DNA of 64,000 nucleotides from Periconia sp. R9002 (lineage: Eukaryota > Ascomycota > Dothideomycetes > Pleosporales > Periconiaceae), in contig JAMAHW010000012.1 of NCBI GenBank assembly GCA_023627715.1, forward strand, positions 124,001 to 188,000. Reading direction: 5' to 3'. Numbering within the stretch: the first letter of the stretch is position 1; each line of letters starts with the position of its first letter. A program made the position numbers and the translations under genes. This document shows positions 1 to 64,000 of this stretch, one piece after another. The notes under the pieces were generated by a model, which saw nothing but the letters and a program-made list of their open reading frames with translations, did no database searches and was not told the origin of the DNA.

Positions 1-368
1 TGGGGTCTCGGAGTATTTGAAGGGTCTTGGGGTGAGTGTGGGTTGGAGGCCGGCGTGTCATGGAAGATGACGGTGAGGCACGTGACGAGACACGGGGAAT
101 TGTGGGGAACAAGGCTAACCTACAGGGGTTAGACTCCGCGGAGCTAGCCCCTCTCTTATCGAAGTTAAGGTTTGGTGATCATCAATATCAATTGATAAAA
201 GCTGCAATTTGTAAGCAAAGAGTCTGCGCTCTCGATACTTGTCGAAGGAACTGATTACCAAAATTTCAATGTTGGTAAAAAACAGCACTATTCCATTATC
301 TCTCCGGAAACGTTAGCATCAATTTCCTCTCATCCAAAATGGTGCTCAACTGGATCCTCAGGTGCTCA
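1..368. other. left-edge intergenic sequence
   Basis: No gene is supported here. The only open frames are short, low in complexity and lack any recognisable domain. The stretch lies downstream of the minus-strand amadoriase-like gene and probably holds its 3' untranslated region. Confidence 0.4.
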
Positions 369-1847
369 TTACAACCTCGACCTGACAGCCTGACCATTTT
401 GATCACATCCATCCCTCCTTTTCTCGACCTCACGAATATCTTTCACATCCCCAACTCTCCAATTCAAATCCTCTTTGCCGTCACTCTCTCCTTCTTTCCA
501 TTTCCATCTCTTCACCTCTTGCTTCCCCATTGCCACAACATCAACCACCCACTCCCCAAAAACGGGCAGCATCTTGAACGCATGACCCGAATCACCGCCA
601 GCGAGAACTAATCCCTCATACCCCGGCACATAGTCAATAACATAGTCGCTATCCGCCGTATCCGCACACCAGCACATGAACCTCTTCACCAACGGTCTGT
701 TCGCAAACTCTGGTAACGCATGCTCCAACAACCTCCTAATAGAAACTTCATCCGCGTGCGGAATCCCAGAGTTTTCTTCAGCATCAACAGGTGGTACGCT
801 GCTCTCTGTGTCGCCCCGATTTGTATACCCTGCCCCGTGCGCACATAATTTGATCCACCACTCCTCCCTCCCATGTTCCTCCACCTTCACGGGCTCAAAG
901 AAAAACCCTAAATCTCTACAATTCACAACTGGGACGCCCATCAATTGATTTGCCTCGTCCTTGCTGATCTTCACATGCCCCACCGCCCACGCTTTCGCTG
1001 TCAACTGCTTTCCTGCGCACGGCAGGACTCGCGCTGTATGCGCACCTAGCGCGAGGACCACAACATCCGCGCAATGAAGCTCTCCGTTTACGGTGCGTAC
1101 GTAAGGCTTCGCGCCTAGGAACGTTTTCGCTATTTCGAGGTCGGGGAGGATCGCCTTCGCGCGACCTTCCCTGCCGAGTTTGAAAGTCACGCCCCTCTTT
1201 ACTAGTTCGGTATAAACTGCTTTAAGAGCGGGGGTGGCGTGTGCGTAGCCTGCGTTCGTGTTGAGATAGCCTGACCAACCTGGGAGTAAGCCGGTTAGCT
1301 GAGGTGCGGCTTTTTGGACGTGCGTCGAAGATAGAAGCAGGGTGAGGCAATCTGATGGGTGTTGCGATTGGTAAGTCAGAGATTTTATGAGGCGAGATAC
1401 GTGAGATGTTGCTTTTGCTGGGGCGGTAGAAGTCGTGGTTACGAGGTAGCCTACGTGTCGGTAGTGTGGGGCGAAGAGGGGGTGGGTAAGCCATGTGCGA
1501 ATTGCTTTCTGCCCGATTGAATATTAATTCAGAATCTTAAGATGTTTCTTCCTGGGGTATTAAATTCTTTCGGTGGGATATCTCCAGAGCGCGCGAGGAT
1601 GTAAGACAGGGGAACCTACCAACGCCAGCCCCCCATACCACTCATCTTCGTAGTCTGCACGAACAATCTTATTCACATCGTTCCCTGCGCTCCAAGCCGA
1701 TGGCACCTCGTCGCCGCAGTCAAGCACTGTGATATTCTGGAACCCACGCTCTGTGAGTTGAAATGCCGTTGATAGACCAATTGTACCGGCGCCTACAATC
1801 AACACAGTCTTGTTCTTATTCTCTGTGGAGGTTTGGGTAGACGTCAT
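369..1847 (-). CDS. FAD-dependent amadoriase / sarcosine-oxidase-like protein
   Basis: This is a flavin oxidase of the D-amino-acid-oxidase fold, closest by pattern to fungal fructosyl amino acid oxidases. Those enzymes oxidise Amadori products (glycated amino acids) and release hydrogen peroxide. I read two exons, 1847-1620 and 1508-369, joined in phase 0 across a GTAGGT...CAG intron, giving 455 residues, the usual family length. The N-terminus carries the Rossmann dinucleotide motif GAGTIGLSTAFQL, followed by SAGNDVNKIVRADYEDEWY, a block typical of amadoriases. A Cys in the CWC segment near residue 370 is the likely site of covalent FAD attachment, and GGDSGHAFKMLPVFG closes the FAD site. 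The C-terminal tripeptide SRL is a PTS1-type peroxisomal signal, consistent with a peroxide-producing enzyme. Substrate (fructosyl amino acid, sarcosine or pipecolate) cannot be fixed from sequence alone. Confidence 0.85.
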
Positions 1848-2639
1848 TGCGGGTGGGTGTAATTTCGGAGTCTATTGCGGTGGAAGCAAAGAGGTAGATA
1901 AGAAATTTCCCGTCAGCAGCAATACGTATATAATTGAAATCGACAGGAACGGATATTATGGTGGGAAAATTGATGTCTAAAGAAAAGGACGGGAGAAACC
2001 CAACAACCTAAAATCACTATGCCACTCCTAATCCGTATCCACCTTCTCTCTTATCATCTCCTATCCAATTCCTTCCCACCTACCCGGTCTCCACCCCAAA
2101 CTCAAGAAGGTCGAAACGTGAACTTGACTTGCCATGTTGTTTAATCCACCAAAGATCGACCCACACGTTACTGTTGGACGTTGGAAGGTCGATACGGCGG
2201 GAACGAACTAGTGCCCCACACTACCCCATGAAGGCAGAAAAGTGGAACCTGGTCTATCTGTGGAGTTCGGAGTCGCTAACTATCGCGGATAGATTCTTTA
2301 GCCTCAACTAGTTGATCTTAGTATCCCCACATAGAAAGTCAGTGTAAAAATGGTGACAAGGTTGTGTTGTAGAAGTCGGGTTCAAGAAATGCACCGATGA
2401 CCTAGATATGGGTTGAAATAGTGGCAGGCTAATGTGTTAAAGGTGGTAGAAACCCTGAGCTAAGACTAAGTACCTGGAGCTTAAATGTTTCTATTCATGG
2501 TTTATAGCTGACCCCAAATGATTCTCGGTATAACTGATTTAGGTCATGGATGTCATGGATGTGTAGTGTTAGTCCCTGATGTATGGGTCAACGTTTAGGC
2601 ATGTGGGAAATAGTAAAAGTGGAATTCTAAACGTTGCTC
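1848..2639. promoter_or_regulatory. promoter region of the amadoriase-like gene
   Basis: This gap separates two minus-strand genes. A TATATA motif on the minus strand at about 1927-1932 lies some 80 bp upstream of the amadoriase start and is a plausible TATA box. The remainder (2000-2640) would hold the 3' end of the ankyrin gene. Nothing else is recognisable. Confidence 0.4.
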
Positions 2640-5600
2640 TTACAAAGAAAATACGTATTCCGTTTCCGACATCATCCTCGACCCTGCTTCCTGACAGGCC
2701 TTTTTGTAGAGCTCTTCCACAGCATGTGCAACTACATGATGTCCTCCCTTTTTTGCCAGCCATGCGGCATTCCTGCACTGTTCCCCTCCGTCACTTACCA
2801 GATCTAGCCCGTTCTCCACGAGAAAGTACAATGTGTCAATCCGACCATATTCTGCCGCCGCTTCAAACGCCGTACGTCCTTCTATAGGGCAGCGAGGCTC
2901 GTTCACTGTAGCTCCTCGTTGGATTAAAAGGGCGATAATCCCAATGTAACCTTTCGCTGCAGCTAGTTGCATCGCTGTGCGACCTCCGCGATGCGCAGGT
3001 AGTTCATCTGGTTTACCACTTCTGAGCAAATATTCTAAAATATGAGTTGCTCCGTCCGATGCGGCTTGTTGTATCGCGGTTTTGTGCACCCCTCTCTTAG
3101 CCTGAAGATGAACGTTTGCCCCTGCTTCTACCAACGCTTGTACTTTGAAAATGTCGATCATCCGTACGGCAAGTATGAGGACACTCGCTCGCAGTGAAAG
3201 ATCTGGGAACCTGATACTTAACAACTCACAATCCTCTGAAGACACAACCATGTTCGGATTGGCACCTTGATTCAGGAGAGATTTCGTAATGCGTAAACTA
3301 TTCTCCTCCTCACTCATCACGGCGTTGGCCAACCCAATGTTCAAGCTCTCTTGCCCGAAATGCGTGAATGTAGTGTTTTCCACTTTTGTTGTTATGATAT
3401 ACCTCTTTACGGCACTTTTGCTTTTGTGTTGGATAATGTCGTCGAAGAAATCAGCGTCGCCGGTCCGGATAGCAGAACGTAAAATATTGCTCTCCAATGA
3501 CTGGCGTTCTGTTGTATTCCTGGAACTAGAGTCAAGAAACATTCGGATGGTACTCAAATCCTTCCTGGAGCAGACTAGGTCAAATAGGCTATAACCATGG
3601 TGGTACAATTCGTAGGAATCATAGGGGCTAGCACCCTTCAGGAGCAGTGTCTGAACCAGATCCAAATCTCCGGTAGAAACAGCTGCTTGTAATGGAGTCA
3701 CTACTAGTGAGGCACGTTCTCCATGACAATCGTACCCATCCCAATCATAATTCAAGGGAACTGCCACCTCAAGCAGGTAGTCAATAATCGCTCGGTTCCC
3801 ATGAAAAATCGCCGAGGCCATGAGTTGGTAGGGGATACGGAAACCCACACTCGACTTTTCTCCTATCCCATCGTTGATTTCTTTTCGATGCTGCCCACAC
3901 TCATGTACGGAAGCCCCAGCTTGAAGAAGCCACTGTATCATATCTAAACTATCTGCAAAAACAGCATTATGTAATATCTCAATTTTCTGGATCCGTTCTG
4001 GGTGGTCTAATTGGTCCAGCATACACGCTACCAAATGGAGGTCTTTCGCGGATACGGCAGCGGATAACAACGATGGACTGAAAAAGATCTCCCTCTTAAA
4101 AGCTCTCCCCAGAAGATCATTTAGCTCGCCGAAATTTGAAGAGTTGTGTCGACTAATTCTGAACAGAAATAGGTCGGGATGAAGCATTTTGCTATTTCGA
4201 CTGTAGTAGAGGTCGAGAACTTTGTCCAGCAAAATGGCGTTACCTTCCTCGAAGGATGTGCGAATGCAGAATGCGAAAGCCTCGTGATGATTTATAAGTT
4301 CATCAAAGTAGCCGCGCGTAGAGAAAAGTGATTGAATTGCCGTAGATTGTGTGGAGAGCGCCGATTCAATCGGGCATCCATGAAAACAAAGTCTAAAAGG
4401 GGATATTTGTCTATCAAGAAGCTCAAGAGTAGAAATAATATCTTTGGCTTCAATAGCAGTAAGAAGACAAAATGTTGATGGTTGTACACCGAGTTCAAGA
4501 AACGCCTGCATCGATTCGTGGTTGTGGCGACAAATGACCTTTGCTAGGAGTCTTTCTGTCAACTGCGGCGTTTTTTGCGTTGGATCGTGAGAGAAGCCAC
4601 CATATTTGAGATTTTCGGCAGAATCAAACCGGTGGTAATACCTCATTTCTTCCCTCTCCCTGCCATATTCGTCATCATTGTGTACCAACTCTTGAAACCA
4701 ATCATTGGGTATCGATGCAAGTATGTGTTTGACTTTGAGATCGTCTCCGATGGATACCAAATGTTCAAGTAACCCGGTGCAATTTAGGAACAAATCACGC
4801 GAGCGTAAAACATAATCCAGGCAAACAAAGAACAGGTCTGAATCTTCACAATTGCGGATGTGAGACACAAGAGGCTCAATAAGCCTGTGGTTCGCTCGTA
4901 TAAGAACCCTCATCAGTTTAGGACAGGGTCTTTGGCTGCTGTTGCAAAAAATACCTTTGATATCATCCCAATCAAAGTCAATATGTGTTTCAAGAAGAAC
5001 GGAGGTGGCATCGGCATGATTTAGTTGGATTGCGTGCAGTAGAGGATGGCTCGCATACGGGGATTTTGTCCTGAGTCTAATCGAATTCGCGTCGATACCT
5101 CGAGCTAAAAGATTTTTTATCGTGTGATGTGCTCCCAGTGCTACCGAAGCGCAGAAAACACCCTCTTCTAAAGATGTTCGTAGTGAATTTGGGAAGGAGT
5201 CTAAAATAGATCCAAGCCGTGCCGGAGATAAGCTATCAAAGTAGAAAATAAAACGTCTAAAGACATCATCAGAATCATCTTCTGGAAATGATAAACGTGT
5301 GATATCGACAAGTTTGTTGGCAAGTGCATGCACTACAAAGTATAAAACTTGTGTGCTAGGTAATTGTGTCGATATAAGATCTTGAGTACTTGGTGCAAGA
5401 AGGATTTGAAGCGGAGCCTTGAACCATTGAATTGATCGAGAGCAGATTAAAGTGAATTCTTGAGGTAGTGCTAGACCAAATACTTTAAGTTTGCGCAACA
5501 GGGAGTTCCGTTCGGTAGACATAGAATATGTATAAGACGGGAACGATGCAACAGAACTGATAGGTTGCATATTATGTCTTCCGTTGACGATATGAACGGA

Positions 5601-6458
5601 GCATTCATTTTCAAGCCAGTGGTCTTGTATGAGGTGTTCGTGATTAAAGTATTCCGGGAATGAGTGGCTCATGGGAAAAGAGCCAGAAGGAGAAAACAAC
5701 CCAAATGTATCGCTTGGATTGGTGTCGAGAAATGAACTCTCGACCTCTGGAGACTGTGGGAACAAGGGGCTAGCAGAGTGTATGCGCCCGTGTTTTTGCG
5801 TTGAGAGTAAGGGGCTTTTATTCGTGCATGCTTCAACTGGGACAGCATCTTGAGTTGGAGGTTCGTGACGTGACGAGGAATCGATACGGAAACAGGCTGG
5901 TAGAGAAAGTGCTGTCCACAAACGTTAGCGAAGGGGGTGTTTTTTCTTTCTTTCAGTATTTGACATTTCAAACCTGCTCATCAGTGCAAAATGTATATCA
6001 ATTATGAATTACGGAGAATTGATGAGGTGCGCTTACCTTCCGAAATGGATTCGGCGGGCTCTTTGCCTTTGTATGTGCTCCTCTGTTTTTCAAGCTTCTT
6101 TGGTGGCACAGGCTCACCATATAGATACACGGTCAATCCCTCTTCATCGGCATAGTCATTTTCCAATACGCGGAACAGAGTTATCCAATCAGCCTTCGTC
6201 GCATTCTTACGAAAACCCCATTTCTTGAGTTGCGTCTCATATTGTGCTTTGCTGGTCGGCTTGTCAGAAGAGGGTTTTTTCACGATACTACGGGAACTAC
6301 ACGTACCTGGCTCTGAAACCGTAATTGCTTTGCATTGTTACAATGATACCATGGTCTCCTTCGAGAGTCTTGTCTTCATCAAGGTACAGCCTTCTGATAT
6401 TCTCCCTTTCCGCTTCCCAAGCGTTTAACGCTATCCTGCGTCGACGTTGGGCACTCAT
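2640..6458 (-). CDS. Clr5-domain ankyrin-repeat protein
   Basis: I assemble three exons, 6458-6307, 6251-6037 and 5911-2640, giving about 1212 residues. Both introns have GT...AG borders and keep the frame (phases 2 and 1). The first two exons rebuild a Clr5 domain (residues about 12-65): AWEAERENIRRLYLDEDKTL, then NYGFRAS joined across the intron to KAQYETQLKKWGFRKN. The long third exon ends in ankyrin repeats, clearest from about residue 830 onward (TPLQAAVSTGDLDLVQTLLL, TAMQLAAAKGYIGIIALLIQ, TAFEAAAEYGRIDTLYFLVE). Clr5 domains are fungal N-terminal modules found ahead of ankyrin or TPR repeats; their biochemical role is not settled, and DNA or chromatin association is inferred from the name-giving yeast protein. 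No transmembrane segment or catalytic domain is visible. The 3272-nt last exon is intact. Confidence 0.85.
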
Positions 6459-8153
6459 TGTTTCTTCAATTCGTGTGTTTGCGTGCGTGTATATTGCAAA
6501 GAGGATTGATCTGCGGGGGTTTCAGCTCATTCGACGGGGTCAGAATGGATACGGTCAGCCAACAAGGCTGGAAACAAAAACGAATCCAAAATCTGCTCAG
6601 CCTTCCCAAAATCTGCATATCAATGCACCAATCAGAGAACGCCATCTGCGCATTGCACATCAGCCGGCCAATACTTGAACTTCTCTCACCGGAAACCAGA
6701 GTCATACCAGTGGAAGACGTCTGCACAGCCCAGTGGCCCAAACAAAATAACAGATTTTCGACAGTGGCCAAGATTCGCAGGTGACATAATAACAGATTCT
6801 AGACAACAGATGAAAGCCGGTTTCTCGGACAGATTTTGGTCTGGCTATAATCGGAACCGATTTTGGGGAACAGATTATGGAAATTAAGATTTACCAAACG
6901 CGAAACTCTGGAATGGGCGGATATTTCTTGGGGCATATTCTGCACGCAGCATTCTCTTCTCCATCTTATTCATCTCAGAGGAGCGTTCAAATTAGCCTAC
7001 ACCTTCCCAATTCGGTCTTTCCAATGACCTGGGCACGTGACAGCATCATCGCCTTGGTTACATTGCTTGTAACATGCGCACCCATTCTTTTCTGTTTTTG
7101 GAAAATGATGGGTCGTAGAAAAAAATCTCCGACCCATTGTATGTCCAATAATTTTCAGCTAGGAGAGGGGACAGTCACTAACGAAACGTAGCCACAGATA
7201 TTGAGAATGCAGCCGTTACTACGCCCCAGCAAACTCCAATACCTGGCAGACACGATAACAGCGATTATTCGCATGCCGATGTCACATTTCGGGTTCAGCT
7301 TATACCTTTGGGCTCGCCCAGGTTGATTACTCGTTCGTCCTCGACTTCGCCATCTCCAACATGACCACAGATCTGACGATCCGTCGCTTCCTCTGCATCA
7401 GCGCAAGTCTAAAAAAAGGATTTACCAATAGGATCGGTCAATATAGCAGGAAGGTCAAGACATACCTTTTTCTGCCTCCAAGGACAAACGAACCGCTTAT
7501 TAAGAAGGAACGACGAAGTATAAAACCAAGAAGCTTATCATGGCGTGATTTCGGAATTCTCTCATTTCCAAGTCTTCTTTTTATTTCTTTGGGCAGGAAT
7601 ATTTTGGGTCATCACCATTCGATTTCATTGTGATACCGACACACCAAAACTATGATGACAAAGATGCCTTCGCCCAGGACATGCACAAAAGTCAATCACT
7701 GCATACGAAAACCGAATTATACGTTGAGGGCTCTAATTTTATTTGGGTAGAGTCTCATGTAACGTGTTACATACATGTAATCTCAAAAGTCGGGCACCCA
7801 GCTAGGGAACTACAAAATAAACTATTTACACCCCATCCCAAATCAGCTACCGTCTACGCTAATGCACTATGCTTTACATTTGTACCCGCGAACTACATTA
7901 GTTTGCTTATCGAACCGGGTAACCGGAACTTCTTATACACTAGTCTTGATACTAATCTAATGGATCCACACAATGAAGTGCTCCCATGCGGCTACCATCC
8001 AATATGAGCACTTTGTACGCCTATGCACGCAATATCTCAGTCTTGACAGACATACAGGAGTAAATGTGAGACTCCGATACGCATAATATCCTCACTTCTC
8101 AATTATATTACCAAAAAAACCGATGCACCATCTATATGCCATGCTCATCTAAT
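6459..8153. other. intergenic region between ankyrin and permease genes
   Basis: About 1.7 kb without a supported gene. Open frames at 6458-6784 (+) and 7630-8007 (+) have no domain, no convincing start context and no splice partners. A cluster of CAGATT-like words lies at 6750-6880. The region contains the promoter of the ankyrin gene (6459-6700) and the 3' flank of the permease gene (to 8153). Confidence 0.4.
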
Positions 8154-9841
8154 CTACATAGTGTACTTGAATCCCTCCTGCTCAAAGTCCGTCTGATCCA
8201 TCAGATCATCCATAACCTCGCCCACAGATTCCCTCCTCGAATCGCCGCCACCTACCCGCTTGTTCTTCCATACACAAAGCGCCCAGTACAAGCAGATAAG
8301 TCCGATGCAGACGCCGTAGCAAACAATCATAGCCACCACACCGCCCGTGTAAGCGGGAGCCTGACTAGCAACAAAGGTCTGCGGCCCGATCAGATTACCA
8401 ACAGCATACCCAATGTACAGAATGGCAAAAACGACCGTTTTCTTAGTGTTCCCGGCTGTGTTCGCCTGCGCGAGACCGATGCCCACGACGTACGGGCCGA
8501 AATAGGTGTAGAGGAGGTAGATACCGGCCATTTGGCCGCCGATGTTGGAGCGGTCGACGACGTAGACGACGACAGTGCCGATAACGGGGACCAGGCAAGC
8601 GGCGACTGTGACGAGGCAGCGGCGGTTGTGGAAGCGCACGCCGAGCCAGGAGAAGATAAAGGCGCTGAGGGTGGACATTACGCCTGTGGGCATGCTGAGG
8701 AGGGAAGCGTTGACGCTGGAGAAGCCGAGGTTCGAGATTAGGATGCCGTTGAAGATTGTGAGACCGCCGTTGGGGATGTTGATTGCAATCTGGCCGGGTG
8801 AATTAGAGTTTTTGCATCTTATGGTAGGAACTTGCGAAGGGACTTACGTTAAAGAAGAAGATGATCCAGGTTTTGGGGTCAATGAAGGCTTCCTTGACTT
8901 GGTACCATTTCCACTCTTTGTTGGCAACGCCCGTCTTATTCTCTGCAACGCGACGCACCATGTGGTACTTTTCCTCCTGTGAGAGGAACATGGCATCCAT
9001 AGGCGTAGCTGGCATGAACCAGAGGATGAAGAGACTCCAGGCAAAAGTGACGGATCCGACAATGAGGAAAAGATATTGCCAGATGGAAAGGGCTCCGTCA
9101 ATATGGCCCACTGCCCAAGATAGGAAGCCATTGACAACGGAACTGGCAGCAGCAAACACCAAGGCATTTCGGGGCGGTTGTTCCGATTTCTTGTAGAATG
9201 ATGCAACTTGGGAGCAAACGAAGTCAGCAAGCTTGCACTGCAAGTGATTAAATCTATAAAGTAATTCAACTTACTGATAATGGAAATTCCGGGTACAATA
9301 ATGGCCTCGAAGACACCCATAAAGAAGCGCACAGCCATCAATCCGCTCCAATTTCTGCAAGCTGGCATAAGGAGAGCCATGGAGGCCCACCCCAAACTGC
9401 AGCAGCAGAGATACTTCGCGGAAGGCAACCTTTGAATAAGGTACGAGGATGGAAACATGCCGGCCAAAGCTCCGAGAGATAGAATTGAACCAAGCCAAGA
9501 GTACTGTTGCCCAACGAGATGGGTATCTTTTCGCAGGCCATAGATGGCGGCTGTCCCAAGGGCTACTTTGTCAACCGCTCCAAGGGTTGCTGTTATGAAA
9601 AGCTATCGATGTACGTCAATGGTTGAGATTCGGCGTGGTACAAGGTATGTCATCTTACGATTGGAATCATGATCCAGTCGACCTTTCGGATCAATTTTTT
9701 CTCCTGCTCAGGAGTCAACGGCGGGTATTCCTGAACCTCGTTGAGGAATTGTGCTGCTTTATCAGCATGGGGATCCAGAGCAACTTTGTGATTGTTGCTT
9801 GGTTCAACGTCCATGTTGACATCTTTTTCGGTGAAAGACAT
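8154..9841 (-). CDS. MFS transporter, Dal5/allantoate permease family
   Basis: This is a major facilitator of the anion:cation symporter group (yeast Dal5, Tna1), which imports organic anions such as allantoate, ureidosuccinate, nicotinate or small peptides across the plasma membrane. Four exons (9841-9659, 9602-9275, 9206-8848, 8789-8154) join in frame to 501 residues, the normal family length. The start ATG at 9841 gives MSFTEKD; an upstream in-frame TTG is not needed. Features seen are the cytoplasmic N-terminus ending in EKKLIRKVDWIMIPI (TM1), the YSWLGSIL segment of TM2, and RFFMGVFEAIIVPG in TM4. Others are SFYKKSEQPPRNA, the family hallmark after TM4, and NIPNGGLTIFN after the central loop. 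The C-terminus is cytosolic and acidic. It is divergent from the 5-oxoprolinase gene with a 704-bp shared upstream region. Substrate is unknown. Confidence 0.9.
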
Positions 9842-10545
9842 GTTGATGTGTGGCAAAATCAACTGTTCAGCCGATGATAGAAACAGAAGAGACGAAGGAT
9901 GGACGACTTGGAGCGATGAAGAAGATGGAAAGGGAGAGGAGGCGCAACGTATTATATCGATTCCTCAAGGATGGGATATAGGCGATAAGCCAAAGCTTTC
10001 GATAGAAGCTCAACTGCGAACAGATAGATAAGGGTATCATTTCCCCGGATTTTGCGCCCCATATTGACTCGCAACCAATCTGTTGGGAAGCAGAACGAAG
10101 ACATTGGCCGGTTTGTACGGCGCAGCAATATTAGCGCCATCCGATGAAAAGTCGGAGGAAGGTCGACACGGTGAATTGCCGAGCCGCCAAGGCGCTAAAT
10201 AACGCTAAGACGCGCTAGCGGACGCTTCCCCACCGGCTTTATCTCCGCGTCGTATCCACCTTCCATACTCCTTCTCCTATACCCGACCAACCTCCACATC
10301 AGATGCTTCAACAACAAATCGACGCCTTGAAGACTGAGAACTAGGTAACTATCTGCGGCTATGGACTGCTCAGCAGTGGGGGGCAGAGGGGAAAGGTGCA
10401 CCACGTGCATTGTCAAGATGTGGGTTACGTTGAGAAACGAGAGGAGGGAAACACTATAATAAGCAGTCGCCACCCCTCTATATCTAATCAATTGTCTCGT
10501 TCCCTTCTTTCTTGATACCCATCACCAGGAGTGACCTTTTGCATC
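9842..10545. promoter_or_regulatory. shared divergent promoter, permease / 5-oxoprolinase
   Basis: This 704-bp gap feeds two divergent genes. On the plus side TATAATAA at about 10455-10462 lies about 85 bp before the oxoprolinase ATG. On the minus side ATATAAT near 9951-9957, followed by a pyrimidine tract, lies about 110 bp before the permease ATG. HGATAR words, the binding pattern of AreA/Nit2-type GATA factors, occur at 9983 (CGATAA), 10022 (AGATAG), 10026 (AGATAA), and on the minus strand at 10239 and 10349. About two would be expected by chance, so nitrogen control is suggested, not shown. Confidence 0.5.
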
Positions 10546-13500
10546 ATGACTTATTCCAACAAGCGTGTCAAGATCGCTATAGGTGAGGATATATCCTCCA
10601 TCTGCTTGATACTCAGATCTAACATGGGCAACAGATCGTGGCGGCACGTTCACCGACGTCTGGGCCCGCGTCGAAGGTGAAGAAGATATCGTTCTTAAAC
10701 TTCTTTCTGTGGACCCTTCCAATTACGACGATGCTCCCACTGAAGGCATTCGCCGCGTGCTTTCCATTGTACGAGGTGAAGAGGTTCCTCGGGGTACCCC
10801 GCTACCCAAGGAGAACCTGGAGTACGTTCGTATGGGAACCACAGTGGCCACCAATGCCCTGCTCGAAAGAAAAGGCGCGAAACACGCACTTCTTGTCACC
10901 AAAGGGCTCCGAGACCTTCTGGAGATTGGATATCAATCGCGTCCCAGACTCTTTGACCTGACCATCACCAAGCCGGAGGTGTTGTACGACGAGGTTCAGG
11001 AGGTCGATGAACGTGTCACCATTGAAGGGTTCGACGAGGATGTTTTCGGCATCCACAAAGTCAACGACGAAGTCCCTGGAGTCTTGGTCAGAGGCACAAG
11101 TGGCGATATGATCAGGATACTGTCTCCCTTGAACGAGGAAGCAGTCCGCACCACACTGAAAGATCTACGTTCTCGGGGAGTCGACACCGTCGCCATTTGT
11201 TTTGCCCACTCGTATATTTACCCACAACATGAAGCCCGTGTAGGAGAGATCGCTCTCGAAGAGGGCTTCACACATGTTTCGCTGTCATCCTCAGTAGCGG
11301 CAAACATGATCAAAATGGTACCCAGAGGTAGCTCTGCCTCGGCTGACGCCTACCTGACCCCGGAAATAAAGAAGTACTTGAAGGGTTTCCTGAAGAGTTT
11401 TGAAGGCGGCCATCTGGATGATGTGAAGACCGACTTCATGCAATCGGATGGAGGCCTTGTTAGCCACAAAAACTTCAGCGGTCTTAAAGGAATTCTTTCG
11501 GGACCTGCAGGAGGTGTGGTTGGCTTTTCAAGAACCTCATACGTCCCAGAGAACAACATACCCATAGTCGGACTTGACATGGGAGGCACGTCCACCGATG
11601 TCTGCCGTTATGGCGGTGTTTTCGAGCATGTATTCGAGACGACGACTGCTGGAGTAACGATTCAGAGCCCACAATTGGATATCAATACTGTAGCCGCAGG
11701 TGGTGGATCCATTCTTCAATGGCGCAACGGTTTATTAACAGTGGGTCCTGAGAGTGCATCGTCTCACCCTGGGCCTGCGTGCTATCGCAAGGGCGGTCCC
11801 CTTGCCGTGACTGATGCCAACTTATTCCTTGGTCGACTAGTTCCCGACTTCTTCCCAAAAATTTTCGGTCCTAATGAGAACGAAGCCTTGGATACGGAAG
11901 TGGTCCGGCAAAAGTTCATCGATCTTACTAAGGTTATTAACGCCGAGACGGGTAAGAATATGAGCCCGGAGGAAGTGGCCTGCGGATTCTTGGATGTTGC
12001 AAATGAGGCTATGTGCAGACCCATTCGAGCTTTGACAGAAGCCAAGGGTTATGAAATCGGCAAACATAACCTTTCAGTGTTTGGTGGTGCCGGCGGCCAG
12101 CATGCATGCGAGATCGCTTCAAAACTTGGAATCTCTACGGCCATCATTCACAAGTACTCTAGTATCTTGTCAGCATACGGTAAGATCTCTTCGCGCAGTA
12201 ACTTTTTCGAGCTTAACAGACTAACATTGCTTAGGAATGGCCCTCGCCGATGTTGTACAGGAAGCTCAAGAGCCCGTCAATGTCACCTACGCCGGAGCAG
12301 CGATCAGTGATCTGGATGCACGTCTGGACACTCTGAGGTCAAGTGTCAAACAAGCACTTGTTGCTCAAAACATTCAGGAAAATGACATTTACTATGAAGA
12401 GTATCTTAACATGCGTTATCAAGGAACTGAGACAGCGATGATGATTCTGCGGCCGTCGAGCGGCAATTTCAGAGAGGCCTTCCTTGAGCAACATCTTCGC
12501 GAGTTCAACTTTGTCTTCCCGGAAAATCGATCCATCCTGGTTGATGACATTCGAGTGCGAGGCGTTGGGGGCAGTGGAAATGTTACTGCCGACGCAGACA
12601 AGCTGCACTACGAGCTGTCAAAGACGAACTCCGCCGCAGTAGAAGCTAGCTTCATTGAGCGCGAGGTCAAGACGTACTTTACTGGGGTCGGTCTTGTCTC
12701 AACACCTGTCTACCTTCTAGAAAAACTTCAGCCTGGGACAACTGTCTCTGGACCAGCCATGATTCTGGACAAGACCCAAAGCATCGTCGTCGTGCCCGGT
12801 GCTCAGGCTAAAGTGCTGTCTGCACATGTCGTTATTGACATACCCCAGCTTTCTGCTGTGCAGACATCTTCAACAGACGTAGACCCCATCCAATTATCCG
12901 TCTTCGCACACCGGTTTATGAGCATAGCAGAGCAAATGGGCCGCATTCTTCAGAAGACCTGTGTTTCGCTCAACATCAAAGAACGTTTAGATTTCTCTTG
13001 CGCGGTCTTCGGGCCTGATGGAGGCCTTGTTGCTAATGCTCCCCACGTCCCCGTCCACCTCGGCTCTATGAGCTACGCTGTGCAATATCAGCATGAACTG
13101 CTCAAAGGCAAATTGCAAGCCGGCGATGTTCTCGTATCGAACCACCCTGAAGCCGGCGGCGCACATTTACCCGACGTGACTGTCATCACACCTGTCTTCT
13201 CCGAGTCCAACGAGATCGCGTTCTATGTTGGTTCTCGTGGTCATCACACAGATATCGGCGGATTGGGTGGTACGTCCATGCCGCCGAACTCTACAGAATT
13301 GTGGCAGGAAGGTGCCGCTATCAAATCGTTCCGCCTTATTCGCGATGGCCAGTTTGATGAGGAGGGCATCAAAAAGATCCTCACTGCACCAGGCGACCTT
13401 CCCGGCTGCACACCTAGCCGCAGACTCGACGACAATCTTTCCGATCTCAAAGCACAAGTTGCCGCTAACAACAAAGGCATGACGCTGATTCAAGCTCTGA

Positions 13501-14615
13501 TGAACGAATACGGACAAGACGTTGTACAGCTGTACATGCGCGCCATTCAATCCAATGCAGAGATAGCTGTACGTGCCTTCCTCCGCCAAACACTGCAACA
13601 GAAAGGCGCGCACTTCAAGGGCGTAGACCAAATGGACAACGGTTCAGAAATCCACCTCGCCGTATCTATCGACGACTCTGGCTCTGCAGTTTTCGACTTC
13701 ACAGGCACTGCACCGGAAATGTACTCCAACATGAACGCACCACCATCCATCACATACTCTGCCATCATTTACACACTCCGCCTCCTTATTGGTCTCGACA
13801 TCCCCCTCAACCAAGGCTGTCTCTCCCCCATCAAAATCATCCTACCCAAAGGCAGCTTTCTCAACCCCTCCGCCGGCGCCGCCGTCTGTGCCGGAAATAC
13901 GCAAACCTCCCAGCGGGTTGTCGACGTTATTCTCAAGACCTTTGGCGCAGCCGCAGCAAGTCACGGCTGCATGAACTGTCTCGGTTTCTTCGGCGAAGTT
14001 GCCAATCCTGACCCTTCTGGTAAAGAGCACTCGTACGCCTTTGGCGAAACCATCTGTGGTGGCTCCGGCGCAACGAAAAATTCCCACGGCGCCAGCGCCG
14101 TTCACACGCACATGACGAACACTCGCATCACAGACCCCGAGACCCTCGAACGCAGATACCCTGTGATCCTGCGCGAATTTGCGGTTCGTAAAGGCAGCGG
14201 CGGAAAGGGTAGATTCAATGGTGGCGACGGCGCGATCAGAGATATCGAATGCAGGGCGCCCATTCGGTTCAGTGTCATCACGGAGCGCAGATCCATCGCG
14301 CCATACGGCATGCAAGGGGGTGGCACCGGCGCCAAGGGCGTGAATTACTGGGTCAGGAGGGTCCCGAAGGAAGACGAGGATGAAAGTGGCGAGTTTGTTG
14401 ATCGATGGATCAATATGGGGGCGAAGAATATGGTTGCAATGGGCGAAGGTGATCGATGCATTATCTACACGCCTGGTGGTGGTGGCTGGGGTGTTGAAGG
14501 TGATGCTGTGGATGGTGTCGAGACTGCAGTTGGAGGAAGCAGTGAGAAGGTGCAGTATGGTCGCGCGGCGGGAAGTTTATCGTCCAGGATGAACGCGCAG
14601 GCTGAATCGAATTAG
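10546..14615 (+). CDS. 5-oxoprolinase (HyuA-HyuB fusion)
   Basis: This is an ATP-dependent 5-oxoprolinase/hydantoinase of the fused eukaryotic type. It hydrolyses 5-oxo-L-proline to glutamate in the gamma-glutamyl (glutathione) cycle in the cytosol. Three exons (10546-10582, 10635-12179, 12235-14615) join in phase 1 each time and give 1320 residues, close to the usual 1280-1300. The first intron splits the codon before DRGGTFTDVW, the phosphate-binding motif of the HyuA/acetate-kinase-like fold, at residues 13-22. DMGGTSTDVCRYGG near residue 330 is the second nucleotide-site motif, and GAGGQHACEIA closes the A half. The B half starts near residue 755 (DPIQLSVFAHRFMSIAEQMG) and includes the GSRGHHTDIGG metal-site block. 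All blocks look intact. The substrate could be another cyclic amide, since hydantoinase relatives share the fold. The neighbouring permease may import substrate; this is inference. Confidence 0.92.
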
Positions 14616-15310
14616 ATGGTTATTGATGTAAGAAGCGACGATTTTATGGATTGAATGATCACTACAATATAACGAGCGATATGTCTGCACTTCAACTTCA
14701 TTTGGCTGGATTCTTGTTCCTGTTTTCGGTGTTGCCGCGTGAACCCACTCCACTCTGTCAACTGCTAACCACTTTGCGAAATGCTGAAATTGACATCTCT
14801 CGTGTGAAACTCACAAATTCCCAACCTGCCATCGTCATTTTGAGGAGAGTAACCGCACCTTGTTATTTATGTGTGACGACTGCGAGCGTCATAAGTCTCA
14901 GCCGACTTGGCGCATCAATGATACCATTTACTCGTTATGGTTGATGCTGTCTGACTACGCAGTCAATACACGCAAACCAAATATTTTGGAGGGAACGGGA
15001 TATTTGTTTCGGTGGTACATGTCCATAAATTGAAACTCTGAACATCCACAAATTTCCCCGCGACCAATTTAACACCATTCACTGATGGGGATCAGAAAAT
15101 CACTCTACTCTCGGAATCGGAGGTCTCGGAGCGTGTAATCCTTCGCAGGGGTCAGCAATCAATGAAATGACAAAAAGGCGTGCGCTAACCTATGCGAAGT
15201 CTAGTGTTTTGATTTGTCACGCGGGGGGGATTATTGGTTATAAACTCCAAAGTCGCGAATCCTGCAAATTACTTTTCTGAGATACCGCCTCCATATCGCC
15301 AATCTCGAAT
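14616..15310. promoter_or_regulatory. intergenic region with promoter of the MCT-type permease
   Basis: This 695-bp gap lies between two plus-strand genes. TATAAA at 15239-15244 is about 67 bp upstream of the permease ATG at 15311 and is a good TATA candidate. The left part is the 3' flank of the oxoprolinase gene. Nothing else is recognised. Confidence 0.45.
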
Positions 15311-16729
15311 ATGTCTTCCACGGTCACGGAAGAGCGCATTGAACTCGCTTCCCTCCCACCGGCTTACAGCGCATCTCTCCAAGAAGACGTATACTCATTA
15401 AACCGCCCAAATGAACGCACGCGTGACCGGGATCGAATCCGCGATCATATTCGCGAGCCCGTGGAGCAACCACCTGAGGATGCGGCCTACTCTGTCGACG
15501 CGATTCCCGACGGTGGTTACGGTTGGACGATCGTAGCGTGTTGCTCTTTCCTTACATTCTGGAACAATGGAATCCTCAACTGCTGGGGAGTCTTACAAGC
15601 CGCGCTCCTAGATTCCACGCTCAGCACCACGCCACCATCCACCCTCTCTTTCGTAGGCTCGCTTGGCCTAGCCGGATCAGCAGCCTTGGGATTGCTAGTC
15701 GTTCGCATAATCAAATCAGTCGGTTCGAGGACTACCGCCATACTAGGCGTACTCTTCATGGGGCTTAGCCTGATCGGAAGCAGCTTCTGCACCGACAATC
15801 TCGGGGGACTATTCGGTACCGCTGGTGTTCTCGCAGCGGTGGGCGTTTGCATGGTGTACACGGTCGCCAATGCATTGTCGGTTCAGTACTTTTCAGGGCA
15901 CCTTGGGCTGGCAAATGGATTGGTGAAGCTTGGCGGGGGCGTCGGTGGATGTGTGATGGCGATTGCTCTCGAAGCTTTGAATCGCCGCGTGGGTATCGCG
16001 TGGACGTTCCGGATCCAAGGGCTCCTCACTATCGGGACCGGACTGCCCGCAGCGTGGTTGTGCATCGATAGGGTACCGAGGAAAAACAATGTTTCGATTG
16101 TGGATTTGAGCATGTTTAAATCGATTCCTTTTCTTGCGACATTTCTGGCTGGAGCGATAGGAACGTTCTCGTTGTTTGTACCTCCGTACTTCCTTCCTCT
16201 CTTCGCACGATCGATCGGGTTGACTCCTTCCGCTGGCGCTGGTCTGGTCGCAGCGTTCAACGCTTGTAATGCGGTCGGACGCTTCGTAGGAGGTCCCCTC
16301 TGCGATAAAATCGGTCCGATCAATACCTTCCTAGGCGCTATGCTCCTCAACGCCGTCAGCATGCTCGCGATTTGGACAGTAGCAGATACCGTTGCCCCGC
16401 TCATCATCTTCGCCATCATCAACGGTGTAGCCAACGGCTCGTTCTTCACTATTCTACCCACCGTCGCTGCGGGTATGTTCGGACCTGGACGGGCTTCTGT
16501 GGCGATGAGCATGACGGTTACGGGCTTTTCGGGTGGGTATTTTATGGGTGCACCTATTGCAGGATACCTACTCCAGGCCGCTGGGGGCGATCAGAAGGAT
16601 GCGAGCAAGCAGGGAGTTGCAGCTTATCGACCAGCTATCTTTTATGCTGGATCTGTTTCTTTGGTTTCCTCGCTGTTTGTTATCTGGGCCAGGACGAAGC
16701 TCACGAAAAAGATTGTGAAGAAAGTGTAG
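15311..16729 (+). CDS. MFS monocarboxylate-permease-like transporter
   Basis: A 472-residue single-exon membrane protein of the fungal monocarboxylate porter group (yeast Mch-like). The N-terminal 60 residues are hydrophilic and charged. The family signature PDGGYGWTIVACCSFLTFW marks TM1 (about residues 67-85), with NNGILNCWGVLQ after it. Alternating hydrophobic spans follow, including GLVKLGGGVGGCVMAIALEAL (TM5-6 region) and, after a short central loop, GRFVGGPLCDKIGPINTFLGA, the MFS loop motif between TM8 and TM9. The C-terminus is short and basic. In yeasts the Mch proteins are not proven lactate or pyruvate carriers, so the substrate remains open. No introns are needed, and the ATG lies 67 bp after a TATAAA. 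Confidence 0.88.
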   Translation: MSSTVTEERIELASLPPAYSASLQEDVYSLNRPNERTRDRDRIRDHIREPVEQPPEDAAYSVDAIPDGGYGWTIVACCSFLTFWNNGILNCWGVLQAALLDSTLSTTPPSTLSFVGSLGLAGSAALGLLVVRIIKSVGSRTTAILGVLFMGLSLIGSSFCTDNLGGLFGTAGVLAAVGVCMVYTVANALSVQYFSGHLGLANGLVKLGGGVGGCVMAIALEALNRRVGIAWTFRIQGLLTIGTGLPAAWLCIDRVPRKNNVSIVDLSMFKSIPFLATFLAGAIGTFSLFVPPYFLPLFARSIGLTPSAGAGLVAAFNACNAVGRFVGGPLCDKIGPINTFLGAMLLNAVSMLAIWTVADTVAPLIIFAIINGVANGSFFTILPTVAAGMFGPGRASVAMSMTVTGFSGGYFMGAPIAGYLLQAAGGDQKDASKQGVAAYRPAIFYAGSVSLVSSLFVIWARTKLTKKIVKKV

Positions 16730-16790
16730 TGGGTTAGTTGGTATACAAGTGTAAGCGCTCACGTACTGTCTTTTTTGTCGAGTTTATCGA

Positions 16791-16970
16791 GTTTAGATAG
16801 TTTATAGTACCGCAGTACTAAGGGCTATCCCTACCCATACGAAAAGGAAGATTATATATCAAACACATGAAAACGGAAAACAAAAAAAAAACAATGGTGT
16901 TTATATAATCTTCATTTTGGTATGGGTACGGCTAGCCCTTAGTACTGCGGTACTACGAAATATCTATATT
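16791..16970. mobile_element. MITE-like foldback element, copy 1
   Basis: About 180 bp that folds on itself. The left arm, from TTTAGATAG through TAGTACCGCAGTACTAAGGG to CCCATACGAAAAGGAAG, is matched by the reverse complement of the right arm (reading TAGTACCGCAGTACTAAGGG, then CCCATACCAAAATGAAG). The arms are about 75 bp with a short A-rich loop (about 16860-16895). No coding capacity exists. The 11-bp word ATACAAGTGTA occurs at 16743 and again at 16973, flanking the element in direct orientation; it might be a target duplication. The element starts 62 bp after the permease stop codon. Confidence 0.7.
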
Positions 16971-17408
16971 TGATACAAGTGTATCTACAATCAATAAATG
17001 GATTATAATGTTGTCTCAATATCAAAGGAATGTAGTTTTGAGATATGGTGCATTGTAGGCTGTAATATTCGTATATGCCAACCCCGCGTGATCACCCCCC
17101 GATTCTCTGAAGCAACAAAAAGTGTTACCAGCATTGCTTCTAAGATTTATTTCGAGTAAAATTCTTGATCCAGTAAGAACTCGCACATCAGGGTGAAAAA
17201 GCTCGTCGGAAACACAAGTTAAAAAGGGACAGGAGAATAAATGTTTATCAATATTCAATTTTCAACAAAACCTAGACCCGTGCGGGCGCATATGCATATA
17301 CGAACAAACATCCACTCAAACCAGTGGGAAACGAAACAAAACAAAGGAAACCTCAAAAATGTGGTCAACGCCTTCCCACCAACGCCATAAACCCAGAAAA
17401 CCCTTCCT

Positions 17409-17710
17409 CTACTCAAACAACTCCTGCTTAATAGTCTCCTCCAACGACGTCACACCTCCGGACATAGCCAGATTCCCCCTCCGCATCTGCTGCTGCCACC
17501 TCTCTCGCGCGGCGTCGATCGAGTTCCCTTCGTTGCGGGCGGCGATGGCTGTGTAGGTGAAAGAGAGGCCTGAAGTGGTTCAATGTCAGCGTTTGTTTGA
17601 TGGGTTTGGAGAGGTGGTGCGGAGGGTGGGGGGGGAAGGGGGGTAAATAGGGGTTATTTACCGATGAAAGTCGCGAGTGCGGGCCAGAAGGATTTTGCTG
17701 CTAGAGGCAT
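17409..17710 (-). CDS. 69-residue single-span membrane protein, unknown
   Basis: A small spliced gene that a simple open-frame scan would miss. Exon 1 is 17710-17662 (16 codons plus one base). After a GTAAAT...CAG intron, exon 2 is 17569-17409. The joined frame starts MPLAAKSFWPALATFIGLSF, continues with TYTAIAARNEGNSIDAAR and ends EETIKQELFE before TAG. One hydrophobic helix (about residues 8-25) is followed by an amphipathic, Arg/Gln-rich stretch (RERWQQQMRRG) and an acidic tail. The layout resembles small mitochondrial inner-membrane subunits, but I do not recognise the family and assign no function. Support comes from the intact splice signals, the phase match and a sensible membrane topology. 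Confidence 0.6.
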
Positions 17711-18713
17711 TTTTGTTGGTTGTTTTTGTGTGTGGTGGTTTGGTTGAAAGGTTTAAAGATGTGGTCTTGGTAGATGACAGTTTATGTGGTTCTTCGAGAT
17801 AGACAAATACGAAGCTTGGTGGATGAGGTATTGGTAGGCGGATATACGTATGTATATATATAATAGTTGATGATATAATATTGGTTGATTGATGGATGGA
17901 TTGATCAGATGCTCAAGCTGAGTGATGCTGCTGTAGAAACACCAAAGGTACCAACCACCCTTCCTATATATCTCCTTGCACAAAGTACCGCCCACGGTTC
18001 CGATCGAAGACAACTTGACCTCAACATAGCGTGATCGTGTTAGGAACCCGCCGATGAACACGGTGTGTACCTATGTACCGTTGGCTGTGCACAGGAACGA
18101 GGGGGTAAGCGAAGCAAGACTTCAGGAACATGATTGGCTAAACGATCCTGAGTCACTGAGGGAGCGTACTGAAGTGGCGTTTCCAGAATGCAAGTTGGTG
18201 ACGGTGGTGGTGAGACGCTCACTAGCATGTCACCCCACACAAAATAAGCAGAGGTCCGTGCGTAGGGAAGGATCGCCGGTCGTACGATGGTACCGTGAGA
18301 CTACAAAAGATGGAGGGGAGCATGCATGACATCTCGAGCCACATGGATACGATTTTGGATTCGTGATGACGGCATGTCGGAATTAGTTTTCGGGACAGGC
18401 TTTTTCGAAATTGGTTGTTACCCTCATAAACTCTCTACATAGGTACAAATTACTCCGCAAGGGCCAAGCTATTCCGTAAGTAGTAATGCCCTATGCTTCC
18501 AAAATTCAGTGCTGCGTATATATCCCAGTACATTGAGATATGCAACTGTTGAGCATTTCTGTCATGCTATTGAAATACATGGCCTACCTGAGTTCGAAGC
18601 TGCCTTGTTTTGCGAAGTTTTGGACAATTAACTATGTACATAAGACGTGCTGTCTCCATCGCACCGCACTCGCATTTATCGTTTTTACTGAATATGCTGC
18701 GACCCATGCCAGA
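17711..18713. other. intergenic region
   Basis: No supported gene lies in this stretch of about 1 kb. The 91-codon frame at 18054-18329 (+) has no domain. The left 300 bp should contain the promoter of the small membrane-protein gene. Confidence 0.35.
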
Positions 18714-18870
18714 TCAGATTTAGATATTTCATAGTACTGCAGTACTAATGGCTATCCCTACTCATACAGAAATCAAAAATTTATAAAAATCCCACAAAAC
18801 CGGAAAATAAAAAGATAGCACGTGAGCGCTAGACTTTTATACCTAGCCTGGCGTTCACTCATAACAAAAA
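18714..18870. mobile_element. MITE-like element, diverged copy 2
   Basis: From TTTAGATATTTCATAG onward this matches the arm of copy 1 at 16791 (TAGTACTGCAGTACTAATGG, then CCCTACTCATACAG). After an A-rich stretch the sequence GCACGTGAGCGCTAGAC at about 18818-18836 is the reverse complement, with a few changes, of the sequence immediately left of copy 1 (16741-16770). The second foldback arm is absent. The end points are approximate. Confidence 0.55.
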
Positions 18871-19174
18871 ATATATCTGTAGAATGACGCTCTCTCTGAC
18901 ATCACCACGTCGCGACCCATGTTCACCTGCTCGCACGTCTAGCCGAGGACGTTATCTGTGACTTCTCACGTAGTGTTGATACTGTGAGTGATTTCACAAT
19001 CGTTTGCGATGACACGAACAGTTCTAGTATATGCTGTGAGCTACGAGGGTATGGAACTGAGTTGATGAGTAGGTTCGCCTTTTCCTCGGCCGTGGGCCGT
19101 AGAGTTTCTGGATACGCGTTGATAGTAACATCTTATGTGGAAACCTGCTGTTCAATGCGCCTAGAGTTCCTTTT
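18871..19174. other. intergenic region 3' of the kinase gene
   Basis: About 300 bp between the second MITE-like element and the stop codon of the minus-strand kinase gene. Only short frames are present, and nothing is recognised. Confidence 0.35.
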
Positions 19175-20610
19175 TCAGACGCCTTTGGAGCATAAGGAGC
19201 AAAAGTAGCTGAATATGTAATTATCCCTCCCTCTCTCCAACGTGTTAAATTGAGTGAGAAGGTCGTCAGCGCTAATTCGGTGATCGAGATCAGGCTCCAA
19301 CATATCAATACAGATGCGTTTTAGCCCGCTCCAATGTGGATGACACAATGATCGCTTGCGATCAAGATTTTTTCGGAGGTCGTCAATAATCTCGTAGTAA
19401 GCCGGTGCTTCGGACTGTTCGAAACGGAGTTGAGGGTCAAGAACCGTCAATACCTCTACAAAAACGCAACCCAGGGAGAAAATATCGGATTTTCGGTTTC
19501 TCTTGCCCCAACTCTCAACTTCTGGCGCACAATAGCGTCGGGTGAATGCATTAGGTCTCCCAGTTGTTGTTGTACTATCATGTTGAGTGGCATCAAATGC
19601 AATACCGAAATCTGTATAGATGATGCGGCCTTGATGAATAAGGATGTTTTGAGGTTTAATGTCCTTATGCCGAATCGTTTGTTTGTGAATAAATGCAAGA
19701 CCGTTGGCAAGGCACCCAAAAGCACGCATAAGAATAGTCCGGTTCTCCGCTGTGGGGGCTTCTCCAGAGTCCAAAATATTCAGGAGGTAAGTCGCTAGGT
19801 CTCCGCCGTCCGCTACCGGGGTAAGAATCATGCCGAAGTCGCGCTTGCAGGCATACGTGGCAAACAGACGAATAATATGGGGGTGGGAGGATAGACGTCG
19901 CATTATCTTGATTTCATTCTGGACCTCTAGTCTGAACTTATTCAGATTTGGACCGTGGTATCTCCGGAATATCTTGTGTGCGAATATTTGACCGGTTATT
20001 GTATCTTCTACCATCTCAACGGAAGCACTACCGCCCATGCCGAGGTTTCTGATCACTCTGTAGGGGAGCACATTGTGGTCAGATATCTGTAAATCGGCCC
20101 CTTCGCGAACAGTAATGAGATTTTGTGCAGTGGGAACCATGTCCGGTAAAAATTCCACGGTACTGACACCACCACGGATTTCTATTCCCTCTAGCACTCC
20201 GAATCCTCCTTCGACAGTGAGCTTCGTCTTGCCGTCTTTTTTCCCAATGCTAGCGGCATCTAGGTCTTTCGCGTCGTAAGACGTTTCGTCGGGAACGGGC
20301 TCGAGGGGAGACGCAGAATTGGGAGGTTCAGGGGCAGGAGATGGTGGACTGGGTAGTGGTGGCTCTGAAGCTGGAGGCAGTTCTGCAGCTTCTACGGGTG
20401 GTACACCAGAAGGTCCTGTACACTATTGATATATCATATCTTCACACGCAGTGACCAAAGGCACACACCTGCTTCGGACTCATCACTGTCGTCGGAGTCA
20501 TCCATAACTTGTTCAACACCTGGACGATAGATTATTCGCCTATACGCCGGCACGTTGTTGCCCACGTCGTAGGGACTCCGCCATGGTGAGTACGACACAT
20601 TGGCGCGCAT
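19175..20610 (-). CDS. serine/threonine protein kinase
   Basis: Two exons, 20610-20469 and 20415-19175, join in phase 1 through a GTGTGT...CAG intron and give about 460 residues. The N-terminal 130 residues are disordered, with an acidic run (DDSDDSDESEAG) and a Pro-rich stretch. The kinase domain spans about residues 170-435. It shows the glycine loop LGMGGSASV, catalytic lysine in FAHKIFRR, the catalytic loop HKDIKPQN (usual HRDLKPEN with conservative changes), DFG in YTDFGIAF, a Thr-rich activation segment and the APE motif in RYCAPEVES. The catalytic Asp, Asn and Lys are all present, so activity is expected. Fungal kinases with this spacing resemble loosely the NIMA/AGC-like or orphan groups, and no specific orthologue is recognised. 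The first exon could extend upstream, because I chose the first ATG in the frame. Confidence 0.82.
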
Positions 20611-21403
20611 TGTCGAGGAATTAGCAAAATTGCGTTCCGGAAACTTGCAAGGATTCAACAAATCGCGCTCCTAGCCTATCTCTTCGTCTGGTGGATGCAG
20701 TCCCGACCTCAAATTTTACACGGCATGGCAGCGGTCTTCAACAAGTGGTTTTCTTGAAGATAGAAGTGAATCGAGATTTAGGTGGCGGCAACGATTGGCC
20801 CGTAAGTTTGCTCCGCTGTCAAGCAGTGCACTGTCTTTACTGTAGCTACCGCAATGATATGGTAGAGGTGGTGCGGTTACACCAATCGATTGCGAAGAGG
20901 AAGACACTTTCGATGGTAGAGTTGGTACTGGAGTGACGCGACGTTTCCCTAGACGGTCTGAGGATCGGTTTGGTGTCTGTGCACAGCATCCCACTTTGCC
21001 AAGCCCCTGCCAGTTGTCAGCATATTCGGTACACAAAGTATTGATTTTTAGATTTCAATATGTAGACGCGTTGCTGCGTGCGTAGTAGAGTACCTAGGTA
21101 GGTACATGCCCCTAAGGGATGATTTTTAGAGAGTGTGTTAGATCAGAAGCTAATTTTGAAACCGTCTGTATAGGCCCACAAATGTTTCGGAATCAGGTTC
21201 TATCCATGGTGAATTTCTTAGTGCCTTGGCGGGTTTTTGTAACTACCTACATAGGTACATTGGTGTACCTCGTTATTTCTAATCCTCTTTTTCTGTTACC
21301 CTTTTTGCGATTCCACTGAATGAAGTCTAGAATATGGTCTTTCATACCCACCAAGAAAAAGTAACTTTTTTCTTGTCCACCCAAGCACCACGCACAACCA
21401 CCT
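20611..21403. other. intergenic region between kinase and SDR genes
   Basis: This holds the kinase promoter and the 3' flank of the SDR gene. No open frame with a domain or credible splice pattern was found. Confidence 0.35.
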
Positions 21404-22427
21404 CTACTTCTGCTTCGATGCCCCTCCATCCACCGTAATATCTTGCTATGTCAAACGTCAGCTCAATCCTCCTCGCAAGCAATCATTCAAGCATGGATCC
21501 GAACTTACCCCAGTCACAAAAGCAGCATTCATGAGGTACATGCAAGCGTCCGCAATGTCTCTCGGACGACCCGCGCGGTTGACGGCATGGTCATCCACGT
21601 CCTTCTCCGACACCTGCTCTTCCCAGCTCTCGCCCTTCTCGTCACCTTCTTTCGACTCGTGGGCGACCTTGATTCGACCCGGCGCAACGAGGTTGACTCG
21701 GATACCTAGAGGACTGAGACTCACCTAGCATCACAGGAATCAGCAAACTCTCTCTCAAAACAATACCTCCTAACACTTCCCCGTACGACTCCAACAGACA
21801 ACCCCTTGTTCCCTCAATCAAGTAAGAAAGAATCGCAAAACTCACAGCCATACTATGCGTCAACCCCAACTGCCCCGCCTTACTAGACGCATACCCCTCC
21901 TGATTCGGATCACTCTGCAACGCCCTAAAACTCCCAATATTAATCACACACGGCCCCGCATCCTCCATCTTCTGCGCGCCCGTTCCCTTCTCCCTCTCCT
22001 CCGTCTTCATATACGGAATCACCGCTTGGGTAGTCACAAACGGCCCCGTCAGATTCGTCTCAATATACGCCTGCCACTCCTCGAACGTGCTCTTATCCTC
22101 CATGGTCTTCCCATCCTTCCAGTACGGTGACGCGATGCTGCCGTTGTTGATGAGGACGTCGATGTGGTTGTTGAAGAAGGAGGTTGCTGCGGCGTTGACT
22201 TTCGTGCGTATGTCATTGACGTCGCGGAGATTGCAGACGGCGTATGCGACGCGCCCTGCGTCGTAGTGCTTCTTCAGGTGCTGCGTTGCGGCGTACACGA
22301 GCTCGTCCTCTTGAATGTCGAAGATGTAGACGCGGTGCCCGGCTTCGAGGAGGTACCGTGCTATGGCTCGTCCGATTCCGCGCGCGCCGCCGGATACGAG
22401 AACGTTCTTGGATTTGCCGTCTGTCAT
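21404..22427 (-). CDS. short-chain dehydrogenase/reductase
   Basis: A classical SDR oxidoreductase using NAD(P)(H). Three exons (22427-21846, 21724-21509, 21445-21404) join in phase 0 and give 279 residues, a typical length. The last exon of 14 codons restores the family ending TGQDITVDGGASKQK. Seen motifs are the cofactor loop SGGARGIGRAIA (residues 11-22), DIQ after beta-2, NNGS in place of the usual NNAG, the active-site Ser in INIGSFRAL, and YASSK with catalytic Tyr and Lys. After the first intron VSLSPLGIRVNLVAPGRI gives the Pro-Gly turn. The acidic insert KEGDEKGESWEEQ lies in the substrate loop. Asp after beta-2 favours NAD over NADP. Substrate is unknown, and no pathway partner is adjacent. 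Confidence 0.88.
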
Positions 22428-23412
22428 GTTGAGATGCTAATCAATTTGAAAAGCAGAAATGGAGAAATGGTGGCTTTTGCTACATTCTCAACATCCTGAA
22501 CTATTGTGTACACTCCCTCGATCCTTCAACAGACGCACAAACGCAACGTCGCTCTGACGTCATGTCCGGTCTTTCACGCCCCGAATCGAACGATCCAGTA
22601 CAGTCGTACCAATCGTTATGAAAATTACGCGCCGCTAGAGAAGTGGTGATGTGATGCGGGACGCGTTAACGTTTGGGCGTTGTTGGCGAGAATCGATGAT
22701 GCAGTCGGATATCACGTGCACCCTTTTCCTTCGGACCCACTTAACCAGACATCTTTAAAAGTTAATTTTTCTCCATTTGGAAACACAAAGTCAATGCTAA
22801 ATACCTGTACGCAAAAATCAGATCCCAAGTTACAGGCTCTTGCCCTCCTTCTTCCCTTCCTCCAAAATGGTCCACAAAGGGCATCTTTATACATACGTAT
22901 ACCCTGCTACAACATCAACATCTCCATTTTCGAAATCGCACACATCTCTGAATCAATGAACTAATCAATCAATCCATCAACGACATATACATAAAAATCG
23001 ACTTCCATCCTAACGTACATATACACATATAGCTACATACTAACTTCCTCCCAAAAAGCAAACCAACAACCCAACTTCTCCCGTACCCCACTCCCTAAAC
23101 AAGTCCAAAACCAAAGCTGTATTCCTTCTCCTTCTCCTTCTCCCTAACCGGCATGTATTTCCTAATTCACATCATCTCACAGATGAAGCGAGTACCTCAC
23201 CTGTCTTCACATATATACCGACCCTGCGTAGCCCCAAGGATCTGACAGTACCGTAGAGAGCCCAGTCTATTCGCAAAGCTGCGTGTAGCACGCAATCTAT
23301 GTAGGCTCAACCCCCCCTGTCGGCCTCATTAGTTGAAGCCATACAATCCGAATCAAATGAATTGGATACAAATATTCACGAACCTATCAGTACATCCAAC
23401 CTTACATAACCA
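22428..23412. other. divergent intergenic region
   Basis: Nearly 1 kb between the SDR gene (-) and the unrecognised gene (+). It holds the promoters of both. A short CTTCTC repeat lies at about 23123-23143. Nothing else was recognised. Confidence 0.35.
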
Positions 23413-24922
23413 ATGCCACATCACCCCGCAGCCGCCTCGTCGGTAGCTGAGTCCCATGCCCCACATCTCACAACCACATCTCACAACGTAACAGAGTTTT
23501 GCGCTTCTCCCAAAATTCACCTAGCAGTCTACTACCATCTTAATCATTCCGAAGACAGTCAGCCTGACCGACCCTGCAGGCGCTGTAACCTGGATAGAAC
23601 TCTACCAAGTCATGAAGGAGCGTTACCCCGAGCTCCCTCATGACGAAGCCTACGTCCAACTTCTCCACGACGCGTTCGTCAAATTCCCTCAAGAAGTCAC
23701 CACGATCGTCAAACCAGCCTTGCCCAATGTTACGAAACAATTACCGGAGATTGCTGAGGCGATCGCGACCTTGTACGGTGCCCCTAAAGCTCGCTTCGCG
23801 AGTCGCATGGCTGGCGTGGTTAGGAACGTGAGTTTAGACGTTGCACAATCTAGTGCTCATAATATTACCGCGACTGTGATTGACGGCCAGGATTCTGTAC
23901 GACGTGGGAAAGAAGCTGTCGCGGGCATTCAGAATTCCAACGGTCCAGAGCTACTTGGGGCTCTGACGGATGATGGGGGGCCGGCGACGAAGGATATCAA
24001 GGGTGCCACAGTCATACGCCAGTCGAGGTTTGGACTGGATTACAGCGGGTGGGCGCAGAATATACTTATTTCGAAAGCATTCGAAGTATACTGCGGGAAG
24101 CAGGCGCTGAAACAGCTTGGCCAAAGCGTCGACAAGATCGCGGAAGAAACATATAACATGAACAGTCTTCTAGCGCAAGGCAGCGGTGGACCGGACGGTC
24201 ACGCGCGACATGTCTACGACTTCATCGAGGGGAAAATCGAAGACGACTTGGAGGATGAGGGTGATCATCTCTACTTTATTTACCATCGTGATACGAACTG
24301 GACTCCCACCTTCAAAAAACTGATTAGGGCAAGACCCCTTCCCGCCTCCTTCTGCGCCATCTTCCACGATCTCGACATCGCGTGTCAAAGACTCCAACAC
24401 ATCCGACGCCAGTTGGGCGCGGAACGCGAGGATGGGAAGGATGTGGTGCTGCATCTTCTGCTTCCTGCTTGGTGTCCCGTTGCCATCATTGAACCGCTGC
24501 ACTTTCCAGATGAGCTACAGCCGTTTCGGATACACGGCCTAAAGCACAAAGGGCAGCCTTACACGACGTTCAATCTACCCGCTGCACCGTTGAATCTTCT
24601 GGACGGGGTGGGAAATAAGCTTGATCCTAAGGGATGGACCACCAAAGCCGGGATAGGTGGATGGGCAACAGCAATGATTACGGGTACTGCTGCGAATATT
24701 GGCAGTCTAGCTCTCGGTGCTAGTACAAGTGCAGCCATAGGATTACCAACCGGGGGCATTGGATTTGTTGTCCTAGTACCAATATGGGGTGGTGCATTTT
24801 TTTCTTCAATGCCTACTGTAATAGCCGCTTCACGTAAAGTTCGTGACTCGCTGCAAGAAAAACCCCGTATTTTGGGCTCCCTAAATATTCTGGATATCAA
24901 TCTTACGTCGTTCACGGACTAG
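23413..24922 (+). CDS. unrecognised protein with glycine-rich hydrophobic tail
   Basis: The main exon reads from about 23525 to the stop at 24922. Codons upstream of the ATG at 23612 (VSLTDPAGAVTWIELYQV) look like protein, so I suspect an earlier exon. ATG at 23413 (MPHHPAAASS) followed by a GTAGCT...CTAG intron (23443-23524) keeps phase 0 and gives about 475 residues; using 23612 gives 436. The first 130 residues are helical with acidic and Pro patches. The middle is hydrophilic (FIEGKIEDDLEDEGDHLYFI). Residues about 385-440 form a hydrophobic Gly/Ala-rich stretch (GGWATAMITGTAANIGSLAL, then GLPTGGIGFVVLVPIWGG) that could be a two-helix membrane hairpin. No family is recognised and no function is assigned. 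Confidence 0.7.
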
Positions 24923-25798
24923 AACTATCGCATTTGTTTTAATATGTAGCCCTTACTTCTTCTTTCTCTTTCCCTTTCCCTTTCCTTTTCCAGTTCCCTT
25001 TTTTCATATTTTCTAAATCCCTCCAACGTGGTCCTCCTTTCTATTTCAGCTCCTAGATGTACATTTATATCTTTATTTCTATCCAGACAGAACGCCTTAC
25101 AAGAGACAAAAAGAAAAAAAACCGCAGGTACACCAATAACTAGAAAAATCTTAGCAAGCGTTCAGTTCGATTTTATCAAGACGCGATCGCTCAATAGCAG
25201 CCATCCTTACCCTAGAAGACAACGACTGAGCCTATATCACACGCCATTCTCTATCCCACATACATCCACGTTCCCAGCCATTCCGACTCAGTCACCGAAA
25301 ACCACGAATATCATTTGAATCAAACCGGTTTTTTTGTTTTCAATACTGATACCAGTCCAATCCCCTCCGTCCCCCCTTTCCATAAGTCCTAGACGGCACA
25401 CATGTGATGTGTTCCGCGAAATCCTCAAGACCAACCAATTGTTATTTGCTAAGTAGAACTGGGGGGTGGGGGTTTGTGGTGCGAGTCGCTAGCAGAGCGA
25501 AGGGTACACAACTGCGTTTGAACACATCTCGAATCGCGAGGGTTTACTGCTTTGAAAAAACTGGGAGATAAGCGCTGATGTTAATTTTTTTTTGTCCGTG
25601 TGTAGGTTGTTCTCGTTCAGGGATGAAGCAATCGACTCATACATCACCCAAGAATCTAAATTGGGAAAAGTGATGCGGGAAAAAATTGTTCAAGACATAA
25701 TATATACAACACAGCCCCTAGAAACAGAACTTCAAAAGAGAAACACGTCATGTTTCTCTTCCCTTCCACATCATCCCGCTCCCAATCCGCGTATTTCT
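24923..25798. other. intergenic region between convergent genes
   Basis: This is the 3' flank of both neighbours. A TTTCCC-type pyrimidine repeat lies at about 24965-25000. No supported gene is present. Confidence 0.35.
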
Positions 25799-27861
25799 CT
25801 ACACTTTGCCGTGGGTCGCGCTGACCACGCTCGATCTCCTGGCCTGGAGTATCTCGTCATCCTGCGTAGGCGGGCCTTGGTAGTTCTTGCGACCCCAGAC
25901 GTAGTACCTAAAATCCGTTAGCAAAAAAATCAATGGCATGCTCACGGAACCAGGAACTCACCAGACAGTAGCAATCACGAAGAAAGCGAAAAACACGACC
26001 GAAGCGTAGTTCATCAGGGGAGCCGAAACAGGGATAGCAGTAGGCATGCAGAAGAGCGGGATGGCGAGAAGGGACCATGCTGCATCCGTGTAATTAGTGC
26101 CTAGCGGACAAAGCGCAGGGTATTGATAGAGACATACCGAGAGAAACGACGTTGCAGAACATGCCCAAAGCTCCAAGATGGAAGCTGCCATCCTTGATCT
26201 GCTTGCGCCCGCCAAGCAGTGATACAGCAATGGGGCACGCATAACTGAGAGTCAGGCAAATGACACCAACACCTGAGAAGGCGTTGAAAGCAGCCGTGGA
26301 GCCAAAGTAAATGAGACCGAGGATCAGCTGAACGCCCATACTGAGCATCATGGCGTTGAGCGGTACGTCCAAACCCGTGTGCACCGTCTTCCACCACTGA
26401 GAGCCGGGGATAGCGCCGTCACGCGCAAAGGCCCAGGTGCAGCGGGAGGCAGCCGTGGTGCATCCGATTCCACAGAACAATCCAAGAACGAGGAGGGGCG
26501 TGAGAAGACCAATGGCACCGCCAGATGAGCCGACGGCGGATTTGATGATGACGGGGACAGGTTGGCCGGACGCGAGAGCGGCAAGCATAGCCTGGTCGGG
26601 GAGAACGAAGACGAGGGGGATGAGGAAGAAGAGACCAGCGCAAGTGTTCAGGATGATGGTTCCAACCATAGCCTTGGGAACCTGCGTGGCGGGCTGTTGG
26701 ACCTCTTCACACATACTGTGCACCTGTTAGCAATTTGGCTACAATGGGAGAGGATTACCGCAATCGGGATTGGCGCAATGGGATAAAGAAAGGTCGCTCT
26801 GGGATACGCTTTTGGGGGCTTGGCGCGTGGGTGCAATGGGGCAAAAGGAAATGGGCATTGTCGCTCTGGCAGAGGGAGGCTCACGAAATGATCATGCCGG
26901 TGGAAGATGTCGCGTAGGCTGCATGTAGGAGGCCGACCATGAAGGACCAGCCGGGGGTCCATCCGCTGTTGCTTGGGTCGAATTCGGTGAAGACATAGTG
27001 GGCGTTATGACGGCCTTCTTTGGCCAGGGCAAGCACGCAAACAACGATGCAAATAACACCAGCAAAAGTCCAAAAGATGGCAAAAGTCTAGGAAGGGTAA
27101 GTAAGGAGTGGAAAGGGAGGAGAACCCGATATTATATTTTGGGGGTGGGAGAGTAAGGAAAAGTTAATTCTCACATCCAACCAAGGTAGCCACTTGTTGC
27201 CAAAAGCAGCAACCAAGTTACAGACGAGAGTGATGGCAAGGAAGATAAGGTAGATCTGCCAGGCCTTGCCTTCGAAGATGCCCACGGCAGGTTCTGTTTC
27301 AGTGGCAGGGACGCTCTCGAACACATTGATGCAGGCCGAAAGGAAGAGGGCCGTGCCGAAGTTGACGGCTAAGGTAATAGTGATGTTTCCGACAACAAAG
27401 GCCCAGCCGCAAATCCAAGAAACGATTTTCCTGTACGAAGGGGCTGAGAGCATCCATGTCTGGTAGTAGACACCGCCCGAGGTGGGGTAGACGCTGGTGA
27501 TCTCGCCCAAGCTGGCGGCGACGCAAAGAATGATGAGCGATACGGCGAACCATCCCCAGATTATGTTGGCAGGACCGCCACCAATGACGGGGTAGACCAA
27601 GGTGGTGGAGAGACCGTAGGGAATCGATGCGAGGACGAAGGACATGAAGGCGACCTGGAGGGTAGAGCGATTGCGCACAAGCTCGGACTTGTAGCCCATG
27701 GCTTCGAGCATATCATCGGCAGCGACGACTTCGCCATTGTCTTGCGATTGCTTCGCGCCGATGCTGAGTTTCCTGTCCTTGTTGACGTTGCGGTGTTGCA
27801 GGGAGTGGCCGTGATCGGCAGCGTATGCATCCGACTGCATTGCCGGAGAAGAAGAGGCCAT
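25799..27861 (-). CDS. APC-family amino acid/GABA/choline permease
   Basis: A plasma-membrane transporter of the amino acid-choline subfamily of APC carriers (yeast Uga4, Hnm1). Five exons (27861-27175, 27087-26885, 26715-26138, 26079-25962, 25907-25799) all join in frame and give 564 residues. The N-terminus is cytosolic and hydrophilic, followed by about 12 spans. Motifs seen are IPYGLSTTLVYPVIGGGPA in TM1, ASLGEITSVYPTSGGVYYQT (the family E-x-x-S-x-x-P-x-x-G-G block), and MIISMCEEVQQPATQVPKAM, recreated by joining exons 2 and 3 and typical of GABA/choline permeases. The C-terminal tail is short (ARRSSVVSATHGKV). Upstream on the sense strand a TTTAAATA (about 27950) and a long pyrimidine tract form a usual fungal promoter. 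Substrate is not determined. Confidence 0.9.
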
Positions 27862-29754
27862 GGCAGAGATCAGTGGATTTGCGTGTATATTTCTGTATAT
27901 ACGGTCTATATCATCAGGCAGCGATGGGGAGAGATGTGGTGAGGTGGTATATTTAAATGAAAGTGACGATCAAAGTATAAGACGAGACGGAAAAGATTGT
28001 GTACGAAGTATCTTATCAACACTGAGGCGCAAACGAAGAACAAGAAGCAAAAGAGGGGGAGAAGGAGGCGTAGGGGAGCGGGGCAAAGGAGAGAGGATGG
28101 AAGGATGCGGAAGGACGAGACGGGGTAAGGTTATGAGGCGCGCAGGTGGGAGAGGGGAGGGTGTAGATGAGGGAAGACAAGGGATGAGGTTGAGAAAAGA
28201 TCGCGTGGGCTATGACCCACTGAGGCAAGGGCCTTGCCCGACTACCAGAGTTTAGGCAGGTGCAACCACAGCAAACCCTGATGGAGCATGCGCGATATAC
28301 TTGGCGGCCTGTGCTGGCTAGGCCTCAAGAAGATTAGCCTTCCTTTTAGATCTCGTGGAACCCTGAGAGAAGATTTTTATCGCCCAATCAAAAAAGGATC
28401 GATTCAACTGGATTTGCGCCTAGAGCGGTGGAAAAGGGCCGACCATCGTGTCTGCTAATGGAAGACAGCTGCTGTACAGGAAGAATGACGTCAAATTGTG
28501 AGGCGCAGGCAGTAGACGTGTGGAAACAACAACTATTTGCATCATCTTCTTTTTTTCCCGTTTGTTTTGACCAGTTCGTTATCATGCACAGTCTCCAAGG
28601 TTGGTCGCTTGCATGGCCGCATCGGTAGGGCTGGATAAGAACACGAGGCGGACACGTGACGCTCGCCTAAACTCGAACCGGGTGCTCGGAGGCCTGATGC
28701 AACATCAATCACTTTCTTGACCCTTGGCGTGGTGGACATTTCGGATCTGCCTGGTGTTGGTTGCAGAGAGGAGAAATAAATTGATGATACCGTTACAGAA
28801 AGCGTCTTCCCTTTTTAATGGACACTCCCGAGAGCTCATAAAACAAAATCAAACTCTAAGCACGACTTGGTATTGTCACTCCGGGCATTGATTGGATGGC
28901 AGGCCTGCAACACCAGATTGAGAGGTTTTTTTTTCTAATGATTTGCCATGGGGCAACGCTAACAGGGTTCACTCCCGCTTAGCAGCAATCATTCAAATAA
29001 AGACGCACGAACTGGCGTCAATCTACACGCCTAGTTCCGACGCCGTTTCGACGCCATCTGTGTTCTGCATTTGATGTTGCCGCGGTACGGTAACGTATGC
29101 CTTGCATCCGGACGTTTTCTAGAATCCTTCCTCGATTAGACTTTTTGACTAGACAATCATCCCTCGCTCCCGCCGCTTGTTCGTGTATCCATGTCACTCC
29201 CGCATTGAATATCCCCATGCAGCAAAAAATTGCTTGATGGTAATTCACACACATGTCAAACAGGCGATAGCCGGCGGAGGGACGAATGCGGCTAGCGTCA
29301 ATTAGTCACCACCTGCAGGCTTATGTACTGCTCAACTCTCCACTCCTCGAGTACATTTACGCCCTACGTCCACGAATACACATGGCCTCAATATCTTCCA
29401 CAATGCCCACATGCATCACACGTACGAGCCGCCACTGCCTCTATAAAAAGATGAAGCCGCCGCCGGCTCCCCAGACTCACCACCCCGTGGATCCCCAATC
29501 TCCCTCCTCGTCTTCTGTTACTGACCGTCCCCATCCTCCTATCTCTCCGACTACCCCCTAGACCCACATCCTCACAGTGGGAGCCCCTCACCAGCCCCTT
29601 GTTACATTCCACCACCACACCCGCTCTGCCCGCGACCCCTAACCCAAAATCTTAGCCAGCGCCTAGCCTCACCCACTGCGCAATTGTATCCATTCGTACA
29701 GGACATCTACAAAGAGTCGGGAAATCGAGGCCTACTGGGCGCAACACGGCGGCC
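27862..29754. promoter_or_regulatory. divergent intergenic region, permease / dehydrogenase
   Basis: About 1.9 kb between divergent genes. The left part (27862-28250) is the permease promoter and leader: TTTAAATA near 27950, then a strong purine run on the plus strand (28020-28200) that is a CT-rich leader in sense orientation. The region 28400-29700 has only short frames without domains. No tRNA was accepted. Confidence 0.4.
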
Positions 29755-30846
29755 ATGCACCACACCATCGTCGCCCTCGAGCGCATCCACCAGCCCCTCC
29801 CTGACGCCTTCGACTTCGGGCCCGATGTCACCTACAACCTGATCACATACGACACGACAACCACGCGCGCTCTCCTGCACGAGCGCATCCGCGAGGCCAC
29901 CATCGTAATCGTCACCACAGTCACCCTCGACGCTGAAACCGTCTCTACCAATGTTGCCCCGCACCTGCGCCTCGTCGCCGTCATGGCCACCGGCACGGAC
30001 CCTGTCGACCTCGCTGCCTGCAAAGCCAGGGGCATCAGGGTGACCAACTGCCCGGCCGCTAACGTCGACGCTGTCAGCGACCACGCCATCAGCCTCTACT
30101 TCGCCGCCCGCCGCCGCACTGTTATGCTCGACCGCCTCACCCGCGAAGTCCCCAGCCAGTGGAAAGCCAATCGCACCCTGGCCCCCCACCTGCGGTACAA
30201 GGACGGCAAGCCACCTCTGACGAGCAAAGACGAAGTCATGGGCATAGTCGGGTATGGCGCGCTGGGGAAGCACATCGCAACGCTGGGTCGCGCATTGGGC
30301 ATGGAGGTGCTGGTGGCAGCGAGAAAGTCTCCATCTCCCTCCGACCCTTCATCACTCTCCACCTCCACTAACGCTGTAAACCCTCTCCTTCCTTCCCCTT
30401 CCCCAAACACCACCAATCCCTTGGAAGAGCCCCCACGCACCCCCTTCCCTGAAGTCCTCCGCCACGCCACCCTCCTCATCATCTCCCTGCCCCGCACCCC
30501 ATCCACCCTTTCACTCCTCTCGACCCCGGAATTCGCACAAATGCACCCCTACGCCGTCGTCGTCAACATTGCGCGCGGCGGCATCGTAGACGAGCACGCC
30601 GTCCTGCACGCCCTGCAGACAGGCCTCATCGCCGGGTACGCCACCGACGTCCTGGCCGTGGAGCCCGCCGAAGGTCCGCAGGACAGCCCGCTCCTGAGCG
30701 AAGAGGCCAAGGACCTGAATTGCACCGTCAGTCCGCACCTCGCATGGTTTGCGCAGCGCACGTTGAAGAATCTGGGTGCTATTTTGAAGGAGACGGTTGA
30801 GGCCTGGGTGCGTGACGGGGTCGAAGAGAAAAATGTTATTGTGTAG
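29755..30846 (+). CDS. D-isomer 2-hydroxyacid dehydrogenase
   Basis: A single-exon 363-residue NAD-dependent D-2-hydroxyacid dehydrogenase of the glycerate/phosphoglycerate/formate dehydrogenase family. It reduces a 2-oxoacid such as hydroxypyruvate or glyoxylate in the cytosol. The N-terminal flavodoxin-like substrate domain runs to about residue 105 and ends in RVTNCPAANVDAVSDHAI. The cofactor domain carries GIVGYGALGKHIATLGRALG (about residues 163-182). VVNIARGGIVDE holds the catalytic Arg, the Glu follows in DVLAVEPAEG, and the catalytic His in SPHLAW completes the triad. Between the cofactor motif and the Arg there is a Ser/Pro/Thr-rich insert (residues about 195-225) not typical of the family, probably a surface loop. 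Codons are strongly C-ending, suggesting good expression. The exact substrate is unknown. Confidence 0.9.
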   Translation: MHHTIVALERIHQPLPDAFDFGPDVTYNLITYDTTTTRALLHERIREATIVIVTTVTLDAETVSTNVAPHLRLVAVMATGTDPVDLAACKARGIRVTNCPAANVDAVSDHAISLYFAARRRTVMLDRLTREVPSQWKANRTLAPHLRYKDGKPPLTSKDEVMGIVGYGALGKHIATLGRALGMEVLVAARKSPSPSDPSSLSTSTNAVNPLLPSPSPNTTNPLEEPPRTPFPEVLRHATLLIISLPRTPSTLSLLSTPEFAQMHPYAVVVNIARGGIVDEHAVLHALQTGLIAGYATDVLAVEPAEGPQDSPLLSEEAKDLNCTVSPHLAWFAQRTLKNLGAILKETVEAWVRDGVEEKNVIV

Positions 30847-32013
30847 TGTAGTGTAGATGTAGTTGTAGATGTAGATGTAGATGGAGTAGAACTGACGAAT
30901 AGAAAAGTAGAAAGCATGTTTTATTTTTTAAAAAAAGATCTTGCGAACCTTATCTTTCTCGTAACTCAAAAACTTGAACTTTTTTGTTTTAAAGCAGCGT
31001 AGAATCTGTTTCACACCCAATTACAAAAACCTCACTTACATTGCAACCTACATATGTACTAAGTACATGAGGCCCTTAGTAGACAGATATATAGAACGGA
31101 CCGTGGAAATCCATTTATTGATTCACTCATCATCACTTCTATTTTCTTTTATATATAATTTCACGTCTGGAAAAGCATCATACATACTACGAGCCAACTA
31201 ATACCAAGGCGTTTATCAAGGGGTTGCAGTTCCGGCTGTTTATTATTTGCTGAGGTGAGATGGAATTTACTGATTGCATGCACCTAAGTAGGGAGCCAGA
31301 CTTATAACGTATCTCTGTAGTGGTGACATAATCGCCTCAGGGTCGGAAGTTTCGTCCAAACGGCATTTTACTTGTTGAGGTGATATCAATTGGATGGCTC
31401 TCCCGCGAGTTGGAGTTGGCGTACGATTGATGCCGTCATGAACAGCACTCACAGGCCCACCTACGTCTTTGGCTCGCTATGTCTACTAGACATTCATTGG
31501 TACTGGCTTTACACCCCGCAGTGTACATGTGAAATCCAGATAAGTTCCGCATAGTTCAACTACCACTGACCAGGGACTTGTAACTTTATATCTTGGTCCT
31601 GCTTTTTAGTATGTGGTACTCGTCTCATCTCAGTTTGATTTCCTTTCCTATCCTCACACGACTGCGACGATCACTCAATTACCTTCCTCTTCGTTCACCA
31701 TATATTCCCGAAGTAGTATAGCGTAATAGATCTATTTCACTTCCTCACCTAGACATACATACGTTCAACAAAGTGACAACGCGGGCAACGACGCGGACGT
31801 CCTGCACAAAGACTATATATTGTCGTCTCCCAAGAAGCAACCTCTCACTCTCAATCCTTAACCCTACACCATCACCACGCACGCACGAGGCAGACCGTTT
31901 GCTAGCAAGCGCAAACAGTAAACAGTTTGACGCTCCAGAGCACACAATTCGTAAATACAAACCAGCTCACGCAACAACCGCTACCTCAGTCAATCATATT
32001 CCGATCCCTCACG
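30847..32013. other. intergenic region with GTAGAT microsatellite
   Basis: Just after the dehydrogenase stop (about 30843-30885) there is a short run of GTAGAT/GTAGTT hexamers. The remainder, to 32013, is AT-rich with no supported gene. The last 300 bp form the leader of the next gene. Confidence 0.4.
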
Positions 32014-32985
32014 ATGAATCAAGTCAACACCCAGCCATTTCGATTTCTGGATTTGCCTCCGGAATTACGCCTCATGGTGTACGACGAGCTCCTTTTAGTT
32101 CGAACTGTCCACGAACGACTACCCTGCGACCAAGCAGGTCCGCCGCACAACGCCCCCCTCACCTCCCTCATAATCGTAACCCGCAGCCTCCCCATCACAA
32201 ACCTCCTCCCTGTGTGCCGCCAACTCAACTCCGAAGTCACCCCGCTCCTCCACCGCGGGCAGCACAAGGCCCTCTTCGAAGAGCCTTCGCGCCTCCTCCT
32301 CTCCCAAGACTATCCCTCGACCCTCCTCCGCGACGAACGCACCTTCCTCGAGAAAATCTCGAAAAACAACCTCCACCCCACCCACATCCCCCAAGCGCGG
32401 CACTCCCCGCGCCTCCACTCCTTCCTTCTCAAACTCTCCCTCCAACGCGATTGCGTCCGCCAATACCGCCGTTTCACCCTCCAAACCTGCCGACAAGCCG
32501 AGAGAGACTTGAAACCATACATCCCACCCCCGACCATCACCCAAAAAACAAACTTCCACATTCAAATCCGCGTCCTCCTCCGCGATCCTAGCACCGGCGA
32601 AGCGGATCGTCGCGGTATGTCGAAACGCGAGTACGCTGGACTCCCTCCTCGCAACTTTCCAAACTTTGTCAACTTTCCAGACCCCTTCCCACCCTCCGTC
32701 AGATCACGCTTCGAGGCCCTCCAATCTCTCCTCAACGAAGTGCGATACCCTGGGTTCTACGACTTCCGCACCATGTTCAACAACCCGGCGGATGATATGG
32801 TGTGGGCATATCCGACTGCCGTACGTGATGAGGAAGGGAAGGTGGTGTGGTTTCTTAATGTGGGGAAGATGGGGGGGTTTGCGGATAGGGAGTTTGATTG
32901 TGCGGTATTTGCGATGATGGGGGATGTTGGAAGTAAGGAGTGGGAGGAGGGGTGGGAGGATGAGGGTTTCAGGGGCCTTGGGTGA
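32014..32985 (+). CDS. F-box/2EXR-like domain protein
   Basis: A single-exon protein of 323 residues. I start at the ATG at 32014 (MNQVNTQPFRFLDLPPELRL); the longer frame begins with a non-ATG codon. Residues 9-30, FRFLDLPPELRLMVYDELLL, are the core pattern of the fungal F-box-like/2EXR family, a helix pair usually placed at the N-terminus. SLPITNLLPVCRQLNSEVTPLL continues the family's second block. The remainder is hydrophilic with Pro-rich joints and no membrane segment or catalytic motif. F-box proteins link substrates to SCF ubiquitin ligases, but many 2EXR-type proteins have no tested role, so the function is only suggested. Codons shift from C-ending in the first two thirds to G-rich at the end, and the last 60 residues are acidic and Gly/Trp-rich. 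Confidence 0.75.
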   Translation: MNQVNTQPFRFLDLPPELRLMVYDELLLVRTVHERLPCDQAGPPHNAPLTSLIIVTRSLPITNLLPVCRQLNSEVTPLLHRGQHKALFEEPSRLLLSQDYPSTLLRDERTFLEKISKNNLHPTHIPQARHSPRLHSFLLKLSLQRDCVRQYRRFTLQTCRQAERDLKPYIPPPTITQKTNFHIQIRVLLRDPSTGEADRRGMSKREYAGLPPRNFPNFVNFPDPFPPSVRSRFEALQSLLNEVRYPGFYDFRTMFNNPADDMVWAYPTAVRDEEGKVVWFLNVGKMGGFADREFDCAVFAMMGDVGSKEWEEGWEDEGFRGLG

Positions 32986-34704
32986 GAAGGGGCGAAGTGT
33001 TTGATGTATAAGGGCGGGATGGATGTGCGAGGTGTGATTTGGGTGTATATGAAGGGTGGGATGTCGGCGTATATACGGAGTCTCTTTTGTTTTTCCCTTT
33101 CCTTTTCCTTTGATTATATCTTTCTTGTGGATGGAATCTCTGGGATTTGAAGCGTATCAGCATGATCCGGCTATCACATATCACGATATACCCGGCTTGT
33201 TTTTCTTTCTTTCTGTTTTTGTCTTTTTGTGTTCCATTTCGAGAGAACGAACATGAAGAGACAACATTGAAATCTACATATATTAATCAACAATAAAATA
33301 AAGAGCATTTAAAAAATCGACTCCTATCATGTACTCCTTTTCCACTTCCTCCTTCCACCACCAACCCATTCTAAGATAACGCCCACCAACGTCTCCATAA
33401 TTTCATTGCTCCTCAGACATTAGTCCCTGTGTTACTTTCATTAACACCCACCTTCTCATGTGTAAACTTTCACATCTATCTTTAACATCACATCATCACG
33501 CTCATCACAGACCCATCACAAACCCCTTCCTAACCCCCTGTTCTCCGCACCCGCTAATCTTCATTCCCACAATACACCGTCCTCTTCCATGCATTCGCCC
33601 TCAACCATCCCATACACCTTAGCACTCCGCCCCCCGATTTGATAAAACATTAAGCACGGTTCCTTCAAGAGTGTACTCATCTCTCAGCATTTGGGACAGC
33701 AAAATTATGTGTGTGCGTTTTTTGCATTATGAGACCTGTCTATCACGAATGGCCATCGATCTCAAGAAATGATAATCCTTGATGTAACGGATGAATGTCA
33801 CGATACACTCTTATTATCTCTTTCTATCCCCTTTTTACCCCATCCCAACCAAGACCCTAAATTGCCCACCTATAATCCAATCCACCACTCCCGTAATTGA
33901 GTTTTTTCTCTGGGTCGAGTGGTGTATGCTGGTGTGGTGTGTTTTTATTGGATAGAAGAATGGTACAGGATGATGGGTTGAGTGGTTTTTGCAGGCGTTT
34001 GGGGAGGCAGGGCGAGGGGGAAGAGAGGGTGGGTGGTTTGGGGCCTTTGCAGGTTGGGCGTTGGGATTGGTTAAGCAAGGAGGGTTGGTTCCCGTGGCGC
34101 TAAAACTGTATTTTTACCTTAGTGTATGTCGCAACAGAGCACGTCGTTGCGTTCTCCTGCCTAGTATCGACACTGTAAATAATTCATACTTCTTATATTT
34201 TCATGTCCATGACTCTACTCTCGCCTTGGGTTCGTGAATCAACGGACGCGTTTTTGGTGGTGCAATCGTGAAAAAACGGCATGGTCACGTGCGGGTCGTG
34301 TTCACTCGTGGTCCCATTTGAACAATTCGGATAAGACGAGGTTACAAGAAGATGGGAGTTAGTGATGAGGGAAAAGGATAGTAGTTAATGTGATAAAACT
34401 CCCTAGTTATTCACTGTGTGATATTTTATAGCTGGATGATAAAGTAGCAGATTCGCAACCAACGAAATCTCCAAACGCAATGGACAGTGAAAGGTGACCC
34501 TCGACCTCGACCACGCTTACGTCATCGTGCAGTGTTGACAAACAAATATCAACGAGACTTTGGTATCTACCCCTCGACCCTCGTTCGTCAACAGCCTCAG
34601 TCAACCCACGCCAAGTAAGTTCACAATGTTATCTCCATTCGCACCATCAAAGCGTTAACAAATAACCCAGAACCAACTCCTTCCTTTCATCTTGTCCACC
34701 AGCG
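32986..34704. other. intergenic region
   Basis: About 1.7 kb without a supported gene. Only short frames without domain features are present. The last 250 bp form the leader of the next gene, where a spliced 5' leader is possible. Confidence 0.35.
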
Positions 34705-35757
34705 ATGGATTCCTTTAACACATCGTGTCGGGCCATCTGCGCTCAGCAATACCCTCCAATCAACAAGATGTGCGACGCCCACGCCCGCATGCAGCAACAG
34801 ATCGAACAGCTCGAAAACTGGCGTAACGCGGGCGGTCCAGCGCTCGAAGAGCTTTTCGATCAGTTACTCCAAGAGATCCGCAAAAACCACCAGGAAATAC
34901 TCATCACATGCGAGAATGTTCATTTGCAAGCCAAGGTCAAGAATCTAGAGGCTAGGTTGCGAACTGCACAGGCACACAACAAAAAGGCGCAAGAGTGGTT
35001 CGATTACCACACTCAACTGGAGGGAAAGCTGCAGAAGGATTGCGCAGATGCTTCGGAAAAGGTCCAGTGGCAACAAGGACAAATTGATGAGCTCAAGGCG
35101 ACTATTGAAGCTCTCAAGAACGATGATGGGGAGCATCACGCACAAGGTAATGTTTCATCATTCCCTTCACAGCAACCCACGTCCTTTGTCGCAAACCTAC
35201 CTTTCCGTCCCTCAACGCGCGGCATCTACCGTACCACAGAGTTCTACGTGCAAGACAAGAACGGTGACCACCTCCCTACCCCACCGCTCTATTCGAACGA
35301 TTGCCCATCTGGCACCTCCTGCACAGACACACGCTGCGGATACATACACGAAGATCAGAAAGTCCTCTACGCCAACCTCATCCCGCACCTACCGCAGCGC
35401 TTGAACCACCGGGCCGCAGAGTACCGTCTATTCGACAAACACGGCGGCCAACTATCCGGTCCCCCGCTCTTTTCACAATCGTGCGTGTACACCGCATGCT
35501 CGAACCAAAACTGCTACTTCGTTCATCCCGACCAGAAGACATTGTACAGCGGCCTTTTGCCCTTGCTCCCAGCGAAGCTCAACGAGTCTATCCCGGGACT
35601 CGGTCTGCAGGACAAGCGCGGAGCCAAGATTCCTCGCCCACCGCGTTATTCTACCATGTGCATCACTACTTCCTGTCATCGCCCGAACTGCGATTTCGTT
35701 CATGACGATCAGAAGACAATCTACGCTGCTCTTCTGCCGTTTCTGCCTAGGCAGTAA
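34705..35757 (+). CDS. coiled-coil protein with three Cys-His modules
   Basis: A single-exon protein of 350 residues. Residues 20-150 are a coiled coil (Glu/Gln/Lys-rich, EQLENWRNAG to IDELKATIEALK). Then come three copies of a module of about 55 residues. Each begins with a DKxG turn and a PP pair, holds a C-x4/5-C-x4-C-x3-H zinc-binding pattern and ends with DQK(V/T)(L/I)Y(A/S)xL(I/L)PxLP. The Cys-His cores are CPSGTSCTDTRCGYIH, CVYTACSNQNCYFVH and CITTSCHRPNCDFVH. This resembles CCCH zinc fingers, which often bind RNA, but the spacing and flanks are distinct, so RNA binding is inference. The same module ends the convergent gene at 37052. The ATG at 34705 is preceded by an untranslated leader. 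Confidence 0.8.
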   Translation: MDSFNTSCRAICAQQYPPINKMCDAHARMQQQIEQLENWRNAGGPALEELFDQLLQEIRKNHQEILITCENVHLQAKVKNLEARLRTAQAHNKKAQEWFDYHTQLEGKLQKDCADASEKVQWQQGQIDELKATIEALKNDDGEHHAQGNVSSFPSQQPTSFVANLPFRPSTRGIYRTTEFYVQDKNGDHLPTPPLYSNDCPSGTSCTDTRCGYIHEDQKVLYANLIPHLPQRLNHRAAEYRLFDKHGGQLSGPPLFSQSCVYTACSNQNCYFVHPDQKTLYSGLLPLLPAKLNESIPGLGLQDKRGAKIPRPPRYSTMCITTSCHRPNCDFVHDDQKTIYAALLPFLPRQ

Positions 35758-37051
35758 GAAAAGCGTACTCTGGTCCGGGTTTCTCCATGTAGATACACAA
35801 CGCATTGGGTAAGCTATGTTGATATGTAGGTGTACAGCGAGCGTCATTACTATTGTCACTTGATCACTTGTACTAAACCCGCAAGAGCTTATACAGACGC
35901 CCGAGGAGGACCTGCACGCGAACTTCGGAAATTGATTAGGAAAAGCGCGCAGAGCATAGGACAAATAATACACCGTGTGCACTTCTAAGATGATGAATAA
36001 CAAAGGAACTGGACAGGCGTGTTGGTTATATGCCTCGAAAGTAATGTGTAATAGCGAGAGGACGCGATATGAGCATCAGATCAGGTGTGACTGACAGGTG
36101 CGGCCGGGTTCAGAAATAACAGACACAATGTAAATTCCCATACACAAATTCAATCCATGAAAGACCAATGCACTGTTTTGAAACTAAATTAATCCAATAT
36201 CCTTGAAATGTACCGTGAACAACTAAAAGTACACTGAATCACTATATTGACCAGGATTTTATATCATTGGAGCTGAAATTGCTAGTTTCATGCAGCTGTT
36301 TTTCAGTCTTAGGAGGATTGAAACATCTTGAGCAACTCTCGGTGAAGAGCCCACGTCGGACTGGTTGAAGGTCTAAGCTGCAGGCGAGTGATAGCTCCAT
36401 CTTGCGTTTGGGTACAATGTGACAATCATAGCGAGTTCATAGATAAGTACAGATTACCGCCAGACACAGTCACAAAGGCGGACAAACAATGCTGGAGTGG
36501 GCCATCGGAAGCCGGTATCCAAACGGCCCGTGGCACACAATGGGTGCGTTAATATCTATTACAATAGCAGATCGGGAGATGTCACAGTACTCAGGGCATG
36601 CTCTCCTAGAACTGTATATATGGCGCAGAGTAGGGTAGCAAACATGTCCTGATTGCTTACGTACACGTGAGAAACATTGTGTGTGGTGGCAGGATATAGT
36701 AAATGGTCACGACAAAGAGATGCGGAAAGACAACATTGTAATATTTCGATTCATTCATTGTTGATTTCCACTAGGGCTCCGCTTGGGATGATCCAACGTT
36801 TGAATATCAAGTTGAATCTTGAAGCAATAGCCTGGAAGATACAATGTATTGAGAATGATACCATGCTTTGAAGCTTTCCAATCGTTCCAACGCCGTGCAG
36901 AATTTCCTGCGCCTTTCCTGGTATCGTTCCCCCCGGAGTCTCAAATCATACCACTACCAGCCCTTATGTAAGACAAGCGACGTGACAAAGTCACACCCTC
37001 TAGACCCATGTGGCCGTGCAGCTTGTAACATAGATGGCGAGACAGACACCG
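35758..37051. other. intergenic region between convergent paralogues
   Basis: This 1.3-kb gap holds the 3' flanks of both Cys-His module genes. No supported frame, RNA gene or repeat is visible. Confidence 0.35.
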
Positions 37052-38036
37052 TTAAATTTTCTTTTCCAAGGTTGCCAAGTGAGGAATGAGGGAAGCATAA
37101 ATCAGTTTCTGGTCCTCATGTAAAAACTTGCAGTTCTTGTTCGTGCACTCGGCGGCATATTCGTGAGAGCAGACCGTAGATAACGCGGGTGGCTCGGGGA
37201 TGAGTTCACCATACTTATCACGAAGCTTGGACTTGCCGAATGCTCGTGATTTGGGAACCTTGCCATCGATGTTGAGATCTTGCTGGGAAGACTTGTTGAT
37301 CCCACTAGAAGCTCTGGACGGGTGCTTCACATTTGTCTGTTCTTGAATTTGGTTCAATTGCTCCTTCAGTGAGTGACACTCGCGCTCTGTCTGGATTTTT
37401 TCCTCCTTTGCGCTCTCTTGAAGATCATTATACCTAAGCTTAAGCTCGTCAATATCGGTGTGTAGGAGATCGATTTGATGGTCTTGGGCGTCGATATCTG
37501 CCTTGAGCTCCTTAATCTCTTGTCTCTGCGGGCTGATTTCTTTCTCTTGCAGGGCATTTGCATGATGTAGCTGATCTTCGTGGATGGTATTACGTCCTTG
37601 TCTCAGCACTTCTTCTAGCGTTTCCTCTAAGCCTGGAGAGCGCAACATTTTCACCTTCTCAAGGTGGATGATATGCTCTTTCATCTTAAGATTGATATCT
37701 GACCGGCTTTGAACATCTTGCTCCAGGATTTTGTTCTGCACTTCGAGATGTTCATGGATTTTCTTCTGCTCTGCAATAACCTTGTTTTGGTTCTCGACCA
37801 TGCCACTCAATTTCTCGATGCGTCGGGCCTGCTCGTACAGCTTATGCTCCAGCTCCTCGCGGGTCGCGCGATGCGGCATGTCAGACGACTCCATGCCGCT
37901 CGTGGAAGGGCTTGGAATGCAACATCAGTAGACTGGTGGAAAATTATGAAGAGAGAGACGTACTGGTCGTAGGATCGGATATGCGGCGGTCCGCTTTGGG
38001 AAGGATTGTACGATGGATTGAGCCCCAGGTGCGCTG
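37052..38036 (-). CDS. coiled-coil protein with one Cys-His module
   Basis: The main exon runs from 37910 to the stop at 37052. The first in-frame ATG in it is at 37894, giving 280 residues. A 53-bp intron (37963-37911, GTACGT...AAG) joins it in phase to an upstream stretch at about 38036-37964 encoding LGLNPSYNPSQSGPPHIRSY, so the true N-terminus probably lies further upstream and is unresolved. Residues 10-190 of the main frame are a long coiled coil (EELEHKLYEQARRIEKLSG onward). The C-terminal 55 residues repeat the module of the gene at 34705: DKYGELIPEPPALS, then CSHEYAAECTNKNCKFLH, then DQKLIYASLIPHL. One copy is present instead of three. Function is unknown; a shared partner or RNA target for both proteins is a guess. 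Confidence 0.75.
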
Positions 38037-38760
38037 GTAATTAGACAGAGTTAACGAGGGCCGTACTCAACAATATGTGAGGAAGAATTGCATTCAAAAG
38101 TGTGCGGTAGGTTGTAGAGGGGCAAAGTTGCGTGATGGTTGTACTGGGAGAGGCAAATAAATGAAGGCGATCCGCGCGGTCAAGGCGGTGGACCACGCCT
38201 GGGCAAGGCAACCAAATTTGATTCGATAGCAGAGGGTATGACGTAAGAATTTTTCAAGCTTAGGCTAAAGCAATCGCCTTGAGAAGAAGCCAAGGTGATT
38301 GAGAAATGGGTGGTTATGCCGTAGCGCAAACCAACGAAGACAAATGCATATTGACAATTTCAATTCTGGCGTTCAAGCATTGAAAACTATATGCAAAGTA
38401 TTTCGGATACTCAGGTGACGTATGTGTTCGTGGTAGAGAGTTTGAGGTGTTTGACGCGGTCGGTCACGTGCGTGACATTCATACCGACTGAGCTTGTCAG
38501 GCAGGCAGACGTGGTACTTAGCGCGAAGGCTTGGCGTTGGCGGAGGCCCGTGCTCTCACTTCCTACAGTATAAGGTGAGTCTCTATCCCCAACCAGTTTT
38601 CTACCTGCCCACCACAACCTCCTCACCTGCATCAACCCGGATTCTTCGTCCGCAACCTTCCTCTTTTGATTACCTTCAATTATCCTCTTCTTTTCTGATC
38701 ATTCAAAAGCGCGAAGCCCCGGCTTTATTTTTTCTCATCATTTCATTAAGGCCGTGGCCT
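38037..38760. other. intergenic region before the tandem repeat
   Basis: The promoter side of the minus-strand coiled-coil gene. An ATG at about 38104 followed by a short open stretch may be an upstream exon or an upstream ORF. Nothing else was recognised. Confidence 0.35.
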
Positions 38761-39576
38761 AGAGTTCGCGTGGTTGACGGACTCGGAAGTGTCGACCTGA
38801 GGGTAACCTCGGCCTGTAACCCCTTCTTCCGTGGCGGAGAAGGTGGGGTTGCAGTTGCAACATGCCAACAGATATTCGAAAACTGCTCAGGTAGTTGTTC
38901 GTGATAGGCCGAAAGGTCCATGGCAGGTTTGGCGTAGCGACCTGTACTATAGCCAAAGGGGAACACTTTGTAAGACGAGACAAGATGTCCGCCAGAGTGA
39001 TGCAGCTCTGCCAACTACCCACGGCTGGTTAGCCCAGAGCTCGCGTGGTTAACGGGCTCGGAAGTGTCGACCTGAGGGTTATCCTCCGGCTTGTGCTCCT
39101 ATCTTCTGGTCTAAGAAGCAGGAGTACAGGTACCAGATGCCAACAGATATTTGAGAACTGCTTAGGCAGCTTTCATGACAGGCCGAAAGGTCCATGGCAG
39201 GTTTGGCGTAGAATCCAATTGGACCTATAGCCAAAGGACTCCACTTTGTAAGACGCGACAATTGTCCGCCAGAGCATATTGCTCTGCCAACTACCTAAGG
39301 CTGGTTAGCCTAGAGCTCGCGTGGTTGACGGGCTCGGAAGTGTGGACCTGAGGGTTATCCTCCGGCTTGTGCTCCTATCTTCTGGTTTTGGAAGTAGGAA
39401 TACAGGTACAAGATGCCAGCAGATATTCGACTACTGTTGTCAACACAGTGGATCGTGACAGGCCGAAAGGTCCATGGCAGGTTTGGCGTAGAATCCAAGG
39501 GATCTATAGCCAAAGGACGCACTTTGTAAGTCGAGACAAGTGTCCGCCAGAGCATATTGCTCTGCCAACTATCCCA
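38761..39576. repeat. three tandem copies of a 275-bp unit
   Basis: Units start at 38761, 39036 and 39312, each opening with AGAG(T/C)TCGCGTGGTT and CTCGGAAGTGT. The period is 275-276 bp. The most conserved part is CAGATATT followed about 30-40 bp later by GGCCGAAAGGTCCATGGCAG and GTTTGGCGTAG, and then GCCAAAGG and CACTTTGTAAG. Copies 2 and 3 are closer to each other than to copy 1 (shared GTGCTCCTATCTTCTGGT). Frames through the repeat are not shared among copies, so I treat it as non-coding. Confidence 0.85.
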
Positions 39577-40503
39577 GATACCTGTATGGCTGTTGTTACA
39601 ATAGGCGTGCAGGACCTGGAAGGGTTCCATTGCATCGATGGAACCAAGGGCCGCTGAAAAGCGTTTCGGGAAATTGGGCCCGGCCAAAGATCCCATGTTT
39701 TGAATACTGATAAGTGGCTTAGGTTTCGGTTTTTTGGTAATTTTTCATTGAGTTCTGTGCTCCTGCGAGCGCTGGCTTGAAGAAGAAATACAAACTTGAC
39801 GCGCAAATGGCGACAGCAATCACCCATGATAATCATAAGACACACTGCGCGAAAAACCTCTGATTGCGCTACAGTCTCCGACCCATGACTTTCACCAACC
39901 TCAGCGCAAGTCGCTATCCTCTTTGTCATCAGCAAACATGAGTGAGAGACCCTCCCCGCCCTTTTACTATGGAAAACGTGGACACAAAGCAGAAACGGAT
40001 ATTTTAGCCGTAAGAACTAGAAATTCAGGTATGCTGATTGAAATCGTCTACGCAAGTCTTCCACCCTACCAAAACAGTCCGATCGTCGTGGATGACCGGC
40101 TCTTGATATTAAGTGACCCCGTAAGAAGGGATCAGCTGGGACTTAGGGCAGTTAACGGACGGGAAGAGCCTATCCCTTGGATACTTATTGGCAGGCTACT
40201 GGTATCTCCTTTCGCCGATAACTAGGACAATACCAAGACGAACTTCGTGGTTCAGAATTACTGTGGTTCGTTTGACTTTGCCTCTCCTGCGAATGAGGGC
40301 ATGCAGTGACATCAAAGGTGGTCAGCCACATTTCCCTCAGACGCTAACCAAAAATGGCCGCTGTAGGGCTCCGCCACAACACCGCCCCTCCTGCGGGCTG
40401 CCACACATACTCCATATCTTATCACTCTCATAAATTTCATGCTGGCATCTTTGCTTCTGCAGAGATTCTAGTAGCTTTACTCCAAGTTTAACGCGGTCAC
40501 AAG
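39577..40503. promoter_or_regulatory. region upstream of the HET gene
   Basis: About 0.9 kb between the tandem repeat and the HET gene. It has a perfect 8-bp inverted repeat (GGTTCCAT at 39623, ATGGAACC at 39638, loop 7 bp). The 100-codon frame at 39923-40225 is not supported as a gene. Confidence 0.35.
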
Positions 40504-42825
40504 ATGGAAATCGTGTCCTCTGTGAAAAGGACCGTCTTGTCTTACCTCAACCCACATTTGGACCCCGAGAAGAAGTTTCCTTCGAAAATACTACGATATG
40601 TGCCCGGAGAATGTACCTACTGCCGCAAGATCTTCTTTGTTATCGGGATACCAGTTTCCGACATTCATGAGTACCCGATGTTTCGTATCGGGTTCGTCGA
40701 CGATGTCATGGCCTCAGACTGCAAACAGCACACGACGTTCTTTGCAAACTATGCGGAGGAGCTAGCGCTCGATGAAAAGGGTGGCGAGATTCTTATGAAA
40801 GTGTATCGCAATACATATTCTTTCAACTTCTTCACCGAGAGATGCAGCACCGGGAAATGGCGACCGTACGTTCCCGTTCCTGGTGGGCAATACACGATCG
40901 GAACACCACAGCTGGACTTGCTTGGTGGAAGTGGCCTTGGAGTTGAGTTGGATCCGTCATGGATTCACGAGAAGACTATTTTGGGGTGGTACGAGGCTTG
41001 TCTAAAAGAGCATGGACATAAGTGCAATTCCCCGCCGTACCTCGCAATACTTCCTCCGGCCGAACCTCATTATTTCATCGATGTGGTCCAAAATTGCCTT
41101 GTACACGCTCGAAAAGGTGCAGCCTACGCTGCATTGAGCTACGTGTGGGGTCAGACGGAGATGTTGAAAGCTACCAAGGCTACTGTATCTCGCTTGCAAG
41201 AACCTGCAGTATTAGCGGATCCAGCTACTCTGCGAAGCCTTCCGAAAACAGTACTTCATGCAATGTATCTAACCACCAAGTTGAAACTCAGATATCTATG
41301 GGTGGATGCGCTATGCATTGTTCAAGATGATGAAAATATGTTCAAGACTCACTTACCGCAAATGGGTTCGATATACGGAAATGCGAGCATAGTCATCACA
41401 GGTATGGACGGCGTGGATGCTGGACATGGACTCCGTGGATTGAAGGGTGCACCCCAGGCAAGTGCTCGGCAGCTTCACCGGTCTCCCATTGCGTTTGGCA
41501 GTGAGCGTTTTGTCACCCGGTATCCGATGGGCGATTATTGTGCCATCGAGGATCCTTCCGCAAAATCGTACAATGCACGAGGCTGGACATTCCAGGAACA
41601 TTTTTTCTCCCGTCGCAGCATATGCTTTGAGAACGATAGTGTTTGGTTTCGATGTTGTTGTACAGCGAGGTATGAGGATCATAGGGAACCTGAACGACCA
41701 CATATCGACCGCGACTGGCTTCTAGACGTTGGGTACCCTTCCAACACCGCTCTGACTAGGGTCATATATGACTTTAACTCCAGACATCTCACTTTCCCTC
41801 AAGATTGTCTATCAGCATTTTCAGGCGTCACTGCCTGCTACACCAAAATATATACAGGCGGCTTCATATGCGGATTGCCCGAGATGTTCCTAGATGCGAT
41901 GCTACTGTGGCAACCGAAAGGTGACTTGACGCGACGAGTGCCTGTAGCCAACAGGAACAAGCCCTCGGCCCAAATCACGGATATCTGCCTTCCTAGCTGG
42001 TCTTGGGTAGGGTGGCAAGGCTTGCTCGATTTCAGTGCGTGGGATTGTGCCAATAATTTTGTAAATTCATGCAGTGGGCTAATAGCGCAAAGTTGTTGCG
42101 AGATCAGAACCGGGACTCAATGGCAAGCATCCAGAGATCCACATGGAGCTAATCGACGGCACGTTGATTCATTTTGGCTTGACTGGTGTGCGCGATACAA
42201 AGATCCCGACGCGAGGTTACCAGATGGCTGGACTAAAAGATTGAAACGTAAAAACGAGCAATCCACCTGTCCGATGATACCAGAAGGCCATGGGAAGTAT
42301 ATCTACGAATTGAAAAAGTCCAAACGTGCCGATTTCTGGTATCCACTGCCTATGGGCAATCCGAATGGTGTTCCGAAAGCGGATGCGGATCTACCGTACC
42401 TATTTGGAAAAGTCGCCACAGCGCATATATATACCTTCGGTGGGGTGTTCACGGTCGAAAAATATGACAACCGGAAAGCTTGTATTTATCTGGGCAATGA
42501 AAACGGAGAGTGGATCGGTATGTTGAGGCTACATTCGTTGGACTACTTCGAGAGGAAAGGTATGGATCCTGCCAGGGAAAGGGTTCCGGTGCAGCTGATT
42601 TGCATATCCACTGGCTTCGTACCGAATGGCTCGGATTTCGGGTACGACTACGTTGACGGATATCACCTAAAAGAAAAACCGGTGGACGGGGAAGACTATG
42701 AGTTTGCTAATGTATTGTGGATTTCTTGGGATGGAGGCGTGGCGAGAAGGGAGGCACTTGGAAGAGTAGAGATGAAGAGATGGGCTGCATTGCAGCCCGA
42801 GCATCTAGACATAGTTCTAGGTTAA
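40504..42825 (+). CDS. HET-domain protein
   Basis: A single-exon protein of 773 residues with a heterokaryon-incompatibility (HET) domain at about residues 203-385. The three conserved blocks are visible: AYAALSYVWGQTE, YLWVDALCIVQDD with the following MGSIYGNASIVITGMDG, and ARGWTFQEHFFSRRSICFE. HET domains are fungal cell-death modules that trigger compartment death after non-self recognition, and structural work relates them to TIR domains. The N-terminal 200 residues contain a cysteine pair (CTYCRKIFF) but no NACHT or WD repeats. The C-terminal half has the W-x-W-x-G-W block (CLPSWSWVGWQG) common in stand-alone HET proteins. No frameshift or internal stop is seen, so it appears intact. The closest flanking neighbour upstream is a tandem repeat. 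Confidence 0.92.
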   Translation: MEIVSSVKRTVLSYLNPHLDPEKKFPSKILRYVPGECTYCRKIFFVIGIPVSDIHEYPMFRIGFVDDVMASDCKQHTTFFANYAEELALDEKGGEILMKVYRNTYSFNFFTERCSTGKWRPYVPVPGGQYTIGTPQLDLLGGSGLGVELDPSWIHEKTILGWYEACLKEHGHKCNSPPYLAILPPAEPHYFIDVVQNCLVHARKGAAYAALSYVWGQTEMLKATKATVSRLQEPAVLADPATLRSLPKTVLHAMYLTTKLKLRYLWVDALCIVQDDENMFKTHLPQMGSIYGNASIVITGMDGVDAGHGLRGLKGAPQASARQLHRSPIAFGSERFVTRYPMGDYCAIEDPSAKSYNARGWTFQEHFFSRRSICFENDSVWFRCCCTARYEDHREPERPHIDRDWLLDVGYPSNTALTRVIYDFNSRHLTFPQDCLSAFSGVTACYTKIYTGGFICGLPEMFLDAMLLWQPKGDLTRRVPVANRNKPSAQITDICLPSWSWVGWQGLLDFSAWDCANNFVNSCSGLIAQSCCEIRTGTQWQASRDPHGANRRHVDSFWLDWCARYKDPDARLPDGWTKRLKRKNEQSTCPMIPEGHGKYIYELKKSKRADFWYPLPMGNPNGVPKADADLPYLFGKVATAHIYTFGGVFTVEKYDNRKACIYLGNENGEWIGMLRLHSLDYFERKGMDPARERVPVQLICISTGFVPNGSDFGYDYVDGYHLKEKPVDGEDYEFANVLWISWDGGVARREALGRVEMKRWAALQPEHLDIVLG

Positions 42826-43042
42826 ACGGATCAATTTTCGTTATGACTGGTATAAATGAAGATGGAGTCCTGCTGCCACGTGAATACATATACCAGTCTT
42901 TCAGGGGGGAGGTAATGGTGAATTTAACTGACTCCTCGCGTATTTTTCGAAGAATTTTTCGTCGTCTATTGGAAACAATTAGACTGTCCACCAACCCCAT
43001 TCGAAACACCTGGTATGGGTGAGAAATCGGCGCATCGCCAGC

Positions 43043-43766
43043 TTAATTCCCTTGATCAACATCCTGCGAACCCTTTTTTTCCTGAACTAGTTTCATGACC
43101 ACTTCAACTACCTGCTTGAACCCTTCCATCTCTTCTTCCACGGTCCCTCCCATACCCGCATTCGCGAAACTCATCGAATTCCCCACATATACCGGCTTCC
43201 CCAGCTTCCGCGCCAGAACTTTCGCTAACCGCGTCGTGAAATCAAGTGTAGAAGTTTGTGTAAAAAGCGGCGTACTGAATGTGTCGGAAGGAGTCACACT
43301 CTGTTGCGGTAAAGCATGTGATCAGCGGATATACATCGGAGAAATGAAGTGATCGGGAGGCCGAACATACATTAGGCATAGCGTACACAAAACTTCCAAG
43401 CGGCGGCGTTTCGACGGAATCCGGAGAGGCGGTCGTCAGGAAAAGGAGGATGTTCGGGCCATTATCGCGGAATTGCAGGTGGATGTTTGTTTGGGGAGCA
43501 CGTGGGAGTGGGAATGCGACTTCGATCGGCTCAGCGGAGACCTCCCCACCAGTGGCTCCGTCTACGTCGATAGCGGCCATGAGAGGATTGAGCTCAAAAA
43601 ACAAATGGTCTTGGTTTTCGTATCTCGCGTTGTTGAGATTTTGCTGGTAATGTTCGAAAGCTGAGATTGAGCGGGCGGGGTCAGCCGGACTTAGTTCGGC
43701 GATAACGTCACGCTCGCTTGGCATTTCGCTTTTCTCACCACTACAACTTCCCCACGGAACGTACAT
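43043..43766 (-). CDS. proteasome assembly chaperone 4-like protein
   Basis: Two exons, 43766-43373 or so and the part ending at 43043, join in phase 0 across GTATGT...AACAG, restoring YAMPN-SVTPSDTFSTPLFTQ. The protein is about 205 residues from 43766, or 191 from the second ATG (43724), whose context looks as good. The beta-rich middle (TNIHLQFRDNGPNILLFLTT) and the conserved end (DFTTRLAKVLARKLGKPVYV, then GNSMSFANAGMG) match my recollection of fungal Poc4/PSMG4. These proteins pair with Poc3-type chaperones to guide alpha-ring formation of the 20S proteasome in the cytosol. The tail is a long acidic-basic helix. It is head to head with the methyltransferase gene over a gap of 165-207 bp. 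Confidence 0.7.
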
Positions 43767-43931
43767 ACATCTTGGTGATCTCTACGAGGTTGAAGTCTTC
43801 AACAACGTGAATCGTACGTGTTGACTTGTACGTGGTTGGGTGCAGCTGTATCACCATATATGGACTCATACTCCGCGGGGGGAAAGAGGGGTATTGAGCA
43901 GCATACGTTCACATAAGACTGCCTCTTCATA
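43767..43931. promoter_or_regulatory. short bidirectional promoter
   Basis: Only 165 bp separate the outermost possible start codon of the chaperone gene from the ATG of the methyltransferase gene. All control elements for both must lie here or within the genes. TATATGG occurs near 43857, with no other recognised box. Confidence 0.5.
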
Positions 43932-45306
43932 ATGGCGAGCAATGAATGGGAGGGCGACTTTGACCCAATGGCGGATCCTGAAGAGCAAAAGCACCTTCTT
44001 TCTGTCCTAGACTCTTTCCGGTACACCCTTTACCATGCCAATGCCACAATTCAATCGTACCACAGCACACTAATGCAGCTGAAGTTCGTACCGCCGACTC
44101 GCCCATTTCAATGCCACCCATACTAGACGGCAAGCCTTTTATTCACTTCCATCAGAGCACTGGATGCTTCTATCAAAGCCACCTTTCTCGATTCTGGACA
44201 GTCTCATCAAGCTCGACGACCTCATTGATTCCAACGCGGTTCTTGCGGAAGCCATCTTCGTGACCGGTTTCCAAGCCTTCATAGCCCCTGGACTCGATAG
44301 CGAATGGGTCTCGAAGATAATACCCGCCGATGATGCACGCGATGAGTTTCACGTCTATTCAACAATTATGGACCATCTCAATGTCACGAGCACGCAGAAC
44401 GACCTAGAGAAAGCACGGAGTTGTGTGAATCAATTCTATCGTGAATGGAGTGCCGAGGGTTCTGTTGAACGCGATAAATGTTTCTCTCCCATTATCTCTC
44501 AGCTCGAGTCTGAATTCACGAAACGCAAATCCGCAAATCCATCCGAGCAGAAATCCGATATCAAAGTCCTCATTCCCGGCGCCGGACTCGGACGTCTCGT
44601 TTTTGACATCTGCCGTGTCGGCTTTTCAGTCGAAGGCAACGAGATCTCTTACCACGAGCTCATGGCCTCGTCACTCATCCTCAACCATGTCGAGAAACCG
44701 GGTCAATTTACCATTGCACCGTTTGCATTAAACTCATCCAACCATCTTTCGCGGGCAGACCAATTCCGCACCTACGCGGTCCCAGATATACATCCCGGCA
44801 CCGAACTCTCCAAAATCAAAGACTCCACGCCGCCCTACGAGCGCATGAGCATGGCTAGTGGCGATTTTTGCGTATTGTATACGCAGCCTGGCGCTAGTGC
44901 TACGTTTGATGTTGTAGCGACTGTGTTCTTCATCGACACAGCACCGAATCTTATCCGATATATAGAAGCAGTGCATAACTGTCTCAAACCAGGCGGACTC
45001 TGGATTAATCTTGGGCCATTACTGTGGCATCACGCGTCCCGGCCACCCCCGTCCGAGAAACGCCAAGACGGCGACACTGGGATGAAAGATGGGAACGAGA
45101 ACGCACGTGCGCATGTTGACACTGGGATTGCCGATCCGGGCTCAGTTGAACTGACTGATGATGAGGTGGTCGCGCTAGTAAAGCATCTCGGGTTCGAAAT
45201 TGAGATTCATGAGCCGGGAAGCGTGGAGACGGGTTACATTACGAATACGAAAAGCATGTTGCAGAGCACTTACCGAGCCTCGTTCTGGATGGCTCGGAAG
45301 AAATAG
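43932..45306 (+). CDS. carnosine N-methyltransferase-like (N2227 family)
   Basis: A SAM-dependent methyltransferase of the carnosine N-methyltransferase (CARNMT1/N2227) family; in yeast and animals it methylates a histidine-containing dipeptide or protein histidines. Exons 43932-44020 and 44085-45306 join in phase 2, giving 436 residues. The join restores the family block DSFRSYRRLAHFNATHTRR, followed by QAFYSLPSEHWMLL, which strongly supports this splice. The SAM-binding motif is KVLIPGAGLGRLVFDICRVG (about residues 183-202), followed by EGNEISYHELMASSLILNH. DVVATVFFIDTAPN is the motif IV region and GGLWINLGPLLWH is the family's late block. No signal peptide or membrane span is present. The true substrate in fungi has not been established as far as I know. 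Confidence 0.9.
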
Positions 45307-45869
45307 AATCTTGGAGCCGCGAAATATATGTCGCGTGTCATCTTGACTGCGTAGCAAATTTTCAGTATTTTTTCTACAACTGCGAAATGACCACTGGGGG
45401 GGTATTCATAAAAAAAAGAAATCCATACTGTGTCTAAAGGAATCAATAATCAAGAGGAGTCGATGAACGTATACAAGATGAATGGAGTCATCAAAAACAA
45501 ATTGTTGGTCTGCTAAACATACAATTGGTGCGACCGACCACTGTGGACAATTCATCTCGATTTCCCTCGCAACCACTACTACAGAGGTTCGTCTCGAATA
45601 TCGTCAAAAACGTGCTTCTACTTTGTAAAGTGTTAAAAAGGTCCACAACAAATGTCTTGTGCTCGAAACTTATCCTGTCTCTGATGTTCAATAATGCTTA
45701 TCATTCAACGCCGCTATTTTCCAGCACTGGCCACCGGGGTCGCCCTCAGATTTTCCCAAGATCTGACTACACTTTGGTTAAAGAATGGCCAACCCAAAAG
45801 GCGAGAAATAAAATGATAGAACGTACTGCATGCATCTTGCTCGGTTCTTTCTATCTTCGTATTTGACCA
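45307..45869. other. 3' flank of the methyltransferase gene
   Basis: About 560 bp with no supported gene. The frame at 45525-45866 has no domain. The right end merges into the first recognisable unit of the array. Confidence 0.35.
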
Positions 45870-48800
45870 ATGCTATGATGACGATAGCGATGATGATGCT
45901 GATGATCATCACTACCACCATTTCAATTCAAAAATGAAATCATGAATGAATCTTTGGAGCAAAGACACCCACGCCGACCACACCATTCATCTCGTCCGTG
46001 AATACTTAAATTTCTTGCGCATAAAACGCAAGTGGAGAGCAAAGTATGGAAGAAAAGGAGGAGGTACGGCATCTTTATATACTTTTTTCCTGTCTTACAG
46101 GAACCCATGTGGTGACTACCATCAACTGAGCCTTCCTGACCTTGATCAATGCCAACTCTGTACCTCTTCACGTGCTTCTATAATGATACGTGTCGTAATA
46201 ATAATAATGACGATGCTCATCATCATTACCTTCTCTAGTTACTATTCATTTCGAAAGCGCGAGATGCACATCATGGGCGAAAAAAACACGCCACCTCCAA
46301 ACATGGCGAAATCAATCTTCAAGTTTTTATTACCACACCCAGTCCTTCGCTCAGCCACCAACACTGCCATAGAAGGAAGACAGACGGAGAGGCCTGAAAA
46401 GAAAGATTTATATAGTTTGTCTGATGGTCCTAGCGTGTCCACCCTTGTACCTCTGGGAAATGCTGATCTTGGTTATCACTATCGTTTCTAAAATCAAAAC
46501 GGTAGAAACATGAACGGTCAATCGCATTTCGTACGCACACAAGATTATGTAGTATGCGCGGACGATTTTCGGATTGGGGGTTTTTGTCTGTGATTCCACG
46601 GACTAACGTACGAAAGAATGAGGAAGAGCAAGAATTAAAACTATATGTACTTGTCCTGAAACAGTGAATTCGGCACAATGTTTTTCAAATTAGTGATGTA
46701 CTTCAATTTAGTGACACAGGTCATCATTGTCACCGCTATTCGAAGCGACTCAAGTTCCAAAAACTAGCTACATGATGACAAAACCGAACCCCGAGAACAC
46801 ATGATTGTTTCGATTTTTCCGTTTAACATCTCCCGGATATCGCAAAGTCTAGTTTAGCAAAAAGAAAGCGTAGGGACAGCAACAATGATCGATTTATATA
46901 TCTCAGCCCCAGACCTGATTAGTCATATTTCCCACACCCTGCATGTCTATTTATATTTTACGTCTTAATTGAACGTGAGGTGATGATGAAACAGGCCATC
47001 AATCGTTATCGAACCCATCACTGAAGGCGCAGTATGCACAGACATTACCACCCAAAAACTAGTGTCGCATGAAGAAGTGGGGCCTGAATGCACAAACAAC
47101 CATGGAGTCGCGCAAGAAAATTTTCAACTTAGTATCCAGGTTTGAGAAAGAAAGAAAAAGAACAAGTAGAGGGGGCTGTGATTGTAGGACTGTACAAAGT
47201 GCTACCAGCTACATTGTTATTGTCCTTACGGCATACTGATGAGGCGAATCATTATTGTCATCATCATTCCAATTGTCACCTCAAACCAGTGCTTCAAAAT
47301 CTAAAGAAACCGCCTCTCAAATTACGGTTGTTATAGCTAGATTCGAAATGCACTCACAGCATGAAAGACATGTTAGGGTCGTTTTAATCCGCTCCTCCCT
47401 TTCTTTGAAACTTGTATGGGGAATAAAGAGAGAAAGACGAGGAATTAAGAATTTATATGTACTCATTTCCCGGTCTACACGGGCCACACAAATCAATCCG
47501 TTATTCCCAACGTACTCTCCGTCTATCTACCGTTGACAAAGTTCATCATCGCGTTCAATCCCAAACAAATCACATGTCATGACAAGCCCAGTCACCAACA
47601 GACACACATCGTTGAATATTTTTCTGATTTTCAGTCACATCTCCTCCTCCTCCAGCAAAGATTATTGCAAGGAAAAGACATCATGTCAGAAAAGAAAGAA
47701 TATATATACGTTTCTTACTAAGCTACTCCTGCCTACCTACTACGAAGCGATGATAAATATTACCACCACCGAAACAATCTAAAATTCACATTACATGTGC
47801 GAACCGTAGCCCACACACATTCTTTCTTGCCTTTTGGATTTTTCAGTTCTGAGGCACCCCTGGTACAGTACAAGGTAGTAAAGAAAGAAAGAGGAAAGAA
47901 AAGAAAGGCGTTCTTATACCTACTCTCCCGCTCTTACTAGCTCACCCTATCGTCCTCCTCTTTACCTGTCAAGTTTTGATTTGATGAGTATCATCATCAT
48001 TATCATCGCCATCGCTTACATTAGTACATCACCTAAAAACGCCTTACATGTATTCAACAAATCCCCCAGAAGCACGTCATAGCATTTTCTCACGTTCGAT
48101 TCAGTTATGAATATTCCTTCTCTCGTCTTTTAGAACAACGCAGTGTACAGAAGAAGGGGAGATACGAATGGCAGATTCTATATACATATCCTTCTTACTA
48201 ACTTATGTGCCAAGAGATGCTATCAAGCTTTGCTGCTTAGCAAAGGTTGATAATAATCATCACCACATCATTAGTTCTACGACGCAAAATTGAGCTTTCC
48301 CGGTGCTGATAGAACACACCTCTCTAGCTACACAAAATACTCCACACAGCACATGTTCGGGTTTGACTCTAGTTTTAATCCTTCCTCCTTAACTCTCATC
48401 TGGTTCTGCGCAATAACGTGTGCGGTAAGGAAGAAGAAGGAAGCACAGCTGAAGGAAGTGTTTATATACCCACCTTAGTTACTGCTACTAATCACTTCGC
48501 CTCCCTCCTTCTTACCTATCTAGTGTGTTTTTAATGCATATAGCTATCATTACTACTATCATCATCATCACCTTGCCTTTCTAAAAACCAAGCCAAAATA
48601 TATGTTATACAACTGTTACCTGCCACACCCATAACAAACATCGACTGTGCTCTGTCTGTCTTTTAGCCCAAACTTAGTTTCCCTTCTACCAGATATTGTG
48701 CAGAGAAGAAGGACAGGAGGCAAAGGTGCGGGTTTTATACATACATAGGTGTTCTAAGCATTCTTACTAATCCACATACCTGTGTGGAGCCTCACTGCCG

Positions 48801-51800
48801 GCTTTCAAAATACACGTTAATGCTAATCGTCATCATTGTTACTACCACCAATCCAATTTCAAACCCAGGTTGGATCTGAATATTCATAACACGCCTAGCC
48901 AATCACACACGCCACACATATTGCTCGAAACGATTCCTTTTCACCTACCAATGTCTCACCTACCAATGTCTCACCTACGCGATTCTCTAGCAGTGTAAAC
49001 AAGACTTCAGAATATGGGGAACAGGAAGAAGGCTGGGTTAAATACTTCTCTCCTTACTAATGCGTTGTCACCCCAGCGGCGATGCTCATCATCACTAACC
49101 ACTTCGCTGACTAGTATCATCATCCTAAAATCTAATTACATATACAGAGTGCACAAACGCACACATTTCATTGCTTGAGTTTGACTAGAATTTGGAGTTC
49201 CTCCTTCTCGAAACCGGTATCTTCTGTGAATGAAAAACTCCTCACAGCATTCAAAAATAGTCGTTTATATACACAACCTGTTTACCATGACTAAACTTAG
49301 CAGCCTGTCCTTTCAACGTTACGCAGTGCTGATGTAGAATAACGTTATCATCGCCTATTATTCTTTCGAAACATCAAAATCATGTACCAGAGAAAGCACG
49401 CTATACAAATCACACACACGAATGTTTTCAGGTGGCATTTGCTACTACGAAGTCCCCCACTTCCCAGGACTTCCGGAAGTAGTGCAATCAAAAAAGAAAG
49501 GAAGGAAGGAAGAAAGGAAGGCAGACGATTACCTACTCGTTGTTGCGACAGACCTTGATTGTAGAAATATCATTGCCATCAACGTCAGTATTTAGGACCA
49601 TCCTATTGCTCGAAAATATAACTGAAATATACGTAGCCATCAAATCAAAACGAGAGCCCACAACACATGTCATCGAAGAACGTCTCTTTGATTCAATTCT
49701 GCCCTCACCCACCATGCTCCAAATTGGTCAAGGAAAGGAAGAATAGAGGATGATTATATACCCTAATCATCCTAATTTTTGTAATCTCGCTCCACACCTT
49801 TTTCCCCTTCTGCCTACCAAGCGCTGCAACTCAGCGGCAACGAATATGATTATCACCACCTCATCACCTCTACCCATATATTCTGCTTGCTGGATTCTTC
49901 CCAAATCACCTTACATGTTGTCAAACCCAAACTGCTCTGTACCCACACCTACTCACAAACACTATTTGGTGTTCTATCCGGTGTTTTTCTAACAACATCA
50001 CCCCTAACCAGCCAGGCATGCAAGCACATAGAACACCTACGGTTAACAATTTACTTGACGTGAGTATTGTTTGCCTGGCGTTTGTTGATGAGTATTACCA
50101 CCACCACCATGTCCCGTCAATCTGAACCCGCCTAAAACCTACGAGGTTAGATTCATGATATCGCACAACACGCCCAGCCACACATGTCCTTCCTAATTAT
50201 CTTCTTTTCGTTCCCCCTCCACACTGGAGATTAAATAGCAAGGAATAAAAAGAAGGAGTAAAGCAAAAAAAGATGTGAAGCAGGTTTATATACCCGTCTT
50301 TCAAACTCTTACTAAGCTACCCAGCGTCAATGCTGATACAATACATCACCACCACGTAGAACCTAAAATCAAACTTACATGAGCTGACGAACGTACAAAC
50401 AAACACATGATTCTCAGGCCTATCTCTTTTTCCAGCCCGTCTACGCAACCTGATGTAAAGAAGGAGATAAAAAGAGAAGAAAGAGACGGACAACTGTGCT
50501 CACTAATTTACATACGTACCTCTCTTCTTCCTGAATTCTACCGCTCTTTGATAATACTACGCATCATCACTATCTACCACGAGTGCCCCTATCGAAAATC
50601 TTGAACCTACTCATATAAGCCGATCGCAAACCACCCAGCCAGCAAATCACTCATCTTTTGATTCCCATCATGTTTCTTTTGCCTCTACCCTACCCTTTCC
50701 CTATGCAATATACAAGAAGAGAAGAAAAGGGAGAAAAAATGGTCCTATATATCTCCAACTACTCATTAATAATCTACCCACGTAGCGTTCGTTGCCCAGA
50801 GCTCGTTGATGGATTCAATTACCACCATCACCTTATTACCTCATCACGTAGCCTTTCGAAAACCCATTAACATACCAACAAACCACCCGGCTCTCATGCC
50901 TCCATTGCCTCGATGGTTTTCAGTCCCTCTCTTCCCCATCACCTCTTTTCACTCCATATGACATGGAGAAAGAAAGGAGAAAGTGAGAAATGCAGTCGAA
51001 CTTATACCTAGTCCTTACTTTGCTACTAATCTACCTTTTCCTTCTTTCTGCGCTTTTCCTCATGTTCTACAAATAGCGATGATGAATCTCATCACCCCTC
51101 TCCCTCACTCCCCATATACTCCTCGAAAAATCCAAAAATCCATATCCAGCCCACATGAACTGACAAATACCACCAGCCAGCGAGCCAACCAGCCACACGC
51201 CATGCTCCTTTCCTACGCTGGTGTTTAGTACCTACCCCCCCCCCCTCTTGCTATGTAGTAAGAAGAAGCAACTAAACGAGAAGGAAGGGGGAGCATTTAT
51301 ACACAAATTGAGCTCTTACTAAGCTATTCACCGACGAGAAGTTTCATCATCACCACAGATTGAAAATCAAAAACAAATTTGCATGATAGCACCTACGAAC
51401 AAACACACAAACAAACAGATCATCTCTTCGACCCATTGTTTTTTAATTCTCAGCTCCTACTTCTTTCCTTTCCCTCCGTATACATCTTACAAATAGGAAA
51501 AGAGAAAAGAGGAAGAACGAATAGAAGAGAAGAACAATATAAATATACCAATACTTCTGGCCTTACTAAGCTATACAGTATTGCTACGCACGATGATGAA
51601 TCTCATCATCATCAGCTAGAAATCACTGTTCGAAAATCCACCTTACATGAGCTTGCAAATACAGCTACTTCACATGAACCATATACACATGCGCTTAATC
51701 CAACCAAACACGCCCATGGGACAACTTTTTTTTCCAGTTTTTTTAACCCTTCCCTCTATATAGTGCAGTGCAGGGTAAAAAAGAAGAAGAAGGGAAAGAG

Positions 51801-54800
51801 GAAAAGAAGTGATATTTATACCCACACTAAAATTCAAAAATCCAAAATCCAATTCATATAAGTGATACGCAAACACACGGACACGCACGCCAACATCATC
51901 TGGAAAAACATCGTTTTTTGATTTTTTTCAAATCCCTCTCCTCTTTACTATCTGAAAATGTAGTGGAAGACAAAAGGAGAGAAAAAGAGAAGAATAAAAG
52001 GAGGATATTTGTACACACAAGTACAGCTAGTATGTTAACTAACCTAACATCTCCTTCTTACCTATCGAACGGTAACGATGAATTTCATCATTATCATAAA
52101 TACGTCAAATTAAATATACATGTTCTCACGTTTACTACGTACATGCCCACATATGCCTTTGAATTAGATAGCGTATTTTCCTCTCTCCTCCCCTCCGCAC
52201 TTAATGTAGTGTAACGAAGAAGAAGAAGCGAGAAGGGAGTAAAGAGAAGGTTTATATACCCCTCCCCTCGCACATATTAGTAATTCCCCTTCTCAATTAC
52301 TCGCGATGATGATGGAATTCATCACCACCACCACATTACCCATTTAAATTTGAAGCATTTTATGTTCTCACACACCTAGACACACGAACCATACACCACA
52401 ACGCACGTTTCCTCTCTATCTGGTTTGTGTTTTTAGAAGTACGTGTAATTGCTACCTCCGCGCACTGTGATGTAGTGTAAAGAAGGAGGAAGAGAGAAGA
52501 ACGAGAAGGAGGTCTATATACCCACACCCTTCCTTACCCCTCTCCCCCTCCCTCAATCTGCTACGTTAGTGGTGGTGGTGATGTATATGTATATACCTCC
52601 CTACATACAAGACATCAGTAGTGATAGTAGCGGTGGTGCTGACGAATTTCATTATCACTCTAATTACCTATAGAACTTCGAAAGTATTATTCCATGCACC
52701 ACACACCCACAACCCCACACATTCCACGCTTCTTCTGTACAGTTTTTTATACTCTCTCCCCCCTCCGCGCACGCAGTGTGAAGACGAAAAAGAAGAGGGG
52801 AAAAGGGGTATTTATACCCGCACGCCTGTGCTCACTAACTTATATGTATATACGTACGTACTACGAGACGTCGACGGCAATGATGCTCCTCATCACTACA
52901 TGTGTACCTATCTAAAATCGAAAGTATCATTCCATGTTCTCACACGCCCGCCCCCAGCCACATAGAGTTTGCCCTTATGGTTTTTCTAATTGTACCTACG
53001 ATAGCAACCTCGCACACTACGATGTGAAGAAGGGAAGAAAGGAGGAGAAAGATAGGAGTTTTTATGTCTTCCACCCAGCTCCTCTCAGTCTTACTAAACT
53101 ACTATGCCCTCCGCCTTGCCTACCTTCTCTATACTCCTTTATCTAACAGCGATGATGCTATTCATCACCACCACATTGCCCATCAAAATTCAAAAGTGAC
53201 ATTCCATGTTCTTACACAAACCTATACCGAGCCGCAAAAACCCACACATAGTAAAGGTAACTGTTTGTTTTTGTCCTCTCTCCTCCCTCTTAATTCCCTT
53301 CTATAAAGCAGTGTGAAGAAGAAGAAGAAAAAGGGAAAAAGGAGGAAATATTTATACCCACACTTTTACAATTACGAAACTAGCTACCTACTACGAGACG
53401 TCAACTAATAGTAGTGATAGTGGTGGTGGTGCAGTTCATCACTATCTACAACATCACCCATCAATTCAAAATCAAAAGTAGCATTCCATGTACTACGCAC
53501 ACCCGGCCACACATGCGGCTTCCTTTTTCCTATTATTTAGCTGTCTTCCCTTACGCGGTACAGTGCAGTGCAGCGTAAAGAAGAAGAAAAAGATAGAGAT
53601 ATTTATACCCGTACACCAGTGCTTACTAATATATGCCTATGCATAAATTAATACTATAAGACATTAATTAAGGTCTCGGTAGTGTTTGATGCTGATGCTG
53701 ATGCTACTCATCACCACCATCCACCACTACCTACCACATTACCAATCCATTTCAAAAATACCTTCAATGTTATTACTGGACTACAAACACACAAACACAC
53801 ATAAAACGAGTTTGTCCAGTATTTTCATCCTCTCTCCTCCCTCTCCTCCCTCTGCGCACTGCAATATAGTGTAAGGAAGAAAAGAGAAGAAAGGAAAGAG
53901 GGAGAAGAATAGGGGGGTTTACATATCCATACGCGTGTGCTTACTAACATCTAGTATATGTATACGTGTATACTACTACTACAAGTTGATAGTAGTGTTA
54001 TTGGTGGTGGTGGTGGAGCAACTCATCACCACCGTCATATTACCGATTCAGAATCGAAATCGAAGATACCTTCAGGTTTCAATTAAGCACACACACACGC
54101 CCAATCCCACACATGTTAGATCGATCGCCCAGGTTTTTATCCTCTCTCATCCCCCTCGTACAAAGCAGTGTGAAGAAGAAGAAAAGGAGTAAGAAAGAGA
54201 GATATTTATACCTGTAAGCGTGTGCTTAGCTAACGCATACACCCAGACAACCAAACACCACACCGCACATAGTCCTCGCGCTATTCCTATTCTAATTCTA
54301 TCAATATTCCTTCCCCTCCTCTAGAACCTGCGATGTAGTGTAACGAAATAAATGGAGAGAGGGAGAAGAATAGGGGGTTTTATATACCTGTACGTGTGTG
54401 CTTACTAACGTAGATGTATCCCTTCCTCCCTACTACGACACGTCAACGGTAGTGATGGTGGTGCTAATGGCGATGGGAATGGTAATGCTACTCATCACCA
54501 CCACTACCACCTATCACATTACCCATCGAAACCCAAATTCGAAAGGAATATTCCATGTTCTCACACACGTTCACACACACGCCCAATCTCACGCACCCAC
54601 ACCCACATCCGCATTGCCAAATTTTCATTCTTTTAGCTACCCTTTTCCTCCTGCAGTGCAGTACAGTGCGATATAAAGAAGAAGAAAATAGAAGAATAAA
54701 GGGAGAGTATTTATACCCGTACGCGTGTGCTTACTAACGTAGATGTGTATACGTTTCACAAGACGCTAGTAGCTGTCGTGATGGTGGCCGTGGTGTGAAT

Positions 54801-55890
54801 TATCATCACTACATTATCCATTAATCCAAATTCGAAGATTGCTTTCATATTTTTGCTCCCACTCAGCCACACACATGTGGTTGGTTTAGATGTTATTCTT
54901 ATCTTCTCCTCTACCTTATCCCTTCCTACAAAGCAGTGTAAAGAAGAAGAAGAAGTAAAACAAGGAAAAGAGAGGGTATTTATACCGTACCGTACAGTAC
55001 ACCTGTGCTTAACCAACGTATCCAAGGGTAGTGGCGGTGGTGGTAATGCTACTCATCACTACCACTACCACCACCACTACTACTATCTACCACATTACCA
55101 ATCCAAATTTAAAAACACCTTCTATGTTCTCACTCCTACTCACGCACACGCCCAATCCCACATCTTCTTGGACCGCACCCTTTTTTATCCCCCTCGTACA
55201 ATGTGGTGTAGTGTAAAGAAGAAAAAGAGGAAAAGAAGAAAGGAAGAGATATTTATACCCTATGCCTGTGCTTAATAACGTAGATATGTATAGGTTTTAC
55301 GAGACGCTAGTCGCTGTCGTGATAGTGGTGGTGGTAATAAATCTCATCACTACTATATTATCTATTATTCTAAATTCGAAAACACCTTCCATGTTGTTAC
55401 TCAACCACACACACACACACACACGCCCACACACATGAAACTTTACTGAGTACCATTTTTATCCTCTCCCCTTACCCCGTCCTACAAGGTAGTGTGAAGA
55501 AGAAGAAAGAGAGAGAAGGATAGGGGGGTATTTATACCCGCACGGTACGCGTGTGCTTACTAACCTAAATGTATATACCTCCCTACCAAGAGATACTGCC
55601 GGCAGTGATGACGGTACTCATCACCACCTTACCCATTAATTCGAAATTGAAAATACCTTCTATGTTACTCACACGCCCACACACACACACATAGGAATTT
55701 TTTCATTTTCCTTCGCCTCTTAATCTCGTCATATAAGGTAGCGTAAAGAAGAAAAAGAAAGGGAGCAAAAGAAGAAAGGAGGAGATATTTATACCTATAC
55801 GCTACACCTGCGCTTACTAACCTCTGATACTCCCTACAATAAGATGTAAACGGTAGTGATGGTGCTTGTCATCGTCACTCTCATCAAGGA
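45870..55890. repeat. 10-kb degenerate tandem array of about 35 units, ~265 bp each
   Basis: No gene is recognised in this stretch, but the same set of short boxes recurs in the same order about 35 times. In plus-strand order the boxes are as follows. (1) AGTGTAAAGAAGAAG-like, then a purine run. (2) A TATA-like box, TATTTATACC or TTTATATACC. (3) CTTACTAA, often in GTGCTTACTAACGTAGATG. (4) An inverted repeat of GTGATGGTGG and CTCATCACCACC type. (5) ATTACC, then AATTCGAAAAYACCTTCCATG or, in left units, TTACATG. (6) CACACACGCCCAACC-like, (7) a pyrimidine tract TTTTTATCCTCTCTCC. Box 2 lies at about 46074, 46407, 46893, 47452, 47701, 47914, 48178, 48461, 48734, 49264, 49754, 50285, 50745, 51003, 51295, 51540, 51814, 52008, 52251, 52513, 52811, 53059, 53351, 53602, 53918, 54204, 54378, 54709, 54979, 55252, 55531 and 55788. 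Spacing is mostly 240-300 bp. Open frames are short and not shared between units. Confidence 0.85.
55252..55530. promoter_or_regulatory. representative well-preserved array unit
   Basis: This unit (279 bp) illustrates the pattern. TATTTATACC at 55250-55259 reads as GGTATAAATA, a perfect TATA box, on the minus strand. GTGCTTAATAACGTAGATATG follows at about 55267. GATAGTGGTGGTGG (55321) and CTCATCACTAC (55343) form the imperfect inverted repeat. AAATTCGAAAACACCTTCCATG is split around 55372-55393, then a CA repeat and CACGCCC. TTTTTATCCTCTCCCC is at about 55457 and AGTGTGAAGAAGAAGAAAG at about 55491, ahead of the next TATA-like box. Confidence 0.6.
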
Positions 55891-56245
55891 ACCAATACCA
55901 AAACTTCGATCAAAAAAAGACACTTCCTAGTTGAATCCAAAAGAGAGATGTACAAGTTCATGTACCCATCACTCCATACACCCACCCTTACACTCTCACT
56001 CCAACAAACCCACGATCTCCAAAGGGACCAAAAAACGTTCATGATATGTATAATATGTATACTAAAATCTATACTATAAAATAAATATATATGACATAAA
56101 AAACAAAAACATGTATACGCTCAATGGATCGACGGATGATGGATGTATGATGTGGTATCTCGTGTAACAAACTCCGCCCCTTAAAAAAAAACTCCCTCCC
56201 TTCTTCCACCACCCACGAACAAAAGGAAGAAAGAAAAAAAAATCA
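55891..56245. other. right flank of the array
   Basis: About 355 bp between the last array unit and the stop codon of the minus-strand RhoGEF gene. AT-rich; it probably holds that gene's 3' untranslated region. No further array unit is recognisable. Confidence 0.4.
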
Positions 56246-59200
56246 CTAATACCTCATCTTCCCCAACAACCCAAAGCACCACGCACAATCCCTCTCGCTC
56301 CTCAACTGCACCATGAAAACCCTCGCGCGCGCACCCATGACACCCCCCGTATCAGCCGGCACACCGCCCACGAGATCTTCCCACACGCTGACCGCGATGC
56401 CCAACCGCGCGACACGCTCAAAGCAGGACTCGCCGAGCGTCACGTCGAGCAGCGTCTCGTTGTTCTTCTTGGAGGTGATGACGATGCGTTTTTCCTGCGC
56501 GGGGTCGCCGCGGGCGGCGCCGGGGGAGCCTTGGCCGTTGCGCGAGCCGCCGGGGGGCGTGGTGGAGGAGGCGTCGGGAAGCATGATGGTGATGCGCGCG
56601 GAACCCATGTCGCGCCATTTCTTGAGGGACTCGCGCTCGTAGAGGCGGCATTTGGTGTTGACGATGCCTGCGGATGCTGCGATGACGCCGTTGGGCGTGC
56701 TGGTCCCTGAGCCGGACCCGCTGGAGCCCGTGTCGAAGCTGTTGGCGGCGCTGCGGGAGCCGAGTGTTGAGTCGCGGATGCTGAAGCGCCCGTTCTTGGT
56801 GAAGCTGAAGCGGGCCATGGCGCTGCGGAGCGCGGAGTTCATGGTGCCGACGGAGGATTCGGTAGCGGCAGATATGGAGGCGGCGCGCGTGCTGGTCTTG
56901 CGGTAGGAGCTGCGACGGCCGAGGGTGCCTCCGAACCAGCCCCCGGAGTTGCTATTGCTGGTGCGCGCGGCGTTTTGGCGGTCCATGACCTCGGCCCAGC
57001 TGCTTTGGCCATACGGCCCGCGCGCGTTCTGGAGCGCAATATACGTGGGGTTGTTGATGCGGGCGTAATTGATCATGGCATACAGCTGGTCGCACTCGGT
57101 GGGTGTGCGGCTTCGAAGCATGCTGTAGTTGCCGGCCTTGACGCGCGACTCAGCGGTTGGGGGCGAGCGGATCTCGATGTCGAGACCAGTGGATTTGCGG
57201 AGCGGCACCAGGGGTGTGAGCTCGAGCACGATGAGGGGAGCTCGTCCGTCGGGCGGGAGGATCTCGTCGCCGTCTGTCATGATCTGCTTAGGGCTGGAAC
57301 TGCTCATCTCAAACACTTGGATTTTTCCGGGCGTGACCAGAATGTTCAATTCAGAGTGGTGTAGGTCTTTCCATTGCCCGGTTTCATTGTACCACGTCTT
57401 AACGAAGGCAATGGATTGCGAAGCTTTGCTCGAGTTCTTGGGCACCGCTCGGTATGGGGTGTTGGAAGCCGACTGAGAGGGTGTAATGGAAGCATTGCCA
57501 GCAGGAAGCGTGTAGACGGATGCAGGAGGCGACACCTTGGGAAGAGAGCGTATTTGTCCGAGAGGCATCAATGGTGTTGGCACATCATCGTCAAGCTCGT
57601 CCTCGGATGAGTCAGAGGTGATGGAATCTTCATCTTCGGAAACCTCTGGCTCGCTTTCGCTAGACGATTCCGAGCAGGTAGACGGTTCGTATTCGTGCTT
57701 GAGAGGTGAAGACGAGCGCCGTTTAGCCTGCAGACCTGAGCCTGTGGGTGTGAACACTGGAGTTTTGGAGCCCTTCAAGGTAACTGGAGTGGCAGGACTG
57801 GGTGAGCGGTGTTCTGGAACTGGCGGAGGCACATCATCATCGTCCTCCTGGATAGGCTCGATCTGGCGCTCCGCGAATTTTGGCGGGGCGGACGCAGGGG
57901 GTTCGGGGTCGTCGGTCTTCACAGGAGTAGTGGGCTGGCTCGACTTGCGCTGCCTGGGAATGGTTGGCATATCCATGCTGGGGACGGATGAGGCGCGCCG
58001 GTGTGCTTGCGGCCTGGAGGGCGGTTCGTAGTCATCTTCAATGGACATGGTATCCTCGTCCGACTCGTCTGAATAGTCCACCTCAGAGGAGTTGGGTAGC
58101 CAGACGCTGTAACCCTTGCCGGAAACCACAGACGATGAATTGATGGAGCTGGTCGACTGAGGGCGTTGTTTCCGGCTGCGTGAAGATTGTTTTCTAGGGG
58201 GCTTGGGTTCTTCATCAGCCGGATCATCCAACACGATCTGCCTCGACGGGCGAGATGATGTTGGGGAAGGCGCAGGTCTCGACATTCGCCTGGCACGAGT
58301 CCGTTTGAGAGATATTGGGGAGCCAGTGCCAGGTTGCTCCATGGCTTCATTGAAGCTGCGCGGAGTGCGCTCCAGATCTTCTCCAGGCCGGCTTTTCCTC
58401 AGCGGGGAGGCAGAGAAGGAATGAGCTGCGTCAAGCGGAGACGGTGGAGATGATGGCCTTCCGACTTGGGAAGGTTCCGTACTGGGTGGAGTAATTGGCG
58501 ATACGCTGCGGGTCTGGGATAGCCTGTCGGGGGTTTCGAAGCTCCACCTCTTTGAAGACGATATATTGGCTTGCTCTCCAATGGGAATCTCGACTTGGTG
58601 GGGACTAGGAGTGCGGCTCTTATGCGGAGGAGTGGAGCCGGTGGCGGCGGATACCAAAGAGGAAGAAGCATGGCTGCTCGCTGCCCGTGGCGCCTTCTTC
58701 AATGTCAGTTCACGTTTGAGTTCTGTGATCTGCGGCGGGATTGGATGGAGGCCCAGCATCTGCACCCAGTCGAATCCGACTTGTTCATCATCAATCGTCA
58801 GAGACATGACTTCACGCCATTCACTTCCATCGCCGTGGTTGCCGCGTATCATGACAACAATTTCACCTTTCTGGTCTCCGTTGCGAGCAGATATGCGGCT
58901 TTGCTGAATTGGAGGGAGAAGGAGCCAGCGTCCAGATTTGTCCACTTCACATATTAACAAGTCCCCACCAGGGCTACTACCCGCTGTGTTGTCGCGGATG
59001 AGCAGCTCCACGCCACAATTGAGTTCCTGTCCACTGGAATGGTAGAGATGCATGTCGAAGTGATCTCTTGCCCGCACGCAACGGCTTGGATCGATGCGAA
59101 CGCCAGCGAGAGGCGCCAGACTCCTCGGGTCGCGAGCGCGAGTGGGATCTATCTTTGCGGCGGCCTCATCTTCAAGTCTCGCATGTTCGTCGTTGGATCG

Positions 59201-61914
59201 TTTCCTCGCAAACGTGACCAACTCCTGGAAGGCAGTGGACATTTTCTCTGCGCGGTCAGAAGGCTTAACGTGATGGATCCCCTGTTATAATTAGCACGAT
59301 ACTATTACCATTGCATTAAAGAAGTACACACCTTGAGAGTCTTGGAAAGATACTTCAAGCGCACAAGGGGTCGCTTCAACATGTAAGCGACATCCACCCG
59401 CTCCCCATCGCCATTAACCACATAGCCTTCGGCATTGCGTGGCAGACCCTCGTCCCAGGGCGCGCCATCATCGGGCCCCTTGACTACCTTTGCTGGGGTA
59501 AAAGGATCCTCATCCGCGGGCGCAAGGCTAACGACTACGTCTTGGAAGCCGAGCCGCCACGACTTGATATAGTCGGAGTATACCCGTTGTGCGCTCTGAG
59601 CCCATGACAAGAATGCATCTGCATCATCCTTGGGAACGCGCTTGTGCAGGGTTTTTAGACGCTCTAGTGAGACGCCCATGTCCACTATAGGTTTCGTGAC
59701 AGCAGACGGGTCGGAATTAACGGAACGATTGAACAGGTCGACAGCGACTGAAGAGTCAGTCTTTGATAAAACGACACTTAGAAGCACAGGAATCACGCCG
59801 TCCACAAGAGTGCGGAGCTCTCGCATATATTTGCTCTCATCAGTAGCAAGTTCCCTCATGACATCACCGATTGTCGCGGTAGCCAAGCGGCTGCGGTTTG
59901 TGCGAATGCTGCGAGCAGACACAATACTCCTGGCACCAGCCTTAGGCATGGACAGCACCGATATCAGATCGGCATGGCTAGCGAGTCTCCGCCTTGTACT
60001 CCTCCGGCTGACAATTGTCGATGTCTCTAGCTGGGATCCGAGTTGCGAAGCTGGCGCTCTTGGTGTATTGTGCTCATCCACGACGGTTTCTCCTGCCTCT
60101 GAGATGGTTGTTTCTGAGGGAGGAGCAAGCTGGGTCTTGGTGAAGGTGTCGACCGATACAATGGTGGAGAGTTTCCTGCCAGTGGTGGGAAACATGCGGC
60201 GTATAGTTGGGCTTTCAAACGGTGCCATCAGCTGGTCCTTGTCTACTTCTGACAATGCACTGGAGTCGACAGAGGAGGTCGGGGCTGACGAGGCTACTTC
60301 ACTGCTATTTTCCGAATCAAGACGAGAGTGGAACGACATGGCGCGTTCTTTGGTTGGAGAATGTTGGGTGCGCTTAGCACCACGGCGCTTCAACGTTGGA
60401 GTTGGCGTGTCTCGCTCGACGGCGGAGACGTCATCGACTGATTTTGTAGGTGTTGCAAGCGTAGGAACATTGTCCAAGTCCAATGGTGAACTGATCTTTG
60501 CGGGCGGACTTTGTCTCTTCCGCCGTCTTTTGCTCTCACTGGTGGGCTCTGGGACCTCATCCACCACCTTTTCCTTGGAGTCGCTGGACAAGCTCACATC
60601 AGAGCGGTTCTGGGTAGGCTGCAGTTCCAATGTAGAAACAGAATCCTTTGATTTGCGCCTGCGGCTGGAGTGTGAAGCAGCGAGGGGATCGGGTGTGGTT
60701 TGGAGCCAGGCTTCGAGGCGGCTGCCAAACACCTGTGGAGGGGTGGCGGGGGCAACTGGATCGAGAGATCGCGGAGGTGGTGCCTTTTCCTCCTTTTCTA
60801 GTGACCTTCTCGACCTTCGCCGGCTGGAAACGGCCGATTCCCGCTTTTCGTCTTTCGGTGAGGGGTCCCGTGAATTATCATGTGAAACATCACTGGATTC
60901 GTGTCTCCTGCTCCTTCTCCGACTCCTCCTCGAATCTTCTTTTTTCTGTAAGTCCACCAAACTCGGCTCATCATACTCTACTGTGATCACATTAGTTGGA
61001 TCCTCGCTCAAAGAAGTCCGCGATTTATGTAGGGATGCGGGTTTCGTGATCGACACGTCATCGGTCGAAAGCGAGCCCCGAGGGGATGTTTGGGCGCGTC
61101 GACGGCGCACGCGCACCAGTTCCGTCTTTTCCTTTTCTGGTGAGGCTGGTGGTGAGGTTTGTCCTTCATCCGCGCTCTTGGTGTCCTTCTCGCCAGCAGA
61201 TCCGCGGCTCAAGGGTCGCGTATCAGCGCCATCCGCCCCCGAGCTCCTGGGTCGCGATAGGCGGCGCTTCCTCTCGCTGCGCGTCCTACCAGTCGTCCGT
61301 TTTGGTGTTATCTTGGGTTTGGGTAATACGGGAGCAGCTGCTTCTGCCGGCTCGGCAGTATCCTTTTCCTTCTCTTTCTCTTTCTCCTTGGGGTCGGAAT
61401 TCTGGGCGCGGCGGACAACGGGTCGCACCCAGGCGGTCGGGACGGGTTTTGGTGAGGTTCTTGTTGCATTCTTCGGTGGAGACTTTTTGGTGCGCCAGTG
61501 GGAGTCGCTGACGACGCGCTTCTTGGGGGCAGTAGCAGTGTGAACTTCGTCGTCGAGCTTGTTGGCGGGCGGCGGCTGCTTCTTTGCGCTTTTGGGCTGA
61601 GGACTGGCGGCAGCGGTGGGTGTCTTGTCCGCGTCGAGGGGTTTAGATTTCGGGGTGGTGGGAGCGGCGGGGGTCGAAGTAGAGGAAGAGGGGATGGGAG
61701 CTGGTGTCGGGGGCGTGGGTGTGGGAGTCGATGTTTTTGGTGTTCGTGTTGTTGTTATGACTGGCGGCGGCGGCGGGCTGGCTGGGGACTCGACAGCAGC
61801 AGCGGGCCCACCATCGGGAGCGGCATCGAGCTCCTGCTGCCATTTTCTGATTTTGTCCTTGACGTTGGCAGGGCGGTCGATACCAATGGCCTTGCCGAAT
61901 TCATTTCCCTTCAT
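56246..61914 (-). CDS. large RhoGEF (DH) domain protein
   Basis: Two long frames belong to one gene. Exon 1 is 61914-59332 and exon 2 is 59281-56246, joined in phase 0 through a 50-bp GTGTGT...ACAG intron; the product is 1872 residues. Residues 1-650 are disordered, rich in Ser, Arg, Pro and Lys. The DH fold starts near residue 660 (IGDVMRELATDESKYMREL, then VDGVIPVLLSVVLS) and runs through the splice junction, LKYLSKTLK-GIHHVKPSDR. A PH-like region with HFDMHLYHSSGQELNCGVEL and a second disordered Ser/Pro-rich stretch follow. The C-terminal 150 residues (CRLYERESLKKWRDMGSARI onward) look like a second PH/Ran-binding-like fold. DH domains exchange GDP for GTP on Rho-type GTPases at the membrane or polarity sites. 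The target GTPase is unknown. Confidence 0.85.
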
Positions 61915-63571
61915 CTTTGGCGATGATGTCTTGATCCCGTCATGGCCGGGGTTACTGCGGAGGGAATGAAGTGGAGGATGCGACGGGAGCAGGTGCTTGC
62001 GGTGTAGGCGAGGGCGCGTCAGCGGCGGAGGCGGGCATCCACTGGACAGACGACGGGTTGGCGCAGCAATGTGCCGTGGCCGGCTCGATGAATGAACGTA
62101 TGGGGTGAGGGGGGGAGGGAGGGGAAATGTGGCGGATTTGAGCGAGTGTCGCGACTGCGGGGGAGAAGGGAGAGGTAGGTGGTGGAGGAGGATAAATGAC
62201 GGAGTCGGATGGATTTGTTGTTGTTGGGTTTGGGTGGAGTGGAGAGCTAGCTAGCTACCTATCTAGTGCGGGCTGGCATGACCTGACTTCACCTCGCTAT
62301 CCTGTCCTTGCCGGCCACAACAACAAATAATAAGCCCGGCTCTTACCAGTTGACCAGTATCCCTGTTCTATTTTATGCATGTGCATGGCGGGAGATAGGC
62401 GAACACGAAAAGATTGTCTTCGTATTTCTGCGGTGTTTGTTTTTTCTCAGCTGTGTTACTGAACTTGTTCCCCTTCCGTTCCCGCAGTATGCGGAAGAGG
62501 ACGACATGTTGCACGAGCAAGATACGCAGTACAGCATTAGACCAGTAGATGGATACGCGCGTGCGTGCATGCATGCATATGTAAATGGGTAAAAGTATAT
62601 TCACTGTTACATAATGTATGTGTGTATGTACATGTACGTGTAAAAAGCATGTGCGATTAACCTCTAAACCTTAGAACTACCCAAGCCAATCAACAACATA
62701 CATAGTGTTGACTTCACTCGTCTTACCACTCCATCTACCCAATACTCTCTAGAAAAAGGAAGAAGATTCTATCCAGCAACACTTGCATACACTCACAACT
62801 TGCTTCCATTACAAGCATTAACTTGCATGTATATGAAGCAAGCAAGTAAGAAAGCATGTTTGTTTACCCACACAACATCCACCGCACCAACCCGTTTCGG
62901 GTCTAGCTTCACATACACAGACGGACGCTAAGCTCTAGATGCATCACAGTATCCATCCAAATATTGAAACAACAATCCGGTTTTCTACACTTCTTTATAT
63001 GAACTTGTGCATGAATTTCACGTGTTGTTATAAGAATCGATGAATAGAAATATCTCATCTCGGCGCAATTCACGGCATGTACACACATGTGCATGAACAG
63101 ATGTACTCGACCATTGAAGTCGGCACGTGTTTATCCCTTCTCGAGATCCCGATCTCCCACGCAACGCACGGACCGTTCCAGTCACGCCCAGCCACCACTC
63201 CCTCCTCCCGTAACTCTATCGCCTCGGGTCCATCATTGCATGCATATGTGCGAGCTATGGATGCTTCCCAGAATACCGACACCATGTTCTCGTCCCATCC
63301 ACGGTACTGGCAATCCAACAAAGCTACTTCCAACCTCCTCCCTTCCCGCTCCAACAAAATACAGGTTGAGAGGCATTAAATATTACATATACTTCCATCC
63401 ATCTAGTCTAAATATGTTGGGGTATATAATGGCGCAAGCGTGAGCGAATGCGATTGATCTCAATGATGCCATCTCTGCTACACTGTTATGCGCAACTCCC
63501 TTTTGTCGTCCTACACCTCCATCAACGGGTGTCGAAGGTTTTGAATCCCCCAACACAACACCGCCGCCGCT
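61915..63571. other. intergenic region between RhoGEF and EBP-like genes
   Basis: About 1.66 kb. The left 300 bp is GC-rich and G/A-rich and should hold the RhoGEF promoter and leader; an out-of-frame ATG lies at about 61946. A GCTAGCTAGCTACC stretch is at about 62248. The remainder is AT-rich with only short frames and no recognised feature. Confidence 0.35.
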
Positions 63572-64000
63572 CTACTGCTTCTTCTTCGCCGCGCCATTAG
63601 CTTGACCATTCGCAACACCACCCTTCTTTAGCAGCCTTTCGGCCTTGTTCAACCCCTCAAATGCCCTCCACGTCGCCGCGACTCCGGTGCCGACTAGGAA
63701 CAGCGGAATCACAATCCAAAATGCGTTCATCAACACAAAGTAGCACCAAAAGTAGTAGGGTTCGGGGCGCGAGTAGGACCGGTTGAGTAGGTAGTGGTCG
63801 AACATGCTAGTCGCGTAGTAAAGAACGTCACCGTAGAACTGGCCAAGCGAGACAATAATCTGGAAGGGGTAGCGCAGCGGGTGGTCGGTCGCGATGAAGC
63901 CGGCAGTGATGAATGACATGGGGCCCCAGAAAACCTGCAAATGCCCAGATTAGTTTGGTGATATGCGATGCGATGCGATGCGCACGGCGACTCACGGCGG
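63572..64000 (-). CDS. EBP/EXPERA-domain membrane protein, C-terminal part
   Basis: The last exon (63934-63572) encodes 120 residues, and an intron of about 61 bp (63995-63935, GTGAGT...GCAG) leads to an exon that leaves the window after five bases. The visible part matches the C-terminal half of emopamil-binding-protein-like EXPERA proteins. It has FWGPMSFITAGFIATDHPLR, GQFYGDVLYYATSMFDHYLL, then RPEPYYFWCYFVLMNAFWIV and a basic tail ending AAKKKQ, which resembles an ER-retention-type dilysine ending. EBP proteins are ER sterol delta8-delta7 isomerases; fungi more often use Erg2 for that step, so the substrate is uncertain. Two or three transmembrane helices are visible. The intron contains a GCGAT repeat. 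Confidence 0.8.

What the first reader, a model, noticed from the sequence alone, without database searches (positions are those of the whole stretch)
45870..55890. Ten-kilobase array of about 35 ordered, degenerate ~265-bp units with no gene
The same six or seven boxes recur in fixed order across 10 kb, yet frames are short and not shared. This is not a simple satellite, since identity between distant units is low while box order and spacing are kept. Selection for, or a shared origin of, a regulatory or non-coding RNA module is the best explanation I can offer. It is also not the AT-rich decay expected of RIP-mutated transposons. I know of no described family that fits.
Basis: partly seen in the sequence, partly recalled or inferred. 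Interest (0 to 1): 0.92.

Follow-up and report, generated by a model that had tools for sequence, protein, structure and literature searches.

The report
Fungal arrays of repeated promoter-like units
A fungal chromosome carries a 10-kb gene-free stretch made of about 38 degenerate copies of a promoter-like module, and the core of that module turns up at many other places in the same genome, which suggests an undescribed family of repeat-built non-coding RNA genes.

Summary
The array is real: about 38 complete units over 45.82-55.96 kb, median spacing 261 bp, no gene found, no Rfam or Pfam family, nearly invisible to Tandem Repeats Finder. It is not unique: its core block was found at 19 loci on 12 contigs of the same 42.9-Mb genome (a Pleosporales fungus; nearest named relative by one protein Periconia macrospinosa), in tandem at 15 and single at 4. 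On the minus strand the core reads as a fungal RNA polymerase II promoter: in some units an AP-1/Yap1-like site, then a TATA box, a pyrimidine tract, a TTTACAC start-like box about 46 bp on, then A-rich sequence. Complementary boxes show no covariation, so an RNA-hairpin reading is not supported. Some single-block loci are followed by ~60-bp modules. Best explanation: a dispersed family of repeat-built non-coding loci with promoter-bearing units, transcribed leftwards in the window. Transcription is inferred, not shown. The main rival is a decaying satellite of shared origin without present function. Four literature searches for such a family, of which only the top listings were seen, showed none. 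Nearest in form are hsr-omega-type repeat lncRNAs.

The parts
45824..55960 (-). whole array, about 38 complete units, median spacing 261 bp; '-' is the promoter-like (presumed transcribed) strand, units were aligned on '+'
51296..55960 (-). better-kept part of the array, towards the PH-domain gene (identity to consensus 0.66-0.76)
45824..51295 (-). more degenerate part (identity to consensus 0.53-0.68)
55531..55787 (-). one unit as aligned on '+'; on '-' it holds the transcribed spacer of the promoter at 55793 and the upstream boxes of the promoter at 55536
55786..55793 (-). TATAAATA box of the promoter nearest the PH-domain gene (TATTTATA on +)
55670..55691 (-). GTGTG-rich stretch (CACACA on +), 102-123 bp downstream of the TATA box at 55793
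55640..55646 (.). TTCGAAA box, about 150 bp downstream of the TATA box at 55793
55604..55627 (.). GTGATGA/CATCACC dyad-like box, 68-91 bp upstream of the TATA box at 55536; arms do not co-vary across units
55557..55563 (-). TTAGTAA (TTACTAA on +), AP-1/Yap1-type site upstream of the TATA box at 55536
55529..55536 (-). TATAAATA box (TATTTATA on +)
55499..55528 (-). pyrimidine tract (purine tract on +) after that TATA box
55492..55498 (-). TTCACAC start-like box (TTTACAC in the consensus)
56246..59242 (-). PH-domain protein gene whose 3' end faces the array; same direction as the promoter-like strand
44164..45306 (+). carnosine N-methyltransferase gene, convergent, at the degenerate end

Best explanation
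The array is one member of a dispersed family of repeat-built non-coding loci in this fungus. Each well-kept unit carries an RNA polymerase II promoter on the minus strand (in some units an AP-1/Yap1-like site, then TATA box, pyrimidine tract, TTTACAC start, A-rich leader) followed by a short transcribed spacer with GTGTG, CATG and TTCGA words. Transcription would start at one or many units and run leftwards, away from the PH-domain gene and towards the convergent methyltransferase gene, giving repeat-containing non-coding RNA. At some other loci one promoter precedes runs of ~60-bp modules, so the promoter and the tandem modules look like separable parts of one kind of gene. Shown: periodicity, a genome-wide family of the core block, shared box order, strand-specific promoter anatomy. 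Inferred: that it is transcribed, that a bZIP factor controls some members, and that the RNA or the act of transcription matters (for example as a repeat scaffold for RNA-binding proteins, or as interference between neighbouring genes).
For: Family: core block at 19 loci on 12 contigs, tandem at 15; 208 of 210 block hits share the orientation of their locus. Longer composite patterns gave 31 matches (overlapping ones counted separately) and 0 reversed-control matches, all in these loci or, at C49:91.8-93.3k, just beside one. Outside the arrays of the window and L003-L006 the block model gave only two weak hits, 13.2 and 9.6 bits. Promoter strand: TATAWAWR on the strand opposite the purine tract in 162 of 210 hits, on the other strand in 10 of 210; shuffles 2.9 and 7.1; the commonest forms are TATAAATA 77, TATATAAA 52, TATATAAG 16. 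TATA to TTTACAC median 46 bp, 5-95% 40-54, n=33. At 20-39 bp after TATA, C+T 0.90; AAAAA peaks at +60 to +99; TTAGTMA within 45 bp upstream of TATA in 38 of 162 anchored units, shuffles 1.0; the window gives 18 of these 162 units, 8 with the site. TATA plus pyrimidine tract is a working core in the mould promoter xylP, where replacing either cut activity to 8% and 22% (PMC9703631, passages seen); TTACTAA, TTAGTCA and TGACTAA are Yap1 sites (PMC6545440, passages seen). Constraint: per-column conservation correlates between 8 separately aligned arrays (6-14 units each), rho 0.06 to 0.38, p<0.05 in 26 of 28 pairs. Module loci: one promoter block followed by T-run/A-run dyads mostly 56-67 bp apart at C106 and 47-86 bp apart at C21.
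Against: No RNA data could be seen. The block model was built on TATA-containing stretches from C12, C60, C1 and C45, so TATA in hits is partly by construction; strand, form and spacing are what informs. Of about 38 window units only 30 gave a block hit and 18 a TATA-anchored unit. The AP-1-like site is missing from many loci (0 of 10 units at C22, 0 of 14 in one C45 cluster, 0 of 13 in one C49 cluster). Decline of block score away from the promoter-upstream end is significant at C12, C3a and C60a (rho -0.83, -0.72, -0.54), borderline at C22 (p 0.055) and not seen at the other 7 of 11 arrays. G-over-C skew on the promoter strand is not general (C49b -0.14, C1c -0.06, five others within 0.01 of zero). 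Most gene neighbours are convergent, so the array's direction relative to genes says little. The dyad spacing at module loci was found with a loose word and no control.
Confidence: 0.55

Rival explanations
1. A dispersed degenerate satellite: arrays grew locally from copies of one ancestral unit that happened to contain a promoter, and are now decaying without function.
For: Mean unit identity is 0.50-0.53 and hardly depends on separation (0.529 at one unit, 0.503 at 30), so there is no sign of recent turnover; the left part of the window array is clearly more decayed. Away from the core, ungapped matching between units is near the random 0.259 (mostly 0.25-0.30), though indels make that test weak.
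Against: Under uniform decay the same columns should not stay conserved in different arrays, yet 26 of 28 array pairs correlate at p<0.05 (part of this comes from the TATA core by which units were chosen). The TATA box varies mostly inside the TATA consensus.
Confidence: 0.27
2. Tandem 3'-end (poly(A)/terminator) signals of the neighbouring gene: UAUAUA-like element, U/C-rich stretch and cleavage site repeated downstream of the PH-domain gene.
For: Arrays often lie downstream of a gene and read in its direction; yeast-type poly(A) signals are also TA-rich plus U-rich (recalled).
Against: An A-rich rather than U-rich stretch follows the site, and an AP-1-like box lies upstream in 38 of 162 units. 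The window array begins about 290 bp past the stop codon and runs 10 kb. Array C1b borders the upstream side of an RdRP ORF.
Confidence: 0.06
3. A structural RNA or C/D-snoRNA-like cluster, suggested by the GATGATG/CATCATC and Y/R complementary boxes and RUGAUGA-like words.
For: Complementary arms are visible in many units, although the repeat finder lists only two inverted pairs of 12 bp or more.
Against: Arm-swap test: own arms pair no better than swapped ones (window p=0.18 and 0.34; of 10 tests over five arrays one reaches p=0.03). No Rfam match reaches gathering score; no tRNA found in the window.
Confidence: 0.04
4. Chromosome-function DNA (centromere, replication origin or chromatin-anchor array) or remnants of a non-autonomous transposon.
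For: Long gene-free repeats are typical of such elements (recalled); many dispersed loci would suit origins or a mobile element.
Against: Lies between coding genes, four arrays on one contig, so not a centromere; no Pfam match in the 4 array ORFs tested. Terminal repeats and target duplications were not tested, and no transposon library was on hand.
Confidence: 0.08

Closest known systems
Drosophila hsr-omega lncRNA (280-bp tandem repeats over ~5-15 kb; PMC9865238, passages seen; its stress induction is recalled)
   Same: Non-coding, tandem units of about 265-280 bp over about 10 kb; a stress-factor-type site in some units here would match stress induction
   Different: One gene in Drosophila; here 19 or more loci, many with a promoter-like block in most units, and transcription not shown
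Satellites or macrosatellites with a promoter in each unit, and rDNA spacer-promoter repeats (recalled, not tested)
   Same: Tandem promoter-bearing units without a gene
   Different: Those are homogeneous or tied to rDNA; these are highly degenerate, dispersed and apparently Pol II type
Fungal Pol II core promoters with TATA box and pyrimidine tract, e.g. xylP (PMC9703631, passages seen)
   Same: TATA box, pyrimidine tract, then the start region, in this order; TATA-to-start-box spacing here about 46 bp, in xylP 34 bp to the most distal start
   Different: Here repeated up to dozens of times with no reading frame found behind them
Short dispersed satellite DNA (listing seen; otherwise recalled)
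   Same: Tandem, non-coding, several genomic sites
   Different: Unit identity about 0.5, below what Tandem Repeats Finder reports; ordered boxes shared between arrays

Membership tests
Fungal Pol II TATA promoter | TATAWAWR box on one strand at a fixed place | tested here: met
   162 of 210 block hits against 10 of 210 on the other strand; in the window 18 anchored units from 30 hits
Fungal Pol II TATA promoter | pyrimidine tract between TATA and start | tested here: met
   C+T 0.90 at +20 to +39 in 162 anchored units
Fungal Pol II TATA promoter | mapped capped 5' end | not testable with these tools
   no transcript data held
Repeat lncRNA (hsr-omega type) | tandem non-coding units over several kb | tested here: met
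Repeat lncRNA (hsr-omega type) | transcribed as RNA, stress-inducible | not testable with these tools
   only an AP-1/Yap1-like site in 38 of 162 units
Classical homogeneous satellite | high unit-to-unit identity | tested here: not met
   mean identity 0.50-0.53; only two short rows in Tandem Repeats Finder
Centromere array | one per chromosome in gene-poor DNA | tested here: not met
   four arrays on contig C1, Pfam-supported genes beside arrays
Structural RNA cluster (snoRNA, miRNA-like) | covarying stem or Rfam match | tested here: not met
Non-autonomous transposon (MITE, SINE, LTR) | terminal repeats, target duplication or coding relatives | tested here: inconclusive
   no Pfam match in 4 array ORFs; termini and target sites not tested
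RIP-mutated repeat | raised TpA/ApT with lowered (CpA+TpG)/(ApC+GpT), AT-rich | tested here: inconclusive
   array 0.96 and 1.05, left half 0.83 and 1.16, right half 1.10 and 0.95, left flank 0.71 and 1.18; TATA and CACA boxes confound it

The most novel reading that the evidence does not exclude
A previously undescribed class of fungal non-coding locus: up to dozens of Pol II promoters in tandem per site, 19 or more sites per genome sharing one promoter design, each unit firing a short capped RNA or together making a repeat RNA, possibly feeding an RNA-silencing or stress-scaffold pathway (one array lies beside an RNA-dependent RNA polymerase ORF).
Probability: 0.25. Interest if true: 0.88.

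Novelty: new variant of a known kind. Interest (0 to 1): 0.68.

Why it matters
If transcribed, these loci would be a sizeable, perhaps co-regulated family of non-coding genes in a fungus that ordinary annotation would miss, because the repeats are too degenerate for the repeat finder used here and no frames were found. They would let one ask which features of a repeat RNA locus are under selection, since many loci, each with its own tandem copies, give natural replicates within one genome.

Tried and rejected
RNA hairpins: complementary arms looked convincing by eye, but swapping arms between units gives equal pairing. Rfam: best hit mir-483 at E=0.0048 and 33.9 bits, below its gathering score of 60, in a low-complexity tract; dropped; no gathering hit in 10 further loci. 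tRNA: none. Centromere: dropped on position and copy number. 'Array direction is locked to the neighbouring gene': looked striking at first, but most gene pairs are convergent, so it says little; C60 lies between same-direction genes, C1b has an RdRP ORF reading away from it, C49b has no clear gene of the expected direction on its left. 'Young end next to the gene' holds at p<0.05 for 3 of 11 arrays. Serial recent duplication: not supported, identity does not fall with separation. Bacterial promoter/terminator scan of 200 bp: not relevant to a fungus. One viral contigs pattern scan: 0 hits.

Selection of loci: the first pattern gave 72 hits against 18 control hits. Of the 10 regions fetched, four (two at C60, C1, C45) hold arrays and six (C55, C2, C15 start, C57 start, C24, C6) do not; two of those six have one weak block match each, 9.9 and 12.6 bits. 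Of the 20 regions, picked from pattern hits and as neighbours of them, 18 have block hits at E<=0.05 (one of them, L014, a single weak one next to the C1:1159k locus) and two (L031, L032) have none. Two weak clusters seen with the unit profile (C1:1307k, mixed strands; C15:358k) are not counted as loci. Pattern-hit places that I could not fetch and did not count include C13, C15:401k, C21:264k, C31, C57:87k, C97 and C117. C8 (L033) looks like an ordinary gene promoter and has no block hit.
Full report
What was checked. Within 45800-55960, 7-mers are shared at 240-289 bp spacing 450 times, against 42.3 +/- 8.5 in 200 exact dinucleotide shuffles. A cyclic profile alignment divides it into 38 complete units and two cut ends, median spacing 261 bp, with identity to the consensus rising from about 0.55 at the left to 0.76 near the right end. 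Neighbour identity rises from 0.46 in the left third through 0.51 to 0.61 in the right third (rho 0.86 with position), but identity barely depends on how far apart two units are (0.529 at one unit, 0.503 at 30). So the array looks old and star-like, not a recent serial duplication. Tandem Repeats Finder lists only two short rows within it. No gene was found: the longest stop-to-stop frame is 181 codons, while the longest in 100 shuffles reaches 223, and the four array ORFs tested have no Pfam match. Rfam gives nothing at gathering score in 10 other loci and only sub-threshold matches here.

Surroundings. The array lies between a carnosine N-methyltransferase gene (+) and a PH-domain gene (-), both pointing at it. 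The methyltransferase is 90% identical to that of Periconia macrospinosa and 81% to that of P. digitata, so the genome, which is held without a name (42.9 Mb, 267 contigs), is probably a Periconia or a close relative; that rests on one protein.

It is a family. A pattern of two boxes, TTTATA and CTTACTAA, gave 72 hits in the whole genome against 18 for the reversed control. Fetched regions were searched with a profile of the window's units, with a sequence-only model of the 82-position core block and with the same block as a profile HMM. This places the core block at 19 loci on 12 contigs: C12 (the window), C1 (four), C3 (two), C15, C21, C22, C33, C45, C49 (two), C60 (three, one weak), C91 and C106. 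At 15 loci it is in tandem (2 to 35 block hits), at C21, C33, C91 and C106 it is single. The HMM found 210 block hits in the stretches scanned (C106 comes); 208 have the orientation of their locus, the two exceptions being single inverted hits at C45 and C49. Longer composite patterns gave 9, 8 and 14 matches, overlapping ones counted separately, with no control match; all lie in these loci or, at C49:91.8-93.3k, just beside one. Six of the ten regions and two of the twenty have no array, and several further pattern places could not be fetched. So 19 is a lower bound, and the loci were chosen by pattern hits.

What the unit is. On the strand opposite the purine tract (minus in the window) the order is: GATGA/TCATC box about 60-140 bp upstream, in some units TTAGTMA (AP-1/Yap1 type) mostly 20-40 bp upstream, TATA box, a tract with C+T 0.90, TTTACAC at about +46, AAAAA at +60 to +99, then GTGTG, CATG and TTCGA words. 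TATAWAWR is on that strand in 162 of 210 hits and on the other in 10 of 210. The block model was trained on such stretches, so presence alone is not independent; but the box changes between TATAAATA (77), TATATAAA (52) and TATATAAG (16) and mostly stays inside the TATA consensus, which the minus-strand reading explains better; 48 of 210 hits have no such box. Of 162 anchored units 38 carry TTAGTMA within 45 bp upstream, against 1.0 in shuffles, but several loci have none. The window itself gave 30 block hits for its 38 or so units, 18 of them anchored by a TATA box, 8 of those with TTAGTMA. In a mapped mould promoter, xylP, a TATA box followed by a pyrimidine tract lies before the start, and replacing either cut activity to 8% and 22% (PMC9703631, passages seen). 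TTACTAA, TGACTAA and TTAGTCA are Yap1 sites in yeast (PMC6545440, passages seen).

Is it constrained? Units of eight arrays (6 to 14 units each) were cut at TATA and aligned separately without the window profile; a ninth set, the left part of the window array, had too few units (4) and was dropped. In all 28 pairs the per-column conservation correlates positively, in 26 with p<0.05 (rho 0.06 to 0.38), and columns conserved in both arrays share the consensus base in 75-100% of cases, against 46-70% for columns poorly conserved in both. Shared descent alone explains shared letters, but not why the same columns resist decay in different arrays. All units used hold a TATA-like core by choice, so part of the correlation comes from that core.

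Module loci. At C106 a single promoter block is followed, in the promoter direction, by T-run/A-run dyads mostly 56-67 bp apart, and Tandem Repeats Finder lists a 59-bp period there; at C21 the dyads are mostly 47-86 bp apart. The dyad word was loose and had no control. C91 and C33 also have a single block with similar words nearby, less regular. At C1:1341-1347 kb seven promoter blocks have, on their downstream side, weak repeated matches to one part of the unit over about 3.5 kb. So promoter and transcribed module look like separable parts, and the window's unit looks like a promoter plus one or two modules.

What failed. The two complementary box pairs do not co-vary: own arms pair no better than arms from other units in 9 of 10 tests, one at p=0.03. 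The gradient seen in the window recurs at C3a and C60a, is borderline at C22 and is not seen in seven of 11 arrays. G-over-C skew on the promoter strand is positive in many but not all loci. The apparent link between array direction and gene direction is weak evidence because most neighbours are convergent, and C60, C1b and C49b do not fit simply. RIP-type indices are mixed.

Conclusion. Best reading: a dispersed family of promoter-bearing, repeat-built non-coding loci, transcribed by Pol II on the minus strand here; transcription and function are inferred. In form it resembles hsr-omega (280-bp repeats over about 5-15 kb; PMC9865238, passages seen) but differs in copy number and in having promoter-like blocks in many units. 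Four searches for a published description showed none, but only the top 10 to 15 rows of longer lists were seen and the library holds open-licence papers only; the other three searches were for promoter, Yap1 and hsr-omega background.

Noticed in passing
window 38757-39576: Three tandem copies of a 276-bp unit (neighbours 80-88% identical) with no visible likeness to the array; the own-genome search finds only these and a 59-bp piece on C27; no Rfam match, and no Pfam match in two ORFs there.
   Followed up: partly
L016:7268-8239 (C1:1357768 +): An RNA-dependent RNA polymerase ORF (PF05183, E 4e-46) lies beside array C1b, reading away from it.
   Followed up: partly
L006:1373-1434: A single inverted core block inside the C45 array.
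   Followed up: no
L023 (C49:115-121 kb): Units here carry an extra conserved CACGTG-like box upstream of TATA that is not seen in the consensus lines of the other seven arrays; C49 holds the longest array set found.
   Followed up: no
L033 (C8:643800-645800): One pattern hit looks like an ordinary gene promoter: TATATAAAG about 70 bp before an ATG whose frame, read by eye, starts like a secreted protein.
   Followed up: partly
window 40504-42825; 10709-14615: A HET-domain gene about 3 kb left of the array, and a hydantoinase A/B-type pair of genes further left.
   Followed up: no
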